Source: Ulota crispa
Taxonomy: Eukaryota > Streptophyta > Bryopsida > Orthotrichales > Orthotrichaceae
Length of the DNA stretch: 64,000 nucleotides
Direction: 5' to 3'
NCBI GenBank assembly: GCA_963920765.1
Contig: OY987243.1
Location: 15,748,001-15,812,000 of the forward strand
Positions 1 to 64,000 of the stretch are shown here, piece by piece. A program made the translations under genes and the position numbers. Every line of letters starts with the position of its first letter. The first letter of the stretch is position 1. A model generated the notes under the pieces. That model was not told the DNA's origin, searched no databases, and saw only the letters and a list, made by a program, of their open reading frames with translations.

Positions 1-609
1 TTTGATAATGGTTTATAGCTTGCTGGCTTCATCCCTATTTTTGGTTGGTGAAGGTAGCCCCTATACATAAATTTTTGCAGCATCATGGCTACTAACAATG
101 AAATTAAGGAGAAGTTGGCACAATCAACTTTTTTGACAATGCTTTTGGATTTGTCTTGTCATTAGTTGATAGCATTAATTTTCAATTTGATAAGAATTTT
201 ATAAAAGCCTAGGTTGCAATACAATTTATGTTATTGCAATCTAGCAATTTTTGAAATGTTTTCCCCCTTTTTTTTCCTATAAACTTGAAGCTCAACTTTT
301 TTTTATTAGGCAAGTGGCCCTTTAATTGCCCAAAAATATACCTTCCTTGGGATTGATTGGATGATATGTATTCATTGAAAGTTGGTAGTTTCGCCACATA
401 TATCACATTTTAAATTTGTTTTTTATTTTTTGAATTAGGCCTTCAACGTACCAGGAAGTATATTATAAGCAATTTGAATGTTGTGTTGTTTTATAATTGT
501 TTTCGTTTGTTGCAACAAAGGAGTAGAAATTAAGCTATTTTCTTGTGAAAATGGCTTTTGAAAATTCTCGTGAAAATAAAGTTCAAACGAAAATAAATTA
601 TCTTGCAAT
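1..609. other. AT-rich intergenic sequence
   Basis: No coding or structured element is recognised. The only ORF (209-406, minus) is short, lies in homopolymer-rich AT DNA and has no protein-like composition. Confidence 0.5.
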
Positions 610-1520
610 CAACCCTAAAGGACCAGACCCCTTTTAGAAACATAGTTATTTTGGGCAGGTACTTGTGATTGGAGCTTTTCATATTTTAGGCTGAAATTTT
701 AATGGAATGTGGGGATGAGGTTTATTTTTCATATGCACTAAATTTCATGAAATTTGGAATTATGAATAAAAAGTTATGGCCTAATATGTTGTTTTTTACA
801 TTCGTCGGGCAGCGTGGGCAGATTTTTAAAAATCACTTTTTTTAAACACAAATTTTTTAAATTAGTTTAGGAGATTTATGTGAATGTAGGAAGCTTTGAA
901 TCATTCTGTTTGGATCAACAAGATGAAAGTAAAGAGGATTTTTAGTTTGCAAGCAGTTATGGATTCTCTACTCCAAAATAAACTTTGAAGTCCTTTGTTT
1001 TACTCAATTTTCAACATTTTTGAAAAAAACAAAACCAAAGGATGGAGATTGTTTATGACAACATCATGACCATTGGGATTGGCATTTATCATTTCCATAA
1101 TTAAATTCTTAACAAATTTGTGTTTTGATCATTCTCTACTTTTTACTTACTAATTTTTTTTCATATTTTGTACAATTCCAAATGATTTGAAACTTTTTTG
1201 ACATGTACTTTACATAGGTAAAATAAGGAATTTAATGAAGCACCACCCACATGGCATTTTTTCCTTAGGAATTCACCTTCTAAAGGGTAGCTGCCCAATT
1301 TTTCACTAGACATTTTTGAATATTTAAACCATTCTAACTTCCAATCCACGTGGTGGAAAACTTTGAAATTTTTCCCACATCTTCTAAAATCATTCTTTTA
1401 AAAGATCCTATGGTTACATATGCCTAATTTTTTTTTTGTTTTCAAATTTGATTGATGCTCTAAAAATGTCAGTTTTGAAGAGTTTTTGGTGAAAACTAAG
1501 CTTGGTCCTTTAGGGGTTAA
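610..1520. mobile_element. piggyBac-like non-autonomous element, copy A
   Basis: The left end reads AACCCTAAAGGACC and the right end GGTCCTTTAGGGGTTAA, an inverted pair. The interior is homologous over its whole length, in the same orientation, to 25390-26264. Shared stretches include the GGGCAGG..CTTGTGATTGG region and the block on the left of CACGTGG. The left TTAA is degraded to TCAA. No transposase ORF is present, so it would depend on an autonomous partner. Confidence 0.7.
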
Positions 1521-2042
1521 TAGTTCACACTTTTCGACTTTCGTGATAGTTTCTATAGTAATATTAAATAACTTGTTTGAAGAAAAGTGATCAAATTAAA
1601 AACAAACAAAATGAATGATTGAATCATTTGAGTTTAAATCAAGCAGACCATATGTGGATTACAAGATTATGCCTATATAATTGTTGTGGACATGATTGTG
1701 TTATGTAATGGTACCATGTAACTTTTGAAAATGAAAACAAATGCCTTTTGAAAAACGAAGTTTATTATCAAGAATGAGTGCACTTGAACTTATCATTTTC
1801 TAAATAATGTTGTTTTTAGGACATTAGAACTTCGTTTTGAAAAATTTCATGTTGAAATTTCACTTTGAAAAATATACTAACTGTGCAACTTGTAAGGTAG
1901 TGATAAGAAATGCTTATATTCTTGTATATTGTCACATAAACCTTGTAGCGTTTTCTAAACTAGACGTAGCAGTATGATTAAAAATCTACATATCTCATGT
2001 TAGTGAATCTATATAATAACAGAATACGATTGCAGGCCTTGG
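1521..2042. other. AT-rich spacer
   Basis: I see no gene and no recognisable repeat family in this spacer. Confidence 0.4.
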
Positions 2043-2107
2043 CGATCCTTTTACCCGATCCTTTTACCCGATCCTTTTACCCGATCCTTTTACCCGATCC
2101 TTTTACC
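2043..2107. repeat. 13-bp tandem repeat, 5 perfect units
   Basis: CGATCCTTTTACC is repeated five times without mismatch. Its reverse complement contains GGTAAAA, the core word of the degenerate array that follows at once on the right, so the two arrays may share an origin. Confidence 0.9.
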
Positions 2108-2199
2108 GCGTAAGTGAATAAACATGCATGGATAAAAACTTTCTATACATGTTACAAAATACAATTTATTGCAAGGCACTCCTTTCTCCACGTTTGATA

Positions 2200-2800
2200 A
2201 ATAAACATATGTGGGTAAAATTTGCTTGAGCAAAAACCTGCGTAGGTGAAAATTTGCGTAAGGAAAAAATGTATGGGCAAAAAATTGTATGTGTAAAAAC
2301 TGCCAGTGTAAATAATAAAAAATTTAACAAAGTTGCGTGAGTAAAAAACAAAAAATGAAGTTTGCATAAGGAAAAAATGTATGGGCAAAAAATTGTATTT
2401 GTAAAAACTGCCCGTGTAAATAATAAAAAATTTTACAAAGTTGCGTGAGTAAAAAACAAAAAATGAAGTTTGCATAAGGAAAAAATGTATGGGCAAAAAA
2501 TTGTATTTGTAAAAACTGCCCGTGTAAATAATAAAAAATTTAATAAATTGCATGAGTAAAAAAAATAAAAGTAAAAATTGCGTAAGGAAAAAATGTATGG
2601 GCAAAAAATTGTATGTGTAAAAAAGGCGAGTGTAAAAAATAACAAATTTAACAAATTTGCGTGAGTAAAAAACCAAAAAAATATAAAAAGAATTGTGTGA
2701 ATGATTACTATGCGGGTAAAAAAATTGTGTAGGTAAAAAATATATAATATTCATCGCGTGTGAATATAGCAACATTTCATTTATTGCGTGGGTAAAAAAC
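2200..2800. repeat. degenerate satellite, about 108-bp unit built from GGGTAAAA words
   Basis: The word GTATGGGC recurs at 2271, 2379, 2487 and about 2594, giving a period near 108 bp for about four units. Inside each unit the short word (GTG)GGTAAAAA recurs every 10-20 bp. The long minus-strand ORF here (2152-2853) is a by-product of the periodicity: it encodes a Phe/Tyr-rich repeat with no domain. Confidence 0.85.
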
Positions 2801-2859
2801 TCTATGGGTATAGAAAAAAAATACTTTCTTGCAAGGGAATGTTTTGTAAACAAAAATAC

Positions 2860-4731
2860 ATGTTTTGTTGCCTAGATAAAGTTTGAAATTGGAGTGCGTA
2901 GATTAAAAATAAGAATTAATTTCTTGAGGGAGAAATATTTTGCAGAGTTGGGCCTGAAATTATTTTTCACCCCGTCAAATTGACAGGTGCCTATACTAAT
3001 TAGGTAATAAAACTATTCATTCTTTTATTCACCACTTACAAGTGAAAAAGAGGCCTAATATCAACTTTCAGTAATTTTCTCAATTCTTTAATTGATCAAG
3101 CAAACAGCCACTAAGTTTATAACATAATTGTCTTAGCTATTCCAAAAATATACATTTGCCCTTTAATTTCCAATTATTTGTGAGTCATGAGCATTTTTGA
3201 GATTGTGGTATTAACTGTTTAGTGACGTGTTCTTGGTAGTCACAATTTGATTCCATTTATTTTAAATTTGCTCAAATAAGATAAATTTCATAACCAAACA
3301 CAATGAGCTGTTTAAAAATTAAAAATTACCAAATGCTATACATGCATGAGATACTTGATGATTAGCCTCCATCATCTATAAATGGTAGAAAAGTATAATA
3401 TTGAAATTGACTATTTTCTTCAATTAACTAATTTTGTACGAAATTATCATAGTTTTACAAAGAGCTTATGTTTAAATTTTAAGTTATAATTGCATTACCA
3501 TGGTACACATGTCAAGAACTATTGCTCCAATCGTACTTTTTGAATTTCAAAACTGCTTTAGAAAAGAAATGCCACAAAATATCTTATGTTGGATATCAAA
3601 CAATAAACTTTTGTGATACAATTCAAATAAATTATAACCTAATTTTGATTATAAAATTTTATTCTTCATGAATTATCAAACTTTCACATTCAAAACAATA
3701 ATATTGGTGGTAGATAACATGATTATTCACATACAAATTTGTGTGTTGTTATTTTAAGCTAGTACACCTTGATAGTATATACTAATGTACACATTTGATT
3801 GAAAGGAGTTTGTTTGAAGACTCTACCTCATTTTTTAATACAATTCATGATGAATATAGGTGATATATTGAACATGGTTGTTGCAAAAGGTGATTCTTAC
3901 TTCAGAATTCTTTTGTTGACATCTAATAACTTTAGAATCAAAAATTACACTTACAATGGTTGACAGATACCATTGGAATAGCTTAGTACTTTAGTATAAT
4001 TATGATAAGTAACTTTAAGTGCTTTCATTATAGTTTTGCAAGGTCGCTTTAGTCTTATGTTGTCTATTCAATCAAAATTAACTCCTTTATATTATTTAGT
4101 GAAAAAAAGGAATCCTTTGATGTTACAAAGAAGTTATTAGAACAAATCAGTGGAAGAGAAAACAATGTTCTATACATTTGAATGGAGGAACATATTTAGA
4201 AAATTATTATTGATGTTGAATGGCAATTAATTAAAGGAGACCTTTGATTTTAACACAACATTCTAAATACTCCTCACCAATCTTAGAAGAAAGTAGGGTT
4301 TTGTTTCTTCTATGTTTTCTTAGAAGAACATTTTATTTTATTTTTGAATTCATAAACATAATTGCTTCCATCTTAGATGAAACTCAAGATTTATTTATTT
4401 TTTTCTATTCTATTCTAGGAAGCCCTAGTTAAGTGATATTTTTGTACTAGCATAATTAAAATTTATTCAAACAAGTTTACATCTGACCTTGATTGATTGC
4501 ACTAAGTTTACTACAGCTATGTTATGAGAGGCTTTGTTTCTATAGCTGGCTTGCTTTTCAAATAAAGTACCTATTCAATTTTCCTTAAGATTGGTTCTCT
4601 TGATGCAAAGTCTTCTTAAGTGCTAGTCCACATCCAACAAAGACAACATAGCATACTTGAATGAAAAAACAATGTCTAGTTAAACATATGAAATTGCATA
4701 ACATGTTAATATGTTTAAGAAACTTGCTATA
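2860..4731. other. AT-rich intergenic sequence
   Basis: About 1.9 kb in which I see no gene, no RNA gene and no inverted repeat that I can pair. Older, decayed elements cannot be excluded by eye. Confidence 0.4.
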
Positions 4732-5045
4732 AGGTAGGAGCACCCATAAACGTCAAATTAAGGGTTTTGAACATGATGACTATCAATAAACTTCAAGAAA
4801 ATTATAAGATCCTATTAGGAACAGAAAAAAAGAAAGTTTGCAATTTCAAATGTATTAGTTGGATACTGTGCAAATTAGTTAAGAATTTTTAAAGAGCAAA
4901 TTGCCATTGTACCCATAACCACTTTTAAAAAATCATCTTCACGTGTTGTACATTCTTGTTGTTACATCTAGCCACTTCCACAAATTTTTCAAGATTTCAA
5001 AAGTGACGGTTATGGGGACACTGACGCTTATGGATGCTCCTACCT
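4732..5045. mobile_element. TA-flanked MITE, AGGTAGGAGCACCC family
   Basis: The left end AGGTAGGAGCACCCATAA pairs with the right end, which reads GGATGCTCCTACCT on the plus strand. Both ends are flanked by TA, the target duplication of Tc1/mariner-type elements. It is homologous to the outer parts of 32522-33738 and serves as the version of that element without its insertions. Confidence 0.75.
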
Positions 5046-5047
5046 TA

Positions 5048-5902
5048 CTTGGTTACAAAGGATTATTAAATAAATTTTGTTCATATGGTTAACAACAAGG
5101 ACCACTACACACTAGAAGTTGAAGCGGGTTTGGAGCCTATGACACTTCCATTGTTAGCATCCCAGTGGTTACAAACGGCTTCAAGGCTGTTACACTAGGA
5201 GTGAAGGTCAAAATTTCAAAGCATACTTTATTTATTTATTCTTTAAACATAACACGGCTCCAACTCCAAAACTTGAGACCTTAAAAGCTGAGTGACTTAT
5301 TCTTGATTGCAAACCATAGTTAGATCAATTTATTATAACATGATTATTTGAATTAAAAACATTCTTATAACATAGTCAATATTGTAAAATGGAATAAAAA
5401 CATTAGTGGTCTACTTGGTAATTTTTTAATCCTTCTATTCTTGAAATTTTCAAGGTCTAACATATGGCTTTAATTTTTTAGCATGACACTCAAAGAAATT
5501 GATCCAATGTGTTATTTTTTAACCCTTAAACAACAGGTTGTCAATGTAGCTATCGGCTATCGGCTAAGTATGAGTGTTGTGACTAGTGTGGCAAAGTGCC
5601 TATAGAATTTAGTTATGCTCTCAAAAGTTGTATAAGCTAGCATGTAATGTTGCCATTATGGAATTGCAAGAAGGCAACATGGCACCTAATATTTTTTTTG
5701 TAAGTCTTCTCACAATCTCAAGTACATAAAGATGTGAGTACATTCAATGAGGTTAATTTTTGCCTTCCACAAAGAACCATATTTCCATAATTACTTACTT
5801 AAAAAGGAGAGGGTGAAAAAGGCTCCTATACATGCAATAGATTGTTTTTTTGTCATCCATTGGACAAAAAATGTCAAAAATTGACATTTAAGGGTTAATA
5901 AG
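5048..5902. other. intergenic, no feature seen
   Basis: No protein-like ORF and no inverted repeat recognised. Position 5535-5570 has a short direct repeat (CTATCGG twice) of no evident meaning. Confidence 0.4.
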
Positions 5903-6427
5903 TACACTAAATATTGTGTTTAGGTTGCCCCACACTAATTTCTCAACATTTACACTATATAAATATTTATTGCTGCTACAGTGTTTTCATTAATAATTAT
6001 TGCAATAAACAAATTTCAAAAGGCCTAGCAACAACAAAGCAGCAAAAAAAACAAACCAAGGTAGAACCACCCCTTCTTGACCATGGAACACAATCCCGCT
6101 CAAATGTGCACATGACGTACATTTGGATTTTCAAATCTAGGCATGTCATAGACGTCTTATTCTTTTTGCATAGAAAATAAGACATCTATAAGGAGCCTAG
6201 ATTTGAGAATCCAAATGTATGCCTCGTGCACATTTGAACGGGATTGCATTCCATGGTCAGGAATGGGTGGTTCTACCTTAGTGGTGTCCAAGTAGCAAAC
6301 CATATCAAATCCAAGTATCTAGAGAGTTGCATTTACCTCCAAGTGACTAAGTGATGAGTCATGATGTAACTATCTAGGATAAGGCAAACCTAATTGTTAA
6401 GGCAACGTATATGTAATATTTAGTGTA
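5903..6427. mobile_element. MITE, TACACTAAATATTG family, with nested hairpin
   Basis: The left end TACACTAAATATTGTGTTTA and the right end TAATATTTAGTGTA are inverted repeats, followed inside by GGTTGCC / GGCAAC. TA on both sides may be the target duplication. Relatives lie at 14711-14943, 30298-30602 and 40032-40580. This copy is longer because a second inverted-repeat element occupies 6058-6280. Confidence 0.75.
6058..6280. repeat. long hairpin (probable nested MITE)
   Basis: The left arm starts AAGGTAGAACCACCCC and the right arm ends with its complement GGTGGTTCTACCTTA. The arms stay similar for about 105 bp each, including CCATGG and CTCAAATGTGCAC, and face a short AT-rich loop around 6165-6178. 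An RNA from either strand would fold into a long imperfect stem. Confidence 0.75.
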
Positions 6428-6474
6428 GGTAGAGGTAATCTTCGAGCCATTTGGATTAAAAAGGGCCCAAGTTT

Positions 6475-7060
6475 TCATGACTTCAACTCCTCCTGTAAAG
6501 CGGCTCTAATCTTTAGACTTTGTAAGGGAGATTGTAGAATCTTCTCGAACCAGGCTAGGATCTTGTCGTCATGCAAAAGGCGACACGCAGGTAGGCAGGT
6601 ACGGGCAAAGGGCAAACAAAACATGCTCAGCTCAAAGTAGGTTTCGGTTGCATCATTATTGAGGACGAGGACAAAGGCCAGGACGACGACGACGACGAGG
6701 ACAAAGGCGACGACGACGACGACGACGTAGCCAGCCAAGCCAGCCATTGCGCCATCCCCGAGGCCACGGCCTGCAAGCTCGCCCTCCTTGATCTCCTCAC
6801 GATTCCTCGCCATCGCCATGATCATCTGACAGTCGGCTGGCCTGGTCGCGGTCCTTGCGGGTCATGCGCTGCCACAGTGTCTGCATGCCAGGTATGTAAA
6901 GCTTCAGTTTCAGTTTATTGCTTCCTGCAGCGTCGGTCGCTTGGCAGACCTCTTCTGTTTTAATCGGCCCTGACATTTCCTTTGTCAGCACGCTGTCCAT
7001 TTCTATTCCTCTCATCGCTGCAGTGTAGACGCATTTGCAGATTTCTGTGACTGGTAGCAA
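6475..7060 (-). other. GC-rich block with two overlapping minus-strand ORFs, coding status uncertain
   Basis: This block is richer in GC than its surroundings. Two minus-strand ORFs overlap out of frame (6797-7060 and 6475-6825). The second carries a run of Val/Ala/Leu that comes only from a GAC/GTC trinucleotide tract at about 6675-6727, so its apparent membrane segment may be an artefact. The upstream ORF begins inside the 273-bp tandem array. I recognise no domain. It could be a divergently transcribed small gene or promoter DNA of the gene at 7890. Confidence 0.2.
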
Positions 7061-7806
7061 CGAACCAAATACTCTGTAGGCAGATTGCCTCTTTGTAGTA
7101 GTTAAGAAGAAGTTGTTGAGGTGTTTCGAAGAATCATTCTACTTGTCAGGAGACTGCCTGTGTAGTTTGAGGAGTAAATGCGGAAGTTTAGTGAATTCTG
7201 GCTTGTCGCAATTTTTTTATGAGACGCTGCCTTATGTAGTTGTTTTTCGGAGAAAAAACTGCACGCTGTCCATTCCTATCCCTCTCATTGCTGCAGTGAA
7301 GGCGCTTGTGTAGATTTTAGTGACTGGTAGCAACGAACCAAATACTCTGTAGGCATATCGCCTCTTTGTAGTAGTTTAGAAGAAGCTGTTGAGGTGTTTC
7401 GAAGAATCATTTTACTCGTCAGGAGACTGCCTGTGTAGTTTGAGGAGTAAATGCGGAAGTTTAGTGAATTCTGGCTTGTCGCAATTTTTTTATGAGACGC
7501 TGCCTTGTGTAGTTGTTTTTCGGAGAAAAAACTGCACGCTGTCCATTCCTATCCCTCTCATCGCTGCAGTGAAGACGCTTTTGCAGATTTCTGTGACTGG
7601 TAGCAACGATTGAACCAAATCCTCTGTTAGGCAGATTGCTTCTCTCTGTAGTAGTTTAGAAGCTAAGAAGTTGTTGAGGTGTTTCGAAGAATCATTCTAC
7701 TTGTCAGGAGACTGTCTGTGTAGTTTGAGGAGTAAATGCGGAAGTTTAGTGAATTCTGGCTTGTCGCAAATTTTTAGTGAGACGCTGCCTTCTGTGGTTG
7801 TTTGGA
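6989..7806. repeat. 273-bp tandem repeat, about three units
   Basis: The word CACGCTGTCC starts units at 6989, 7262 and 7535, so the period is 273 bp. Each unit carries CGAAGAATCAT, GGAGACTGCCTGTG, GCGGAAGTTTAGTGAATTC and GAGACGCTGCC in the same order. Units differ by few substitutions and small indels, most in the third. The array ends about 85 bp upstream of the ATG at 7890, so it lies where the promoter or 5' leader of that gene should be. Confidence 0.9.
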
Positions 7807-7889
7807 AACGAGCGCAGGATTTTGACATTTCTTGATTGATCAAGAATTGTGACAGTTCTTGATTGATTCCGAGTTGTTGTGTTGATGCG

Positions 7890-8303
7890 ATGGGAAGGCG
7901 ACGAGTGTTGGTGTTGGCGCCTGCGATCACTCGAATGCAATGCATGAGCAATCCGTACACGAAAATCGAGGGTGGCGAGAAGGAGCTGTCGAGCGAGGTG
8001 GTGCGGAGGTCGTCGTCGACTTTCTGGTCGTCATGGAGGAAGAAGAAGGCAGGTGCGAAAAAGCGAGGTACCGGAGGAGCGCGGCGACGAGGCTTTCGAG
8101 TGACGAAGCTGAGGATTAGAATGCTGTCGCCGTTGTTTTGGTTGAAGAAATTGCGCGACTCATATGTGAACATGATGCTGGCCATTGAAAGAAGCGCGCC
8201 TCGGGAGTGCAGCGGCATGGTCACTTATCCGGCGTACATTCATCAATCTCAAGGTGGAGGTCCCTGGATGTTTCCAACCTTTGCCGCTCCTGTCATCTTT
8301 TAG
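7890..8303 (+). CDS. small basic plant protein, function unknown (137 aa)
   Basis: ORF of 138 codons from the ATG at 7890 to TAG. This start is preferred because upstream in-frame sequence has no other ATG before the repeat array. The protein starts MGRRRVL. It has a basic middle (WRKKKAGAKKR and GGARRRGFR) and a short conserved-looking segment near residues 80-105, LRIRMLSPLFWLKKLRDSY followed by VNMML. The tail is Gly/Pro/aromatic-rich, around GGGPWMF. The LSP..LKKLRD.YV..M pattern resembles small uncharacterised plant proteins that I know only vaguely, so no function is given. No signal peptide or membrane segment is evident. Base composition is more GC-rich than the flanks, which supports coding. 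Confidence 0.6.
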   Translation: MGRRRVLVLAPAITRMQCMSNPYTKIEGGEKELSSEVVRRSSSTFWSSWRKKKAGAKKRGTGGARRRGFRVTKLRIRMLSPLFWLKKLRDSYVNMMLAIERSAPRECSGMVTYPAYIHQSQGGGPWMFPTFAAPVIF

Positions 8304-9204
8304 GCCTCGCGCCATGGCAAGGAGTACTCAAATTATTTCAGTTCCGGAAATCTGTGGAACACCGCTCGTTTCACTTCTTTCCAGCAGAGATTGAGTGTTT
8401 TCCGTTTGTTGGGAGCATGGCCAAACTTTTCTACTTCCACTCCACCGTGGCTGGACATCAAACTCTGAATGGAATTATCTAACGAGGTGGTCTTGAAGTG
8501 ATGATCAAGCAAGTAAGGAATTTACACTCAGAATAGCATTTCAGAGAAGTTTAGTAGGTTTTAATTTCAGTACTTCCTGGCTGATCATGAGATTGTAGCA
8601 CTTCAATATCACACATTCTGCATGATGAGGTAGTTAAACTTGATTATTACAGATCTTCACATCATACAAATGGTATGTGTTAAGGTTAGCAGGTGCTGGA
8701 GTTATTGTCAGTGTTGTAGGTAGTCTTCGTTGGAACGTAAGGAGTGTAGCTTTATTTCCTTGAATTTACACGGAGAGTCATGATTGCTCTGACTTCCGAT
8801 GAAACTATGATGTACACACGATTCTACGGTCTTATGCTCAAATTACGTACCTCAAATGCAACTCAGTTTGTGAGCACGCAGTGTGCAGAAATTCACACGC
8901 GCTGGCGAAGGGATGCCAGTTGCAGCGCTTTAGGTTCTTCTGTTTTGTTTTTTCTTGTCGTGATGGGCTCCCGGGTCAAGTGATCTATCCAATCTGCAAG
9001 ATGTTATTTTACAGCATCTAGAACCGGTTAATTGGAATTGACCACTTTGACCCGGAATTTCCCTGTGAAGAAGGGATTTCAAAACGGACCTCCTGGATCT
9101 CCAGTTCTATTTCTGTCGGTCGTTACACCGAAGAAGATATGGTCAACGTCATGTCTAGTGACCTGCTCCAATGGAGCTGAATCCCCGGTGTCCTCAAAAA
9201 TCAG
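8304..9204. other. 3' flank of the 7890 gene, nothing further recognised
   Basis: The first 200 bp are moderately GC-rich and may be 3' untranslated sequence. Short ORFs here (8207-8482, 8780-8983) show no domain. No repeat was paired. Confidence 0.35.
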
Positions 9205-9850
9205 TTAAATGCCCAAGCCCTTTCTGAACTTCTTGGCATTTTCAGGAAAGGGAACAATCAACAAACTTTTTCATAAATCTCATCAAGTTTTTTTAAGCTG
9301 TAAACTTGACATGTTAGAGATTACATGGACAAATAAAACACAACTATATCACTTCAACTATATCACTTATAATTTGAAAGATTATAACGTTTGAACATGA
9401 GGGTTTTAAAACTCCAAAAGTGATTTGAAGTCTTCTAATCCTCATTTCACATGTCAAATCTAAAAAGTTGGTCATCAAAAGAAATATGAGGTTTAAGGTC
9501 ATTACATGTTTAACCTCAACCAATTTACAGCTTTCAACATCTACTCTTGTATTCTTTTTAAATGGGTTTCTAATGCAGGTTTTTCTCCAAGCTCTAGTGT
9601 ATTTGAGACTAATTTTCAAGATCTTCCAACACTAAAAAACTCAAGATTGCAGTGGACACCCTTGTACAAAATCTTGAATAGAAAAATCATAAACACTCAT
9701 TTTCAAAATCAGATTTTTGATGTTGAAAATAGACTTCAAAACAAATTGGTGTTCAAAAGAAAATACAAAAATAGTGATTTGATAAGATCTTATTCATCTT
9801 CAAAGTTTTACAAACACCAAAATTGGGTGCCTTGGGCATTTAGGGGCTAA
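9205..9850. mobile_element. piggyBac-like non-autonomous element
   Basis: The left end TTAAATGCCCAAGCCC pairs with the right end CCTTGGGCATTTAGGGGCTAA. The left flank is TTAA and the right one CTAA, a one-base change. The interior is homologous in inverted orientation to 31873-32522; the shared block contains GAAAGATTATAA, CTCATG and GATTTGAAGTCTT. ORFs inside are incidental. Confidence 0.7.
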
Positions 9851-9886
9851 GGAATCTTCTCAATTGCAGATTTTGTGGTTTTTAAC

Positions 9887-10187
9887 ACTACACCGCCCAG
9901 GGTTTCTCAAAATACTCGCAAATTGAGACATTTTGTCCCCTTGGGCAGTGTACTACCCACCAGAACACAACCTAATTTCAATCAAATACTTGCAAATTGG
10001 GACATATTTCATCCCCTTGGGCGGTGTACTACCCACCAAAACACAACTTGATTTCAGCCAAATACTTGCAAATTGAGACATATTTCATCCCCTTGGGAGG
10101 TGTAGGGTTAACCCTACACCTCCCAAGAGGACGAAATATGTCTCAATTTGCAAGTATTTGGCTAAAATCAAGTTGTGTTCTGGTGGG
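9887..10187. repeat. 76-bp tandem repeat ending in a loop-less palindrome
   Basis: About three 76-bp units each contain a CCGCCCAGG/CCTTGGG word, TACTTGCAAATTG and ACTACCCACC. The last unit is followed immediately by its own inverse. The arms 10032-10109 and 10110-10187 meet at GGGTTAACCC with no spacer and match almost perfectly over 78 bp. Confidence 0.9.
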
Positions 10188-10317
10188 TAGTGCAAGGGAT
10201 CTTGAAGGTATCATATTCCTCAAGTTAAGGGTATGTTAAATCTCATGTAGATCTAAATCTCAGAGAAATCTAGGTTTGAGATGTCACATTTTATAAAGAA
10301 TATAGATTTGTATACTA

Positions 10318-10719
10318 AGGTAGGTAGCTCAAATTGCTAACCCTCTCACATAGAGCATCCCATAAGTAGCTCAAAAATGGTAATGAAGCACTCCTTGAAT
10401 GGACCTCTTTAAGTCATAGAAGAAAATGGGTATCAGTCTATTGCAAGAGCCCATTATACTCCTTGTTTCACCTCAATTCTTTACAAGATGCAAGGGAATG
10501 GTCCATGGAAGACCTAGGATCATAAATAGGTGTTTACTACAATTTTTTTTAAAAAATTCATCAACAACTTGATAATGTTTTAAAAAATATGAAAAAAATT
10601 GGGTTACATTTGGCATCCATTTCCCTTTATCTGAAAATTAGATAAAAATCTTCTTGTCTCAAAAAGCCCATGAAAAGGGAGACCAACCCTCAAAATGACA
10701 ATTTTAGAGCACAATACCT
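10318..10719. mobile_element. TA-flanked MITE, AGGTAG(T)..GC family
   Basis: It starts AGGTAGGTAGCTCAAATTGC and ends GAGCACAATACCT, with TA on both sides. The whole element is homologous in inverted orientation to 41294-41664, for example the shared AAAAGCCCATGAAAAGG and GACCTCTTTA words. Confidence 0.75.
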
Positions 10720-11799
10720 TACACCCATAGAACGATTGTGAGCTAAAATCATTAATTTTTTTCATAACATGGTTCTCACCACCTTTTTTTTTTTCGACAC
10801 TAGAGTGCCAGTTTCGACCACTAGACTTCCTTCCCTCTAGTTTTGCTCCAATGTGGAGGGCACAAGTGGCACTTTGGTGAAAAAAAAAGGGGTTGGTTCT
10901 CACTAGAAAAATAGTGATGTTTAGTGCTGGCTAATTAAATATTATTAAAAATTCAAACAACATATCAAGATATTCATGAACATTTAGTTGTGAGAAGATC
11001 TCAAACCGCTTTTTATTTTGTTCATTTTCAGAGTTGATAGTGTTAATAAGGTGATGTATATTTAGCGTTCATGGTTATAGTCAATGTTATCGATGGTAGT
11101 GCTATTAGTATTGTAAAAACATAAGTTTAGATGATGAGAAGTACTAAATTATTTGGTTGGAACCATGAAAGAATCCATTAACAATTTAAGGAGCTAAAAG
11201 AGATATAGAAAAATGTATAGTTTTAAGTTATTTAAATCAAATCCAACTTTTAAGATGACTTGATAAAAGCTACTAGCTACATACATATTCCCGTATTCCT
11301 TATTTGTAACATTTCTTGACCAAACAAGCAAGAAGAGCAAGTGTAAAGTGAACTCAAGTGCATATAATTCTAATCAACTTATTCAACATAAGGCTTCAGA
11401 CCACAATCTTCATCCGACTAAATTAGAATAGATAAATCATTATATATTAATACTACCAATTGTGGGTTGATTTGTTTTTGACTTTTTGCTTACAATTTCA
11501 TACAACACATGTTTCTGAAACTTTTCCAAAAGATTTTAATTATAGTTCGAATAGCAATCAGAAAATATCAATAATGGTCAATAAGGCCCTGTATTGTTGA
11601 TGATATCTAAAATCTACCAGTTTTATTCTATCCATTAGAAAACAAAAATATCATAAACCACACATTTTTGTGTATCTGCATTTGTGGGATGTTAAAAAAA
11701 TTGATTAATGTGTGTATATACTGGTAAATGCTAGTACAATAATAAAGATAGTATTTTAAGATGGTTCACCTTCAAATGCAATAACCAACAAACTTCTAT
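10720..11799. other. intergenic, no feature seen
   Basis: AT-rich sequence. A minus ORF at 10604-10903 crosses the MITE boundary and is not protein-like. Confidence 0.4.
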
Positions 11800-11818
11800 T
11801 TAACCCCTAAGGACCAAG
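11800..11818. mobile_element. solo terminus of a piggyBac-like element
   Basis: TTAACCCCTAAGGACCAAG matches the left end of this family. I find no facing right end before the next element at 12256, so it is a truncated or rearranged copy. Confidence 0.5.
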
Positions 11819-12255
11819 AAGTCCACTTTGGGCTTTTTGGATATTTGGGCAAGCATTTCCCTTGAAAATACTTGACATAAGATTGTAAAAAAAAGGGTGT
11901 TTGTGCTCATATTAAAAAGCTTGTATTCCACCCAAAAAATTGTTGAATTAAATGGCTTTTGAGTGAGATATAGTACCATATCGTACCTTACTAGCAGGTT
12001 TGGGAGGCAAGTGCCAAATAATTAATTAAAGCGTGAAAACATGATTTAGGCAACTCAAAAATAAATAAATAATAATCACTTTCAAAAAAAAAAAAAACAA
12101 TATTTAGGCATTCATTCAAGTCAAATATTATAAATGAGGTAGTTAGCTATTGGATCTAATTGATATGATCAACAATTTCAAATGATCTTCATGTTAGTAT
12201 TCATTGATAAGATGGCATTCATGAAAAAACGGTAGTTGGTAATTTCTCATGTTGC

Positions 12256-12869
12256 TTAACCCCTAAAGGACCACAAGGGGGACAAATGGATTTTGGGCAT
12301 GTACTTACAGCTAATCAAATTTTGTGATTTTTTTGAAACTTTTATTGAAGGTATGGAATTCAAATATCTNNNNNNNNNNNNNNNNNNNNNNNNNNNNNNN
12401 NNNNNNNNNNNNNNNNNNNNNNNNNNNNNNNNNNNNNNNNNNNNNNNNNNNNNNNNNNNNNNNNNNNNNNNNNNNNNNNNNNNNNNNNNNNNNNNNNNNN
12501 NNNNNNNNNNNNNNNNNNNNNNNNNNNNNNNNNNNNNNNNNNNNNNNNNNNNNNNNNNNNNNNNNNNNNAATGATTTAAAGCTCCCCACCAATACATAAA
12601 TCTAAAGAACGTATTTCATATTTTTATTTTTTTTAAGTGCAGTTTTTAACGAAGTTTTTGGGTTGCCCAATCTTGCTTGTTTTCTAGAAATTAATTTTTA
12701 ACTTTTTCAATAAATGTCAAAATGAAGAAAAATTAGATGCCCACGTAAATTTTTGAATTTCCCATCATGTATAAAAGTTTTAAAAAATCACGCAAAGTAG
12801 TTTAGCCATAAGTACATGCCTAAAATCCCATTTGTCTCCAAAAAGGGGGCTTGGTCCTTTAGGGGTTAA
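12256..12869. mobile_element. piggyBac-like element interrupted by an assembly gap
   Basis: The left end TTAACCCCTAAAGGACC and the right end GGTCCTTTAGGGGTTAA are perfect inverted repeats. The similarity continues inward for about 100 bp: GACAAATGG.TTTT.GGCATGTACTTA on the left, and its inverse on the right. The 200-N gap lies in the middle, so the true length is unknown. Confidence 0.8.
12370..12569. other. assembly gap (200 N)
   Basis: Exactly 200 N, the same length as the second gap, so the length is a placeholder. ORFs running through it are meaningless. Confidence 0.99.
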
Positions 12870-13581
12870 TGCTTATTGTATTTATAAACTAACTTTTGCT
12901 TGTGTTTTTGTATGAAAGTTTTTTTTAATGTGAGGTTGTGTCTCAATAAAGTGAAAATTATCTAGCAGATAATTCTACAATGAACATTTAGAGAAGTTGA
13001 CAAAAATGAGTTGGAAGCATGTGTGTTACTTGAATTGGCAACTTTGAATTCAAATATTATATTGTGATCTATGTGTAAGTCAATGTAATTACAAAACTTA
13101 TTTGGAAGTGTTTCAATTCTTATTTTAGTACCTTTTTGTATAGTTTTTTTTTTTTTTTTTTTTGCACTATATAAATTTTTTTTTCCAAATTTTAGGCAAC
13201 AAATGTCCATAATTATAAAAAAATTATGCAAGTATTTCAAGAATTAATTTTTGCCAAAGCTGCTAGTAAGATGCGGTATGTGAGTTAGATGTCAACCCAT
13301 GCATCCTTGAAAAAAAAAAGATACAAAGAAATTGGAGGAGGATATTGCCCACAAATTGTTCAAATGTACTTTACAATGGTTATGTCAATGGGAAAATTTT
13401 TTAGTCAACTTTCTTTGACTATGTAATTGCTTCCATTTTACTTTTTTGTTAGAAAAAAACCAAGTACTCCACATGATGTTTTAGGTTTACACCGTATGGA
13501 TTTTGTAATTGAGACTTATTACTTTGAGAATCTCTTTATTGAAACTTCAATTAGGAATAATTTTTTTGGGAGGAAGTTCCT
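12870..13581. other. intergenic, no feature seen
   Basis: AT-rich DNA with a T tract at about 13145-13163 and no gene. Confidence 0.4.
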
Positions 13582-14513
13582 TTAACTCCTAAAGGCCCAA
13601 ACCCTTTTTTCTATGAAAGTCATTGAAAACCGCCACTTCTAGGGGCAATGAATAGAAAAGTAGAATTAAAAAAAAAAAAATCCAACTGTAGGATCCTACC
13701 CTAGACTATGGAAGGTACTTGTAGGAAAAAAATCAACTCATTCTAGATCTAGAGGAGCAAGATATTGACATTTGAAGTGCAAAAAAAAAATCCTTGCTGC
13801 CTAGAAATTTCAGAAGCCTTTAACCTCTCCTATATCAAAAAAACTGCTCTACAAAAAGTTGAGGTTTATTTTTCCATGCAGAGGACCAAGTTAGGTAAGT
13901 GCGGAAGAATTGCCAAAAGAATTGGAGGTGTGACACATACTTTGTAAAATCTTGCAATGCCAGAAGGCCATGGAATTAGCCTATGCACTAGGAAAAATTG
14001 AAGGATTTATGTAAAATTTAGAAATTTGAATTAATTTGATCCAAGTGGTGAAAACCAAGGAATCTTAGTGTACTACAACTTGGAAAGAAAAGTAAAATAA
14101 ATAAATAAAATCACCAAATTTTAGAAGGAGCAAAAGGAATGGAGGTTTGGGAGTTCCACACCTACTTGCAAACTAAAACTTCTTAATCATTAATCAAAAT
14201 TGAATGATTCAAAGCTAAGATATATAAAAATCTAAAGAGCCAACTCCAGATTTTTAGTTTTAAAAAATGCAAATTTTAAAGAAGTTTTTTGGGGTGCCTA
14301 GATTGCTTGCCCTCCCCATTTTTCCAAAATTCATGCATAACTTCTTCAATGAGTGTTGGAATGAATGAAGAAAAAATTAGATGTGCACAAATATCTTTGA
14401 ATTCCTCAACATCCTTAAAAGTTTCAAAAAAATTGTAAAAATTGGTTTAATCATAGGTACATGCCCGTGGTTCATTTGTCTCAGGAGGGGACAGTTGGGC
14501 CTGTAGGGGTTAA
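13582..14513. mobile_element. piggyBac-like non-autonomous element
   Basis: The left end TTAACTCCTAAAGGCCCAA pairs with the right end TTGGGCCTGTAGGGGTTAA. The right half is homologous to the right half of 12256-12869: both hold a CATAGGTACATGCC-type segment followed by TTTGTCTC. Confidence 0.75.
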
Positions 14514-14710
14514 GACACTACATGATTTAAATGTTATTTGTTTACCATAAAATCCAAGGAGAAAATTTAGAAGGATGGAAAATGAATCAATTAGATTGTT
14601 AAGAGATAAAGCAATATTTGATAAATTACTACAAAATGATTGTGGAAACGCACATTGATTCAACAAATGACATTGCAATCTTCTCCTAGAAAAATCATGC
14701 ATATATTTCC

Positions 14711-14943
14711 TACTCTGAATATTGCGCTTAGGTTGCCTCACACTAATTCTCATATCTTACACATTTATTGCTGTAAAAGTGATTTTCATCACTAATTAAT
14801 GCATAAAAACTAGTTTTAAAGGGCCTTGCAACCACTACAAAATTACTGCAAAAAAAATTAAGAAAGTTCAAGTTGTAAACCATGTGAAATCCAAGCATGG
14901 TCAACCATTAGTGTGGGGCAACCTAAATACAATATTCAATGTA
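14711..14943. mobile_element. MITE, TACACTAAATATTG family
   Basis: The left end is TACTCTGAATATTGCGCTTA with GGTTGCCTCACACTAAT inside. The right end is TTAGTGTGGGGCAACCTAAA followed by AATATTCAATGTA. The ends are more diverged than at 5903 but the inner 20 bp pair well. Confidence 0.7.
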
Positions 14944-17455
14944 TATTGTATAGAACTTGACAATAATCACTGTTGAGAAAATCTTCCAAAAACTTAAAGA
15001 TATGATTACGTTGCAAAATACAAATTCTTTTTGCACCACTATATACTAGTAAAAATAGAACTCTTAAATTTAAGAAGCTAATAACTGTTTTGATTTAATG
15101 AGTAAAATAAAATATCATCTCCAGAGAACTCAATTGTCACTGGATAGAGGTGAATGTCAAAATGACAAATTTCCCACATTATCATTTCCATATACACCTA
15201 AAAAGTCAACGTTAAATTTGAAGATAAACATGATTGTCAAATTTTAAAATTTGGGCTCGTCTCCCAAACAACTTGCCGATGCAATGAACTGCACTTTGCA
15301 ACTCTTCGGGAAAACTTGATTTGTGAGTTCAAAAAGTCCACAAAATGTACGCTAATTTCACACTTAGACAACATATGGACGCTTGAACAATGGCACGATC
15401 ATAATACCTCTAAAAGGACCATTTGGAATGTACAAAAGACTCTAGAACCCCCTAAAACTCTCATTTTGACCACTTATTTGTATATACAATGAGTCTTAAT
15501 CCCATTTTGCTACCGCAAATTGGTCTCAAGACTCGTATATTATGGTGATGTGGGATGCAAGTTGGGGGATTTTGAAAAACAAAAAAGTAGAAGATTTACT
15601 AAAGAAGGGAGTAGCCCCATTTAGCATAGCAGAGGTAAATGTGATGTTCCCATTTAGCACATGCAACTCCATTTAGCATTATTTTTGTAGAAATCCAACT
15701 TGAATTTTTTAGTAGAAATTTCATTTATAAAAAAGAAGATTGGTATTAAACCAATTTAAAGAGCTGAATTTAAATAATTGTAAAGTAAAATTTCTAATAA
15801 ATTAATCATTTGAATTTAATTTAGTAAAAATAAATATATGTCATTCATAAAAAGAGCACAAAGAAAATTATTATTTTTGAAGAAATTAAAAACATCCAAT
15901 GAGGCACATTTAAATTTAAATAAAAAAAATTGAAATAGAAAATTGCACCCCTTGGAAAATAATGAACTTCAATTTCAAAATTAATAAAATCTCCACTGTG
16001 GTTCAATCCATTCCTTAAATTCAAATCAAATTGCCTCTTCATCTCTCCCTCCCCACTCCTTTGTAGTTCAATTTTAAATCCAAGTTGGAAAAAGATTCAA
16101 TGGGTTTCATCAAAAGATGTCCTTTTACACCCAACACCCATGTCATGTATTGTCCTTTCACATTATCCCTGGGCCCTTGACCAATTACTAATTATCAAAC
16201 CAATCACACACACAAACACAAAATACACTAGGAAAAGTGGACATTCTTTTATAAGGATAGATATGAATTATTAACATTTTGGCAATTTCAATCATATGAG
16301 TAGTTGTGTACTTAGAAATTGATATGTGTGATTGTTTATGCCACTTGAAAAGTATAATTGTAATCCTTTGAAATTTCATATTGGCCGAGGAAAAACTTGC
16401 ATAAAATTGTTGTTTAATAAATTCACAAAAATTCATTTTAATAATTTATCGGCTAGTACATTTAAAAAATATGAAATGTACATGTTTGTACAACTATTGT
16501 CCCTTTTCCTCGAATCCTATCAAACAAGTTTGTTCTCCAGATGAGTCTTTTACTCCACATTGTTGAAACAAGATAGTTCTAGAATTTCTTACAAAAGGAC
16601 TCATCTAGAAGCAATATTCTTCATTTTGAAAAGCATTTTTTTTTTCTACTAATCTATAACTCTACAAATAAGCATGATGTTTTCAAAACGTTAGTATCAC
16701 AATATTATCGGCGTAATGGCACAATCAAGGTACCAAAAAAGGACTGCTTAACTCCAATTTAGTCATATCCATGATACTTCTTCTATTTTTTACGTTTGAC
16801 TAGATAGTGCTATGCTCTTAAATTTTTTGACAAGAAGTTGCTTATACTTGTAGATTAGTAGAAAAAAAAAACAAACTTTTTCAAATGATGAATGTTATCT
16901 TGTCCAAATGAGCAATTTTGTGAAGAGTTCTAGAACTGTCTCATTTCATCAAAATGAAGTAAAGGACTCATCCAGACTACAACTTTGGATAGTAGGAATT
17001 AGGTTAATGCATTTATAGTTGTGCAAGCTTCTATGGTCCATGAATTTAAAGTGTATTAATCCATACATTATTAAAATTAGTTGTTATGAATTCTTTTAGG
17101 GAAAATTTCATGCGAGTTTTTCTACATCTAATAAAGAAAATTAAAAATTTGTAATTTTTTTTTACATGACAAAAGCATGCACATATGCTTGTTTCTAGGT
17201 GCACATATGGTTAAAATTATTAAAATGTTAATAGTTCATTTTAGGGAGCCATTGCAAATTACAAGTCAAAAAAAGTCTAGATCAAGACATTTGGGTTCTA
17301 ATCACTTTTATGGTGTGAAAAAAAATCAAGAAAGTCCATTTGATGGAAGGAACAATTTCTAAATGAATGTCTTAACATAAGGAAAGCTTAAGAAAAATGT
17401 TTCATCACTTGCAAGTTCAAACTTTTCCCTAAACAAAAATAATCCGGACTCACTA
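14944..17455. other. intergenic, no gene seen
   Basis: About 2.5 kb. A phrase ending CCATTTAGCA recurs three times at 15629-15680. No protein-like ORF was found and no inverted repeat paired. Confidence 0.4.
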
Positions 17456-17533
17456 GTGCAAGTGAAGTAAGAGTCATGTCCAAAGGTCCAGCAAGTGCAA
17501 GTGAAGTAAGAGTCATGTCCAAAGGTCCAGCAA
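17456..17533. repeat. 39-bp tandem duplication
   Basis: Two identical 39-bp units begin at 17456 and 17495 (GTGCAAGTGAAGTAAGAG...). They lie about 120 bp beyond the stop of the HNL gene, in its likely 3' region. Confidence 0.9.
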
Positions 17534-17649
17534 GCTCTTTTGGGGATACCTTGATTGTGCCATCACCCATCCATTAAGGTTTAATAGTTAGGAGAAATAT
17601 CATAGGTAAGGCCAAATCATAGATAAGCAACCCTTTTGGGGTACCTTGA

Positions 17650-18523
17650 TCATGCCCTTGTCTGCTTCCCTATTTTTTGAATAGAACCATCAAGGTTCCT
17701 AATCACATCTAGCTTGATAAAAATACCTCTAGTTGCCACCTCAAGCGTTGAACCATTGGGATTGTGCAATACAATCTTCCCTGCATCCTCCATAGACTCC
17801 CTAGCGGTAGCCAATAAAATAGAGCACAGATTCAGCATGTCAACCTTGAAGAAATCAAGAGGAAACTCTTGCACTCTAGGTTCATACTCAACCCAAAGCG
17901 TCGTGAGTTGAGGGCAAGGAGATAGACAGTGAATGGGAATGAAGGGCAACTGAAGCATCTTGAGCCGATTAGCACAACGTAGTTGCAATTTTTGGTTGCT
18001 CTTTATACTATGACAATGGGAAAAATGGAGATACTCCAGCTCAAAAAGATCCCCCACATCGGGTGGAATTGATTCTAATCCACACTCAAACACATCAAGT
18101 ATCCTCAGCTTTTTCAGCTTGCCTATTGAGCTAGGCAAGCTCTGAAGATTGGGGCATGACCTTAATTTGAGTTCAACCAAGTTGACTAATCTGCCAATGT
18201 CCAGTGGAAGTTCCACCAAATCATCACACTTTTGAATATCCAATACACAAAGGCCTTTGAATGATCCCAACTTTTGCATGCCAAGATTTGTGAATCGTGA
18301 TTGCCAGAGCTGAAGCCACCTCAATTGCCATGAGCACTCGGATAGGCAATCACCCAACAAGGAAGGTTCAGAGTATCCAATTACAATCAAGAACCTCAGC
18401 TTGGAATAATAAGGGCAGATTTGTAAACCTTCTTGATGTACTAAACCAGCAATCAATGGCACACCTGCATCATTGCAGTCCTACATCATCCACAAAGACT
18501 AATGAGCTTATGGCATCATGAAT
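17650..18523 (-). pseudogene. HNL exon 5, leucine-rich repeats, one frameshift
   Basis: The proposed start is after TTAG at 18527-18524, reading IHDAISSLVFVDDV. One extra base at 18480-18481 (GG) shifts the frame, and the rest is open from CNDAGVPLIAGL to the TGA at the end. At least five LRR units are visible, for example LVELKLRSCPNLQSLPSSIG, LRILDVFECGLESIPPDVG and LEYLHFSHC. The length is 874 nt, one more than 291 codons, as expected for one inserted base. No N-terminal LRR exon was found between exons 4 and 5. Confidence 0.75.
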
Positions 18524-18689
18524 CTAACACTCCAAATGGCTCAATAATTATATTACTATCTTTTGGCTAGTGTAACTTAAATAATTGATGTTGAAAGCAT
18601 TTCAAAAACATATTTAAAAAATATAATAATACACAAATTTGGAAATTGAACAAATAAAATAGAGCTCAATGAAAATAAGCTAAAAGAAA

Positions 18690-18948
18690 GCAATATTTGT
18701 TAATTTGGGGAAAAAATTTTAATTTGAGACTTTTGAAATTTATGATTTTTAGTGATTTTTGGTGATTTAGAGTGAATTTTATGATGATCTCTTCACAACC
18801 TTACATCAATGATGAAATATCTTGAAGGAATTATCAAAAACTCACTTTCAATCACTAAAATATTCTCACAAATGTAAAATTTAATATCCCCAAAATATGT
18901 TTTGGGAAAGACTTTTTTCCCTAAGTAACAAATATTTTCTCAAAGACA
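18690..18948. mobile_element. MITE, CAATATTTGTTAATTTGGG family, in HNL intron 4
   Basis: The left end CAATATTTGTTAATTTGGGG pairs with the right end TTTTTTCCCTAAGTAACAAATATT. The interior is homologous to 40251-40500, including GTGAATTTTATGATG and the CTTGAAGGA word. Confidence 0.75.
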
Positions 18949-19230
18949 AAATATAAAGCAAACCATGCTTAAGAAAGATAATCCATGATAATGGCACAAC
19001 AAGGTTTAAAAATGTGGTGTGTCAGTAGTCATTACCATGGATTCTCATTCTTAAGCATGAATTCCTATCTCTTTTGTCTTTGAGCTTATTTTTGATGAGC
19101 TCTATTTAATTTGTCAAAGTTTCAAAGCCATATGTCATTTTGATTATTTGAAATTGTTTTTCAATTTGTTTCAACAAAAAAGATTGCAAGTTCTAGTTAT
19201 ACACTAGGCACAAGATAGTATTATGTTTAG

Positions 19231-19647
19231 GGGGATTGATATATGTACCACCCCTTTTTGACTATTCTATCACACTTACTCTATATGGCCAATATTTCCA
19301 ATATTAAAGTAGGTGTGGACCATGGGTAAAACATCACAAATTTATAAATGTAACTTAACATAGAAGTTGCAACGTTAATTATTATTTTCAACTCCGGATC
19401 TTGCTCATAGCATCAATTAAAAAAATCTAAATTATGCCTAGTTTAGTTTAAATTTTTGAAATTGATACTATGAATAGGATTCAGAGCTAAAAAGAAAAAT
19501 TAAAATTTCAACTTCTGTATCAAATCATATTTACAAATTAGTAATGTTTTGCCCATGGTCCACACCTACTTTAATATAATAAATATCGATCATATAAAGT
19601 AATTGTGGTAGAATAGTCAAAGAGAGGTGGTACGTATATCAATCTCC
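19231..19647. mobile_element. MULE-derived MITE in HNL intron 4
   Basis: Terminal inverted repeats of about 57 bp start GGGGATTGATATATGTACC on the left and GGAGATTGATATACGTACC on the right strand. TTATGTTTAG is present directly on both sides (19221-19230 and 19648-19657), a 9-10-bp target duplication typical of Mutator-like elements. The termini match those of the 3.7-kb MULE at 56752-60449. Confidence 0.85.
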
Positions 19648-19700
19648 TTATGTTTAGTGAATCTTTTAGAATGATAGATTGACAATGCTCTTACACTTAC

Positions 19701-20521
19701 AAACCGTTCAATAAAACCGATATGTATATTTAAGCAAGCACAAGTACGTGACACGCTCAGTAACAAGAAGAAACTGCTAAATCTGGGGGCACAAACTCCG
19801 TCAAAGAAGCGTGCAATTACCTTCATATCTAATACATTCTTCACATCGTATAATCCAGAACTCAAGTCGAGTCCGCAATCCTTTCCCATCTCCCACAAGT
19901 AGATTGGGCGCTCTTTTACCTCCTCCTTCAACAATAGATGTTGACCCATATCCCGCAACTGATCGTGCATAAAAAAAATACTTCTCTTGCCAAAACTGTG
20001 CTTTTTGAGCAGTGACTTGTTCAGCAAGTTTTGTACTCCACTCTTTGAGTTCCAAATCTGCTTGATTAAACCCTGGAATGGATACCCAACTAAGAATATG
20101 TAAGAAAAGTCTAAGAACATTGCCTTCTCAAGTGGGGCTAGGCCATCATAACTCACTCGTAAATTGCTCCAAAGCTTATCGTCAGCATTACCATCCAAGC
20201 TCTGTGCTGTGCGTAATTTTCATATGCATTTGTCCATAAACAAGTCCACTTGCAAAGATCTCCTTCATTATTTCCTTGGTATTCTGTACCAAGGTATGCA
20301 ACGTCCTGGAATCGAGCTTTTAGACTATCTTTCAAGTCCTTGTCCACGGATTTGAAAGCATGTTGATCAAACAACTGCATGTCAAAGCCTTTCTCATCCC
20401 TGATTCCATTTACAATAACAATACTTGCCTTGCCCAACTTGTCAAACTTTGGCAATATTCCTTTGTCTCGACCAGTCACTATCAGTTTGCATTGGCTCCC
20501 AGACTCCAATGCACAAAACAC
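19701..20521 (-). pseudogene. HNL exon 4, second half of NB-ARC, one frameshift, GLPL missing
   Basis: It starts after TTGCAG with VFCALESGSQCKLIVTGRDKG (RNBS-B region), then LFDQHAFKS. The stretch that should carry GLPLAL reads FQDVAYLGTEYQGNNEGDL and contains no such motif in any frame. One base is missing near 20217-20220 (an A run), after which the frame continues KLRTAQSLDGN, LWSNLRVSYDGL, KAMFLDFSYIF and FMHDQLRDMG (MHD motif). The donor proposed is TTT|GTAAGT at 19700-19695. It gives 821 nt, one short of 274 codons, matching one lost base. The open frame beyond it runs into a transposon. Confidence 0.7.
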
Positions 20522-20898
20522 CTGCAACCATGGTTGTTAATTTGGGTAAGATTTAGTTGTTGGACATCACACACAGACGCATGAAATAGATAGCATTGAT
20601 ATATGTGTTTGTCCCCTTGTATTTTTTAGGGAATTTTTAGGATTTTTGACCTAAAATAAGAAAAATCAAATTATTATTTTTCATGCTTATTGCTTGATAT
20701 GGCTTTAAATTCATTTTTTGACTTCATGTTGGCAACAATAAGATCACCAACATGTACAAACTAAGTTTTTTTTTGTCATTTTTTATCATTTATAAAAATC
20801 AACTATGAATTTACTACATTGGATAGACCATGACTAGCTCAATCAGACACTCTGGACATACAAGCAAGCAGATAAGTGGTCCAATATAACAAACATGC

Positions 20899-21456
20899 TT
20901 GCAACGCTTGAAGGCACTCTTGAGAAGACACATCGTCAATCACAACTAACACTTTTTTTGTTGTAAAACACTCCTTGAGCTTGTCAAGGTGATGCGACTC
21001 CACACGTTCTCTTTCATTGAGTTTCTCCGCACAAAGCTTTTGGAGTAGTTCCTTTTGCACATCTTCAACTTTTTTTGCTTTGACTTCCTCTACATAGCAA
21101 GACTTTGCATAGTCACGAGCCTTGAGGTTGTAAACTATCTTGCTCAATATCGTCTTTCCAATGCCTCCCATTCCAAACAAGCCAATGACAGCAACTTGAC
21201 TACTTTCTAGCCTCTCGCACACGTCAGTGATCATGTTGTCTATACCAATAGGCACCACATGAAGATGCACCGTGGCAGAACTAGAATGTTCTTGAATCAC
21301 CTGACTGATGCAACTAGTCAACTTCAAGTAATTGACGTCCTCAGCATTTTGCGGTTTGCACACAGTCTTGTGATCGGCATGATTCAACACTAAAAATTCA
21401 CTTGGACTTGGAAATTGTGCAAAATTTTGTCGTACAACCCACCTAGACATCCCCAC
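20899..21456 (-). CDS. HNL exon 3, hydrolase C-terminus and first half of NB-ARC
   Basis: 186 uninterrupted codons. The first part completes the hydrolase: FLVLNHADHKTV probably supplies the catalytic His. The NB-ARC follows with VIGLFGMGGIGKT (P-loop) and KKVLVVIDDV (Walker B/kinase 2). The acceptor chosen is CCAG at 21460-21457, because it keeps phase 0. A second AG 14 bp inside a small duplication is the alternative. The exon seems to end at CAA|GCATGT, which would be a GC donor. Without splicing there, the frame runs 20 codons into a stop at 20839. Confidence 0.75.
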
Positions 21457-21504
21457 CTGGACATCCCCATTCTCCAAGGCATGAGAAAGAAGAAGCGTGC
21501 CTCA

Positions 21505-21812
21505 TCACCATGGTTGTTATTTTGAGCAAAATTTGGCTCTTGGACAGCATAAGCAATCACACTAAATATACAACATGGACAGAAATGTTTGTTCATGCTT
21601 GTTTTTTAGGGCATTTTAAGGTTTTTGACCTAAAAAAAGAGATAATCAAATCACTATTTTTCATTTTTACTACATGATGTGCATTTAAAATCCATGTTTT
21701 GATTTCTTGATGGCAACAATGAGTGTCACCAACATGCACAAAGTAAGTTTTTTTCACTAGTTTTTATCATTATTGTAGTCAACTATGAGTTGACTACATG
21801 AGATAGACTATG
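21505..21812. repeat. duplicated intron segment (intron 2 copy of intron 3)
   Basis: This part of HNL intron 2 is homologous in the same orientation to 20525-20836 in intron 3. Shared words are ACCATGGTTGTTA, TTTTTGACCTAAAA, TGGCAACAAT and ATCACCAACATG. The similarity resumes at 22585-22672 (AATCAGACA..GGCAAGCAAGC), matching 20840-20900, so intron 2 carries a second intron-3 copy with an extra 770 bp inside. Confidence 0.75.
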
Positions 21813-22776
21813 AGGGTAGTTGCAAGAATGACTTGCCAGTTTTGTCTCAAATACCCTTAAAACTAGTAGTATTAGACTACTAGGTAGTACTATCACTACT
21901 ATGAGCTTTTGAATTTTTTTTAAAAAATAAAACAAAATATGGAAAATTTGTAAAGCACTTAAAAGTTAAAATAGCATACTCATGAACATTCAGAATTAGA
22001 AAGATTCTATTCTAAAAGTTAAGCACAAAAATAGAAGGATAGAAATTACCAATAAAAAGACAATTTCCTTTTTGCTTTTTAGAAAATAGTAAAAAAATTC
22101 AAAAAAATAAAATAAAAAATGTCCATTTCTCATCTCTCTCATTGGCTTGAGCGAATGCAAGCGCTTTTTGGAGGAAGGTTTTTGTCTTTCACCAATGGAG
22201 GGAGAAAGGATGCCCACTTTGAGACAATGTGCAAGGTAGAGATTTCTGAGTTTTGTAAAACCAATCTACATATCCATGTAATGCTTCCTAATGAACAACT
22301 TCCCTGATTTGTGGCATGAGATTTTCTTTTTTCAATCCAAAATAGTACTAAAACCCACCAAAGCTGCTAAGGTAGACATGCAATTGGGGTCCACTTAAAA
22401 ATAGTAAAATAATTTTAAAAAAAACAAAAACATATTGAATGTCAACAACTTTCATGTTCACCTTACTCTGAAATTTTAGGCCAAAATGATTAAAATCGCA
22501 GAAGATAGGACCCAAAAACCACCCTCAGGAGGTGAAGGGGACAAAAAATAGGACATGTCATTCTTGCAATCACCCACCCATGAACTTAATCAGACAGTTC
22601 GGGCGTTTGGGCGTACAGGCAAGCAAGCGGACATATGGGTTGTCCCACGTAACAAGTGACAACCATGCTCATCACAAAAGCTGTTGTTGCAAAGCATTTA
22701 CCTTGTGTTCACAATCTACAAACTGAACACTCTAGTTCAGTCAAGTCAAATAGTAACTAGACTAAGGAACACGCAC
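21813..22776. other. remainder of HNL intron 2
   Basis: Non-coding. It holds the extra DNA that splits the duplicated intron segment and the first bases of the intron after the donor at 22776. Short ORFs here show no domain. Confidence 0.5.
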
Positions 22777-23431
22777 CTTTGTCTGCTGTCCTTCAGCAAC
22801 AACACAAATCTTGCACTTTGATTTCATGACCCCCGCGTCCAGCACTTCTAGAAAGTTGGCATGGACATCGCCTCTGTTAGTTTCGTTGCATCTCAAGTAT
22901 TCCACCAATGAGCTCGTTTCAACTCCAGGAACCCAACCAGCTAGGTCAGCAAGTCAGACCCCCCATGAGGAGTGGCGTAGAAAAAGAAGGCCCTGGTGTT
23001 TTTTAGCAGGTTTCGATACCTCAGGTTGTCACGAGCTGAGTGACACCTCACAACGATCTCCTTTGCAATCAGCCCTCCAAGACTGTGACACACGAAAACT
23101 ACCGGGCAACCAAGTTGGCCTATGTTGGCCTCCGGCAATACCATCTGCTCCAGCAGGCTCGAACCCAACATGGACGGCCTCATGTTTCCCGTTGTCCGTG
23201 TTTGCCGTGCACTAGAATCAGAAGCCAACGAGAGAATTCGGGCATGGGGATACTTTGCCCTCAGCCATGTCTCCGGCCATACCTGCAATCCGTCTCGAGT
23301 TCTCCACGTTTTGAAGTAAGCGCTCTTCAATCCACGCTTACTTATTGGAGGCCATGCATGAACACTATCTCCACTTCAATGCGTTGGCCAGGGCCGGGCT
23401 TGTAGAACTCGTACACTGCTTCTCCTACCAA
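22777..23431 (-). pseudogene. HNL exon 2, alpha/beta-hydrolase domain, two frameshifts
   Basis: The acceptor is CTTGCAG at 23434-23432 and the donor AAG|GTGCGT. The exon holds the hydrolase core: the oxyanion-loop strand IEVEIVFMHGL, then KTWRTRDG, the nucleophile elbow VVFVCHSLGGL (Ser in C-H-S-L-G, so the first Gly of GxSxG is Cys), and ATPHGGSDL. Two 1-bp losses split it into three frames, at about 23344-23347 after MHGL and at about 22954 after GGSD. The third frame continues into AGWVPGVETSSLVEYL and CKICVVAEGQQTK. The length is 655 nt; two more bases would give 219 whole codons, which supports exactly two missing bases. Confidence 0.75.
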
Positions 23432-23557
23432 CTGCAAGGAGATGAAAACGCGTTACGCACCATTGTGCGTTTGGCAGATTAATCTTTACGAGCACATGAT
23501 CTCACTTTCTCTTGCCCAAGACACAGTAGTGCAGCGCAAACAATACGAGGTACTAAC

Positions 23558-23581
23558 CTCTGTTCCATGCCGTGGCTCCAT
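23558..23581 (-). CDS. HNL exon 1 (start exon)
   Basis: Eight codons, MEPRHGTE, ending at the donor GAG|GTTAGT. This start is inferred because it is the nearest upstream ATG whose exon ends in phase 0 and so joins exon 2 (LVGEAVYEF). It is short, so other start exons further upstream remain possible. Confidence 0.5.
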
Positions 23582-25264
23582 GCTTGACGCACTCTCGTCC
23601 CACCTGATGCCTGATGGACCCTCCTTTTTGCAAGAGAGGTGATTCTCAGATACTTGAGAACGTGAGATTGTGATGCCTTTCAGTATCCGTTCTTGGACAG
23701 GATGCAACCTTTGTCGAAGATTGCAACGTCCGGATATCCCTCTTACAATAACTTCAACGACAAAACATATTAAGGACCCTGAACAGCAATCAAGCTTTAA
23801 AGCCACGCGATAGGAAAGCCATCATATTTCTACCCCTCGGCACTGGGTCTGTCATAGTCAGCACACACCCGGCATCGTCAGCTTCTTTGCTAGAAAAGAG
23901 TTTCACATCGATCCATATGAAAAAAGTTGGCATGTTCATCACTAGTTTCTGCAGAAATGCCAAGTCAACTCATCAGCAGATGCTATCTCGTTCAGCACAG
24001 TGAGCACACGAAGAGAAGACCAAGGTACCTCGCTTTCAAGCACGACACGAGAACCGCCAAGACGGGAGCGAGCTCTTGCAAGCGAACAAAATTCGAAAAC
24101 TTAATACTGGTCAGATCCACCAATTTAGGGGCGAGTTGATTTCAACCCAATTAAAGCTCCGAAGACTTCCTGTTAACAAACCTCATCACCAACCATACGT
24201 CAAATGTGTACTCCGGCGTCGTCGAGATCCCGTCCAGAACCGCCAAAGGTGCTTGTTTGCAAGGTAGAAAACTACTCACCGAACCGAACCGACCATCCGC
24301 TTTGAAAACCTACCCGAGGAAGAAGAACTGTGAGCACAGTACTGTCATTGTCGCTGCTACTCGCTCTAAAAAAATCCTTTGGTAATTCTTTATCAGGAAA
24401 ATTTTAAGGATACCCCTGGAATTTGCCAGTTTGTATAGATACTCCTGATTATTCAGAAATTGCACAAATACCCTTGTACCGTAATTTCCAAGCGTTTGTT
24501 CTATTGTTCATGCCACTTCTTTCTCCTTTGTGCGCATACTGCTTCTTTTCCACTACTTACTTTAATAGGTCATGTAGGAAATAGAGTGCATAACACCAAA
24601 CGCTTGAAAATTATGGTCTAAGGGTATTTGTGTAATTTCTGAAAAATCACGAGTATCTATGCAAACATGGCAAATTTCAGGGCTATCCATAAAATTTTCC
24701 CTTTTCTTTAGAAACACTGACGGTAGAACCTACACCAAAAGGTCCCAAAGAACGACACGCGCTCACACTACCACAAGTTTCGATCATCTACCAAAAGGAA
24801 CAGTATGGGCATCGGCAACAATAGAAGATGCAAGCTTCACGAAGAGGATGCCACGAACGCAAGAACTGCAACAATAAATTAAGGCATGCTGAGTTTGTAG
24901 GGTTTAAATAGTATGCTGATACTCACCCAAAAAGCTCCCGCAAAGAACAGACACTGCCGCCAAAGCGTTGAGTACCAGAGTATACAGCAGATCAACTACT
25001 CCACCACTTGGAAAGCCCACGTCTTCGGATACAGACTGCTTTCACGAACACGTTTGCAGTACCGCCAGTAAGAGCTTCAAAGAGGGCAATAGGTAGGCAA
25101 TTCCGACCTCCTTTAACTTACAGGTCATGTCCAGAAGCACACGGAACTCTGGAGACCGACAAAATTGTTGAAGAAACAAACGTTCTCAACACATCGAAAA
25201 TATTATTCATTCGGCTAGATTAGATCTCGTTAGCTCGAGTCTGTAGCAACCGACCACTGATTGA
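23582..25264. other. 5' flank of the HNL gene
   Basis: Moderate GC with no convincing further exon; the small ORFs on both strands are not protein-like. It must contain the promoter if the gene is transcribed, but I see no clear TATA element. A MITE occupies 24396-24700. Confidence 0.4.
24396..24700. mobile_element. MITE, GGGAAAATTTCATGGATACC family, copy 1
   Basis: The left arm has GGAAAATTTTAAGGATACCC, then TTTGTATAGATACTCCTG and AAATTGCACAAATACCCTTG. The right arm reads these back in inverse order to AAAATTTTCC. The arms are about 110 bp each. Relatives: 31129, 37604, 42297 and 49607. Confidence 0.85.
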
Positions 25265-26448
25265 AACGCGTTATTCGTTAATTTGGGAAAAATGAGGGGT
25301 CCCATTTTGTACTCACATGAATCTGAGACTGTCACCGTAATTTATGTGTAATCATATTCTTTAAATTCAAGAGGCCTCCTGAAACCTGCTTAACCCCTAA
25401 AGGATCAGACCCCCTTTTTAAAAACATAGCGATTTTGGGCAAGTACCTTTGATTGGAACATTTCATATTTTATGCTAAAAATTTAATAGAATGTGGGGAC
25501 AAGATTTATCTTTCATATGCACTAAATTTCATGACATTTGGAATTATTAGTAAAATGTTATGGCCTAATATGTTGTTTTTTACGTTTGTTGGGCAGCCTA
25601 GGCAAATTTTTAAAAATCGCTTTTTTCAAATTTTTTAAAAATTGGTTTAGGAGATTTGTGTGAATGTAAGAAGCTTTGAATAATTCTACTTGGATCAACG
25701 AGATGAAAGTAATGAGGATTTTTTGTTTGCAGGTAGTTATGGATTCTCTACTCCAAACTAAACTTTGAAGTCCATTCGTTTACTCAAATTTCAACATTTG
25801 GAACAAAAAACAAAACCAAATGATGAATATTGTTTATGACAATATTATGACCATTGGGATTGGCATTTTTCATTTCCATAATTAAATTCTTAACAATTTA
25901 ATGGTTTGAATCATTCTCTACTTCTTTTTACTTACTAATTCTTTTCCATATGTTATACAACTCCAAATGATTTGAAACTTTTTTGATATGTACTTTACAT
26001 AGGTGGAATAAGGAATTTAGAGAAGCACCGCCCACATGGCCTTTTTTCACAAGACGTTTTTGAATACTCAAACCATTCTAACTTCCAATCCACGTGGCAG
26101 AAATCTCTGAATTTTTTTCCACATCTTCTCAAACCATTCTTTTGCAAGATCCTACGGTCACATATGCATAAAAATGTTTTTGTTTTCAAATTTGGTTGAC
26201 GCTCTATAAATGGCAGTTTTGAAGAGTTTTTGGTGAAAAATTTGCTTGGTCATTTAGGGGTTAATGAACTTTTTGTCCAAATTTTCAAATGTTAACAAAT
26301 TTTTTGTCAAAAAAGAACATCTTTTTAGAAGATATATATCTCATTTCATTAGAAAATAGTCAACAGATTCCCAAACATGGCGTTCAATTCCAAAAAAACC
26401 AAAGGTCCCCTTTTGTAAGCATTTTCCCAAATTAACGAATAACGCGTT
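25265..26448. mobile_element. MITE, AACGCG(T)TATTTGTTAATTTGGG family, with nested piggyBac-like element
   Basis: Its ends are AACGCGTTATTCGTTAATTT and the exact inverse at 26421-26448. TTGA flanks both sides (25261-25264, 26449-26452), a 4-bp target duplication. The element is split by the insertion at 25390-26264; without it, it would be about 310 bp. Confidence 0.85.
25390..26264. mobile_element. piggyBac-like non-autonomous element, copy B
   Basis: The ends are TTAACCCCTAAAGGATCAGA and its near-inverse CTTGGTCATTTAGGGGTTAA. It is homologous throughout to copy A at 610-1520 and is inserted in the MITE above at a TTAA. Confidence 0.8.
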
Positions 26449-27196
26449 TTGAGTACTTATTCTAACGCTTCCCAAGAAAATAGTTAGTGCGTTTTGTGTA
26501 CCATTAATAGACTTTCGATTTAAACAAGAAGTACAGTAATTTAGCAAAGGGGTAGACTGACAACGCTTTGAGCACTCCGCTGAAAAATATAGAATTATTC
26601 AGACACGTCCATGAGATGTGGTTCTGTATAAAAGAAACTTGCCGAGGTTCAATGAGTTATGATTTAAAGGAAAATCTCCGCATAAAATGGCACCATCTAT
26701 GCAAGTGCGTGGGGCTTCTAGCAACGCTATCAACTGTGCAATAAAGTACAGGAGTCCTCAAAGAATCATGAGGCCTACCCAGATACGATTCACACGAGAC
26801 AAAAATAGAAAACAAATGGGGAAACTGTAACACATAACACACCTTATTAGGTAAATTGGGAAAAACAGAGGGGTCATTTTGTTTTCCACCTTAATTTCAC
26901 ATCAATCAACGTACGCATATCTATTACTCAAAAGTTGTAATTTTTGAAGTTCTTGGAGGCAATCATTGAGATTTTACTATGGTACAAGAAAATGCATACT
27001 TGTTTTGTATATCTAGTGAACCATCGAACAAAGAAACTTACTGTAAATACCATTGACAGTTCTTAAAGTTGAAAAGTACAGCACGAGTGATATTCTTCTT
27101 AACAACTCAAACCGATTTGGAAAATCAGATTTTGGACAAGAACTGCTCTTTTCTGGTCCATTGTTCCTGCAAACAAATTGGTAGTAGGATGATGTG
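26449..27196. other. intergenic with a partial MITE end
   Basis: At about 26850-26900 the sequence TAAATTGGGAAAAACAGAGGGG resembles the inner terminus of the AACGCG MITE family, without a visible partner. No gene was seen. Confidence 0.4.
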
Positions 27197-27209
27197 GACG
27201 CGTTATTTG

Positions 27210-28162
27210 TTAACCCCTAAATGCCCAAGGCACCCAATTTGGGTGTCCAAAAAATTTCAAGAAACTTTGAAACCCTGTTGAAGGTACGGATTTTATCATT
27301 TTCAGGTTCCTTTTTTTGGAAAGTTGCTTGCTCAAGTTAGCTCCACCGTTCAAATTCAACTTCCTTCATATCTTTTTCCAATTTTTTTGGTGGAAGGTTA
27401 ACTACAAGCATACATTTTGTGTCATGAATAGTGTCGTGAATAGTGTCATGAATAGTGTCATGAATGGTGTCGTGAATAGTGTCATGAATAGTGTCATGAA
27501 TGGTGTCATAGAACCTATGAGAAGTTGCCACATTGAAAAGGCGGGCATCAAGTTGAGCAAAAGGTGAAGATTTCCCTTGGGCAATAAGGGCCTTTTTACT
27601 AAAATTTTGACATTTAGCAAAATCTAAAAGTGCTTTTGGACTAATTTCACTTGGAATGTCTTTGTTATTAAAATTGGAATCTATTCACCGTTGAAAATCT
27701 TTCATTTGTATTGATTTTTGGTCAATAATTGAAGCTGAAATTTTATTTGTATTAGACGGTTGCGTTCTGACAGTTGCGTTGCAGGCTCATTTGTGAAATT
27801 GTGGTCATGGATTTGGAAGGGGGGCCATTGATTTTGAAGTAACAACAATAAACACTAAAGCAATCTAAGTGGTTGTTTTCCAAATTTGTATCTAGAAGTT
27901 GCCAATTTGCATTAGAAGTTTCGGGTAGCTCCAGAAAAAGCAAAAAATTCTATACTCATCATCATTCAATTGCAAATATCTTAAAATCCGCATGGCCATT
28001 TTGGATTCTTGTTGGAGAGTGCTATCTAGAAGTCTTGAAGTTCAAGATTCAACCGTTACAATTTTATTTTGATGTTTAATAATGATCTTACAAGGACAAA
28101 TCAAAAACTTCAAAACTGCCTTCCAAAAACAAGAAAAACACCCTTGGGCATTTAGGGGTTAA
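27210..28162. mobile_element. piggyBac-like non-autonomous element at a provable TTAA site
   Basis: The ends TTAACCCCTAAATGCCCAAGG and CCTTGGGCATTTAGGGGTTAA are perfect inverses of about 20 bp. The element splits the conserved host phrase ATTTG-TTAA-(A/T)TTGGGAAAAA, which is intact with one TTAA at 25274 and 32698. TTAA is therefore duplicated target, not element sequence. It is homologous to 29241-30157. Confidence 0.9.
27419..27510. repeat. 12-bp minisatellite (GTGTCATGAATA)
   Basis: About 7.7 units with C/T and A/G variants at fixed positions. The homologous element at 29241-30157 has only about one unit here (near 29471), so the array grew after the copies separated. Confidence 0.9.
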
Positions 28163-29240
28163 ATTGGGAAAAATGGAGGAATCATTTTGTACTCCACCTT
28201 AAATCCAAAAAGTCACCTTAAACCATATTCAAAGGTATCAAATTCAATCTGAGCCACTAAGATTTTTTCCCTTTCAAATTCCTCTTCTCAGGTGAGGGCA
28301 CGTGTACCAAAAAAAGCGTTGTGAGCCATTAGAAAAAATATGAGCTCTCTAGAAGGCCGCTAAGAACCCCTCTCAAGGGGTCTCCTTAATTGTTTTAATT
28401 TGTACTTTGGAGTAATAAAAATTCCTTACACCCTATTATGTCTTTGACTACAATCATGGCTCACATTGACATGTCCAATTTTCATTGGGCGCCACAATTA
28501 CATGTACATATAACCATGGTTCTTTTTTTCAATATTAAAATCTTTAACTTAGTACTTGTGAGGGTGACAGTAGTTATGATTGTGTACAATAGTAGAAGAA
28601 TAACTAAAAAATTATGACATAGTACTAAATTGCCATTTTCTATTCATAATTTTTTTGATGTACAATAGAAAAGTCATACAAGATAGAGACACTTCACACA
28701 CGCTTTTAATGTACGCGGCCTAGGCTCAATAAATGTTAAAAGTGTCAACTCTTAAGAGCCTTGTGAAGAGTTCATATTTTCTCTAATGCTCAATTTCAGG
28801 TGGTCACCTAAAACCTTCAAAAATTCCAAAATGTACTGTTTTCCCCAATACCGCATTTGTGATGAAAAAATGGTGGCACTGGATTCCATCCTCCTTTGCA
28901 AAAGGAGACTTCATTGTTGACAATTCAACCTCTGCCGACCACAGACCGATATCCCGGAGGGATTGTGAGTGGGGAAGATTGTCGTCCTGACGTACTAATT
29001 TTTTTTATGTTGTGGAGCCAGCTTTCACGAATTTAATGAAAGAATTGCGCCTCGACATTAGTTTGCTGACCACTTCCTGTTGATGTTCTCCGACAAACTA
29101 ATCTCAAAGGAGTCTCGTGCAGGGACTCGGTCACAGAACGCGCACTCTGTGCAGTGCAACAGCGTTTTGCTCAGCTCGGATCAGCTTGGCTCCGTGATGT
29201 TCATAAACCAAGGTATTTACGCAAAGTGATGAAGCATTTT

Positions 29241-30157
29241 TTAACCCCTAAATGCCCAAGCCACCAAATTTTGGTTTTCAAAAAACTTCCATGAACGTTG
29301 AAACCTTGTCGTAGGTAAATATTTTATTCATTTAAAGTTTTTTTCTGAAGAAGTCGTGGGTTGAAGTGAGCTTCAACGTTCAATTATAATATTCTCCATA
29401 CCTTATTTCAATTGTTTTTGGTGGAAGTTACATTGCAAGCATATCTCTTGCACACCATATAGTTTGATGAATAGTGTCATATTGTCATTGCAAAGCCTAT
29501 GACAAGTTGCCATATTGAAAAAATGGGCATCAAGTTGAGAATGAAGTGAAAACCTTGGGCACTCCCATGGGTAGTGAGGACCCTTTTGTTGAAAAAAATT
29601 CTTTTAACAAAATCCTAATATGTACTTGCACTAATTTCACTTGGAATGTATTTGTTATACAAATGAAATTCATTCACCATTGAATTCTCTTTCATTCATG
29701 ATGGTTTTTGGTCAATAATTGGAGTTGAAATTTTTCTTTGTATTAGGTGGTAGCTCTTTGACAATTACACTGCAAGTTCATTTTTGAAACTACGGTCATT
29801 AATTTGGAAGGGGAGTCATTAGTTTTGAAGTAACAACAACAAGCATTAAATGGTTGTAAGTGGTTCTTTCCCACTTTGTAAACAATAGTTGTCATTTTTG
29901 CATTTGAAGTTTTGGGTGGCTAAAAAAAAACCAAAAAATTCCATACTTAGTCACATTCAATTACAAATATCCTAAAATCCACAAGGCCTTGTTTGAGGTT
30001 TTTTTGGTTAGTATCTCTATCTAGAAGCTTTGAAGTTCAAGATCTTAAGGTTACAATTTTGTTGGGATGTTTAATAATAATCTTACAATGACAATTCAAA
30101 AACTTCAAAATTGCCTTCCAAAAACAAGAAAAACACCCCTAGGCATTGAGGGGTTAA
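29241..30157. mobile_element. piggyBac-like non-autonomous element
   Basis: The ends are TTAACCCCTAAATGCCCAAG and CCTAGGCATTGAGGGGTTAA. It is homologous along its length to 27210-28162, including the ending AAAACTTCAAAATTGCCTTCC. Confidence 0.85.
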
Positions 30158-30297
30158 ATCGTTAAAGGAAAGTCAAGAAATGTCAATTTGCGTCAAAGGG
30201 TTCGTTCCCACGCAATTCATCTTTTGCCATTACAAAATACACAACACCAATGAAATTGCATCTTGCACTTTTGACCTTTGATCCGTCCAATAATCAC

Positions 30298-30602
30298 TAC
30301 ACTAAATATTGCATTATGGTGCCCTACACTATTTTCTTGGCATTTTACCCTATTAAAACTTTACTTGATACTACAATAATTTTCAGCAACAATTACTGAT
30401 TTTTTTAATTTTTAAAGGCCTAACAACAACAAATAAAGTTGTGGAGAAGCAAACTAGCAGCATCTATGTCATAAATCATGTGAAGTCCTAATATTTAAAA
30501 AGTTGCATGTGTCTCTAAGTGGCCAAGGGATGAGTCACAAGGTAACTTCTCATGGTCAGGCAACTTGATTGTTAAGACAACCTAAATGCACTATTTAGTG
30601 TA
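30298..30602. mobile_element. MITE, TACACTAAATATTG family
   Basis: It starts TACACTAAATATTGCATTA and ends TGCACTATTTAGTGTA, with GGTGCCC / GACAACC inside. It also shares the CTAACAACAACAAA word with 5903-6427 and the GTTGTTGTTAGGCC word with 40032-40580. Confidence 0.75.
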
Positions 30603-31128
30603 ATGTTCACAAATGTGGCTAAATTTAAAAAAAAACACGTCATTTCAATTATTTCTTTTTACATTAATAATACAAATGCATCCTAATTCAAAAAATATGT
30701 GGACTTGCAAAGCACACTAATAAAAAATTCTACAACAATTTAAATCAAATCAACATATTTTGGGCTACAACATTTAAATACTATTTCAAATAATACAAAT
30801 CAAGTGGCCATAATCCCAAGATGATTGTGCAAGCAAGTAGCTCCACTAGAGACCTTGTGGAAGATTTTGCATTATGAAGGATCCACCACCAAGTATAGTA
30901 ATTTCTATAGGTACAACAAAAGGTTGGAATCGATATCCTACTTGGAGACACGTGCTTGGAGATGAAAGATAGGAGGCATACCACATTTTCATACTAATTA
31001 GATATAATTATCCAAATTTGTATGATGGAATCTTACACTATTTCCAAATCTTGCACTAGTTAGAATAACTTGTGTGGCACCAAATCATATTTGTTAAGTA
31101 TACACATATGTGAATATCATAGTATTAG
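30603..31128. other. intergenic, no feature seen
   Basis: AT-rich. A minus ORF at 30781-30984 is not protein-like. Confidence 0.4.
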
Positions 31129-31437
31129 GGGAAAATTTGATAGATACTTTTGGAGTTTCCAATACTTGTTTAGGTACCCTTGATTTTTTAGAAATTGCAC
31201 AAATACTCTTGGATCATAAATTTTCAATTTAATTTGTTGTGCTTGACACTTTGTTCATGACCACTATTATAACAAAGAATGTTATAGAATAGATAAGAAG
31301 CAATGTGCGCACAAAAGGACAAGGAAGTGGCATGTACAACAAAGTAACTTCTTGAAAACTATGATCTAAGGGTATTTGTGCAATTTGTGAAAAACCAAGG
31401 GTAATGCAACCTTTAGAGATATCCATCAAAATTTCTC
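31129..31437. mobile_element. MITE, GGGAAAATTTCATGGATACC family, copy 2
   Basis: The left arm GGGAAAATTTGATAGATAC and AAATTGCACAAATACTCTTG are read back on the right as GGGTATTTGTGCAATTT and ATCCATCAAAATTTCTC. It is the most diverged of the five copies. Confidence 0.75.
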
Positions 31438-31872
31438 TAGTACTCCCTTTGTCCCTCAAAAAATCTCCAAAAAGCTTCGATGTGAGGGATTAACTATGTT
31501 TTTAGTCTTTGTGCTAGTGACACATGCATTCAATAATCAATAACTTATATACCATTATACCAAGTGTACGCAAAATCTCCAGCTTTGACAACAATGTTTG
31601 GGCACCCAAATTCCATCCAAAAAGTACCATATTTGTGACATAGGTTGTAAATGTTGCTAGCTCCTCATTGTTTATGATTTAAAGATTATTGGTAACAATG
31701 GTACCTTATATGGGCAAGGCACTACAAAGAATCAAAAACTGTTCAAATTGACACAACTTGATTGACTAAACATGTTTGAATTCACAAGAAAATGTCCTAA
31801 TTTATAAAAAAAAGACCAAATTGACAATGTTCCCTTGTGGCACCAAGCTTATTAGGAGAGCTCCTTCATTGC
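31438..31872. other. intergenic with a Stowaway-like end
   Basis: TACTCCCTTTGTCCCTCAAA at 31440 resembles the terminus of plant Stowaway elements, but I find no matching opposite end. Nothing else was seen. Confidence 0.35.
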
Positions 31873-32522
31873 TTAACCCCTCAATGCCCAAGGGGCTGAA
31901 ATTCCGCCCCTTTGAATTTTGTTCAAGGATTCCCCAAAGTTTTTTCCAAATTTTTTTGTGGTTATTATTATATCTAAATTATTGTTGAAGTCTAGTTTCA
32001 GCATCAAGAGTCTGATCTTGAAAATGAATTAACATGATTTGTCTATTCAAGATTTTGTGCAAGGGTGTCCATTGCAAATCTTCACTTTCTAGTGTTGAAG
32101 GCTCTTGGAAACAAGCCTCAAGTATGCTAGAACTTAGAGAAAAATTGCATTAAAAATTCATTTAAAAAAATTGTAGAATAGATTTTGAGAAGCTGGAAAT
32201 TGATTGGGGTTATGCATGTTATACTTTACATACTCATATTTTTTGGTACCCTCAATTTTAGGTTTGAGATGCAAAAAGAGGATTGAAAGACTTCAAATCA
32301 CTTTCAGAGTTTTATCCCCCTCATGATTAAACATTATAATCTTTCAATCCATAAGTGAAATAGTTGTGATTTCTTTTTGTATGCAATCTATAACATGTCT
32401 ACTCTGAATTTGTACAATTACATTTCAAAAAAATTGATAAGATTGATCAAAATGCCAGCATTTTGTTCACTTTCAAGCAAATTCTGAGATACTCCAAAAT
32501 TCTAGGGGCGTTGAGGGGTTAA
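31873..32522. mobile_element. piggyBac-like non-autonomous element
   Basis: The ends are TTAACCCCTCAATGCCCAAG and GGGGCGTTGAGGGGTTAA. It is homologous in inverse orientation to 9205-9850. Its right TTAA overlaps the TA that flanks the next element, so the two are directly abutted. Confidence 0.8.
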
Positions 32523-32660
32523 GGTAGGAGCACCCATAAGCGTCAATCTAAGGGTTTTGAACTTGATGAGTATTAATAAACAACTAGCAAATTATAGAAT
32601 CCTATTAGGAATAGAAAAATATTGAGTTTGCACTTCTGTATGTATTATTTTGATATTGTG

Positions 32661-33555
32661 CTTGGGGAGATCACTAGCCTATGTTTTAGAACGCGATATT
32701 TGTTAATTTGGGAAAAACAAGGGTCCCACTTTGTTTTCCCCTCAAATCCAAAAGTTACTTTAAAGCCAAATTCAAAGGTATTAGATTCAATCTGAGCCAC
32801 TAAGATCTTTTCCCTCACAAATCCCTCCTCTCAGATGAAGGCACGTGTTGGTTTGAGGTGATCACCTCAAACTTCTTGACTTACTTCTTGAAAGTCCCAA
32901 AATGTACCATTTTTCCCAAATTAACCAATATTGTGTTTTAGGAACCATTTGAGTTAAAAGATAGGGTCCATTTTATTCAAAGGATATATATTTTTTAATA
33001 TGTAGACATACTATAGGGTTCATGAAATACTATGTATTTTATTATATATAAATTAGGATATGTAAAAACATTAGGTAGTAGGATTTTTTTATTAATAAAT
33101 TAGCCTTAACAAATAGGGGTTGTAAAAAAAATTAGTGTTGTTTGCTACCTTCCATGTTAAATTGTTTTAAATATATGCCATAGAATTGAGAAATACTAAG
33201 AACTTGTTATTAAAAAATTTCACTTAGACTATAGCCCTCTAAATCATATGTTTGTTATTGGTTTTAGGGTGAATACTATGTGTGTATATGTAATAGAAAG
33301 TAAGATTTTTTTTTGATGAATAGTGGAGATAGGATAAAATTGGACAAATCAAATTTATACATAAAAAAGCCCCATTTAAAAACCAAATAAATGAATTTAT
33401 AAAAAAAATATAGGGTACTAGAAACATGATCCGCGTAGCTTTTTATATAAAAATATGGTCATTTTAATTACCATATTTTAGATAAATAGCCCTACATCAA
33501 ATACCCTCTTAACTCATGTGTATACCATAAAATTATATGGAGTGATCTCCCCAAG
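32661..33555. mobile_element. hAT-like element (8-bp target duplication), middle level of nest
   Basis: A perfect 14-bp terminal inverted repeat, CTTGGGGAGATCAC, has ATATTGTG on both sides (32653-32660 and 33556-33563). An 8-bp duplication is the hallmark of hAT transposons. No transposase is visible; the interior is very AT-rich. The related unoccupied site is at about 4863-4872. Confidence 0.8.
32690..32937. mobile_element. MITE, AACGCG family, inner level of nest
   Basis: It starts AACGCGATATTTGTTAATTT and ends with the inverse AATTAACCAATATTGTGTT. TTAG lies on both sides (32686-32689, 32938-32941). It is an uninterrupted 248-bp copy that shows the empty TTAA site used by the element at 27210. 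Confidence 0.85.
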
Positions 33556-33966
33556 ATATTGTGAGAATAAGTTGTGAATTTTTAAAGAGTTGATTGCCAT
33601 TGCACCCATAACCAACACCAAGGTGTCATGTTCACATGTTTTACATCCTTGTGATTACATCTATTCATTTCCATAGATTTTCCAAGATTTCAAAGGTGAT
33701 GGTTATGGGGACACTAACGCTTATGGGTGCTCCTACCTTAACCCTTAAACGTCAAGGAGCATAGTAGATATGTTACCGTATATCTAGCATTTGCTACCAA
33801 CAATTTTTTTTAACTTGGGATCTCAAATAGCACACTAGAACCGCGTTTATCTATATTCCAACTTCTTTGTTGATCTCAAATGTAGTAGAGGCGTGTATCC
33901 ATTCCAAATACAAGAAAAATACCATGTATTGTGTTGGTCACAAAGGGCCTTTCTTATGTTTAAGGA

Positions 33967-34730
33967 TTAACCCCTAAACACCCTCAAGGACCAAAAGTAT
34001 CCTTGCATGATTTCAAAAGCTTGTTTGAGGCATTAAATCTAATTTTTTTATCTTGCTATAAATTACAATTATGAAGGCATTCAAGTTGTCCATGCCAATA
34101 GAGTCTAATGGCAAGGAAAGCCAAATGTTGCACAAGTGTTGCAAGAGGATTGATTGGGTGAAACACCATATGAGGTGTGGTGGCAAGGAGTATTGTACAA
34201 GCTGCAACTTGTCAATATTTTGTGCAAGATTCATTGTGTGTGCTTTGTGGTAGCAAGAAATTTGTTTGCAAGGGTTCAAGCATGTTCTAAATCCTTATTA
34301 TGGCAACCCTCACCAATTGTGCCACTCATTGTTTTCCGTACAATAGCAATTTGAAGCCCTAAAACTTGACATGAAAAGAAGTGCAATCTTCAATAATTTG
34401 CAAATGTGTTCATTCACATCTAATCTTGCTATCCAAAAAAATTGAGATGAATCAAGGGCTTATAGAATTTTGTAAAAATCATCAAATAGCAACTACCTAC
34501 CAAAAAATGAGATTTTGCTATCACATGTTGTTGGATCAAATGTTATAATCTCCCATCTCCCACAATCAATTGTTCCCAAAATTTGCAAGGCGTTTTCTAA
34601 GTAGGTATTCCACTATTCTCAATGGTCACTTTTTGAGGATCATCCAATTGACTAAGATACAATTTATCAAAGTTGTAGGTCTCCCAAAACCCTGATTTTG
34701 GTGAAAGTGACATGGGCCCTTAGGGGTTAA
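33967..34730. mobile_element. piggyBac-like non-autonomous element
   Basis: The ends are TTAACCCCTAAACACCCTCA and GGGCCCTTAGGGGTTAA. It is homologous in the same orientation to 51918-52740, e.g. GTTGCAAGAGGATTGATTGGG against GTCGCAAGAGTTTTAATTGGG. The small ORFs on both strands are incidental. Confidence 0.8.
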
Positions 34731-34852
34731 CTTGCCCCACAAGCATAGTCTGGGAAATTTCTTTAGCTTAACCGGCCAATTTTTGACATTCTATTGGGAC
34801 AACCGGTTGCCTAGAGTATACTCCTGACTAAACCTATAGAAAATAAAGAATA

Positions 34853-35038
34853 CTCTCTCTATTTCCGGGTTTTTTTCTTTCTCAAAATCAACCGACTACC
34901 TTGTTACTAAATGCCGGTACTCCCAGTACATTGTGCACAAGATCATTGAACATAGCAAACGCTTTCTCAATGCTTGAAATTAGCAAAACGGAGCTTTTGA
35001 GTGGCTTGATTTGGAGCTTTTTAGAAGAACAGAGGGAG
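34853..35038. mobile_element. Stowaway-like MITE
   Basis: The left end TA-CTCTCTCTATTTCC pairs with the right end (inverse) TA-CTCCCTCTGTTCTTC, with TA on both sides. CTCCCTC-type termini with TA target duplications define plant Stowaway (Tc1/mariner) MITEs. Size is about 186 bp. Confidence 0.65.
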
Positions 35039-35040
35039 TA

Positions 35041-37603
35041 TTAGTTTTTGAGTTTTTAGCAATTTAGGAGTGCTTTTAGCACAATTAGCAGTTTTCTTCG
35101 TAAGCCACTTGAGCTAATTCTGAAAAACCACAGTCGAGATCACTGCGAATCACTCTCGCGATTAGTTGCCACTTTCTCTTGATCGAGCATGCCATGAGAA
35201 TACCGACATAATTCAAAGCAAAATGCATTCCAAAGCTTCGATTTCCACGAGTGTGAGCGGAGACTGCGCAATTTCTTTTATAGATTCATTATAGTTTCAC
35301 ATGTCTCATTTGTAGGCCGGTGCAAATCTGTTTTCTTGCTCTTTTCGGGCTCTTAGTCCCTAGTATTATCAAACCTAGTAGTAAATGGAGAGCTGGTGAA
35401 GTAGTGCTGCGATTGTGAATGACCAAGATCAAGTTTTGGTGGAAACGGAGAATTTAGGGTTCAAGAATCTGAAGGCAACAACTGCTGTTAATGGCGAGTA
35501 TACTGACCATCACTCCGGCTGCTGCTGGTGATGAGCTTCTGCAAGTGCGTAAGAATCTCTTGTACACTTTCCTGCACATTTGCTGTTGATTGCTTTACTG
35601 TTAGACTGGTCATTTGTCCAGATCCAACTTTAATTTTTTTAGGATAAAGGTTCTCTGAAAAGGAAAGAAAATTGGTACCAAAACTTCGACATTTAAGGTG
35701 TTTTTGGATGGTTGGCTGTGCTTAGAAAATGGTTGTTATGGAGCATGTTGATGCCATTGTACTTGAAGGACAAGTAAACCCAGCTACTCAAGTTGTCCCA
35801 TCTCCAAAAAATATTAATTCAAGTCTGCATTGTTGAGGGAATGTGAAGTGTCCAAAAGATATCATCAAGCATGCCAAGTATATAATTTCTATAGATGAAT
35901 AAGCAATACAGATAAGCATAGGTTTCTTTTTGAGACAAAAATTAAGTCAAAACATTGGGATTTTTTGCGACAGAGGGAGTACTCATTCTCAGATGAATGG
36001 GGACCTCACCCTTATCTTTTTTGTACCTCTCATGGAACACAAAAACATTTAATGACAGTTTAAATCACCAGTATATTTGGTTATCAGTAATTCAAACTGT
36101 AATGCAGGTCGGGGTAGATTACCATTTTAGTGCCTCGAGGAACCGGCAAAGGTAAAAGGGATTCAAACTTATCAAAAGAATGAGCGATTTGAATACCATA
36201 CGCTAAGGATCGAAGTTTTCTTGGCGCATTGACAACGTTTAGCAAAGCTAAAGGATTGGTGGGGTTCAAGTGAAGTTGTCTTATGTGGATATTTAATTTC
36301 AGAAGTAATAATAATGGTTATTGGGATTTGTTTAGATAGTCAAATTTGCTTAGACCCCTATAGTCTTTTGTTGATTCCATTTACAGAGAAACAAAACTTA
36401 GATCTATATTATAAAGTCTCATTTATCTATCTAATTTGTCTATGTAATGATATAAATCTCCGTTAACATCTCAAGTTCTATTAGAGAGGGGGAACTCTTT
36501 TAGAGAGGGAGAGCAAAAGGGCGGGAGGGTGAAAAGTCATTGAAACTTTTTATTTTCTAAATTCTACATATTGAGTTTACTCCTCTCTACCCTGGTGCAG
36601 GAATCACGATTGAAGTGCATAATCCTTTTCCGAGCTTTAAAAGGTCAATGTATGCTATTCAAAGTTTCACATGTGAAGGTTTTTTTCTTAAAGAAAACGA
36701 AGACTTTGGACAGGATTACTTGTAAGTACGCTGTGGACCTTTGTGAACTCTGAAGGCTTGGATTATGTATCAATGAAGCGTGGTTGCTTGTTTTTCACAA
36801 CGATATGAATGGAAAAAGAAAGGTTGCTTTGCCTTGTGAATCAACATATAATGGCGTATACTACCAAGTAATTAACAATTTTTTTTATTGGCATTGTGCA
36901 GGTAAAACTAGAAGTTTAGTCTCGGTAGTGAGGCCGTTGGGTCACATCAGCAAGATGCGTCGAAAATCGGTTCTAGAAAGTACGAGAGAAAGAATCCTAC
37001 TACCGAGATGGCTCTATCACAAAGTTTGGAGCACACGGTACCTACCGAGGCATCTGTTACACTGCTATATCAGAACTCTCAAAGGGCTTTCAGAGCTCTC
37101 ATCTTTTTCACCTTTTGTGCAAACACTTGTTTATGCCGGAGGTAAGCTTTACTTTTCCAAATCTCCTTACTCTGTCGTGTTTCGAGTTTCCTTTCCATAT
37201 CGTTGTCTTGTATTGCTGGTGTTCCGCTCTTGTCCAAATTCTCGATCATCCGTGTGCTTTTCTAGGTACTTTGCTGCTTTTTTTATATTTCCAGCTTGTT
37301 CAGTTTTGGTTGATGTTTATAAAGTGAGAGGTTTATCATCTTTTCACTTACAGGACAATACAACCTGGATGGGTGATCCTTGTGAAAAAACTTCAGATTC
37401 ATTCTTAACCCACATGCCCAATCGAAATTAGAATTATGAAGTCTACTTTGGAAGCTAATATTTGGTTACAGAAGCTTTCAAAACACTGATCTTTTTAGTT
37501 AATGATTGTAGGTTATGGTACATTTTGTTACCTTCCATGCACGCCCTTTTCGATGACCGCCGCTTTTGGCTATCTCATCTGAGCAGTTTGGGGTTTAGTT
37601 TTT
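35041..37603. other. upstream region of the F-box gene, possible 5' untranslated exons
   Basis: Parts (35090-35560, 36900-37430) are richer in GC than typical spacer and contain splice-like signals such as TGTGCAG/GTAAAA at 36896-36907 and CGGAG/GTAAGC at 37138-37147. An ORF at 36784-37431 crosses them but shows no domain. I cannot prove that any of this is transcribed. Confidence 0.3.
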
Positions 37604-37926
37604 AGGAAAATTTCATGGATACCCCTGAAGTTTGCAATATTTACATAGATACCCTGCTTTTTCAGGAATTACACAAATACCCTTGGACCATAATTTTTAG
37701 GCATCTAGTGGTTGCATTTGTACTTCCTGCATGATCAATGTTGAAGAAGGGAATGTAATGAAACAAAAAAAAGAAACAACGTGTGCACAAAGGAAGTAGG
37801 GAAGTGGCATGCACAACAAAACAAACACCTAAAATTTGTGGTCCAAGGGTATTTGTGCAATTTCTGAAAAAGCAGGGGTATCTATGCAAATATTGCAAAC
37901 TTCAAGGGTATCCATGAAAGTTTCCC
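37604..37926. mobile_element. MITE, GGGAAAATTTCATGGATACC family, copy 3
   Basis: The left arm AGGAAAATTTCATGGATACC, then TTTACATAGATACCCTG and ATTACACAAATACCCTTGG. The right arm mirrors these and ends AAAGTTTCCC. It lies 62 bp upstream of the F-box ATG, possibly inside a 5'-UTR intron. Confidence 0.9.
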
Positions 37927-37988
37927 ATATTTTTTTCTGAAATGTTTTAGGTTATAACTTTTTGTGTTCTGGATCTTTTCAGAGAGGA

Positions 37989-40900
37989 ATGGCGAAACTG
38001 TATTTCGAAAATTGCTCAGGACGTGACAAGGCATCAGCAGAAGCTGAGGTGGACGACACCATCTGGAAGCATCTTCCGCAGGAGCTTGTGGAGAAGTGTT
38101 TGGGTTATCTTCCAGTTCTAACGATTGCATCGAAGCTCAGGGCAGTGAACAAAACATGGAATTCTTTTCCTGGCACTCCACAATTCATGCCCTTGCACAA
38201 CCACAGGAAGAACATCGACTCCTGCTTCGGGTTTTTAATGCACGGCACGAACATACTGACGCACCGGTGCGAGACTATGGCTTTAAATCACAACACTCTG
38301 AAATGGCAGCAAGCTCCATCTCTCCAGCTGGAAGGTAAGACTATAATTACTTAAACACCAAGTTGGGCAATTTTTTTCATATTAAGACTGAGATAACGTT
38401 TTTCTGGAGAGGTGTAGATTTAAGGGGGCAGTTCACATTAGTTCGTACCTCGTATCAAGTCCCTCTGAAATTTCAGAATCTTGTTGGCATTTCACTATAT
38501 GTCGCAAGTTCCACGTATTGGTTCACTTAGAAATGCTTACCATATTAGCACTTTTTAGAAGTCTTGGCATCAAGATGGAGGGACTTTGCTTGAGATTTGC
38601 GTTGAGCAAAAACAGAAAACCCAACTTCAAAACCAAGTCCTACCTAGTTTAAAAAAGAGCTCTTTCTTTAGTATTTCATTTTGCGTATATAAGTTTAGGA
38701 GCACCCAATACCAACGTTGTACTTAATGGCTTCACTCCCTACAAAGGATGTTCATTCTAGAACTTAAATCTAGGTATTTCATAAACAGCTTATCATTTTG
38801 GTCAATAGCAATAGGCTATCTATGAAGTACCTAGGTTTAAGTTCTAGAATGACTACGATGTGCAGAGAGTGACGCCATGAGGTACATTGTTGCTGCTGTT
38901 GGGTGCTCCTACCTTAACCCAACAACAAAGATGGGATCTTGGATGGAGGTGGGACCGTACATGGAGGTGGGACCTTTAGAGACATAGTGTATTAGAGCCT
39001 ATTTCCATTTGGGGGGCTAGAGGGGTCCATACCAAGCCTAGACCTCTAGCCTTCAACTCTGCAAAAGTTGAATAAACATTCCTGGACCTTCCGGACCCTA
39101 GATTGGAGCTTGGTTTCAAAACTGTATGGCTCGTAGAGATTTCAGAGTTTTTTTCTTTTCTCTGCCCATGGGCCTCCAGTTCCGGTTACCAATGGAAACT
39201 GGCCCTAAACCGCCCATAAGTATGGAACTACGATTGTTGTCATTTTCAACTGAAATTTGCCAATGTAATGGAATCTCTCTCTCTCTCTCTCTCAGGTCCC
39301 CACAGAACTTGCCACGTGGAGTCGGTCTCCGAAGGAATACTGTGCATCAGCCCACATCCAGGCACTTCACCACCCTTCATAGTCTGGAACCCGCTTCTCC
39401 CGGCAACCTGCAAACGGACAATCCCTCGGATAATCTCTCAGGATGAGTACTGGAGCGTGAACTTGGTGGTGGACAAAGCAAACGTGAGCTTCAAAGTGCT
39501 TGCATTCACTGCTCACTTCAGGGAATGCCATAGCTTCTCATCAACCACAGGCACTTGGCATTCTCACCACGAGGGACCTGATGTTCCCAACGGTACTTTG
39601 TTCTTTCCAACACACAGAAATGGCGGTCACGTTGCAGTGGCGTACCAGAATTGCCTCTACGTTGCGGTGGGACGTCTGATCAACGACGTTCATCAAGTCG
39701 GAAGTTTATGCTACGACGTGAAAAGGAATGCTTGGAAATCTTCGTTGTTGGACATGGCGGACATGTTCACTTTGTCACCGGAGCTCGTGACGCTTTATGG
39801 TTATTGGTTCACCCGGGCACTGTTCGTTGCAGCGGACGTAATGTACAAGGTGGTGGAATACGTGAGCGGGGGTCACCTCGTTGGAGATGCTCGTCTTTGC
39901 CCTACAGTGCAGATCTTGGCCAGAATCGTCGCTGCTGGTAACCTTGCAGGTAACTTAAAAAATTTCTGAGCCACGGTCCTCGTCCATTTGCTTTTCTATT
40001 GCCTCAGTCCGTATTTTTCTCGTTTATCATGTACACTAAATAGTGCATCTAGGTTGCCTTACCGTAGACAGTTAGTGACTTATGGTTTGGCCACTTGGAG
40101 GCCCATGCAACTCTCTTAGATACTAGAATTTCACATGGTTTATGACATGGACATTACTAGTTTTTTTTTTTTGCAATTTTGTTGTTGTTGTTAGGCCCTT
40201 CAAAAATTGTTTGTTGCAATAATTATTGCTGAAAATTACTGTAGTTAAAGCAATATTTGTTAATTTGGGAAAAAAACGGATTTTAGGACTTCTGAATTTT
40301 TCATTTATAAGACTTCTTTGGTGATTTAAAGTGAATTTTATGATGGTTTCTTCAAGACCTTACATTAATGATGAAACGTCTTGAAGGACTTATAAAAAAC
40401 TCACTTTATATCACCAAAATACTCTCATATACTGTATACAAAATTTAGTATCCCCAAAATCAGTTTTGGGAAAGGCTGTTTCCCAAGTTAACAAATATTG
40501 TGATAGTTTCAGTAAGTATGTAAATAGTGTAAAATTTCAAGAAAAAATTGTAGGGCAACCTAAACGTAATATTCAGTGTAGAGCAGTCTTACATTTATAA
40601 ATCAGTTCTAAGAGTTTTGTGAAGAGTGTGACCATGACGTGGACTTGGTGAATTGTGAGTGCAGGGAAGTGGACGGTGATTGCCACCACGGTGCTCCCTG
40701 AACGCGACTGGGAAACCAAAGGCTTCGGAGGGTGGTACATGAGCTGCAGAGAACAAGCTGGCCAGGAGGAGGAGAAGCCCACGCTGTGCGCCATGTTCAA
40801 GGTGGACCCATCCTTGTTTCTGCTCAAGTTCAGCGTCAGCAGCGGCGTCTGGACGACGATGTGCGTCACCGACGTGGAGGCATGCACTGGGCTGCAGGAC

Positions 40901-41101
40901 GACGCCTCCTCTCAGGATCCCACGGGCATCATGGTTCGTGTTCGGCGTTCCTGGGAGTGCCAGTGGACTGTGGCTCAGCGCCAGTGGCTGGCTATGAAAC
41001 TGGTGCCTCATTACGAGCCCAGTTGGATTTGCCCAGCTCTGGAATGCTCGCATCACCCTCCACCGGCACCGAACTCAGGGTACTCATCATCATATCCATA
41101 A
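37989..41101 (+). CDS. F-box protein, kelch-like C-terminal part (478 aa, 3 exons)
   Basis: Exons 37989-38334, 39296-39949 and 40665-41101. Donors are GAAG|GTAAGA and GCAG|GTAACT. Acceptors are CTCAG after a CT tract and GTGCAG. Both introns are phase 1 and the joined frame is open for 479 codons including the stop. Residues about 22-65 form an F-box (DDTIWKHLPQELVEKCLGYL, then LRAVNKTWNSF), which in this family binds SKP1 in SCF ubiquitin ligases. The rest, with PFIVWNPLL, VAYQNCLYVAVG, GSLCYDVKRNAWKSS and WTVIATTVLPERDW, resembles the kelch/galactose-oxidase-like region of plant F-box proteins and would bind the target. The ATG is the first in frame after an AG acceptor-like site at 37982, so a 5'-UTR intron is likely. 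Intact, with GC-rich exons. The target is unknown. Confidence 0.85.
38693..38915. mobile_element. diverged AGGTAGGAGCACCC MITE in F-box intron 1
   Basis: The left end TTTAGGAGCACCCAATA and the right end TTGGGTGCTCCTACCTTA are inverted. Inside, the words TTCATTCTAGAACTTAAAT.TAGGTA.TTCAT and their inverse form a second pair of arms. Fully intronic. Confidence 0.7.
40032..40580. mobile_element. TACACTAAATA MITE in F-box intron 2, with nested MITE
   Basis: It starts TACACTAAATAGTGCATCTA with GGTTGCC inside, and ends GGCAACC..TAATATTCAGTGTA. It is split by the element at 40251-40500. The pair makes up most of the 715-bp intron. Confidence 0.8.
40251..40500. mobile_element. CAATATTTGTTAATTTGGG MITE nested in the previous element
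   Basis: CAATATTTGTTAATTTGGG on the left and CCCAAGTTAACAAATATTG on the right are near-perfect inverses. It is homologous to 18690-18948 in the HNL intron. Confidence 0.85.
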
Positions 41102-41181
41102 CCTTCAATTAGTTTTCTCACCTCCAGGGAAACCCTTCAAATTTTTTATTTTTTGAGGAACAAGTTTAAAAATTTTGAACT

Positions 41182-41291
41182 CATGTTCGAGTTAACCCTC
41201 CTTCAATGGTTCATACACCACGTTTGGGTCCATGTACATTTATACGTAGCTTATCTATAAGAAGCCCGCTTTGCAAATAGCCGATCCAATG
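41182..41291. repeat. about 100-bp direct repeat flanking a MITE (left copy)
   Basis: The sequence from TCAATGGTTCATAC to the GCAAATAGCCGATCCAATG end recurs at 41667-41761 (TCAATGGTTCATTC ... AATAGCCGATTCAATG) in the same orientation. The MITE at 41294-41664 sits exactly between them. Confidence 0.85.
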
Positions 41292-41293
41292 TA

Positions 41294-41664
41294 AGGTAGT
41301 ATGCTTTAAAACCGTCACTGTAAGGGCTGGTCTGCCTTTTCATGGGCTTTTAAGACAGGAATATTTTTTGTTGACCAAGAGAAATAGATGTCAAATGTAA
41401 CACTATTTTTTTTCATATTTTTTGAAGTATTATTGAATTATTGATGAATTTTCAAAGATTTCTGTAGTAGACACCTATTTGTGACGTGTAGGTCTCCCAA
41501 GTCTGTCCATGAGGTGAAACCAAGGAATATGATTGGCTCTTGCAATAAAATATACCTTTTCTTCTATATCTAAAGAGGTCCATTAAAAGATCACTTCATC
41601 TCCATTTTTGAGCTAACAATAGGGACGCTTTACAAAAGAGGGTTGCAATTTGAGCACACTACCT
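41294..41664. mobile_element. TA-flanked MITE, AGGTAGTATGC family
   Basis: AGGTAGTATGC on the left and GCACACTACCT on the right, with TA on both sides. It is an inverted homologue of 10318-10719. Confidence 0.8.
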
Positions 41665-41666
41665 TA

Positions 41667-41761
41667 ACCCTTCAATGGTTCATTCATCACATTTGGGTCC
41701 ATGTACATTTATACGCAGCTTATGTATAAGAAGTCCGCTTTGCAAATAGCCGATTCAATGC
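41667..41761. repeat. about 100-bp direct repeat flanking a MITE (right copy)
   Basis: Second copy of the sequence at 41182-41291, about 90 percent alike by eye. Its start TTAACCCTTCAATG also resembles the termini of the piggyBac-like elements. Confidence 0.75.
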
Positions 41762-42296
41762 GTCCATTAGTACAATTGGAATTGTAAACACTATTCTAGA
41801 ATTTGCTCGGCACGGCCTTGAAGTTGTAATTAAAATGCTGCCATTCTTATGTCCAAGAGTAGGAAAGCTAAAATGTTGATAGAAACTCTGAACTGCGTTG
41901 TGAAGATCATTAGCTATACAATAAACCAGGCAATTTTCAACTACAGTACAAGTGAGGGCAGGTTTTCAGATTTTTTTATATTTTTAGGCTCGGTTAAAAT
42001 AGACTGGAGGTTGCTCAGCCTGGGTCTTCATACTGATATGATCAATATTTTGAGCTATCCCAGTAGAGGTTGAACAGGCGAGGTTCTCGGTTTAGGATTG
42101 TGCTTGGCAGGTTCTAGAAAAGTGGACTGCAGCAGTGGCTTAGTAGTTTGGCTGGGTTTACTTCTACCGATTTTTTATTTGTTTTATGGCTACCCAGATT
42201 GTGAGTACCACGGTGATATATTTCAAAATTTTCAGTTGAGTGCTGAGTGTGTTCACAAATGCGGCTGAATTAATTGAATATTTCTACCAGTTTTTG

Positions 42297-42610
42297 AGGG
42301 AAAATTTCATGGATACCCCTGAAGTTTGCCATATTTACATAGATACCCTTGGTTTTTCAGAAATTACACAAATACCCTTGGTTCATAATTTTCAGGCATT
42401 TGTTTGTCATTTTCAGGCATTTGTTTTGTCATGCACGTTACTTCTTTGATGACAAATGTTAAAACAAGAAGTGCAATAGTACAGAAAAGAAACAACGTGC
42501 ACACAAGGGAGAAAGAAATGACTTGCACAATAAAACAAACGCTTGAAACTTATGAAAGGGTATCTATGTAAATATGGCAAACTTCGTGGGTACCCATAAA
42601 ATTTTCCCTT
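42297..42610. mobile_element. MITE, GGGAAAATTTCATGGATACC family, copy 4
   Basis: GGGAAAATTTCATGGATACC with TTTACATAGATACCCTTGG on the left, and the inverse GGTACCCATAAAATTTTCCC on the right. A small duplication of TTTTCAGGCATTTGTTT lies in the left arm (42390-42425). Confidence 0.9.
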
Positions 42611-45401
42611 TTTTTCTTGAATGCTACCATAAATGTGAGATCTATACTGATTAGTTTGAAGTTTTTGCATATTTAGCAGTGTTTTTAGCCACTTGATATA
42701 ATTACAAAAACTATGTTTGAGATATCTGGTGGAGTGTTGTGCTTGAGTGGGGGAGCTTGTGAAAGAGTTTGTGTTGTTTGGGAAACATCTCCACCGACGG
42801 AAGAGCAAAGTTTTTGCTGGTTGCCCCTACTATTTTAAGTTTCAACCAGTTAAAAGTCTCCTAGTGCACAAATCAAATGCTAAAAAGGTATGCAAACTTT
42901 GGAGACGGATGATTTTTTTTCATCTATAACTAATTTGAGGACTCTCAACCTTATTCTTCATCTGAAGTAGGTTTTTGAACATACAAAATTATTGGACCAC
43001 TTGGACTTGGGAGGTTTTGTACTAAAAATTACAAGTAAATCTTGTAACACCTTGCTTAGACTAATGCTTGGAGTTTTAGACATTTGCGTCTTGGATTGAG
43101 TTTAACAAATACAGGAAAGGAATAACTTCCATTATAGTAAAAGCTTTGGGTTTGATCTTGCAATTTTGCCCCTCTCAAGCTGGGATATTCCTTGTTTGAG
43201 TGATTGTGTCCCAATGGATTGAAAGGTTAAAAGTGTCCTAGGAGTATGCAAACAAAATTGAATCAATTTCAATATTAAATAGACTAACTTGATCCATGTT
43301 GGACACTAGTGCCTACCAGAGGAAGGAAAAGTGAGTCCTAGGACCATTGTATTTTATAGTAGCCTACCAAAAAGATTGTTGCATTTTTTTTATCACTCTT
43401 GTCATGAAAAATAAAATAACTTTTAAGGTAGAAAATATATACTCCAAATCACAACTATGATCATGACCTTTCTCAATAAGCAACTTGATAACAAAAAAAA
43501 GCAACATGTCAATTGTTTTTGTTGCCAAAGATGACCTTGAAAAAGGTTTAAAATTAGACATGCAACAATCTTTTTGGTAGGCCATTGTACATGGGAGTGG
43601 TTCCATAATTATTTCCAAATTTGATAGTGCATAGTACGGCATTTCAAAGCTCAACGCTTTTTGAAGCTAGATTTGTTTATCACTTTATTCCTCCAAGTTT
43701 TTTGACAAGGAAAACATTTGATTTCTCATTAGTGGTTTCAAGGCTTTTCTTTTTGTAATTTTCCTAAAATTCTCACTTGATAAAGCTCTTGCTTCTTGTT
43801 TTCTCAAGCAAGAAAGCCCAAGCTTGCTCCTTTGCACACCTTACTTTTGGATTTCTCATGAGAAATCCAATCTTTTGTGTTGTTTTTGCAAGGAAAAACC
43901 CTCAAGAAAACTATTTTTTTGAGGATTGAAATTGCCTTTATAGGCATCATGTCTACCTTTGAGAGTTCACTAAAATGAATATTCTTTAGGTGTTTGTTTG
44001 ATGCTATTGTAGATAGAGACACTCACATTTTGAAAACATATTCAAAAAGATTTATTCATTAATAATCTACACGAGGTAATCTACATGAGGTCATTTCAAA
44101 ACCAATGTATAAATAGTGATTTGTATAGACTAATAGGTTTTTTTTTGTTGATGGTTGGTGTCTTTGATGAGTGCATGAGTTTTTTTGGTTATGAGGGTTT
44201 GTTAGATTGCCACTACATGCAACATGATGTGTAAGTTCTTTGCAATGTAAGTACTATTTGTAATTAAATACAAAATGGATGGCTTGTTAGCATCTTTTGA
44301 ATGGAGACTACTACATCAAATAACAAACTTTTAGTGAATCATGTATTACAAGGCTTTTGAAAATTTTATGTTACAAAATTTTAATTTTATTCTAATCTTA
44401 TTTTCATTTTGTTTCATAAGAAGAGATTTCTCAAATTCTGTTATATATAAGTGATCAATAATTAGAACACCTTGTAGAAAAACCCCTTATAATGATGTAT
44501 AATCTAAAAATTTAAAAAAATGCTTGAGCGCAACATTGAAGGTGATACTACAAGCGATTCCTTCTATAAATTTCAAATGCATCTTCAAATGTGCCAAAAT
44601 TGCTAAAACCATTATATGTTCTTATACAAACTCTAGTAATATCTTGTTCATTGTGACAAATCACAATTCCTCACTCAAGCATAAAACTAAATAAGAATTT
44701 TTTTCTTTTTAAACTAATAACAACCAATTTTAAAATTTAACAAATATTTTTATCTCCTTTAGAAAATAAGGTGTACTTCAAAACCTATATTGCTAGAGGG
44801 TAATACCAATGAACAACATGAGAACTCAAAACATTGAAAGGAGTATTACCATGTTCTGAACTCATGGTTGTTTAACACTTTCAAAAACATGTTAAAATAA
44901 CTCCTATACCAAATTCACCTTCTTAAAAATTTCTCAAACAAAATGAATGATGCTTGTTTCTTCCAATTTTGTAAAACAATATCATATATAATTCTAGAAC
45001 AAAATTCACTTTGGCTTCTCTACAAAATCATTTCATTCTGCACAATACTCAGATTTTAAGCTTTAATTTACTTATAATTTTTGTATAAAATGATACCATA
45101 TTAGAAAGAATTGTCATGGTCACGTTGACCCCATATTTTACATAATTTTAGACTATTAATAAAATTCTAGATTTTGTTTGCAAACATAGGGAGATTTTTA
45201 GATATTAAGAGATGCAAGTCTCATGATGTTTTGAGTAGACCTCTTGTTATTTTCATATGATGTATGCAAAGCATTGAAAGATCTTTGGTGTTTAGAATAA
45301 ATGGACCTTATGTAGTCTAGAATTGCTTCAATAAGTTATATCACACAAGTTTTTAGATTATTATAAAATTTATTACTTTTATATTTTTAATTCGAACTAA
45401 C
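42611..45401. other. intergenic, no gene seen
   Basis: About 2.8 kb of AT-rich DNA. The segment 43355-43660 contains a short inverted pair (GCCTACCAAAAAGATTGTTGCA and its inverse at 43561-43583), probably ends of a 230-bp element not matched elsewhere in the window. No protein-like ORF. Confidence 0.4.
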
Positions 45402-45734
45402 TCACATGACTAGATGACCATGTGTTGAATTGGTAGTCGCATTAGTACTTGGTGGAGTAGGATTTGATGATATTGATGCAATAAGATCCGAAGGTTCTTT
45501 GTGCAATATTTGAACTAAGAAAATAATTCCAACAACGTAAGCAATAAAACCTATAATGTTAAAAAAGAATCCAATTTGATATGAAAGTGTTGGAAACCTA
45601 TTGTCAACTTTCAATAATGGTAAAAGAACTCCAACAAAAAATGGAATTAAAAAGAACAGCCCTAAAATAAATGTAAGCCATTGTTCATTGAAACAATGAG
45701 CACCTGTCATTACTGTTACTTCTACTTCCACCAA
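45402..45734 (-). CDS. possible small two-TM membrane protein (110 aa)
   Basis: ORF of 111 codons with stop, starting MVEVEVTVMTG. It has two hydrophobic segments: about residues 20-41 (WLTFILGLFFLIPFFVGVLL) and about 51-75 (YQIGFFFNIIGFIAYVVGII). Between them is a short LLKVDNRFPTLS loop, and the tail is Ser/Thr/Asn-rich. The order W..FI.G.FF...P...G..L.....VD.R....Y recalls the short membrane region of plant proteins annotated as L18a-like, but the match is weak and made by eye. It stands alone in AT-rich DNA with no visible introns. Coding status is plausible because of the non-random composition, but unproven. Confidence 0.45.
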   Translation of the reverse strand: MVEVEVTVMTGAHCFNEQWLTFILGLFFLIPFFVGVLLPLLKVDNRFPTLSYQIGFFFNIIGFIAYVVGIIFLVQILHKEPSDLIASISSNPTPPSTNATTNSTHGHLVM

Positions 45735-47605
45735 AAGACATTATTTTATGAAACCTTTCAAGGTTGAGGCTTTAGTGAGTTTAATTCAAAAAAATTCTCA
45801 ATTACATCCAAAATATCATAAGTTTATCATATTGGTACCATTCTTTTAGAAATTGCATATACATGCGCAAATATGTATTTAACACTATTATTGTTTTGAT
45901 TATACAAATCAAATTTGTATTTCAAAAATTGCCGCTATTGAGTATCTTTACGAACAATAAAAAAAATCTTATATTTTCTAATTAAAATAATGGAAAATAT
46001 ACTTCAATTGTTAAAATTGAGTTCCAACATTCCAATTTTGAATTTCTTGCATTCAAAGATGCATTAAAAAATGTTGATTTTACTTCCATTTCTATGTAGT
46101 GATACGGCGGTCTCTGCATCCAAGTGTTTTTTACACATTCTTGAGAAGAATTATGTTTTTTGGATTTTCGTTCTTCTCAAATAATAAATCAATAAAAAGT
46201 AAGCTGTAAAATTATGTACATTCATTGCTTTGAAGATTATTTTAGTTTAGTTATGTTTATAAACTTTGATCTCTTCATTGAGGGCATCAACATCATTATA
46301 TCATTTTGAGGTATTTTAAAGCAAATCCATATCATTAAGCAAATGATAAACAAGTAACAATCAAACAATCTTGAAGGTTTTGATGCCAAAATTTTAGGTT
46401 CTTTTATAAATTTATTGCAAGGTAATTGCAAAATTTGAGATATTTACTTTGTTTTGTTAGGAGGTCACTTAGTGTATCTATAGTATACCAAGTGTAGCCA
46501 AGTAATTTTTTGACCCCTAATTACTTTTTAATAAACTATGATTTCAACTTATAATTTTGGGCATTGTTTAATCAAGACTATAGGATTCTATTGCCAACCC
46601 AAATAATATATTAAATGATTTCTAGAGAAGGTTGAAAAATGAACTAAAATGGCATGTTTTTCAACTCAAATATTTATAAAGATCACATTCAAACGACCGT
46701 TGCATCAATATTCAAGAAATGTAAACTTTCAATAAAGCCCCATTTTTGAGAATTTTTTGTGTAATTTTTAAACAACTTTTTCTTATATAATATAGAGGTG
46801 TGAAAATCATATTCAACTTTACAATGTATCCTTTTATTTCAAAAATTTGTAACTAATTATAATTAACAAAAAATATCAATAATTCATTAAAAAAACTTTC
46901 AAAGTAGGAAAATCTACTTATATTTTTTTCTTTTCTTTTTATTTAAACTTTAGGACATAATATAAGGGTCAAAATCTTTGCCACACGTAGGTTGTATAAA
47001 TGCATAGAGCGACTTCCCTGAGGTTATAAAATGATGGAGTTTGTTTTGTATTCTGTCTTTATCCCATTTCCAAGAGTTTGAATTTTGATTTTGGAATTTT
47101 TTTGATTATTTTGTGGTTTGCGTATATAAAAAACAAGCCTTTTCTTCAATAAATTATTTGTGTAAAGGTTCTTACATTGAAAAAGATCACTTTCTGAAGT
47201 TTAATAAATTGTAGTTAGTTTATGAATTAGAAGTCAAAAGTTAAAGTTTGAACATGTAATATTTGCAAACGTACTTTGAACTTTTTCCTATTGTTTTCTA
47301 GTAACATCATGTAAAACAAGCATTTGACTTTGAATCCCTTAGCATTAAAACTTAAAAGGGCTAACAATAAAAAAAACGGTGAAAATTCTTATGTCACCGT
47401 TTTCCTTGCCAACATAAAATAGGTTTAACTATGGGCTCAAGGGAATAATTTCAATGAACTGCTTTCACAAATGTCACAAAGACCTAGTTGTTCTAAAGAA
47501 CAAATTACTAGCTTCAAGAAATTAAAAAGTACTCACATAGCTTTGATTCCAAGTATCACTATATTTGTACTACTAAGTGGAGCTTAACCCTCACTAATTC
47601 CATGT
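45735..47605. other. intergenic, no feature seen
   Basis: AT-rich sequence without a protein-like ORF or a paired repeat. Confidence 0.4.
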
Positions 47606-47960
47606 CTTTTTCTAGAACCTTCTAGAACTTTTTGGTGGAAGTTGAAACAAGAAAAGATGCCTTAAATATAAAACACCAAACGCCCTCCAACCATCTTTTG
47701 AAAACCAACAAACCACCAATAGCCCCGTAGCAAAGTGTTAGCATTGTGATGAAGGCAATTACTATTTTTGGTTTCAAAAAAAGACCAAAATGAGGGTGCA
47801 TCAAGGTTAGATTTTGAACCAATTATATGAGGTATTGATTTTCTATGAAGTACGTTGGGATTCAATCTTGAGGATTAGATTCTAGACCAAGTGGTTTGTG
47901 AGATGATATTTTTTTTGTAAAGTTGAATGTTGCATAAATTGTACATGTCCAACTCACGCA
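47606..47960. repeat. dispersed repeat (TCTAGAACCTTCTAGAAC type), copy 1
   Basis: It is homologous to 60990-61350: TAGAACCTTCTAGAACTTTT..GTGGAAGTTGAA, ACACCAA.C.CCCTCCAACCAT, GCATTGTGATGA.GG.AATTACTAT and AAAGTTGAAT occur in the same order. No coding capacity. The class is unknown. Confidence 0.8.
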
Positions 47961-47963
47961 AAT

Positions 47964-47970
<7 letters not shown>

Positions 47971-48020
<50 letters not shown>
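47971..48020. repeat. (AT)25 microsatellite
   Basis: A pure AT dinucleotide run. The MULE-type MITE starts directly after it. Confidence 0.95.
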
Positions 48021-48024
<4 letters not shown>

Positions 48025-48396
48025 CTAATATGTGTACCACATCCTTTGAACTATTGTACCACACCCTAGGGTAAATTTTAGATTTCGACCATCAAAAAGC
48101 TAAATTTGAGAATTTTGAATTCAGATTTGGACTAAGAGACCATAATTTAGTTTAGAACCATAAAAAAAGTTGCACTTCAACAACACCCAATGAAAAAGTT
48201 TAGCTAAGGAGAAAAGTGTTACTTTTACTTTTGTTTGTAAAAAAAAGACAAGCTTTTTCATTAAGTGTTGTGGAATTGCAACCTTTTTTTATGGTTCTAA
48301 ACCAAATCATGGTCTCTAAGTCCAAATTTGAATTCAAAATTCTCAAATTTAGCTTTTTGATGGTAGAAATATACAATTTACCTTGGGGTGTGGTGT
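48021..48396. mobile_element. MULE-type inverted-repeat MITE, right end lost in gap
   Basis: The beginning GTGTACCACATCCTTTGAACT plus TACCACACCC resembles the MULE termini at 60449 (inverse). Long arms pair from about 48054 to 48396: CATCAAAAAGCTAAATTTGAG is mirrored by CTCAAATTTAGCTTTTTGATG. The right arm runs into the N gap at GGTGTGGTGT. Confidence 0.75.
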
Positions 48397-48596
48397 NNNN
48401 NNNNNNNNNNNNNNNNNNNNNNNNNNNNNNNNNNNNNNNNNNNNNNNNNNNNNNNNNNNNNNNNNNNNNNNNNNNNNNNNNNNNNNNNNNNNNNNNNNNN
48501 NNNNNNNNNNNNNNNNNNNNNNNNNNNNNNNNNNNNNNNNNNNNNNNNNNNNNNNNNNNNNNNNNNNNNNNNNNNNNNNNNNNNNNNNNNNNNNNN
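48397..48596. other. assembly gap (200 N)
   Basis: Placeholder of 200 N. It begins inside the right arm of a long hairpin. Confidence 0.99.
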
Positions 48597-49122
48597 TTAT
48601 GAAAATGAGAAATGCTGTATTTGAGAATTATGACAAATAAATGGTAATACTTATGCCATTAACTATAATTGCATTTTTGGAAATTAAGTTAGTAACATAT
48701 TTTTTTACAAGTCATGAGGCACAAGTGTAAGATTTCAAGGATGGAAATGTATTTCCATGAAAAGTAATGTAAGACAACTAACTTTCCTTGTGGCATTTGA
48801 ATACATACTTACAATATGTTTGACAAGTAGGTGAACTTAGGCGTTGTTCACACCTCCCACATATGTGCAAGTCCCACCTCAATGTAAGATTGTATTTTTG
48901 TTGGAATGCAAATAGCAAAAAGGAAAACCATTTTAAAACATGAGTTTTATATGAAAAAAAAATGTAGATGAGTGCAAACGTTGGATAGATTAAAAATGTT
49001 GACATAGATTTTGATTGATTTCTTGGGGCCAAATTTTTTAGAAACTGCTGCCATTTAAGAAATTTTTAGTGTGAAATTATTATGTCTCAACTCTTGAGTC
49101 TTGACCAATAAGTTTTTTGAAT
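48597..49122. other. intergenic, no feature seen
   Basis: No gene or paired repeat recognised. Confidence 0.4.
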
Positions 49123-49200
49123 TTAACCCTTAAATGCCCAAATCTCCAAATTTTGTTGATTTTTTACTAGAATTTGATGCCTTGGACATTTAGGGGTTAA
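49123..49200. mobile_element. minimal (78-bp) piggyBac-like element
   Basis: TTAACCCTTAAATGCCCAA at the left and TTGGACATTTAGGGGTTAA (preceded by GCC) at the right, only about 40 bp apart. It is the shortest member of the family and shows that the termini alone have been mobilised, or that the rest was deleted. Confidence 0.8.
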
Positions 49201-49606
49201 TGGGAAGTGGGACATAGTGCGCAGCACCCTTTAAAGAGTGTTTAGAGGCCCTTTAAGCTAGACAAGATGACTACCTTCAAAATTGCTTATGTGGCATGTT
49301 TAATAATAAAATTGAAGAGATATATTGGAGCCAAAGAAAATATGCCATTTAGTGCCAACATCATTACATAAATTGGAAGCTCATTCACTTTGAAAGGCAA
49401 ATTCTAGTGAAAAAACACTTCACTTGCATGGATTGATCTCTAAATGGCAAGCCCAACATGCACTTGTAGCCGTTCAGTTATTGCATAGATTTGTCTTTCA
49501 AATGATGGTGCGTTGGAACAAAGCCCCTTGTGGTACATTCACACCAAGGTGAACAAAAACATGAGGCATGAAATACAACCTTGCAAGTTCAAGAGAGTTT
49601 AAAATA
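49201..49606. other. intergenic, no feature seen
   Basis: Nothing recognised between the two MITEs. Confidence 0.4.
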
Positions 49607-49932
49607 TGGGGAAATTTTTATGGATACCCTTGAAGTTTGCAATATTTGTATAGATACCTCTAGTTTTTCAGATTTTGTGCAAATACCCCTAGACTATAAT
49701 TTTCAAGCATTTGTTTTATTGTGCATGTCACTTCTTTCTCCCTTGTGCGCACATTGCTTCTTATTTGTTCTATTGTACTCCTTGCTTTAACATTAGTCAT
49801 GAAGGAAGCAGTGAGCATATTAAAACAAATGCCTAAAAAATATTGTTCAAGGATATTTGTGTAATTTCTGAAGGATCAAGGATTTTTATACAAATATGAC
49901 AAACTTTAGGAGTATCCATAAAATTTTCCCTC
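49607..49932. mobile_element. MITE, GGGAAAATTTCATGGATACC family, copy 5
   Basis: GGGGAAATTTTTATGGATACCC and TTTGTATAGATACC on the left, mirrored by GGAGTATCCATAAAATTTTCCC on the right. Confidence 0.9.
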
Positions 49933-50460
49933 AAATGTAATCCATGTGACAATAAATATACCCCCCACAAGTAAAAGTTCATTTACACACAAGGAAAAAA
50001 ATGTAACTTTCCCAAGGCAAGCATGGAACAAAAGGAGTCCACTCTCTCAATGGGGTTCAAATATCCTTTGTATATTCCTTTAGCGTCTAAATTTATCCTC
50101 CTAGCATCTAACATTCCCTTCTAGTGTAAATATTATGAAAATCATGATTCCGTGAAAGCAAATTATAACCCTTATAAGTTTGAGATACAACCTCTCCATA
50201 CTAATAAATGGTTACTTAGGATTTAGGGTTGCTTTAACAAATGTATTGTGCATAAATATATTGTGCCCAAATCATATTATGTCAATATGATTTAAGCATG
50301 AGTGACATTAATGGCAAGGTAACAATGATGTTGTGAGTGCCTAAACATAGTCACTATTGCACCCAAACAAAAACCCTAAAGTAAACTCACCTCCACCATA
50401 CTCTACTTGTAATCTAATGTGTGCATGTCTACAACATTCCATTGATGACTTGCAAGACTA
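49933..50460. other. intergenic, no feature seen
   Basis: No gene was recognised between the MITE and the tandem duplication. Confidence 0.4.
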
Positions 50461-50650
50461 AGCACACTACTAGTGTCATTCAAAGCGAACAATGGTCATA
50501 GTTGCACTAGCTTTAGATTAACATCTATAACACAAGGAAAATAAATATCCCACATAGCACACTACTAGTGTCATTCAAAGCGGACAATGGTCATAGTTGC
50601 ACTAGCTTTAGATTAACATCTATAACACAAGGAAAATAAATATCCCACAT
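50461..50650. repeat. 95-bp tandem duplication
   Basis: Two units start at 50461 and 50556 with AGCACACTACTAGTGTCATT. They differ at a single base (GCGAAC against GCGGAC), so the duplication is very recent. Confidence 0.95.
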
Positions 50651-51917
50651 AAGACATTCACATAGGTATAGTAAGTAGCTTGACAATACACCTTTACTTA
50701 ATAAAGTGTGAGGCAAAGCTTCTAAAGAAAGTAAAAAAACCTCACTATCACACTAAATTAAAGAACGTTTACATGCTACAATGGAGTTTCAAGACAAGCC
50801 TTTCTTATACAATTGCATGGGAGACTCAATTCTAACAGAGATGAGTCTCTCCACACACATGAAGGATATGGATTTTGAGGGCTTAAACAAGGATTCAAAA
50901 GACACCGCCCAACCCCAACCAAAGCCTGAGTACCCTAAATTTCTACAAGGCCTCTTTTACGCTCCACTTCCTTCAAATGAACCTCTCGCCTTTGCACGGT
51001 CTATGATCAACATGTAATGTCTCCTCACGCGCGCTTCACATAACATATGGCCACTTAGGATTTAGGGTTTGCTTACGATTTGGAACTTGCATAAGGTGAG
51101 GAGAATGGACAAAGTACTTTTCCATCCAACCTTGAAATGTTTGAATTGGACTTGGAAATATTTGTGAGGTTTTCCCAAACACCTGCCATTGTGACCCCTT
51201 GAGTAATGGATTTGTTTGTGAATGAATGGATAAAGGGCCCTTGCTATATGTCACATTGGATCAGGGTTAATATTAGACCCTTTGGTGCAAAGACAATACG
51301 ATTTCTAAAAACTTGGCTCCGGTACCTAAAGGCCTAAGTCATTATATATTCTTCATTGCAATTGCACATCAGCTAGCTTAATTTGTTATTACTCAGCCAC
51401 GGCCAAGACTATTTCTGCATTCCACCGTCTCTGATAACACTCTCTTGCGAGTTCAAAACACATACATACACAACAACAGATTTTTTTCAGGATATAGAAA
51501 GAGAGTGCATTACATCAAGAAACATATCGGCCGATTTTTCAATATTGCAGTACAACACAAACCACAACAGCTTTGCAGTATTAACTTTTATACTTCTAAT
51601 GCAACACTGCAAACATACACAATACTTTTGTACTAGTTCCAGAATGTGCAACATTGAGCGGGATCCTCATATACTGAGCCAGTATCAAATATCGAGGAAA
51701 GAATTTTAAATTTCCCATCCCAGGCATTCACAGTTCGTTGGTTTCAGGAGTTCACATTTACCTCATGTTGAGTATCATTAGGTAGAGTTGCGCGCATATT
51801 TTCAGACAGGTTTCGGACGTTGAACAGTACAAGATTCCAAAATTACTCCTGGAATTGAATGGCACATTCAAAAAAATATTGTCAAAACTGTGCTCATTCA
51901 ATCAAAGATATTACAGG
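50651..51917. other. intergenic, one unassigned short ORF
   Basis: An ORF of 78 codons at 50781-51017 (+), starting MEFQDKPFLYN, has a less AT-driven composition than the spacer and a Gln/Pro stretch (AQPQPKPEYP), but I recognise no family. The rest (51018-51917) shows nothing. Confidence 0.25.
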
Positions 51918-52740
51918 TTAACCCCTGAACGCCCCAGAGGACCAAAATGGTCCTCAGTCCTCACAAGATTTCACATGCTTGGTTGATGTATTGTATCTAA
52001 TATTTTGACTTTGCTATAAACTACAATTATCAAGGTATTCAAGTGGTCCATGCAAGTGGAGTAATGGTCAAGCAAGTCAAATGTTTTACAAGTGTCGCAA
52101 GAGTTTTAATTGGGAGAAACATCATATAGGGAGTGGTGGAAAGCAACACAAGCTACAACTAATCAATACTCACTGCAAGCTTCCTTACATGTGCTTCGTG
52201 GTAGCAGAAAAATCACCAATAAGGGTTCAAGTATGTTCTAAACCCTTGTTGGGACAACCCTCACCAATTGTGCTGGTCATTGTTTTTTGTGCAATATAGT
52301 AGTACCTGGCTAAGAAGAACCTGTGTAAGAAAATTTCTTGGATAAGATCACATTCTTTAACATGGAAGTAACCCAGCAGGTTCAGTATTGGGGAGCTACA
52401 AGGGGTATTTGGCTATAATGAATACTCTCTTAAAATGAAATAAATATTCTATCCAAATACCTTCATCTTAGCCAGGCAGTACTGTAGCAAATTGAAACCC
52501 TAAAACTTTTTGTACAAAGAAGAAAAAATCTTCAATAATTTGCAAACGTGTGCATTCACATTTAATCTTGGTACTCAAAATTTCTGAGATGAATCAGGAG
52601 TTTATAGAATTTTATAAGCCCAAAATTTGCAAACCGTTTTCTGGTGTTCCAATGGTCAATTTTTGTGGATCATCCGATTGACTGATAAATTTCCCAAAAA
52701 CCTGATTTTGGTGAAAATGGCCTGGACACTCAGGGGTTAA
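51918..52740. mobile_element. piggyBac-like non-autonomous element with nested insertion
   Basis: The ends are TTAACCCCTGAACGCCCCAG and GGACACTCAGGGGTTAA. It is homologous to 33967-34730 except for an added segment at 52311-52482. Confidence 0.85.
52311..52482. mobile_element. small inverted-repeat element nested in the previous one
   Basis: It is absent from the homologous position near 34343 in the related element. The ends AGTACCTGGCTAAGA and TCTTAGCCAGGCAGTACT are imperfect inverses; the size is about 170 bp. Confidence 0.75.
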
Positions 52741-53839
52741 ACATGAAAGCTGAATCCACCCATGCCTTATCCACAACTATTTCGGAATGCAACTTTGACT
52801 GATTACTTACCTCTCATGAGTCGTGAAGTCATGACTATCCAAAAACATCACTCAAGGCATTTGATTGCAATCCAACTTGACACTTCCAGCCTCCCCGTAG
52901 GCCCATCAGTCCATACGACAAAGAATAGATTCGAGTGCACTAACGGAAAAGAGCGCCAGCGGAGACACTGCGAAAAGGGTAACGGCCAGAACCAATGTAT
53001 TCAACCTCCACCAACCGTCTTCATTTCCCTGTCAATGCCCACCTGCTAGATACATACAGGTGGAAAGAGTATAATCACAAAACGATATGCGCCATTCAAA
53101 AGTGCGCAGATGTACACAAGGTGTCAGCAAATGCGCATCCTCAAGGTTTATTAAGAAAGCAAATCGAAGTGTTCTCATTCATTACCGGTACAAAACTTCG
53201 TGGCCCAAGACATAGAAATCTGTCGTGAAATAGAGCTACGGCCCCATACCTTCGCACTCTCTAGCGACCATCGCCACAATCCCAGCAAGCAGACACAAAC
53301 AAAACACCACCAATAACCAACAGAATAGAACATCGACGGAATTATACAAATCTCTCTGGCACAAGTAAATACTATTGCGGAACAGAGAGGAACGTAGCTA
53401 ACTTTACACGCGACAAAAACCCAAGAATAGCGAAGGCCAACTGCGTCGAAAGATGAACCATCGAACAGCATGAAGTCCATCGTCATAACAGGTGAAATAT
53501 GCAATGGGCTATGAAAAAAAGCCAGGGATCACTCCGAAACACACGAATAGACTCGTCAACCGTCCATGCCGGACATAAATTGCATCAAGGAGCCTCACGG
53601 TTCCAAAACGTATACCGCAAAGCCGCCCAGTCGTAAGAGTACAAAATTCTAACCCCAATCCGGAGCAAAACCCAGGTCGCCGCATTCCCCCCTCATACAT
53701 TCCCCGGGGTCAAAACCAATCAATGATACCCGCACGTCGGTATCGCCATCGGTACACGCCCCCCTGCCAGACAAATGAATCTGAAAAGATTCTTCATTCA
53801 CTGTCGGGCGCCTCTCCTATCGATCTCAACAGGCCCAGC
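52741..53839. other. 3' flank of HSP70
   Basis: More GC-rich than typical spacer. The part next to the stop is expected to hold the HSP70 3' untranslated region on the minus strand. Short ORFs on both strands have no domain. I cannot place the polyadenylation site. Confidence 0.4.
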
Positions 53840-56183
53840 TTAGTCGACCTCCTCGATCTTCGGCCCAGCTCCCGCTGGCGTATGGTCGTCTCCTGCGTAA
53901 GAAGGAGCCGCACCCTCGCCTCCTCCCGCACCTCCCCCCTGGTACATGCGCGCGATGATCGGGTTGCACACGCCCTCCAACTCCTTCATCTTGTCGTCGA
54001 ACTCGTCGCTCTCCGCCAGCTGGTTCTGGTCCAGCCACTGGATCGCCGCCTCCACCGCGTCCTCGATCTTCTTCTTGTCCGCCGCGTCCAGGTTCGACGC
54101 GATCTTCTCGTCCTTGATCGTGTTCCTCATGTTGTACGCATAGTTCTCCAGCCCGTTCTTCGCCTCGATCTTCTTCTTGTGGTCCTCGTCCTCCGACTTG
54201 TACTTCTCCGCCTCCTGCACCATCTTCTCGATCTCGTCCTTCGACAGCCGCCCCTTGTCGTTCGTGATCGTGATCTTGTTCTTCTGCCCCGTCGTCTTGT
54301 CCTCCGCCGACACGTTCAATATGCCGTTCGCGTCGATGTCGAAGCACACCGTGATCTGCGGCACGCCCCGCGGCGCCGGCGGGATCCCCGACAGCTCGAA
54401 CTTCCCCAGCAGGTTGTTGTCCCGCGTCCGCGCCCTCTCGCCCTCGTACACCTGGATCAGCACTCCCGGCTGGTTGTCCGAGTACGTCGAAAACACCTGC
54501 TCCTTCTTCGTCGGGATCGTCGTGTTCCGGGCAATCAGCACCGTCATCACGCCTCCCGCCGTCTCCAGACCCAACGACAGCGGCGTCACGTCCAGCAGCA
54601 ACAAGTCCTGCACCTTCTCGTTGCCCTCCCCGGACAGGATCGCCGCCTGCACCGCCGCCCCGTACGCCACCGCCTCGTCCGGGTTGATGCTTTTGCACAG
54701 CTCCTTCCCGTTGAAGAAGTCCTGCAGCAGCTGCTGCACCTTCGGGATACGCGTCGACCCCCCGACCAGCACCACGTCGTGGATGGCTCCCTTGTCCATC
54801 TTCGCGTCCCTCAGCGACTTCTCCACCGGCTCCATGCACTTCCTGAACATGTCCATGTTCAGCTCCTCGAACCGCGCCCGTGTGATAGTCGAGTAGAAAT
54901 CCACGCCCTCGTACAGCGAGTCAATCTCAATCGTCGTCTGTGCCGTCGACGACAGCGTCCTCTTCGCCCTCTCAGCGGCCGTCCTCAGCCTCCTCAGGGC
55001 GCGAGGGTTGCTGCCGATGTCCTTTTTGTACTTGCGCTTGAACTCCTGCACGAAGTGGTTCACCATCCTGTTGTCGAAGTCCTCTCCTCCCAGATGCGTG
55101 TCACCAGCCGTCGCCTTCACTTCGAAGATACCCTCCTCGATCGTCAGAATCGACACATCGAACGTCCCGCCTCCCAAATCGAAGATCAGCACGTTCTTCT
55201 CGCCCACCGACGTCGCCTTCTTGTCCAACCCGTAGGCGATGGCGGCCGCCGTCGGCTCATTGATAATCCGCAGCACGTTCAATCCCGCGATCACTCCGGC
55301 GTCTTTCGTCGCCTGCCTCTGCGAATCGTTGAAGTACGCCGGCACTGTCACCACGGCGTTCTTGATGGTAGACCCGAGGTACGCCTCCGCGATCTCCTTC
55401 ATCTTAATCAACACCATCGACGACACCTCCTCTGCCGCGAACGTCTTCGTCTCACCCTTATATTCAACGCTGATCATCGGCTTCTCTCCTGGCCCGGGCG
55501 TCACCTTGAACGGCCACAACTTCATGTCACTCTGGACGGAGGCATCACTAAACCGCCTCCCGATCAACCTCTTCGCATCTACATCACGTCCACGTCAACA
55601 GCACAGTTAGCACTCCGCTTCCAAGGACATCACCACAGCTATCCCTCCAACTGACACCCGCGGACCGTGCAGCAAAGGAAACCAACTTACTACACAACAA
55701 CAACATCAATGCAACTCCCAATAAACAACCCTGTCACGCTACAAAAGCACCTACAACACACGACCTTGCCAAACGAAGCCGACCTTGCCGCGCCGCCACT
55801 CAAATACACCTCTAGCTTTCAACGAAACAAAGTAGGCGCTTCGCTACCGCCACAACTAAAAAAACCAGGGATACGCAGAACGACCTAAGTCAACACCCCG
55901 CGATGCAACAAAATTCCAGCTTAAGAAACAAAATCAAAAATCAGACAAGGTCAGGTTTTAAAAACTCACCGAAGACGGTGTTGGTCGGATTCATGGCCAC
56001 CTGGTTCTTGGCGGCGTCGCCGATGAGGCGCTCCGTGTCCGTGAACGCCACATAGCTGGGGGTGGTCCGGTTGCCCTGGTCGTTGGCGATGATCTCCACG
56101 CGATCGTGCTGCCACACGCCGACGCAACTGTACGTCGTGCCCAAGTCGATGCCGATGGCAGGACCCTCGCCCTTGCCGGCCAT
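53840..56183 (-). CDS. HSP70: cytosolic heat-shock protein 70 (650 aa, 2 exons)
   Basis: Exon 1 is 56183-55970 and exon 2 is 55578-53840; the intron of 391 bp has G|GTGAGT and TAG| borders. It interrupts the GAT codon of Asp72 ([14 protein letters not shown]), the classic intron position of plant HSP70/HSC70 genes. The joined frame is 651 codons with stop. ATPase signatures: IDLGTTYSC near residue 11, [13 protein letters not shown] near 203 and [13 protein letters not shown] near 340. The substrate-binding part includes [18 protein letters not shown]. The tail is Gly-rich and ends GPKIEEVD, the EEVD motif of cytosolic members that docks TPR co-chaperones. No transit or signal peptide. The product folds and protects proteins by ATP-driven binding. 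Exons are strongly GC-rich, with C or G at most third positions. No break is seen. Confidence 0.97.
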
Positions 56184-56364
56184 AGCTGCGCTCTTTCGAA
56201 AGCTCTCACTCAAACTTACACCAAAACCAAAATCTCTCACGTCCTTGTCAAAATCTAACTTCGTGTCTGCAAAAACTGAAGGTAAGTAGCGCAACAGCAA
56301 ACTGAATAACTCTGAAATGAGGAAGGGTGGCGGAGAGGAGAGACCTAAGTATTCCAACGGCTGG

Positions 56365-56445
56365 GAAGCCCTCGGAAGGTTTCGGAAACCCTGAGAAGGA
56401 CCTGCGGTTCTCGAAGTCTCTCGTGTAAACTGTTCTAGAGACTTC
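56365..56445 (-). promoter_or_regulatory. cluster of heat-shock elements upstream of HSP70
   Basis: Three HSE-like arrays follow the alternating nGAAn/nTTCn rule with 5-bp spacing. 56365-56397: GAA at 56365, 56375, 56385 and 56395, with TTT at 56380. 56408-56420: TTC-tc-GAA-gt-CTC. 56433-56445: TTC-ta-GAG-ac-TTC. They lie 180-265 bp upstream of the ATG. Such arrays bind trimeric heat-shock factors, so heat induction is expected. Confidence 0.75.
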
Positions 56446-56751
56446 CCGATGGGACCATCCTGGACGTCAACGTGGACGTCGGTCGAATCCACGGTTGTCT
56501 CCGGTGGCATCGAGTTAGGGCAAGAACATTCTCATCGTATCTGGCGTTCGGGTTGGAGCAGTGATTTCACCTAAGTTTATTAATAAAATTAGAACAATTG
56601 GCTTTTAAAAAGTAAAACATGCTTTAAAAATTCTAAAAATAGCTTCTAAGGGAAAGAGCGTGAGCGTGTACATAGATGACGAATAAATGAGATAACAAAT
56701 AGATAATCAATAATTGACTAATAAATAATCATTAGATGACAAATAGATAAT
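56446..56751. repeat. HSP70 upstream DNA and left part of an interrupted tandem array
   Basis: 56640-56751 consists of degenerate units like ATAGATAATCA and ATTAGATGACAA. The same array continues at 60450 on the far side of the MULE, which therefore landed inside it. 56446-56640 shows nothing definite. Confidence 0.75.
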
Positions 56752-59700
56752 GGAGATTGATATTTATCACACCTTTTCAAGTATTGTATCACACCCTCTA
56801 TATATGGTTAATGTTTATAGTAAGTGTGGACCACATCTGGGACCACAATACTAATTTTAAAAAATACCTCTACCATACCGTTGAACCTTCTAAACTAGAC
56901 CTTTTCGTTAATCTAAAGATTATGCAACTGTTGAGGAGTGGGACCAGTTGTTGCATGCTCTCAGGCTCTCACTCACACTCTCCAACCTTTGTCAATGTCT
57001 TGTACCTAACTTACTTGCTGCATGCTTGCTGAGTGAGAATACTATCTCTGCCCTTCGTCGATACCTCGTACCTGTTCTCTTGATCTATGTCGCTTATTTC
57101 AATCTCTCTTGCTTCTCACAAATGCTTCATCTTCTCTTTCTTTCTGTTGTTCTCTCTCATTTTTCTAGATCTCTTAACTTTACTTGCTCACTTTCGGCTA
57201 CTAGGAATCAACGCGCTTTATCTTTTTTGTCAAAATACCTCTCAGTGCTTCTATCGCTATAGTGTACGCTTTTCGTGAAGAAACTGTGGAAGCTCTTCAG
57301 AGCTTTGCCAATTCTAAGGGATATGTGGTTCGCACAAAGCGGTCGCGTACTGTAGGAAACAAGAAAGATGGTGAAATTAAACACCAAATCTTGACGTGTA
57401 TGCACTCTGGAAAACATGCTTTGAAGCAGACTAATATATCAAAGTCACCACTGCAAAAACAAACTGCCCATTTCGTGTCACATTTCAGAAGGACCTTGGA
57501 GGCTAACGTACTGAAATCACTGACTCATACCACAACTATGAGCTTGCTGACATTGTTGTTTATCCAAGTATGAGGCAATTATCGGACCACCAGGTTGATT
57601 TTGTTAACCAACTATCGTGCGTTGGTGTTGCAAGGACATGCTTGCATCGTAGCATGATGCAGATATTGATTGCAGAGCAACCAACCATGACTTGTACAAC
57701 GTGAAGCAAGACTTAAAGAGGAGAGCATTGAGTCATTGCCTTCCAATTGAAGCGCTTCTGGATAGCTTGGCTAAAGCAGGACTCTACCACCAAGTTAGAC
57801 GCAATGTGCAAACCTTGACACATCTCTTCATTGTGCTAAAAACTACAGAGAATATATCTTGCAAGTACTGTGGCAATTTCTTGTGGCTCTTAGATAGCAC
57901 ATACAAGACCAGTGAGTACAACATGCCATTGTTGCATTGTGTGAGTGTGACAGCCACTAAATAAATTTTCACATTATTATTTTGTTTCATGAAAAATGAG
58001 ACAACAGATGATTACCGTTCGACGCTAGATCAACTTCAAGTTTTGTTTAACAGGAAGGGTTTTACAAACACTCCAATCTTTGTGACAGATCAAGAACTTG
58101 TACTCATGAATGGAATTGCAGCTGTATTTTTAGGTCAAAAATTGTTCTTTATCAGTAGCATATTAGCAAGAATATCTTGGCCAAGACTTGTCGATTCTTT
58201 TTATCAAATGACGAATTCAACGTATTTATAGCACTATGGCATGAGTTGATCAACTCACTAACAAAAATGGAATATGAAGCAATGCTTGAGAAGATGCAAT
58301 TATCGGTGTCACAACCATTTTTTGTATATATTGACTGCATGGCTACCACACAAAGAGAAATTTGTACAAGTTTGGCTTCGTCATATTCCTCACTTTGGGC
58401 ATTTAGTCACTCCTTGTACAAAAGATACGTACACATCTATACTATATAGTAGGATACTAAATAGTTTTTTATTTGGCCTTTGCAACCTATCAATGTCAAG
58501 TGAGTAGATGATTTTCTACTTGACCTTTGGTTGCTTTACTGGCTATATTAGGACAAAACAAGTGCAAAAGGTCCTATGATTTTCTAATTTTGTTATTTGA
58601 GTGCAACAAAGCGACATCAATTATTTTATGTGAAACATGTTTATTTCTTTTGTTTTCATGCTACCAACATTTCTAGCGATGAGGATTGGAATTGCAATTT
58701 TGCCTTATGCTATAGGCTTACAATTGAGCTTACAGATGTAACTACACAAGAGAAATGTACTTTGCTCAAAAGCACGTGAATTTATTTGCTGAATTGAATA
58801 CCCATCAGCATCAGTACAATTATCACCATCAAAGCCATAAAACTGTATTCAAAGTAAGAGAACAATAGTGTAGTTATAAAAACCAAATGTCATTATATCA
58901 AACCCTCAATGATCTCTTGTTCTTATGATTTTTTATTAAACCTTGAGCGGGATAATGAGCACAAGCAACATCAATTTAGCATACGTATTTGCTTTACTAC
59001 AAATCCAACTTACTATATTTATTAATTTGTTACCTACAAAGCTTAAGAGTACTTGAAAAGTTTCTTGAAGCCAAGATAAGTCTCTTTAATACTCAGTAGG
59101 CTCATTGAGACAAAAGCTTTACTTGTTCAATTACTGTGATATCTTAGATAGATTTTTTAAGTCGGAATAATTTATAGCAAGTAGAAAAAACTGTTGAATA
59201 CTTGGATGGTATGTAACATGTAAATTTAAGAATTTCAAAATATAATTTACTGATACTATAGTATTGAAGGTCCTCCCAATTTAGATGTTCATGAGAGAGC
59301 ATTAGTTGAAATTTATTGTTTGAAGCCCATTCTGGAAACATAACTCATTTGATGGATTGCAACAGCATTATTATGCATGGAATAAATTTGAGCTAAGGTT
59401 AGCTTTTTACATTTTCAAGTACACATGCAAGCCTCAAACAATGGATTCGTACATCAACAGGTGATTTGCATCATGTCTGTGGTGCCATCCAACTTTCTTG
59501 TAATCAACAACATGTAGTCCAGCGTAGCAAAATTCTTGTCAACTGCCAAAATCCATTATGGATTGATGTCCATTAAAAAATCTCTATCTATGCTTTGAAT
59601 AAAGCAATGGATCAATATCTCAAGTCTCTAACAATCAACATTGCAGATGATGTTTGTACAAACACATTGGGAGTATCAATGGGGATTCCTTATGCACATT

Positions 59701-60449
59701 TAATTGCAATGTGAAGTGCTTAAGGGATGCCTCTTAGTGTTACGGATTTCCACCAGCAATGGTGATTAAACCAGCCTAGGAGACCTGATATGACTAATTT
59801 CAACTTGACATTTGGCAAACGAAGTGACAAAGTTCAAGAGCTGTATAATTCAATGCCCATACATTGACAACAATTTGCAAACACCGCCTTTGAGCGCTTT
59901 GAAGAGGAATTATTCAACATTGAAGTGAGAGATCCTGAACAAATCAAATCTAGAAGATGACCAGCAAATGCATCAACATCTACAACAATACAATGAGATC
60001 TTTCGGCATTTGAATATGTGCAGCATGAATTCTCACAACCATTTCAACAAAATCAACGACATTGTAGTATCTATCATGCTGTTGGCCAGAATGCAAGGAC
60101 GTGCTCTTGTGTTTCGCAACTTTTCAGCTCTTAGCAATGGCTGTTGTTCCAGCAAGCAGCAAATTTTCCTGCATTAGGGTGTCATTTGGGAAAATGAGAG
60201 TTATTTAGGGGAGAGTGAGTGAGATTACTTTCACCCGAGGGCATGCAACGACTGGTCCCATGCCTCAACAGTTGCATTATCTTTAAATTAATGGAAAGGT
60301 TTGGTTTAGAAAGTTCAACGATGCGGTAGAGGTGTCTTTTAAAATTAGTGATGTAGTCTCGTATGTGGTCCCCACTTACTATAAACATTGGCCATATATA
60401 GAGGGTGTGATAGAATACTTGAAAGGGTGTGGTACACATATCAATCCCC
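56752..60449 (+). mobile_element. Mutator-like (MULE) DNA transposon, 3.7 kb
   Basis: The terminal inverted repeats are about 240 bp. The left begins GGAGATTGATATTTATCACACC; the right (inverse) begins GGGGATTGATATGTGTACC. Both continue through CTATATATGG, TAGTAAGTG.GGACCACA, TTTTAAAA.A.ACCTCTACC and GCAACTGTTGAGG. ATAGATAAT is duplicated at 56743-56751 and 60450-60458: 9 bp, as in MULEs. It carries remains of a FAR1-type transposase and cannot be autonomous now. Confidence 0.9.
57256..58500 (+). pseudogene. decayed MULE transposase with FAR1-type DNA-binding domain
   Basis: The parts are spread over several frames. 57262 onward: YAFREETVEALQSFANSKGY and VVRTKRSR, a FAR1-type N-terminus. About 57465-57550: TNCPFRVTFQKDLGG then HNYELADIV, the zinc-ligand part, in another frame. 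57690-57963: LYNVKQDLKRRAL, then LLDSTYKTSEYNMPLLHCV, with the first catalytic Asp of the MULE DDE domain. 57990-58130: FNRKGFTNTPIFVTDQELVL, with the second catalytic Asp. Stops and frameshifts separate them. This transposase family is the ancestor of plant FHY3/FAR1 regulators. No intact product. Confidence 0.8.
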
Positions 60450-60800
60450 ATAGATAATCAATACATGATAATTAGATAAACAATAGATGACAAATAGATC
60501 ATTATTAAATGACTAATAGATAAAACATAGATAATTATTAAATGACTAATAGATAATCATTAGATGACAAATAGATAATCAATAGATGATAATTAGATAA
60601 TCAATATATAACAAATAGATCATCAATAAATGACTAAAAGATCATCATTAGATGACAAATAGATAATCAATGCACGAAAAATAGATAATCAATAAATGAC
60701 AAATTGAGATAATCATTAGATGATTAATAAATGACAGCTACATGACAAATAAATGACACATAGATTACAAATAGATCACAAGTAGATCACAAATAAATCA
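60450..60800. repeat. degenerate tandem array, ATAGATAATCA/TAGATGACAA units
   Basis: About 350 bp made of 10-12-bp words (AGATAATCA, TAGATGACAAAT, AGATCAC) in loose alternation. It continues the array at 56640-56751 and is split from it only by the MULE. Confidence 0.85.
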
Positions 60801-60989
60801 CAAATATAAATTTTTGATTTTTTATGTGATGGCAAAGTCATTCAACCATCCATCATGATTAGGTGTATTATAATAGTATGCATCTAGTAAACATTTATGT
60901 ATGAAATCATAACCAATGCAATGTTATGCCAAGGTCAAAAGTGCCTCCTAAAACTCTTAAACTAATATATTCTACTAAGTGGGAGGATT

Positions 60990-61350
60990 TGGACTCCATG
61001 CCATTTTCTAGAACCTTCTAGAACTTTTGGGTGGAAGTTGAAGCCATAAAGGACATCTTGAATATAGAACACCAAGCACCCTCCAACCATGTCATCTTCC
61101 AAAAGCTTCTAAATTTTTTAGGTGGAAGTTGAAGCAATATAGGATGCTCCAAATGTTGAAGTTAGAAAACCAACAAAATGCCAAGCACCCCCAATAAAGT
61201 ATTAAAGAGCCTCATTGTGATGACGGAAATTACTATTCTTGGTTTAGAAAGAGGACCAAAATGATGGTGCATTAGGGTTAGATTGTAGACCAATTGTGAG
61301 ACATTGTTTTTTTATAAAGTTGAATATTGAATCACCCACGCATGTCCAAT
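60990..61350. repeat. dispersed repeat (TCTAGAACCTTCTAGAAC type), copy 2
   Basis: It is homologous to 47606-47960. An internal partial duplication of the TAGGTGGAAGTTGAAGCAATA(T) type is visible at 61120-61145. Confidence 0.8.
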
Positions 61351-61379
61351 AGTGGATCTGCGTCCCGGATTTGGACTAC

Positions 61380-61625
61380 ATGCCATTTTCTAGAACCTTC
61401 TAGAACTTTTGGGTGGAAGTTGAAGCACTAAAAGCACTCCAAACACCAACCACCCTCCCCCCCAACCTAGATATAGAACACCAAGAGTCCTTCAACCATG
61501 TACAAGAAAACCAACAAAATTTTGAGATCTTGAAGTGGACGCCCCAAGAATAGAAAATCCAAGCAACCCATAGCAAAGTACTAAAGTTTAGCATTGTGAT
61601 GAAGGCAATTACTTTTTTTTGGTAA
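61380..61625. repeat. dispersed repeat (TCTAGAACCTTCTAGAAC type), copy 3
   Basis: It begins TGCCATTTTCTAGAACCTTC like copy 2 and continues to GCATTGTGATGAAGGCAATTAC, but has extra sequence (CCCTCCCCCCCAACC) and lacks the right end. Confidence 0.75.
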
Positions 61626-64000
61626 TTATTAAGACACATCTTGAATGTGCTATGGTCAATGTCAGGGTGGCAAGCAAGAAGGTTTGAATGTAACTGGCAA
61701 TGGGAGTATTGTCCCATGGTGGGAGAAAAGTGGAAAAACAATGTTCGTCTTGGTAAACATAGTGGTAAAGGGGCCAAGAGCGGAGTTTGGTTGGAGAAGG
61801 ATGCTCTTATTGAAATCAAGTCGGAAGCCCACAAACAAGATTGGAGCGGCCAAGCCAACAAGGCAAATGCTATAGCAAACGGGACGCATCTAAAGCAGGC
61901 CTTCTCCACATGAGCACGGTCATGGACAAATTCATGTCTAGATTGTTGAGAACCAGCAAATGGAATCCGTTGTGCGCCATCCCAAAATTTGCACTGGCGT
62001 TGTAGCAGCCAACTAACTCTATTGATCACGGGCTTCCAAACATTTTCTTCACCTTGCTTGCTTGGAGAATTCTCACCAGAGAACTCCCAACTCTACCAAT
62101 GACATGTTTTTGATTTTTGCCTACATCTGCAATCGCAAATTCTTGGGGTGTATACAGAATAAAACAAAATGGAACTATCTTGCCACAACTCATGCTTTTG
62201 ACTTAGATATCAGATTAGTTGTTGTCATTATTGGAAGTAGCTTGCCTGGAAACTCATACCCCTTTTGGAGGGAACATTATTTCCAAGAAGGAAGCATGGG
62301 ATTCACTTCAATAGTTCTTTATCTAGATTTAGAGTCTATATGCTCCATCAAGAGCCAGTGAACTTTGTATTAATGAAGTTAGGGTCCTTGATTGGAAAGA
62401 ACCCGCTATCAATACATGAAAAGATGCCTTTCAATCTATAGAGAGGCAATGTTGTAGATTACTGTGCAAAAATAAACAATAACATTAGGGTTGCAATAGC
62501 CATGCACAACCAACTTGCGCAAAGTGAATTTTTAGGAGTTATAACAAGCTAAGGATGTTGTTGAGTTGGTGGGAGGCATTGATCTTTATTGTTCTTTATT
62601 GTAGAGTAGTGAATAAAGTGAATTTTTCTCTTTAATTGAAGAATTGGCACTTTCCAACATGCACAAAGTGCGTGCTGGTATACTAGTACTGTGATATGGA
62701 TATACTTTGTGATTTTTAGAAATTGGTGATTTTTTGCTAAGTTCAGCTACATGTGTGAACTTGGTTTGAAGGACGTTTCCATTGTTTATTCCACTTGAAC
62801 TACTCATGGTAATAACCTCTAACCAATACTACTTATTGTAATGTACAAAAGTAAGAAAAAAGCAAAAAAAAAGTCACTATGTGTCTTGGTTTTCTTAAAT
62901 ATTAAGAGGAAATGTTAACTCTTTCAAAAATATTATGAGTAAAGAGGGAAAAGATATAGAAGGTAGATTCAATCATAAAAACTACACATTTTCATTCATA
63001 AACTAAAAAAAGGGGGTCTTTGTTGCAATGCCACAAGTGATTTGTACGTGTAGGTGAAACCTTCAAATTTGAATGTGGTATTTTTAAGTGTCAATCAAGT
63101 TCAACCATGTACAAAATGAATTTGGTTGCTAAAACATATTTTTTTCATTGTTTATGGCATGAATAATTTTAAGTGATATGTTATTTCATAAGTCAAGCTA
63201 CACTTCACATTTTGTCACACATTGTGATTTGTCTTTCTTGAACTTACAGAAATATCACTTATTACATTTTTTAATGCTTTTTAATGTTTTATGAATATGT
63301 GTTCACAATGGGCATACTTCTATGCATTAGCAATCGTAGGAAATGCTTTTAAAAATCAACAAAATTTAATCTTATATTGGCAAATATAAACTCAACCAAT
63401 CATTTCTATTTACTCATGTGAAACTCAAGCATAATTGCCTTCATGTCAAGTAAATCTTAAATGTACTATTAATATTTTGAACATGCTACGTTTGGTCCTT
63501 TAAAAAAATCTTGTAAATGGATAGTTTGTCAAGTTGAGCTCATAATAAACCTTGAGGACATTCTTCACAATTTCTTTTTGTTGGCTTCTTGTGAGTTCTC
63601 TTGCAAATTTTATTGCTAAGAAGAACAAGCAGTACAATAATAACAACTATCTATAATAAATCAAAACTTAATTAGTAAATTCAACCAGCTTTCTTGCCAA
63701 CTAAATTGCCTCAAACAAAAGTTGCTTCCTTAATGTATGTTGACAAAGCTTGCCAATCCTTTTCCATAGTAGTCATACATTTGTTCACAATTGTCCATCA
63801 AACACTTTGCCTTATTTGGTCTTTACTAAACTTGATAATATATTGGTATATGGTTTTTGAACATTTCTTGTTTATTTAAGTTGTTTTCATATCATATTAC
63901 TATAATCACAAAGCCCTCTATAATATCATTTTTTGACCTTTGTAATATCACATCTCCAATCTATGATATTATCACATAGATATAATTTGAAAAAAATTAT
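61626..64000. other. intergenic or fragmentary sequence, nothing identified
   Basis: 61640-62030 is somewhat GC-richer, with competing ORFs on both strands, none recognisable. An ORF at 62062-62361 (+) has no domain I know. 62600-64000 is AT-rich and shows nothing. Confidence 0.35.

Follow-up and report, generated by a model that had tools for sequence, protein, structure and literature searches.

Small TTAA-flanked elements sharing termini with a piggyBac-type transposase element in an apparent land-plant genome

TTAA-flanked elements and their host repeat

The stretch of DNA analysed here (64 kb, hereafter the window) contains nine two-ended elements with TTAA-adjoining CCCCTAAA-like termini, eight of them 614-953 bp long and one of 78 bp, which total 6,606 bp, or approximately 10% of the window. 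Single ends were identified at 1520, 9850 (with TTAG), and 11800. The initial annotation had counted at least eleven elements with such termini, compared with the nine two-ended elements and three single ends identified here. The elements, and two repeats of the kind that hosts them, are the following (window coordinates, unstranded):

12256..12869, TTAA element, 614 bp, CCCCTAAAGGACC termini
13582..14513, assigned as a non-autonomous piggyBac element, 932 bp, clade B, by homology to clade B transposase loci
25265..26448, host-type repeat, perfect inverted ends of 28 bp, target duplication TTGA, an empty TTAA intact in each terminal repeat
25390..26264, TTAA element, 875 bp, nested in host repeat 25265-26448, recognized by its termini, with a clade B-like right end
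27210..28162, assigned as a MITE, non-autonomous piggyBac, 953 bp including both TTAA, clade A, inside the TTAA of the host repeat's terminal repeat
29241..30157, assigned as a non-autonomous piggyBac element, 917 bp, clade A, TTAACCCC termini
31873..32522, non-autonomous TTAA element, 650 bp, TTAACCCCTCAATGCC / TTAACCCCTCAACGCC termini, kin of an approximately 650-bp family on contig C1
32690..32937, second host-type repeat, a single TTAA per end, target duplication TTAG
33967..34730, TTAA element, 764 bp, recognized by its termini, with an additional terminus TTAACCCTTAAACG at 33738
49123..49200, TTAA mini-element, TTAACCCTTAAATGCCC and TTAACCCCTAAATGTCC termini 78 bp apart
51918..52740, TTAA element, 823 bp, CCCCTGAACGCCC and CCCCTGAGTGTCC termini, homologous to 33967-34730

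Several of these elements are related to each other or to copies elsewhere in the genome. In particular, 12256-12869 and 13582-14513 share 70% identity across 319 bp, 33967-34730 and 51918-52740 share 75% across 386 bp, and 31873-32522 aligns with 12 contig C1 elements (637-656 bp) at 73-78% identity across 479-578 bp. No stop-to-stop frame of at least 120 aa is present inside 25265-32937, and a search of the whole window against Rfam at gathering scores gave no matches.

The terminal motifs are strongly overrepresented. The motif CCCCTAAA has 15 matches in the window against 2.1 expected, and TTAACCCCT has 18 against 0.52, and none of 100 shuffled sequences reached either number; most of the window termini are paired head to head. 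Scanning the window for CCCCTAAATGCCCAAG with up to three mismatches and no requirement for TTAA identified 17 sites, 14 of which are directly preceded by TTAA, one by TTAG, and two by AAAT or AAAG. The genome-wide search proposed in the initial annotation gave the same picture, as TTAACCCCTAAATG occurs 6367 times (its reversed control, once) and 2118 of the 2520 exact longer termini have a complete TTAA in front of them, so that the large body of TTAA-less copies that would have spoken against the proposal was not observed. The incomplete TTAA at the other 402 exact termini is read as putative decay. The genome is dense in small elements, some of which abut each other.

The insertion at 27210-28162 reads ACGCGTTATTTG-TTAA-[element]-TTAA-ATTGGGAAAAA, exactly the TTAA-split host phrase described initially, and the element has perfect inverted ends of 21 bp, TTAA included. 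Related copies with a single TTAA had also been noticed, and they are confirmed by seven of the nine other host-family ends in the window (18687, 25265, 26448, 32690, 32937, 40247, and 40504), where the TTAA is single and uninterrupted; the remaining two have TTAC (18941) and GTAA (26838). A tenth candidate end (14346, seven mismatches) is not a family member and was left out. At 27210 the TTAA is followed by A, whereas most empty copies have T at this position, and the empty sites are paralogous, not allelic. The host repeat around 27210-28162 has 4-bp target duplications of its own that differ among copies; it is a separate kind of repeat and not a piggyBac copy.

A transposase-bearing element with the same ends

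The termini of piggyBac elements are C-rich and begin with CCC. Like the small elements, the following genomic element has termini of this kind:

G000:C5:10867266-10873011, minus strand, broken piggyBac-type transposase element, 5,746 bp, TTAACCCCTAAATGCC at both ends

The motif TTAACCCCTAAATGCCTAA is present at each of its ends. Its two ORF pieces match PF13843 (DDE_Tnp_1_7) with E-values of 2.6e-59 and 3.7e-7, and a Pfam search of these pieces at E 0.1 gave nothing besides this domain. The larger piece also matches the solved structure of piggyBat (1.7e-16) and entry 6x67 (3e-13), which we take to be the T. ni piggyBac enzyme. All three catalytic aspartates are kept, and a Cys-rich stretch is discernible by eye in the C-terminal piece, with no match to a Pfam zinc domain at E 0.1. 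In-frame stops are found in both delimited full-length elements (5.0 and 5.7 kb). A repeat of approximately 400 bp lies inside the 5,746-bp element at 4315-4734 and occurs in the window as well, at 48007-48392.

Three window elements have ends in common with transposase-bearing elements. The first 86 bp of 27210-28162 are 81% identical, and its last 552-554 bp 85% identical, to the corresponding parts of the 5,746-bp element; for 29241-30157 the identity is 72% over the first 113 bp and 79% over the last 553 bp. The third, 13582-14513, shares one end with clade B, as its first 504-529 bp are 71-73% identical, up to the TTAA, to the 3' end of transposase loci L058, L045, and L054. Similarly, the 3' ends of the clade B loci L031, L045, and L054 match the last 54-58 bp of 25390-26264 at 81% identity. 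The initial annotation had called for a full-length element encoding a PGBD-type transposase, and the 5,746-bp element, which has the same termini at both ends and encodes DDE_Tnp_1_7 in broken form, is such an element; it supports the proposal that TTAA is the target duplication of piggyBac-type elements.

The 3' end of the 5,746-bp element recurs in homologous form at transposase copies on C2, C4 (two), and C9, and all five clade A copies whose 3' side was read, with a duplicated pair counted once and the partial copy C8:16134811 left out, are homologous to one another at the 3' end. Three copies closely related to the 5,746-bp element (57-78% protein identity), the flanks of which were fetched after the link between termini and transposase had been made, have homologous 3' ends in all three cases; TTAA and the terminal motif (zero or one mismatch) are intact at two of these ends and decayed at one. 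The terminal motif is absent at one of two 5' ends tested in the same way.

Transposase diversity and alternative readings

Searching the genome with PF13843 yielded 120 match rows (best E-value 1.3e-73), 110 of them with stops, and no match was obtained in 14 control genomes. This profile search turned up no autonomous relative of another superfamily. Among 34 aligned transposases the three catalytic positions are filled by Asp in 31, 26, and 28 sequences, respectively; the exceptions are 16 other letters, 13 of which are Asn, and one gap. On the downstream side of the transposase, 25 of the 34 loci have inward-facing TTAACC[CT] termini and nine have outward-facing ones. No inward terminus was found downstream, within the stretch read, at L035, L037, L039, L040, L041, L042, L044, L055, and L057 (9/34), and L042 has TCAA where TTAA is expected. 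The picture is far more ambiguous on the 5' side: among the 17 loci for which more than 1.5 kb of upstream sequence was read, inward TTAACC[CT] termini occur at 8 and outward ones at 7.

Eighteen of the 34 loci could be given a terminus label, sorted by eye with part of the transposase sequence already known. Mapped on the transposase tree, the labels require four changes, which is the minimum, compared with a mean of 11.2 after shuffling, and none of 200 shuffles was as low; label E does not form a single clade. Terminus type tracks transposase clade among the labelled loci.

Both Kolobok and Sola3 prefer TTAA targets, so TTAA by itself is not diagnostic of piggyBac, and the CCCCTAAATG-ended elements might belong to one of these superfamilies in a genome where piggyBac genes are only coincidental. 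Sola, in addition, is known from a moss, according to the accessible part of a plant transposon guide (PMC10741241). The homology of all five clade A 3' ends, the presence of both ends of 27210-28162 on the 5,746-bp element, and the occurrence of one end of 13582-14513 on clade B transposases make this highly improbable. Tc1/mariner-type elements with a TA duplication, termini ACCCC...GGGGT, and a mere preference for TTAA would look identical at one site, where TTAA-CCCC and T-TA-ACCCC are indistinguishable; the outer T and A should then vary, yet 2118 of the 2520 exact termini preserve all four letters, and the transposase linked to these ends belongs to DDE_Tnp_1_7 and hits no further Pfam family at E 0.1, which leaves such an origin with hardly any probability. 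The small elements are dense and sometimes abutting, and the 5,746-bp element has the repeat of approximately 400 bp inside it, but a chance nest of an unrelated piggyBac gene between the ends of two small elements is extremely unlikely, since no further TTAACC[CT] terminus occurs on either side of the DDE match out to the ends of the element, both ends match the corresponding left and right ends of one window element, and the copies on C2, C4, and C9 have homologous 3' ends. All three readings were set aside.

The CCCCTAAA...TTTAGGGG elements are thus almost certainly non-autonomous piggyBac MITEs, internally deleted from DDD-transposase elements of 5-6 kb, because they combine TTAA flanks, paralogous empty sites, termini in common with transposase-bearing elements, and agreement between terminus and clade. 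Internal deletion of the larger elements would have produced the small ones. If these elements move as other piggyBac transposons are known to, the transposase would bind the ends and excise the element, insertion into TTAA would duplicate those four bases, and the small elements would be moved in trans by enzymes of full-length relatives. An old and diverse radiation of piggyBac in a land plant, in which several deep transposase clades, with a terminus type each, gave rise to thousands of TTAA MITEs, is about as likely as not.

Comparison with known systems

The piggyBac superfamily is old and well known from animals, and is itself not new; what is notable is its scale and diversity in an apparent land plant, judged to be one from genes in the window, with thousands of piggyBac ends and more than 100 mostly damaged transposase gene copies in the genome. 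The description of such families as little known in land plants is broadly justified, with the correction that the superfamily is already listed for plants. The accessible text of one source names PiggyBac as a MITE superfamily of angiosperms (PMC10004981), and that of another includes it in the repeat table of the fern Ceratopteris, with 1230 copies and 122 kb (PMC6890710). In these texts the entries have the same name and appear as list or table rows without a linked transposase, termini, or empty sites. The available part of the 2023 plant transposon guide recognizes nine DNA superfamilies, of which seven have inverted ends, and does not include piggyBac (PMC10741241). Among the matches listed in a literature search on piggyBac in bryophytes and lycophytes, no title dealt with piggyBac elements of non-seed plants, and searches combining piggyBac and TTAA with bryophyte, or piggyBac and Marchantia with MITE, found none.

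If such a radiation in a land plant is real, piggyBac, documented from transposase to MITE, would join the DNA transposon superfamilies established for plants. Annotation following the nine-superfamily list would leave such repeats, approximately 10% of the window, unclassified. A native plant lineage with many MITEs would also allow plant silencing of a superfamily known mainly from animals to be studied, and it would raise the question of origin by descent or by transfer. The way the elements have decayed suggests that they may be silenced by CG and CHG methylation.

Like the Stowaway and Tourist MITEs of plants, the small elements are short, high-copy, and non-coding, have terminal inverted repeats, and derive from larger DNA transposons; Stowaway and Tourist differ in belonging to Tc1/mariner (TA) and PIF/Harbinger (TAA/TTA), as given in the accessible text of PMC10004981, whereas the elements described here are piggyBac with TTAA. 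With piggyBac of Trichoplusia ni and piggyBat the elements of this genome share the TTAA target, C-rich termini, and a DDD transposase of the DDE_Tnp_1_7 family. The length is different, as the delimited elements measure 5.0 and 5.7 kb, compared with 2.4 kb for piggyBac (PMC2874221) and 2.23-3.52 kb for bee piggyBac elements (PMC10140906), according to the accessible parts of these sources. Also unlike piggyBac and piggyBat, the transposase copies are mostly interrupted by stops (in 110 of the 120 match rows), and the small elements retain long subterminal stretches of about 86 and 554 bp.

TTAA termini and empty sites in a host repeat

In the window, TTAACCCCT was observed 18 times (0.52 expected) and CCCCTAAA 15 times (2.1 expected), and pairing of the termini yielded nine two-ended elements. 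When the inner part CCCCTAAATGCCCAAG was searched alone with up to 3 mismatches, TTAA directly preceded 14 of its 17 window matches. Genome-wide, the association of the termini with TTAA held for 2118 of 2520 exact CCCCTAAATGCCCAAGG matches, and TTAACCCCTAAATG was found 6367 times, compared with a single match for the reversed control pattern.

The element at 27210-28162 interrupts the terminal repeat of a separate, non-piggyBac repeat (the host repeat), which has inverted ends of ~27 bp, AACGCG(T/A)TATT.GTTAATTTGGGAAAA, and four other copies with two ends in the window:

18687-18941, host repeat copy, 4-bp target duplication AAAG
25265-26448, host repeat copy, 4-bp target duplication TTGA
32690-32937, host repeat copy, 4-bp target duplication TTAG
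40247-40504, host repeat copy, 4-bp target duplication AGTT

Since each copy has its own 4-bp duplication, the phrase around TTAA belongs to the host repeat and not to the inserted element. A single unbroken TTAA is present in seven of the nine other host-repeat ends in the window, a count that leaves out a match with 7 mismatches at 14346, and the initial annotation, which had claimed a TTAA target duplication on the basis of empty sites, is confirmed in this respect.

Twenty stretches with two convergent ends were fetched from the listed TTAACCCCTAAATG matches, all of them close to the start of contig C1. Their elements measured 637-656 bp (n = 13) or 877-933 bp (n = 5), as well as 241, 386, and 1503 bp, with ~71-92% identity among copies inside each size group; one 647-bp element has an extra terminus ahead of it, 1551 bp from the end of the element. 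In three fetched loci (L012, L017, and L019) TTAA elements abut with one common TTAA, e.g. GGGG-TTAA-CCCCTAAA, as expected if newer copies entered TTAA beside older ones. A near-perfect long palindrome at window positions 10010-10205, with the center GGTTAACC (10108-10111) and CCCTACACCTCCCAAG on either side, is possibly a foldback or two abutting TTAA elements; degenerate repeats of the same sequence adjoin it, starting at ~9886. The element 27210-28162 also contains a short tandem repeat with a GTGTCATGAATA-like unit (27425-27510).

Transposase-bearing relatives

A genome search with the PF13843 profile (DDE_Tnp_1_7, the piggyBac-type transposase family) gave 120 match rows, with some genes represented by two rows; of 528 first-look candidates, 116 were scored. 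The best row had E = 1.3e-73, and no match was found in 14 control genomes. We examined 34 loci, namely the 30 best PF13843 matches and four chosen for open frames. On the 3' side of the transposase, where 1.5 to 3.9 kb was read, TTAACC[CT] faces inward in 25 of the 34 loci and outward in 9; on the 5' side the signal is less clear, with inward copies in 8 and outward copies in 7 of the 17 loci read for more than 1.5 kb. The 90% identity between loci L029 and L038 stops at TTAA, to within a base, L029 being as read a 5,027-bp element with the termini TTAACCCCTCATCGCC and TTAACCCTTCATTGCC.

The relative that connects two of the window elements to a transposase of clade A is the following:

C5:10867266-10873011, minus strand, 5,746-bp transposase-bearing element with TTAACCCCTAAATGCC at both ends

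It shares 81% identity with the element 27210-28162 over the first 86 bp of each, and between its last 554 bp and the final 552 bp of that element the identity is 85%; the element at 29241-30157 likewise matches at both ends (72% in the first part and 79% in the last). Stops break its reading frame. PF13843 is the one Pfam family matched at E 0.1 by its two main coding pieces (2.6e-59 and 3.7e-7). The larger piece also matches the solved piggyBat transposase (1.7e-16) and structure entry 6x67 (3e-13), which we take to be the T. ni enzyme. A second clade A copy, L042 on contig C4, shows 77-78% identity to the 5,746-bp element in the coding and 3' parts and terminates in TCAACCCCTAAATGCCC. Copies of a ~400-bp repeat found at window positions 48007-48392, which matches itself on both strands (an inverted-repeat structure), lie inside the 5,746-bp element, L042, and the 1503-bp TTAA element.

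As a test of this link, the ends of three more copies with 57-78% protein identity to the 5,746-bp element were fetched afterwards; a duplicate pair on contig C2 entered this set as one copy, and a partial one on C8 (64%) was left out. On the 3' side, each of the three is homologous to the end of the 5,746-bp element, one with TTAACCCCTAAATGCCC, one with TTAACCCCTACATGCCC, and the third decayed; of two 5' ends, one has CTAACCCCTAAATGCCC, and the other is homologous from position 18, without the motif.

Over its first 504-529 bp, the window element 13582-14513 shares 71-73% identity with the 3' end of three clade B loci (L058, L045, and L054), in an alignment that reaches TTAA. Thus at least two window families, represented by 27210-28162 and 29241-30157 for clade A and by 13582-14513 for clade B, trace to two different transposase clades. 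Termini of 18 of the 34 loci were sorted by eye into five types, leaving 16 unlabelled. On the maximum-likelihood tree of the DDE regions these labels need four changes, the minimum for five labels, compared with a mean of 11.2 for shuffled labels (none of 200 shuffles was as low as four); type E occupies two separate places on the tree. Since the sorting was done with some knowledge of the sequences, the test on the fetched ends weighs more. The window elements are piggyBac MITEs, with relatives that carry a transposase identified for at least two of their families, and the initial reading of them as piggyBac was correct.

Decay and age of the copies

At least one stop codon is present in 110 of the 120 PF13843 rows and none in 10; TGA and TAG stops appear to be commoner than TAA. 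The C-to-T change in two element groups is 0.38 and 0.23 in CG, 0.23 and 0.19 in CHG, and 0.11 and 0.07 in CHH contexts, the CG and CHG values of the 650-bp group coming from only 2 and 7 sites, respectively. This pattern suggests that the CG and CHG contexts were once methylated, and divergence suggests that most of the examined copies are old. Among the aligned transposase loci, 13 of the 16 letters replacing lost catalytic aspartates are asparagine; together with the raised CG and CHG change, this looks like decay following methylation.

Plant context

In the passage of a 2023 plant transposon guide that lists nine plant DNA superfamilies, piggyBac is absent (PMC10741241). Passages of other papers name it for plants in general terms (PMC10140906, PMC2874221, PMC10794571, PMC10813416), as a MITE superfamily of angiosperms (PMC10004981), as a minor line in a fern's repeat table (PMC6890710), or as one 75-bp match in a grass (PMC8319324). 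As a kind, piggyBac MITEs are already known; the point of interest is the abundance and clade diversity of piggyBac in a probable land plant. The genome assembly comprises 157 contigs (274.8 Mb). Frames of the window match NB-ARC, LRR families (one of the plant resistance type), and HSP70, and an F-box match falls slightly below its cut-off; a land-plant host, in agreement with these matches, is likely. A resistance-type NB-ARC and LRR gene on the minus strand (17650-21501) is broken across separate frames, and a run of N lies at ~48.3-48.6 kb, the window containing 400 N in total.
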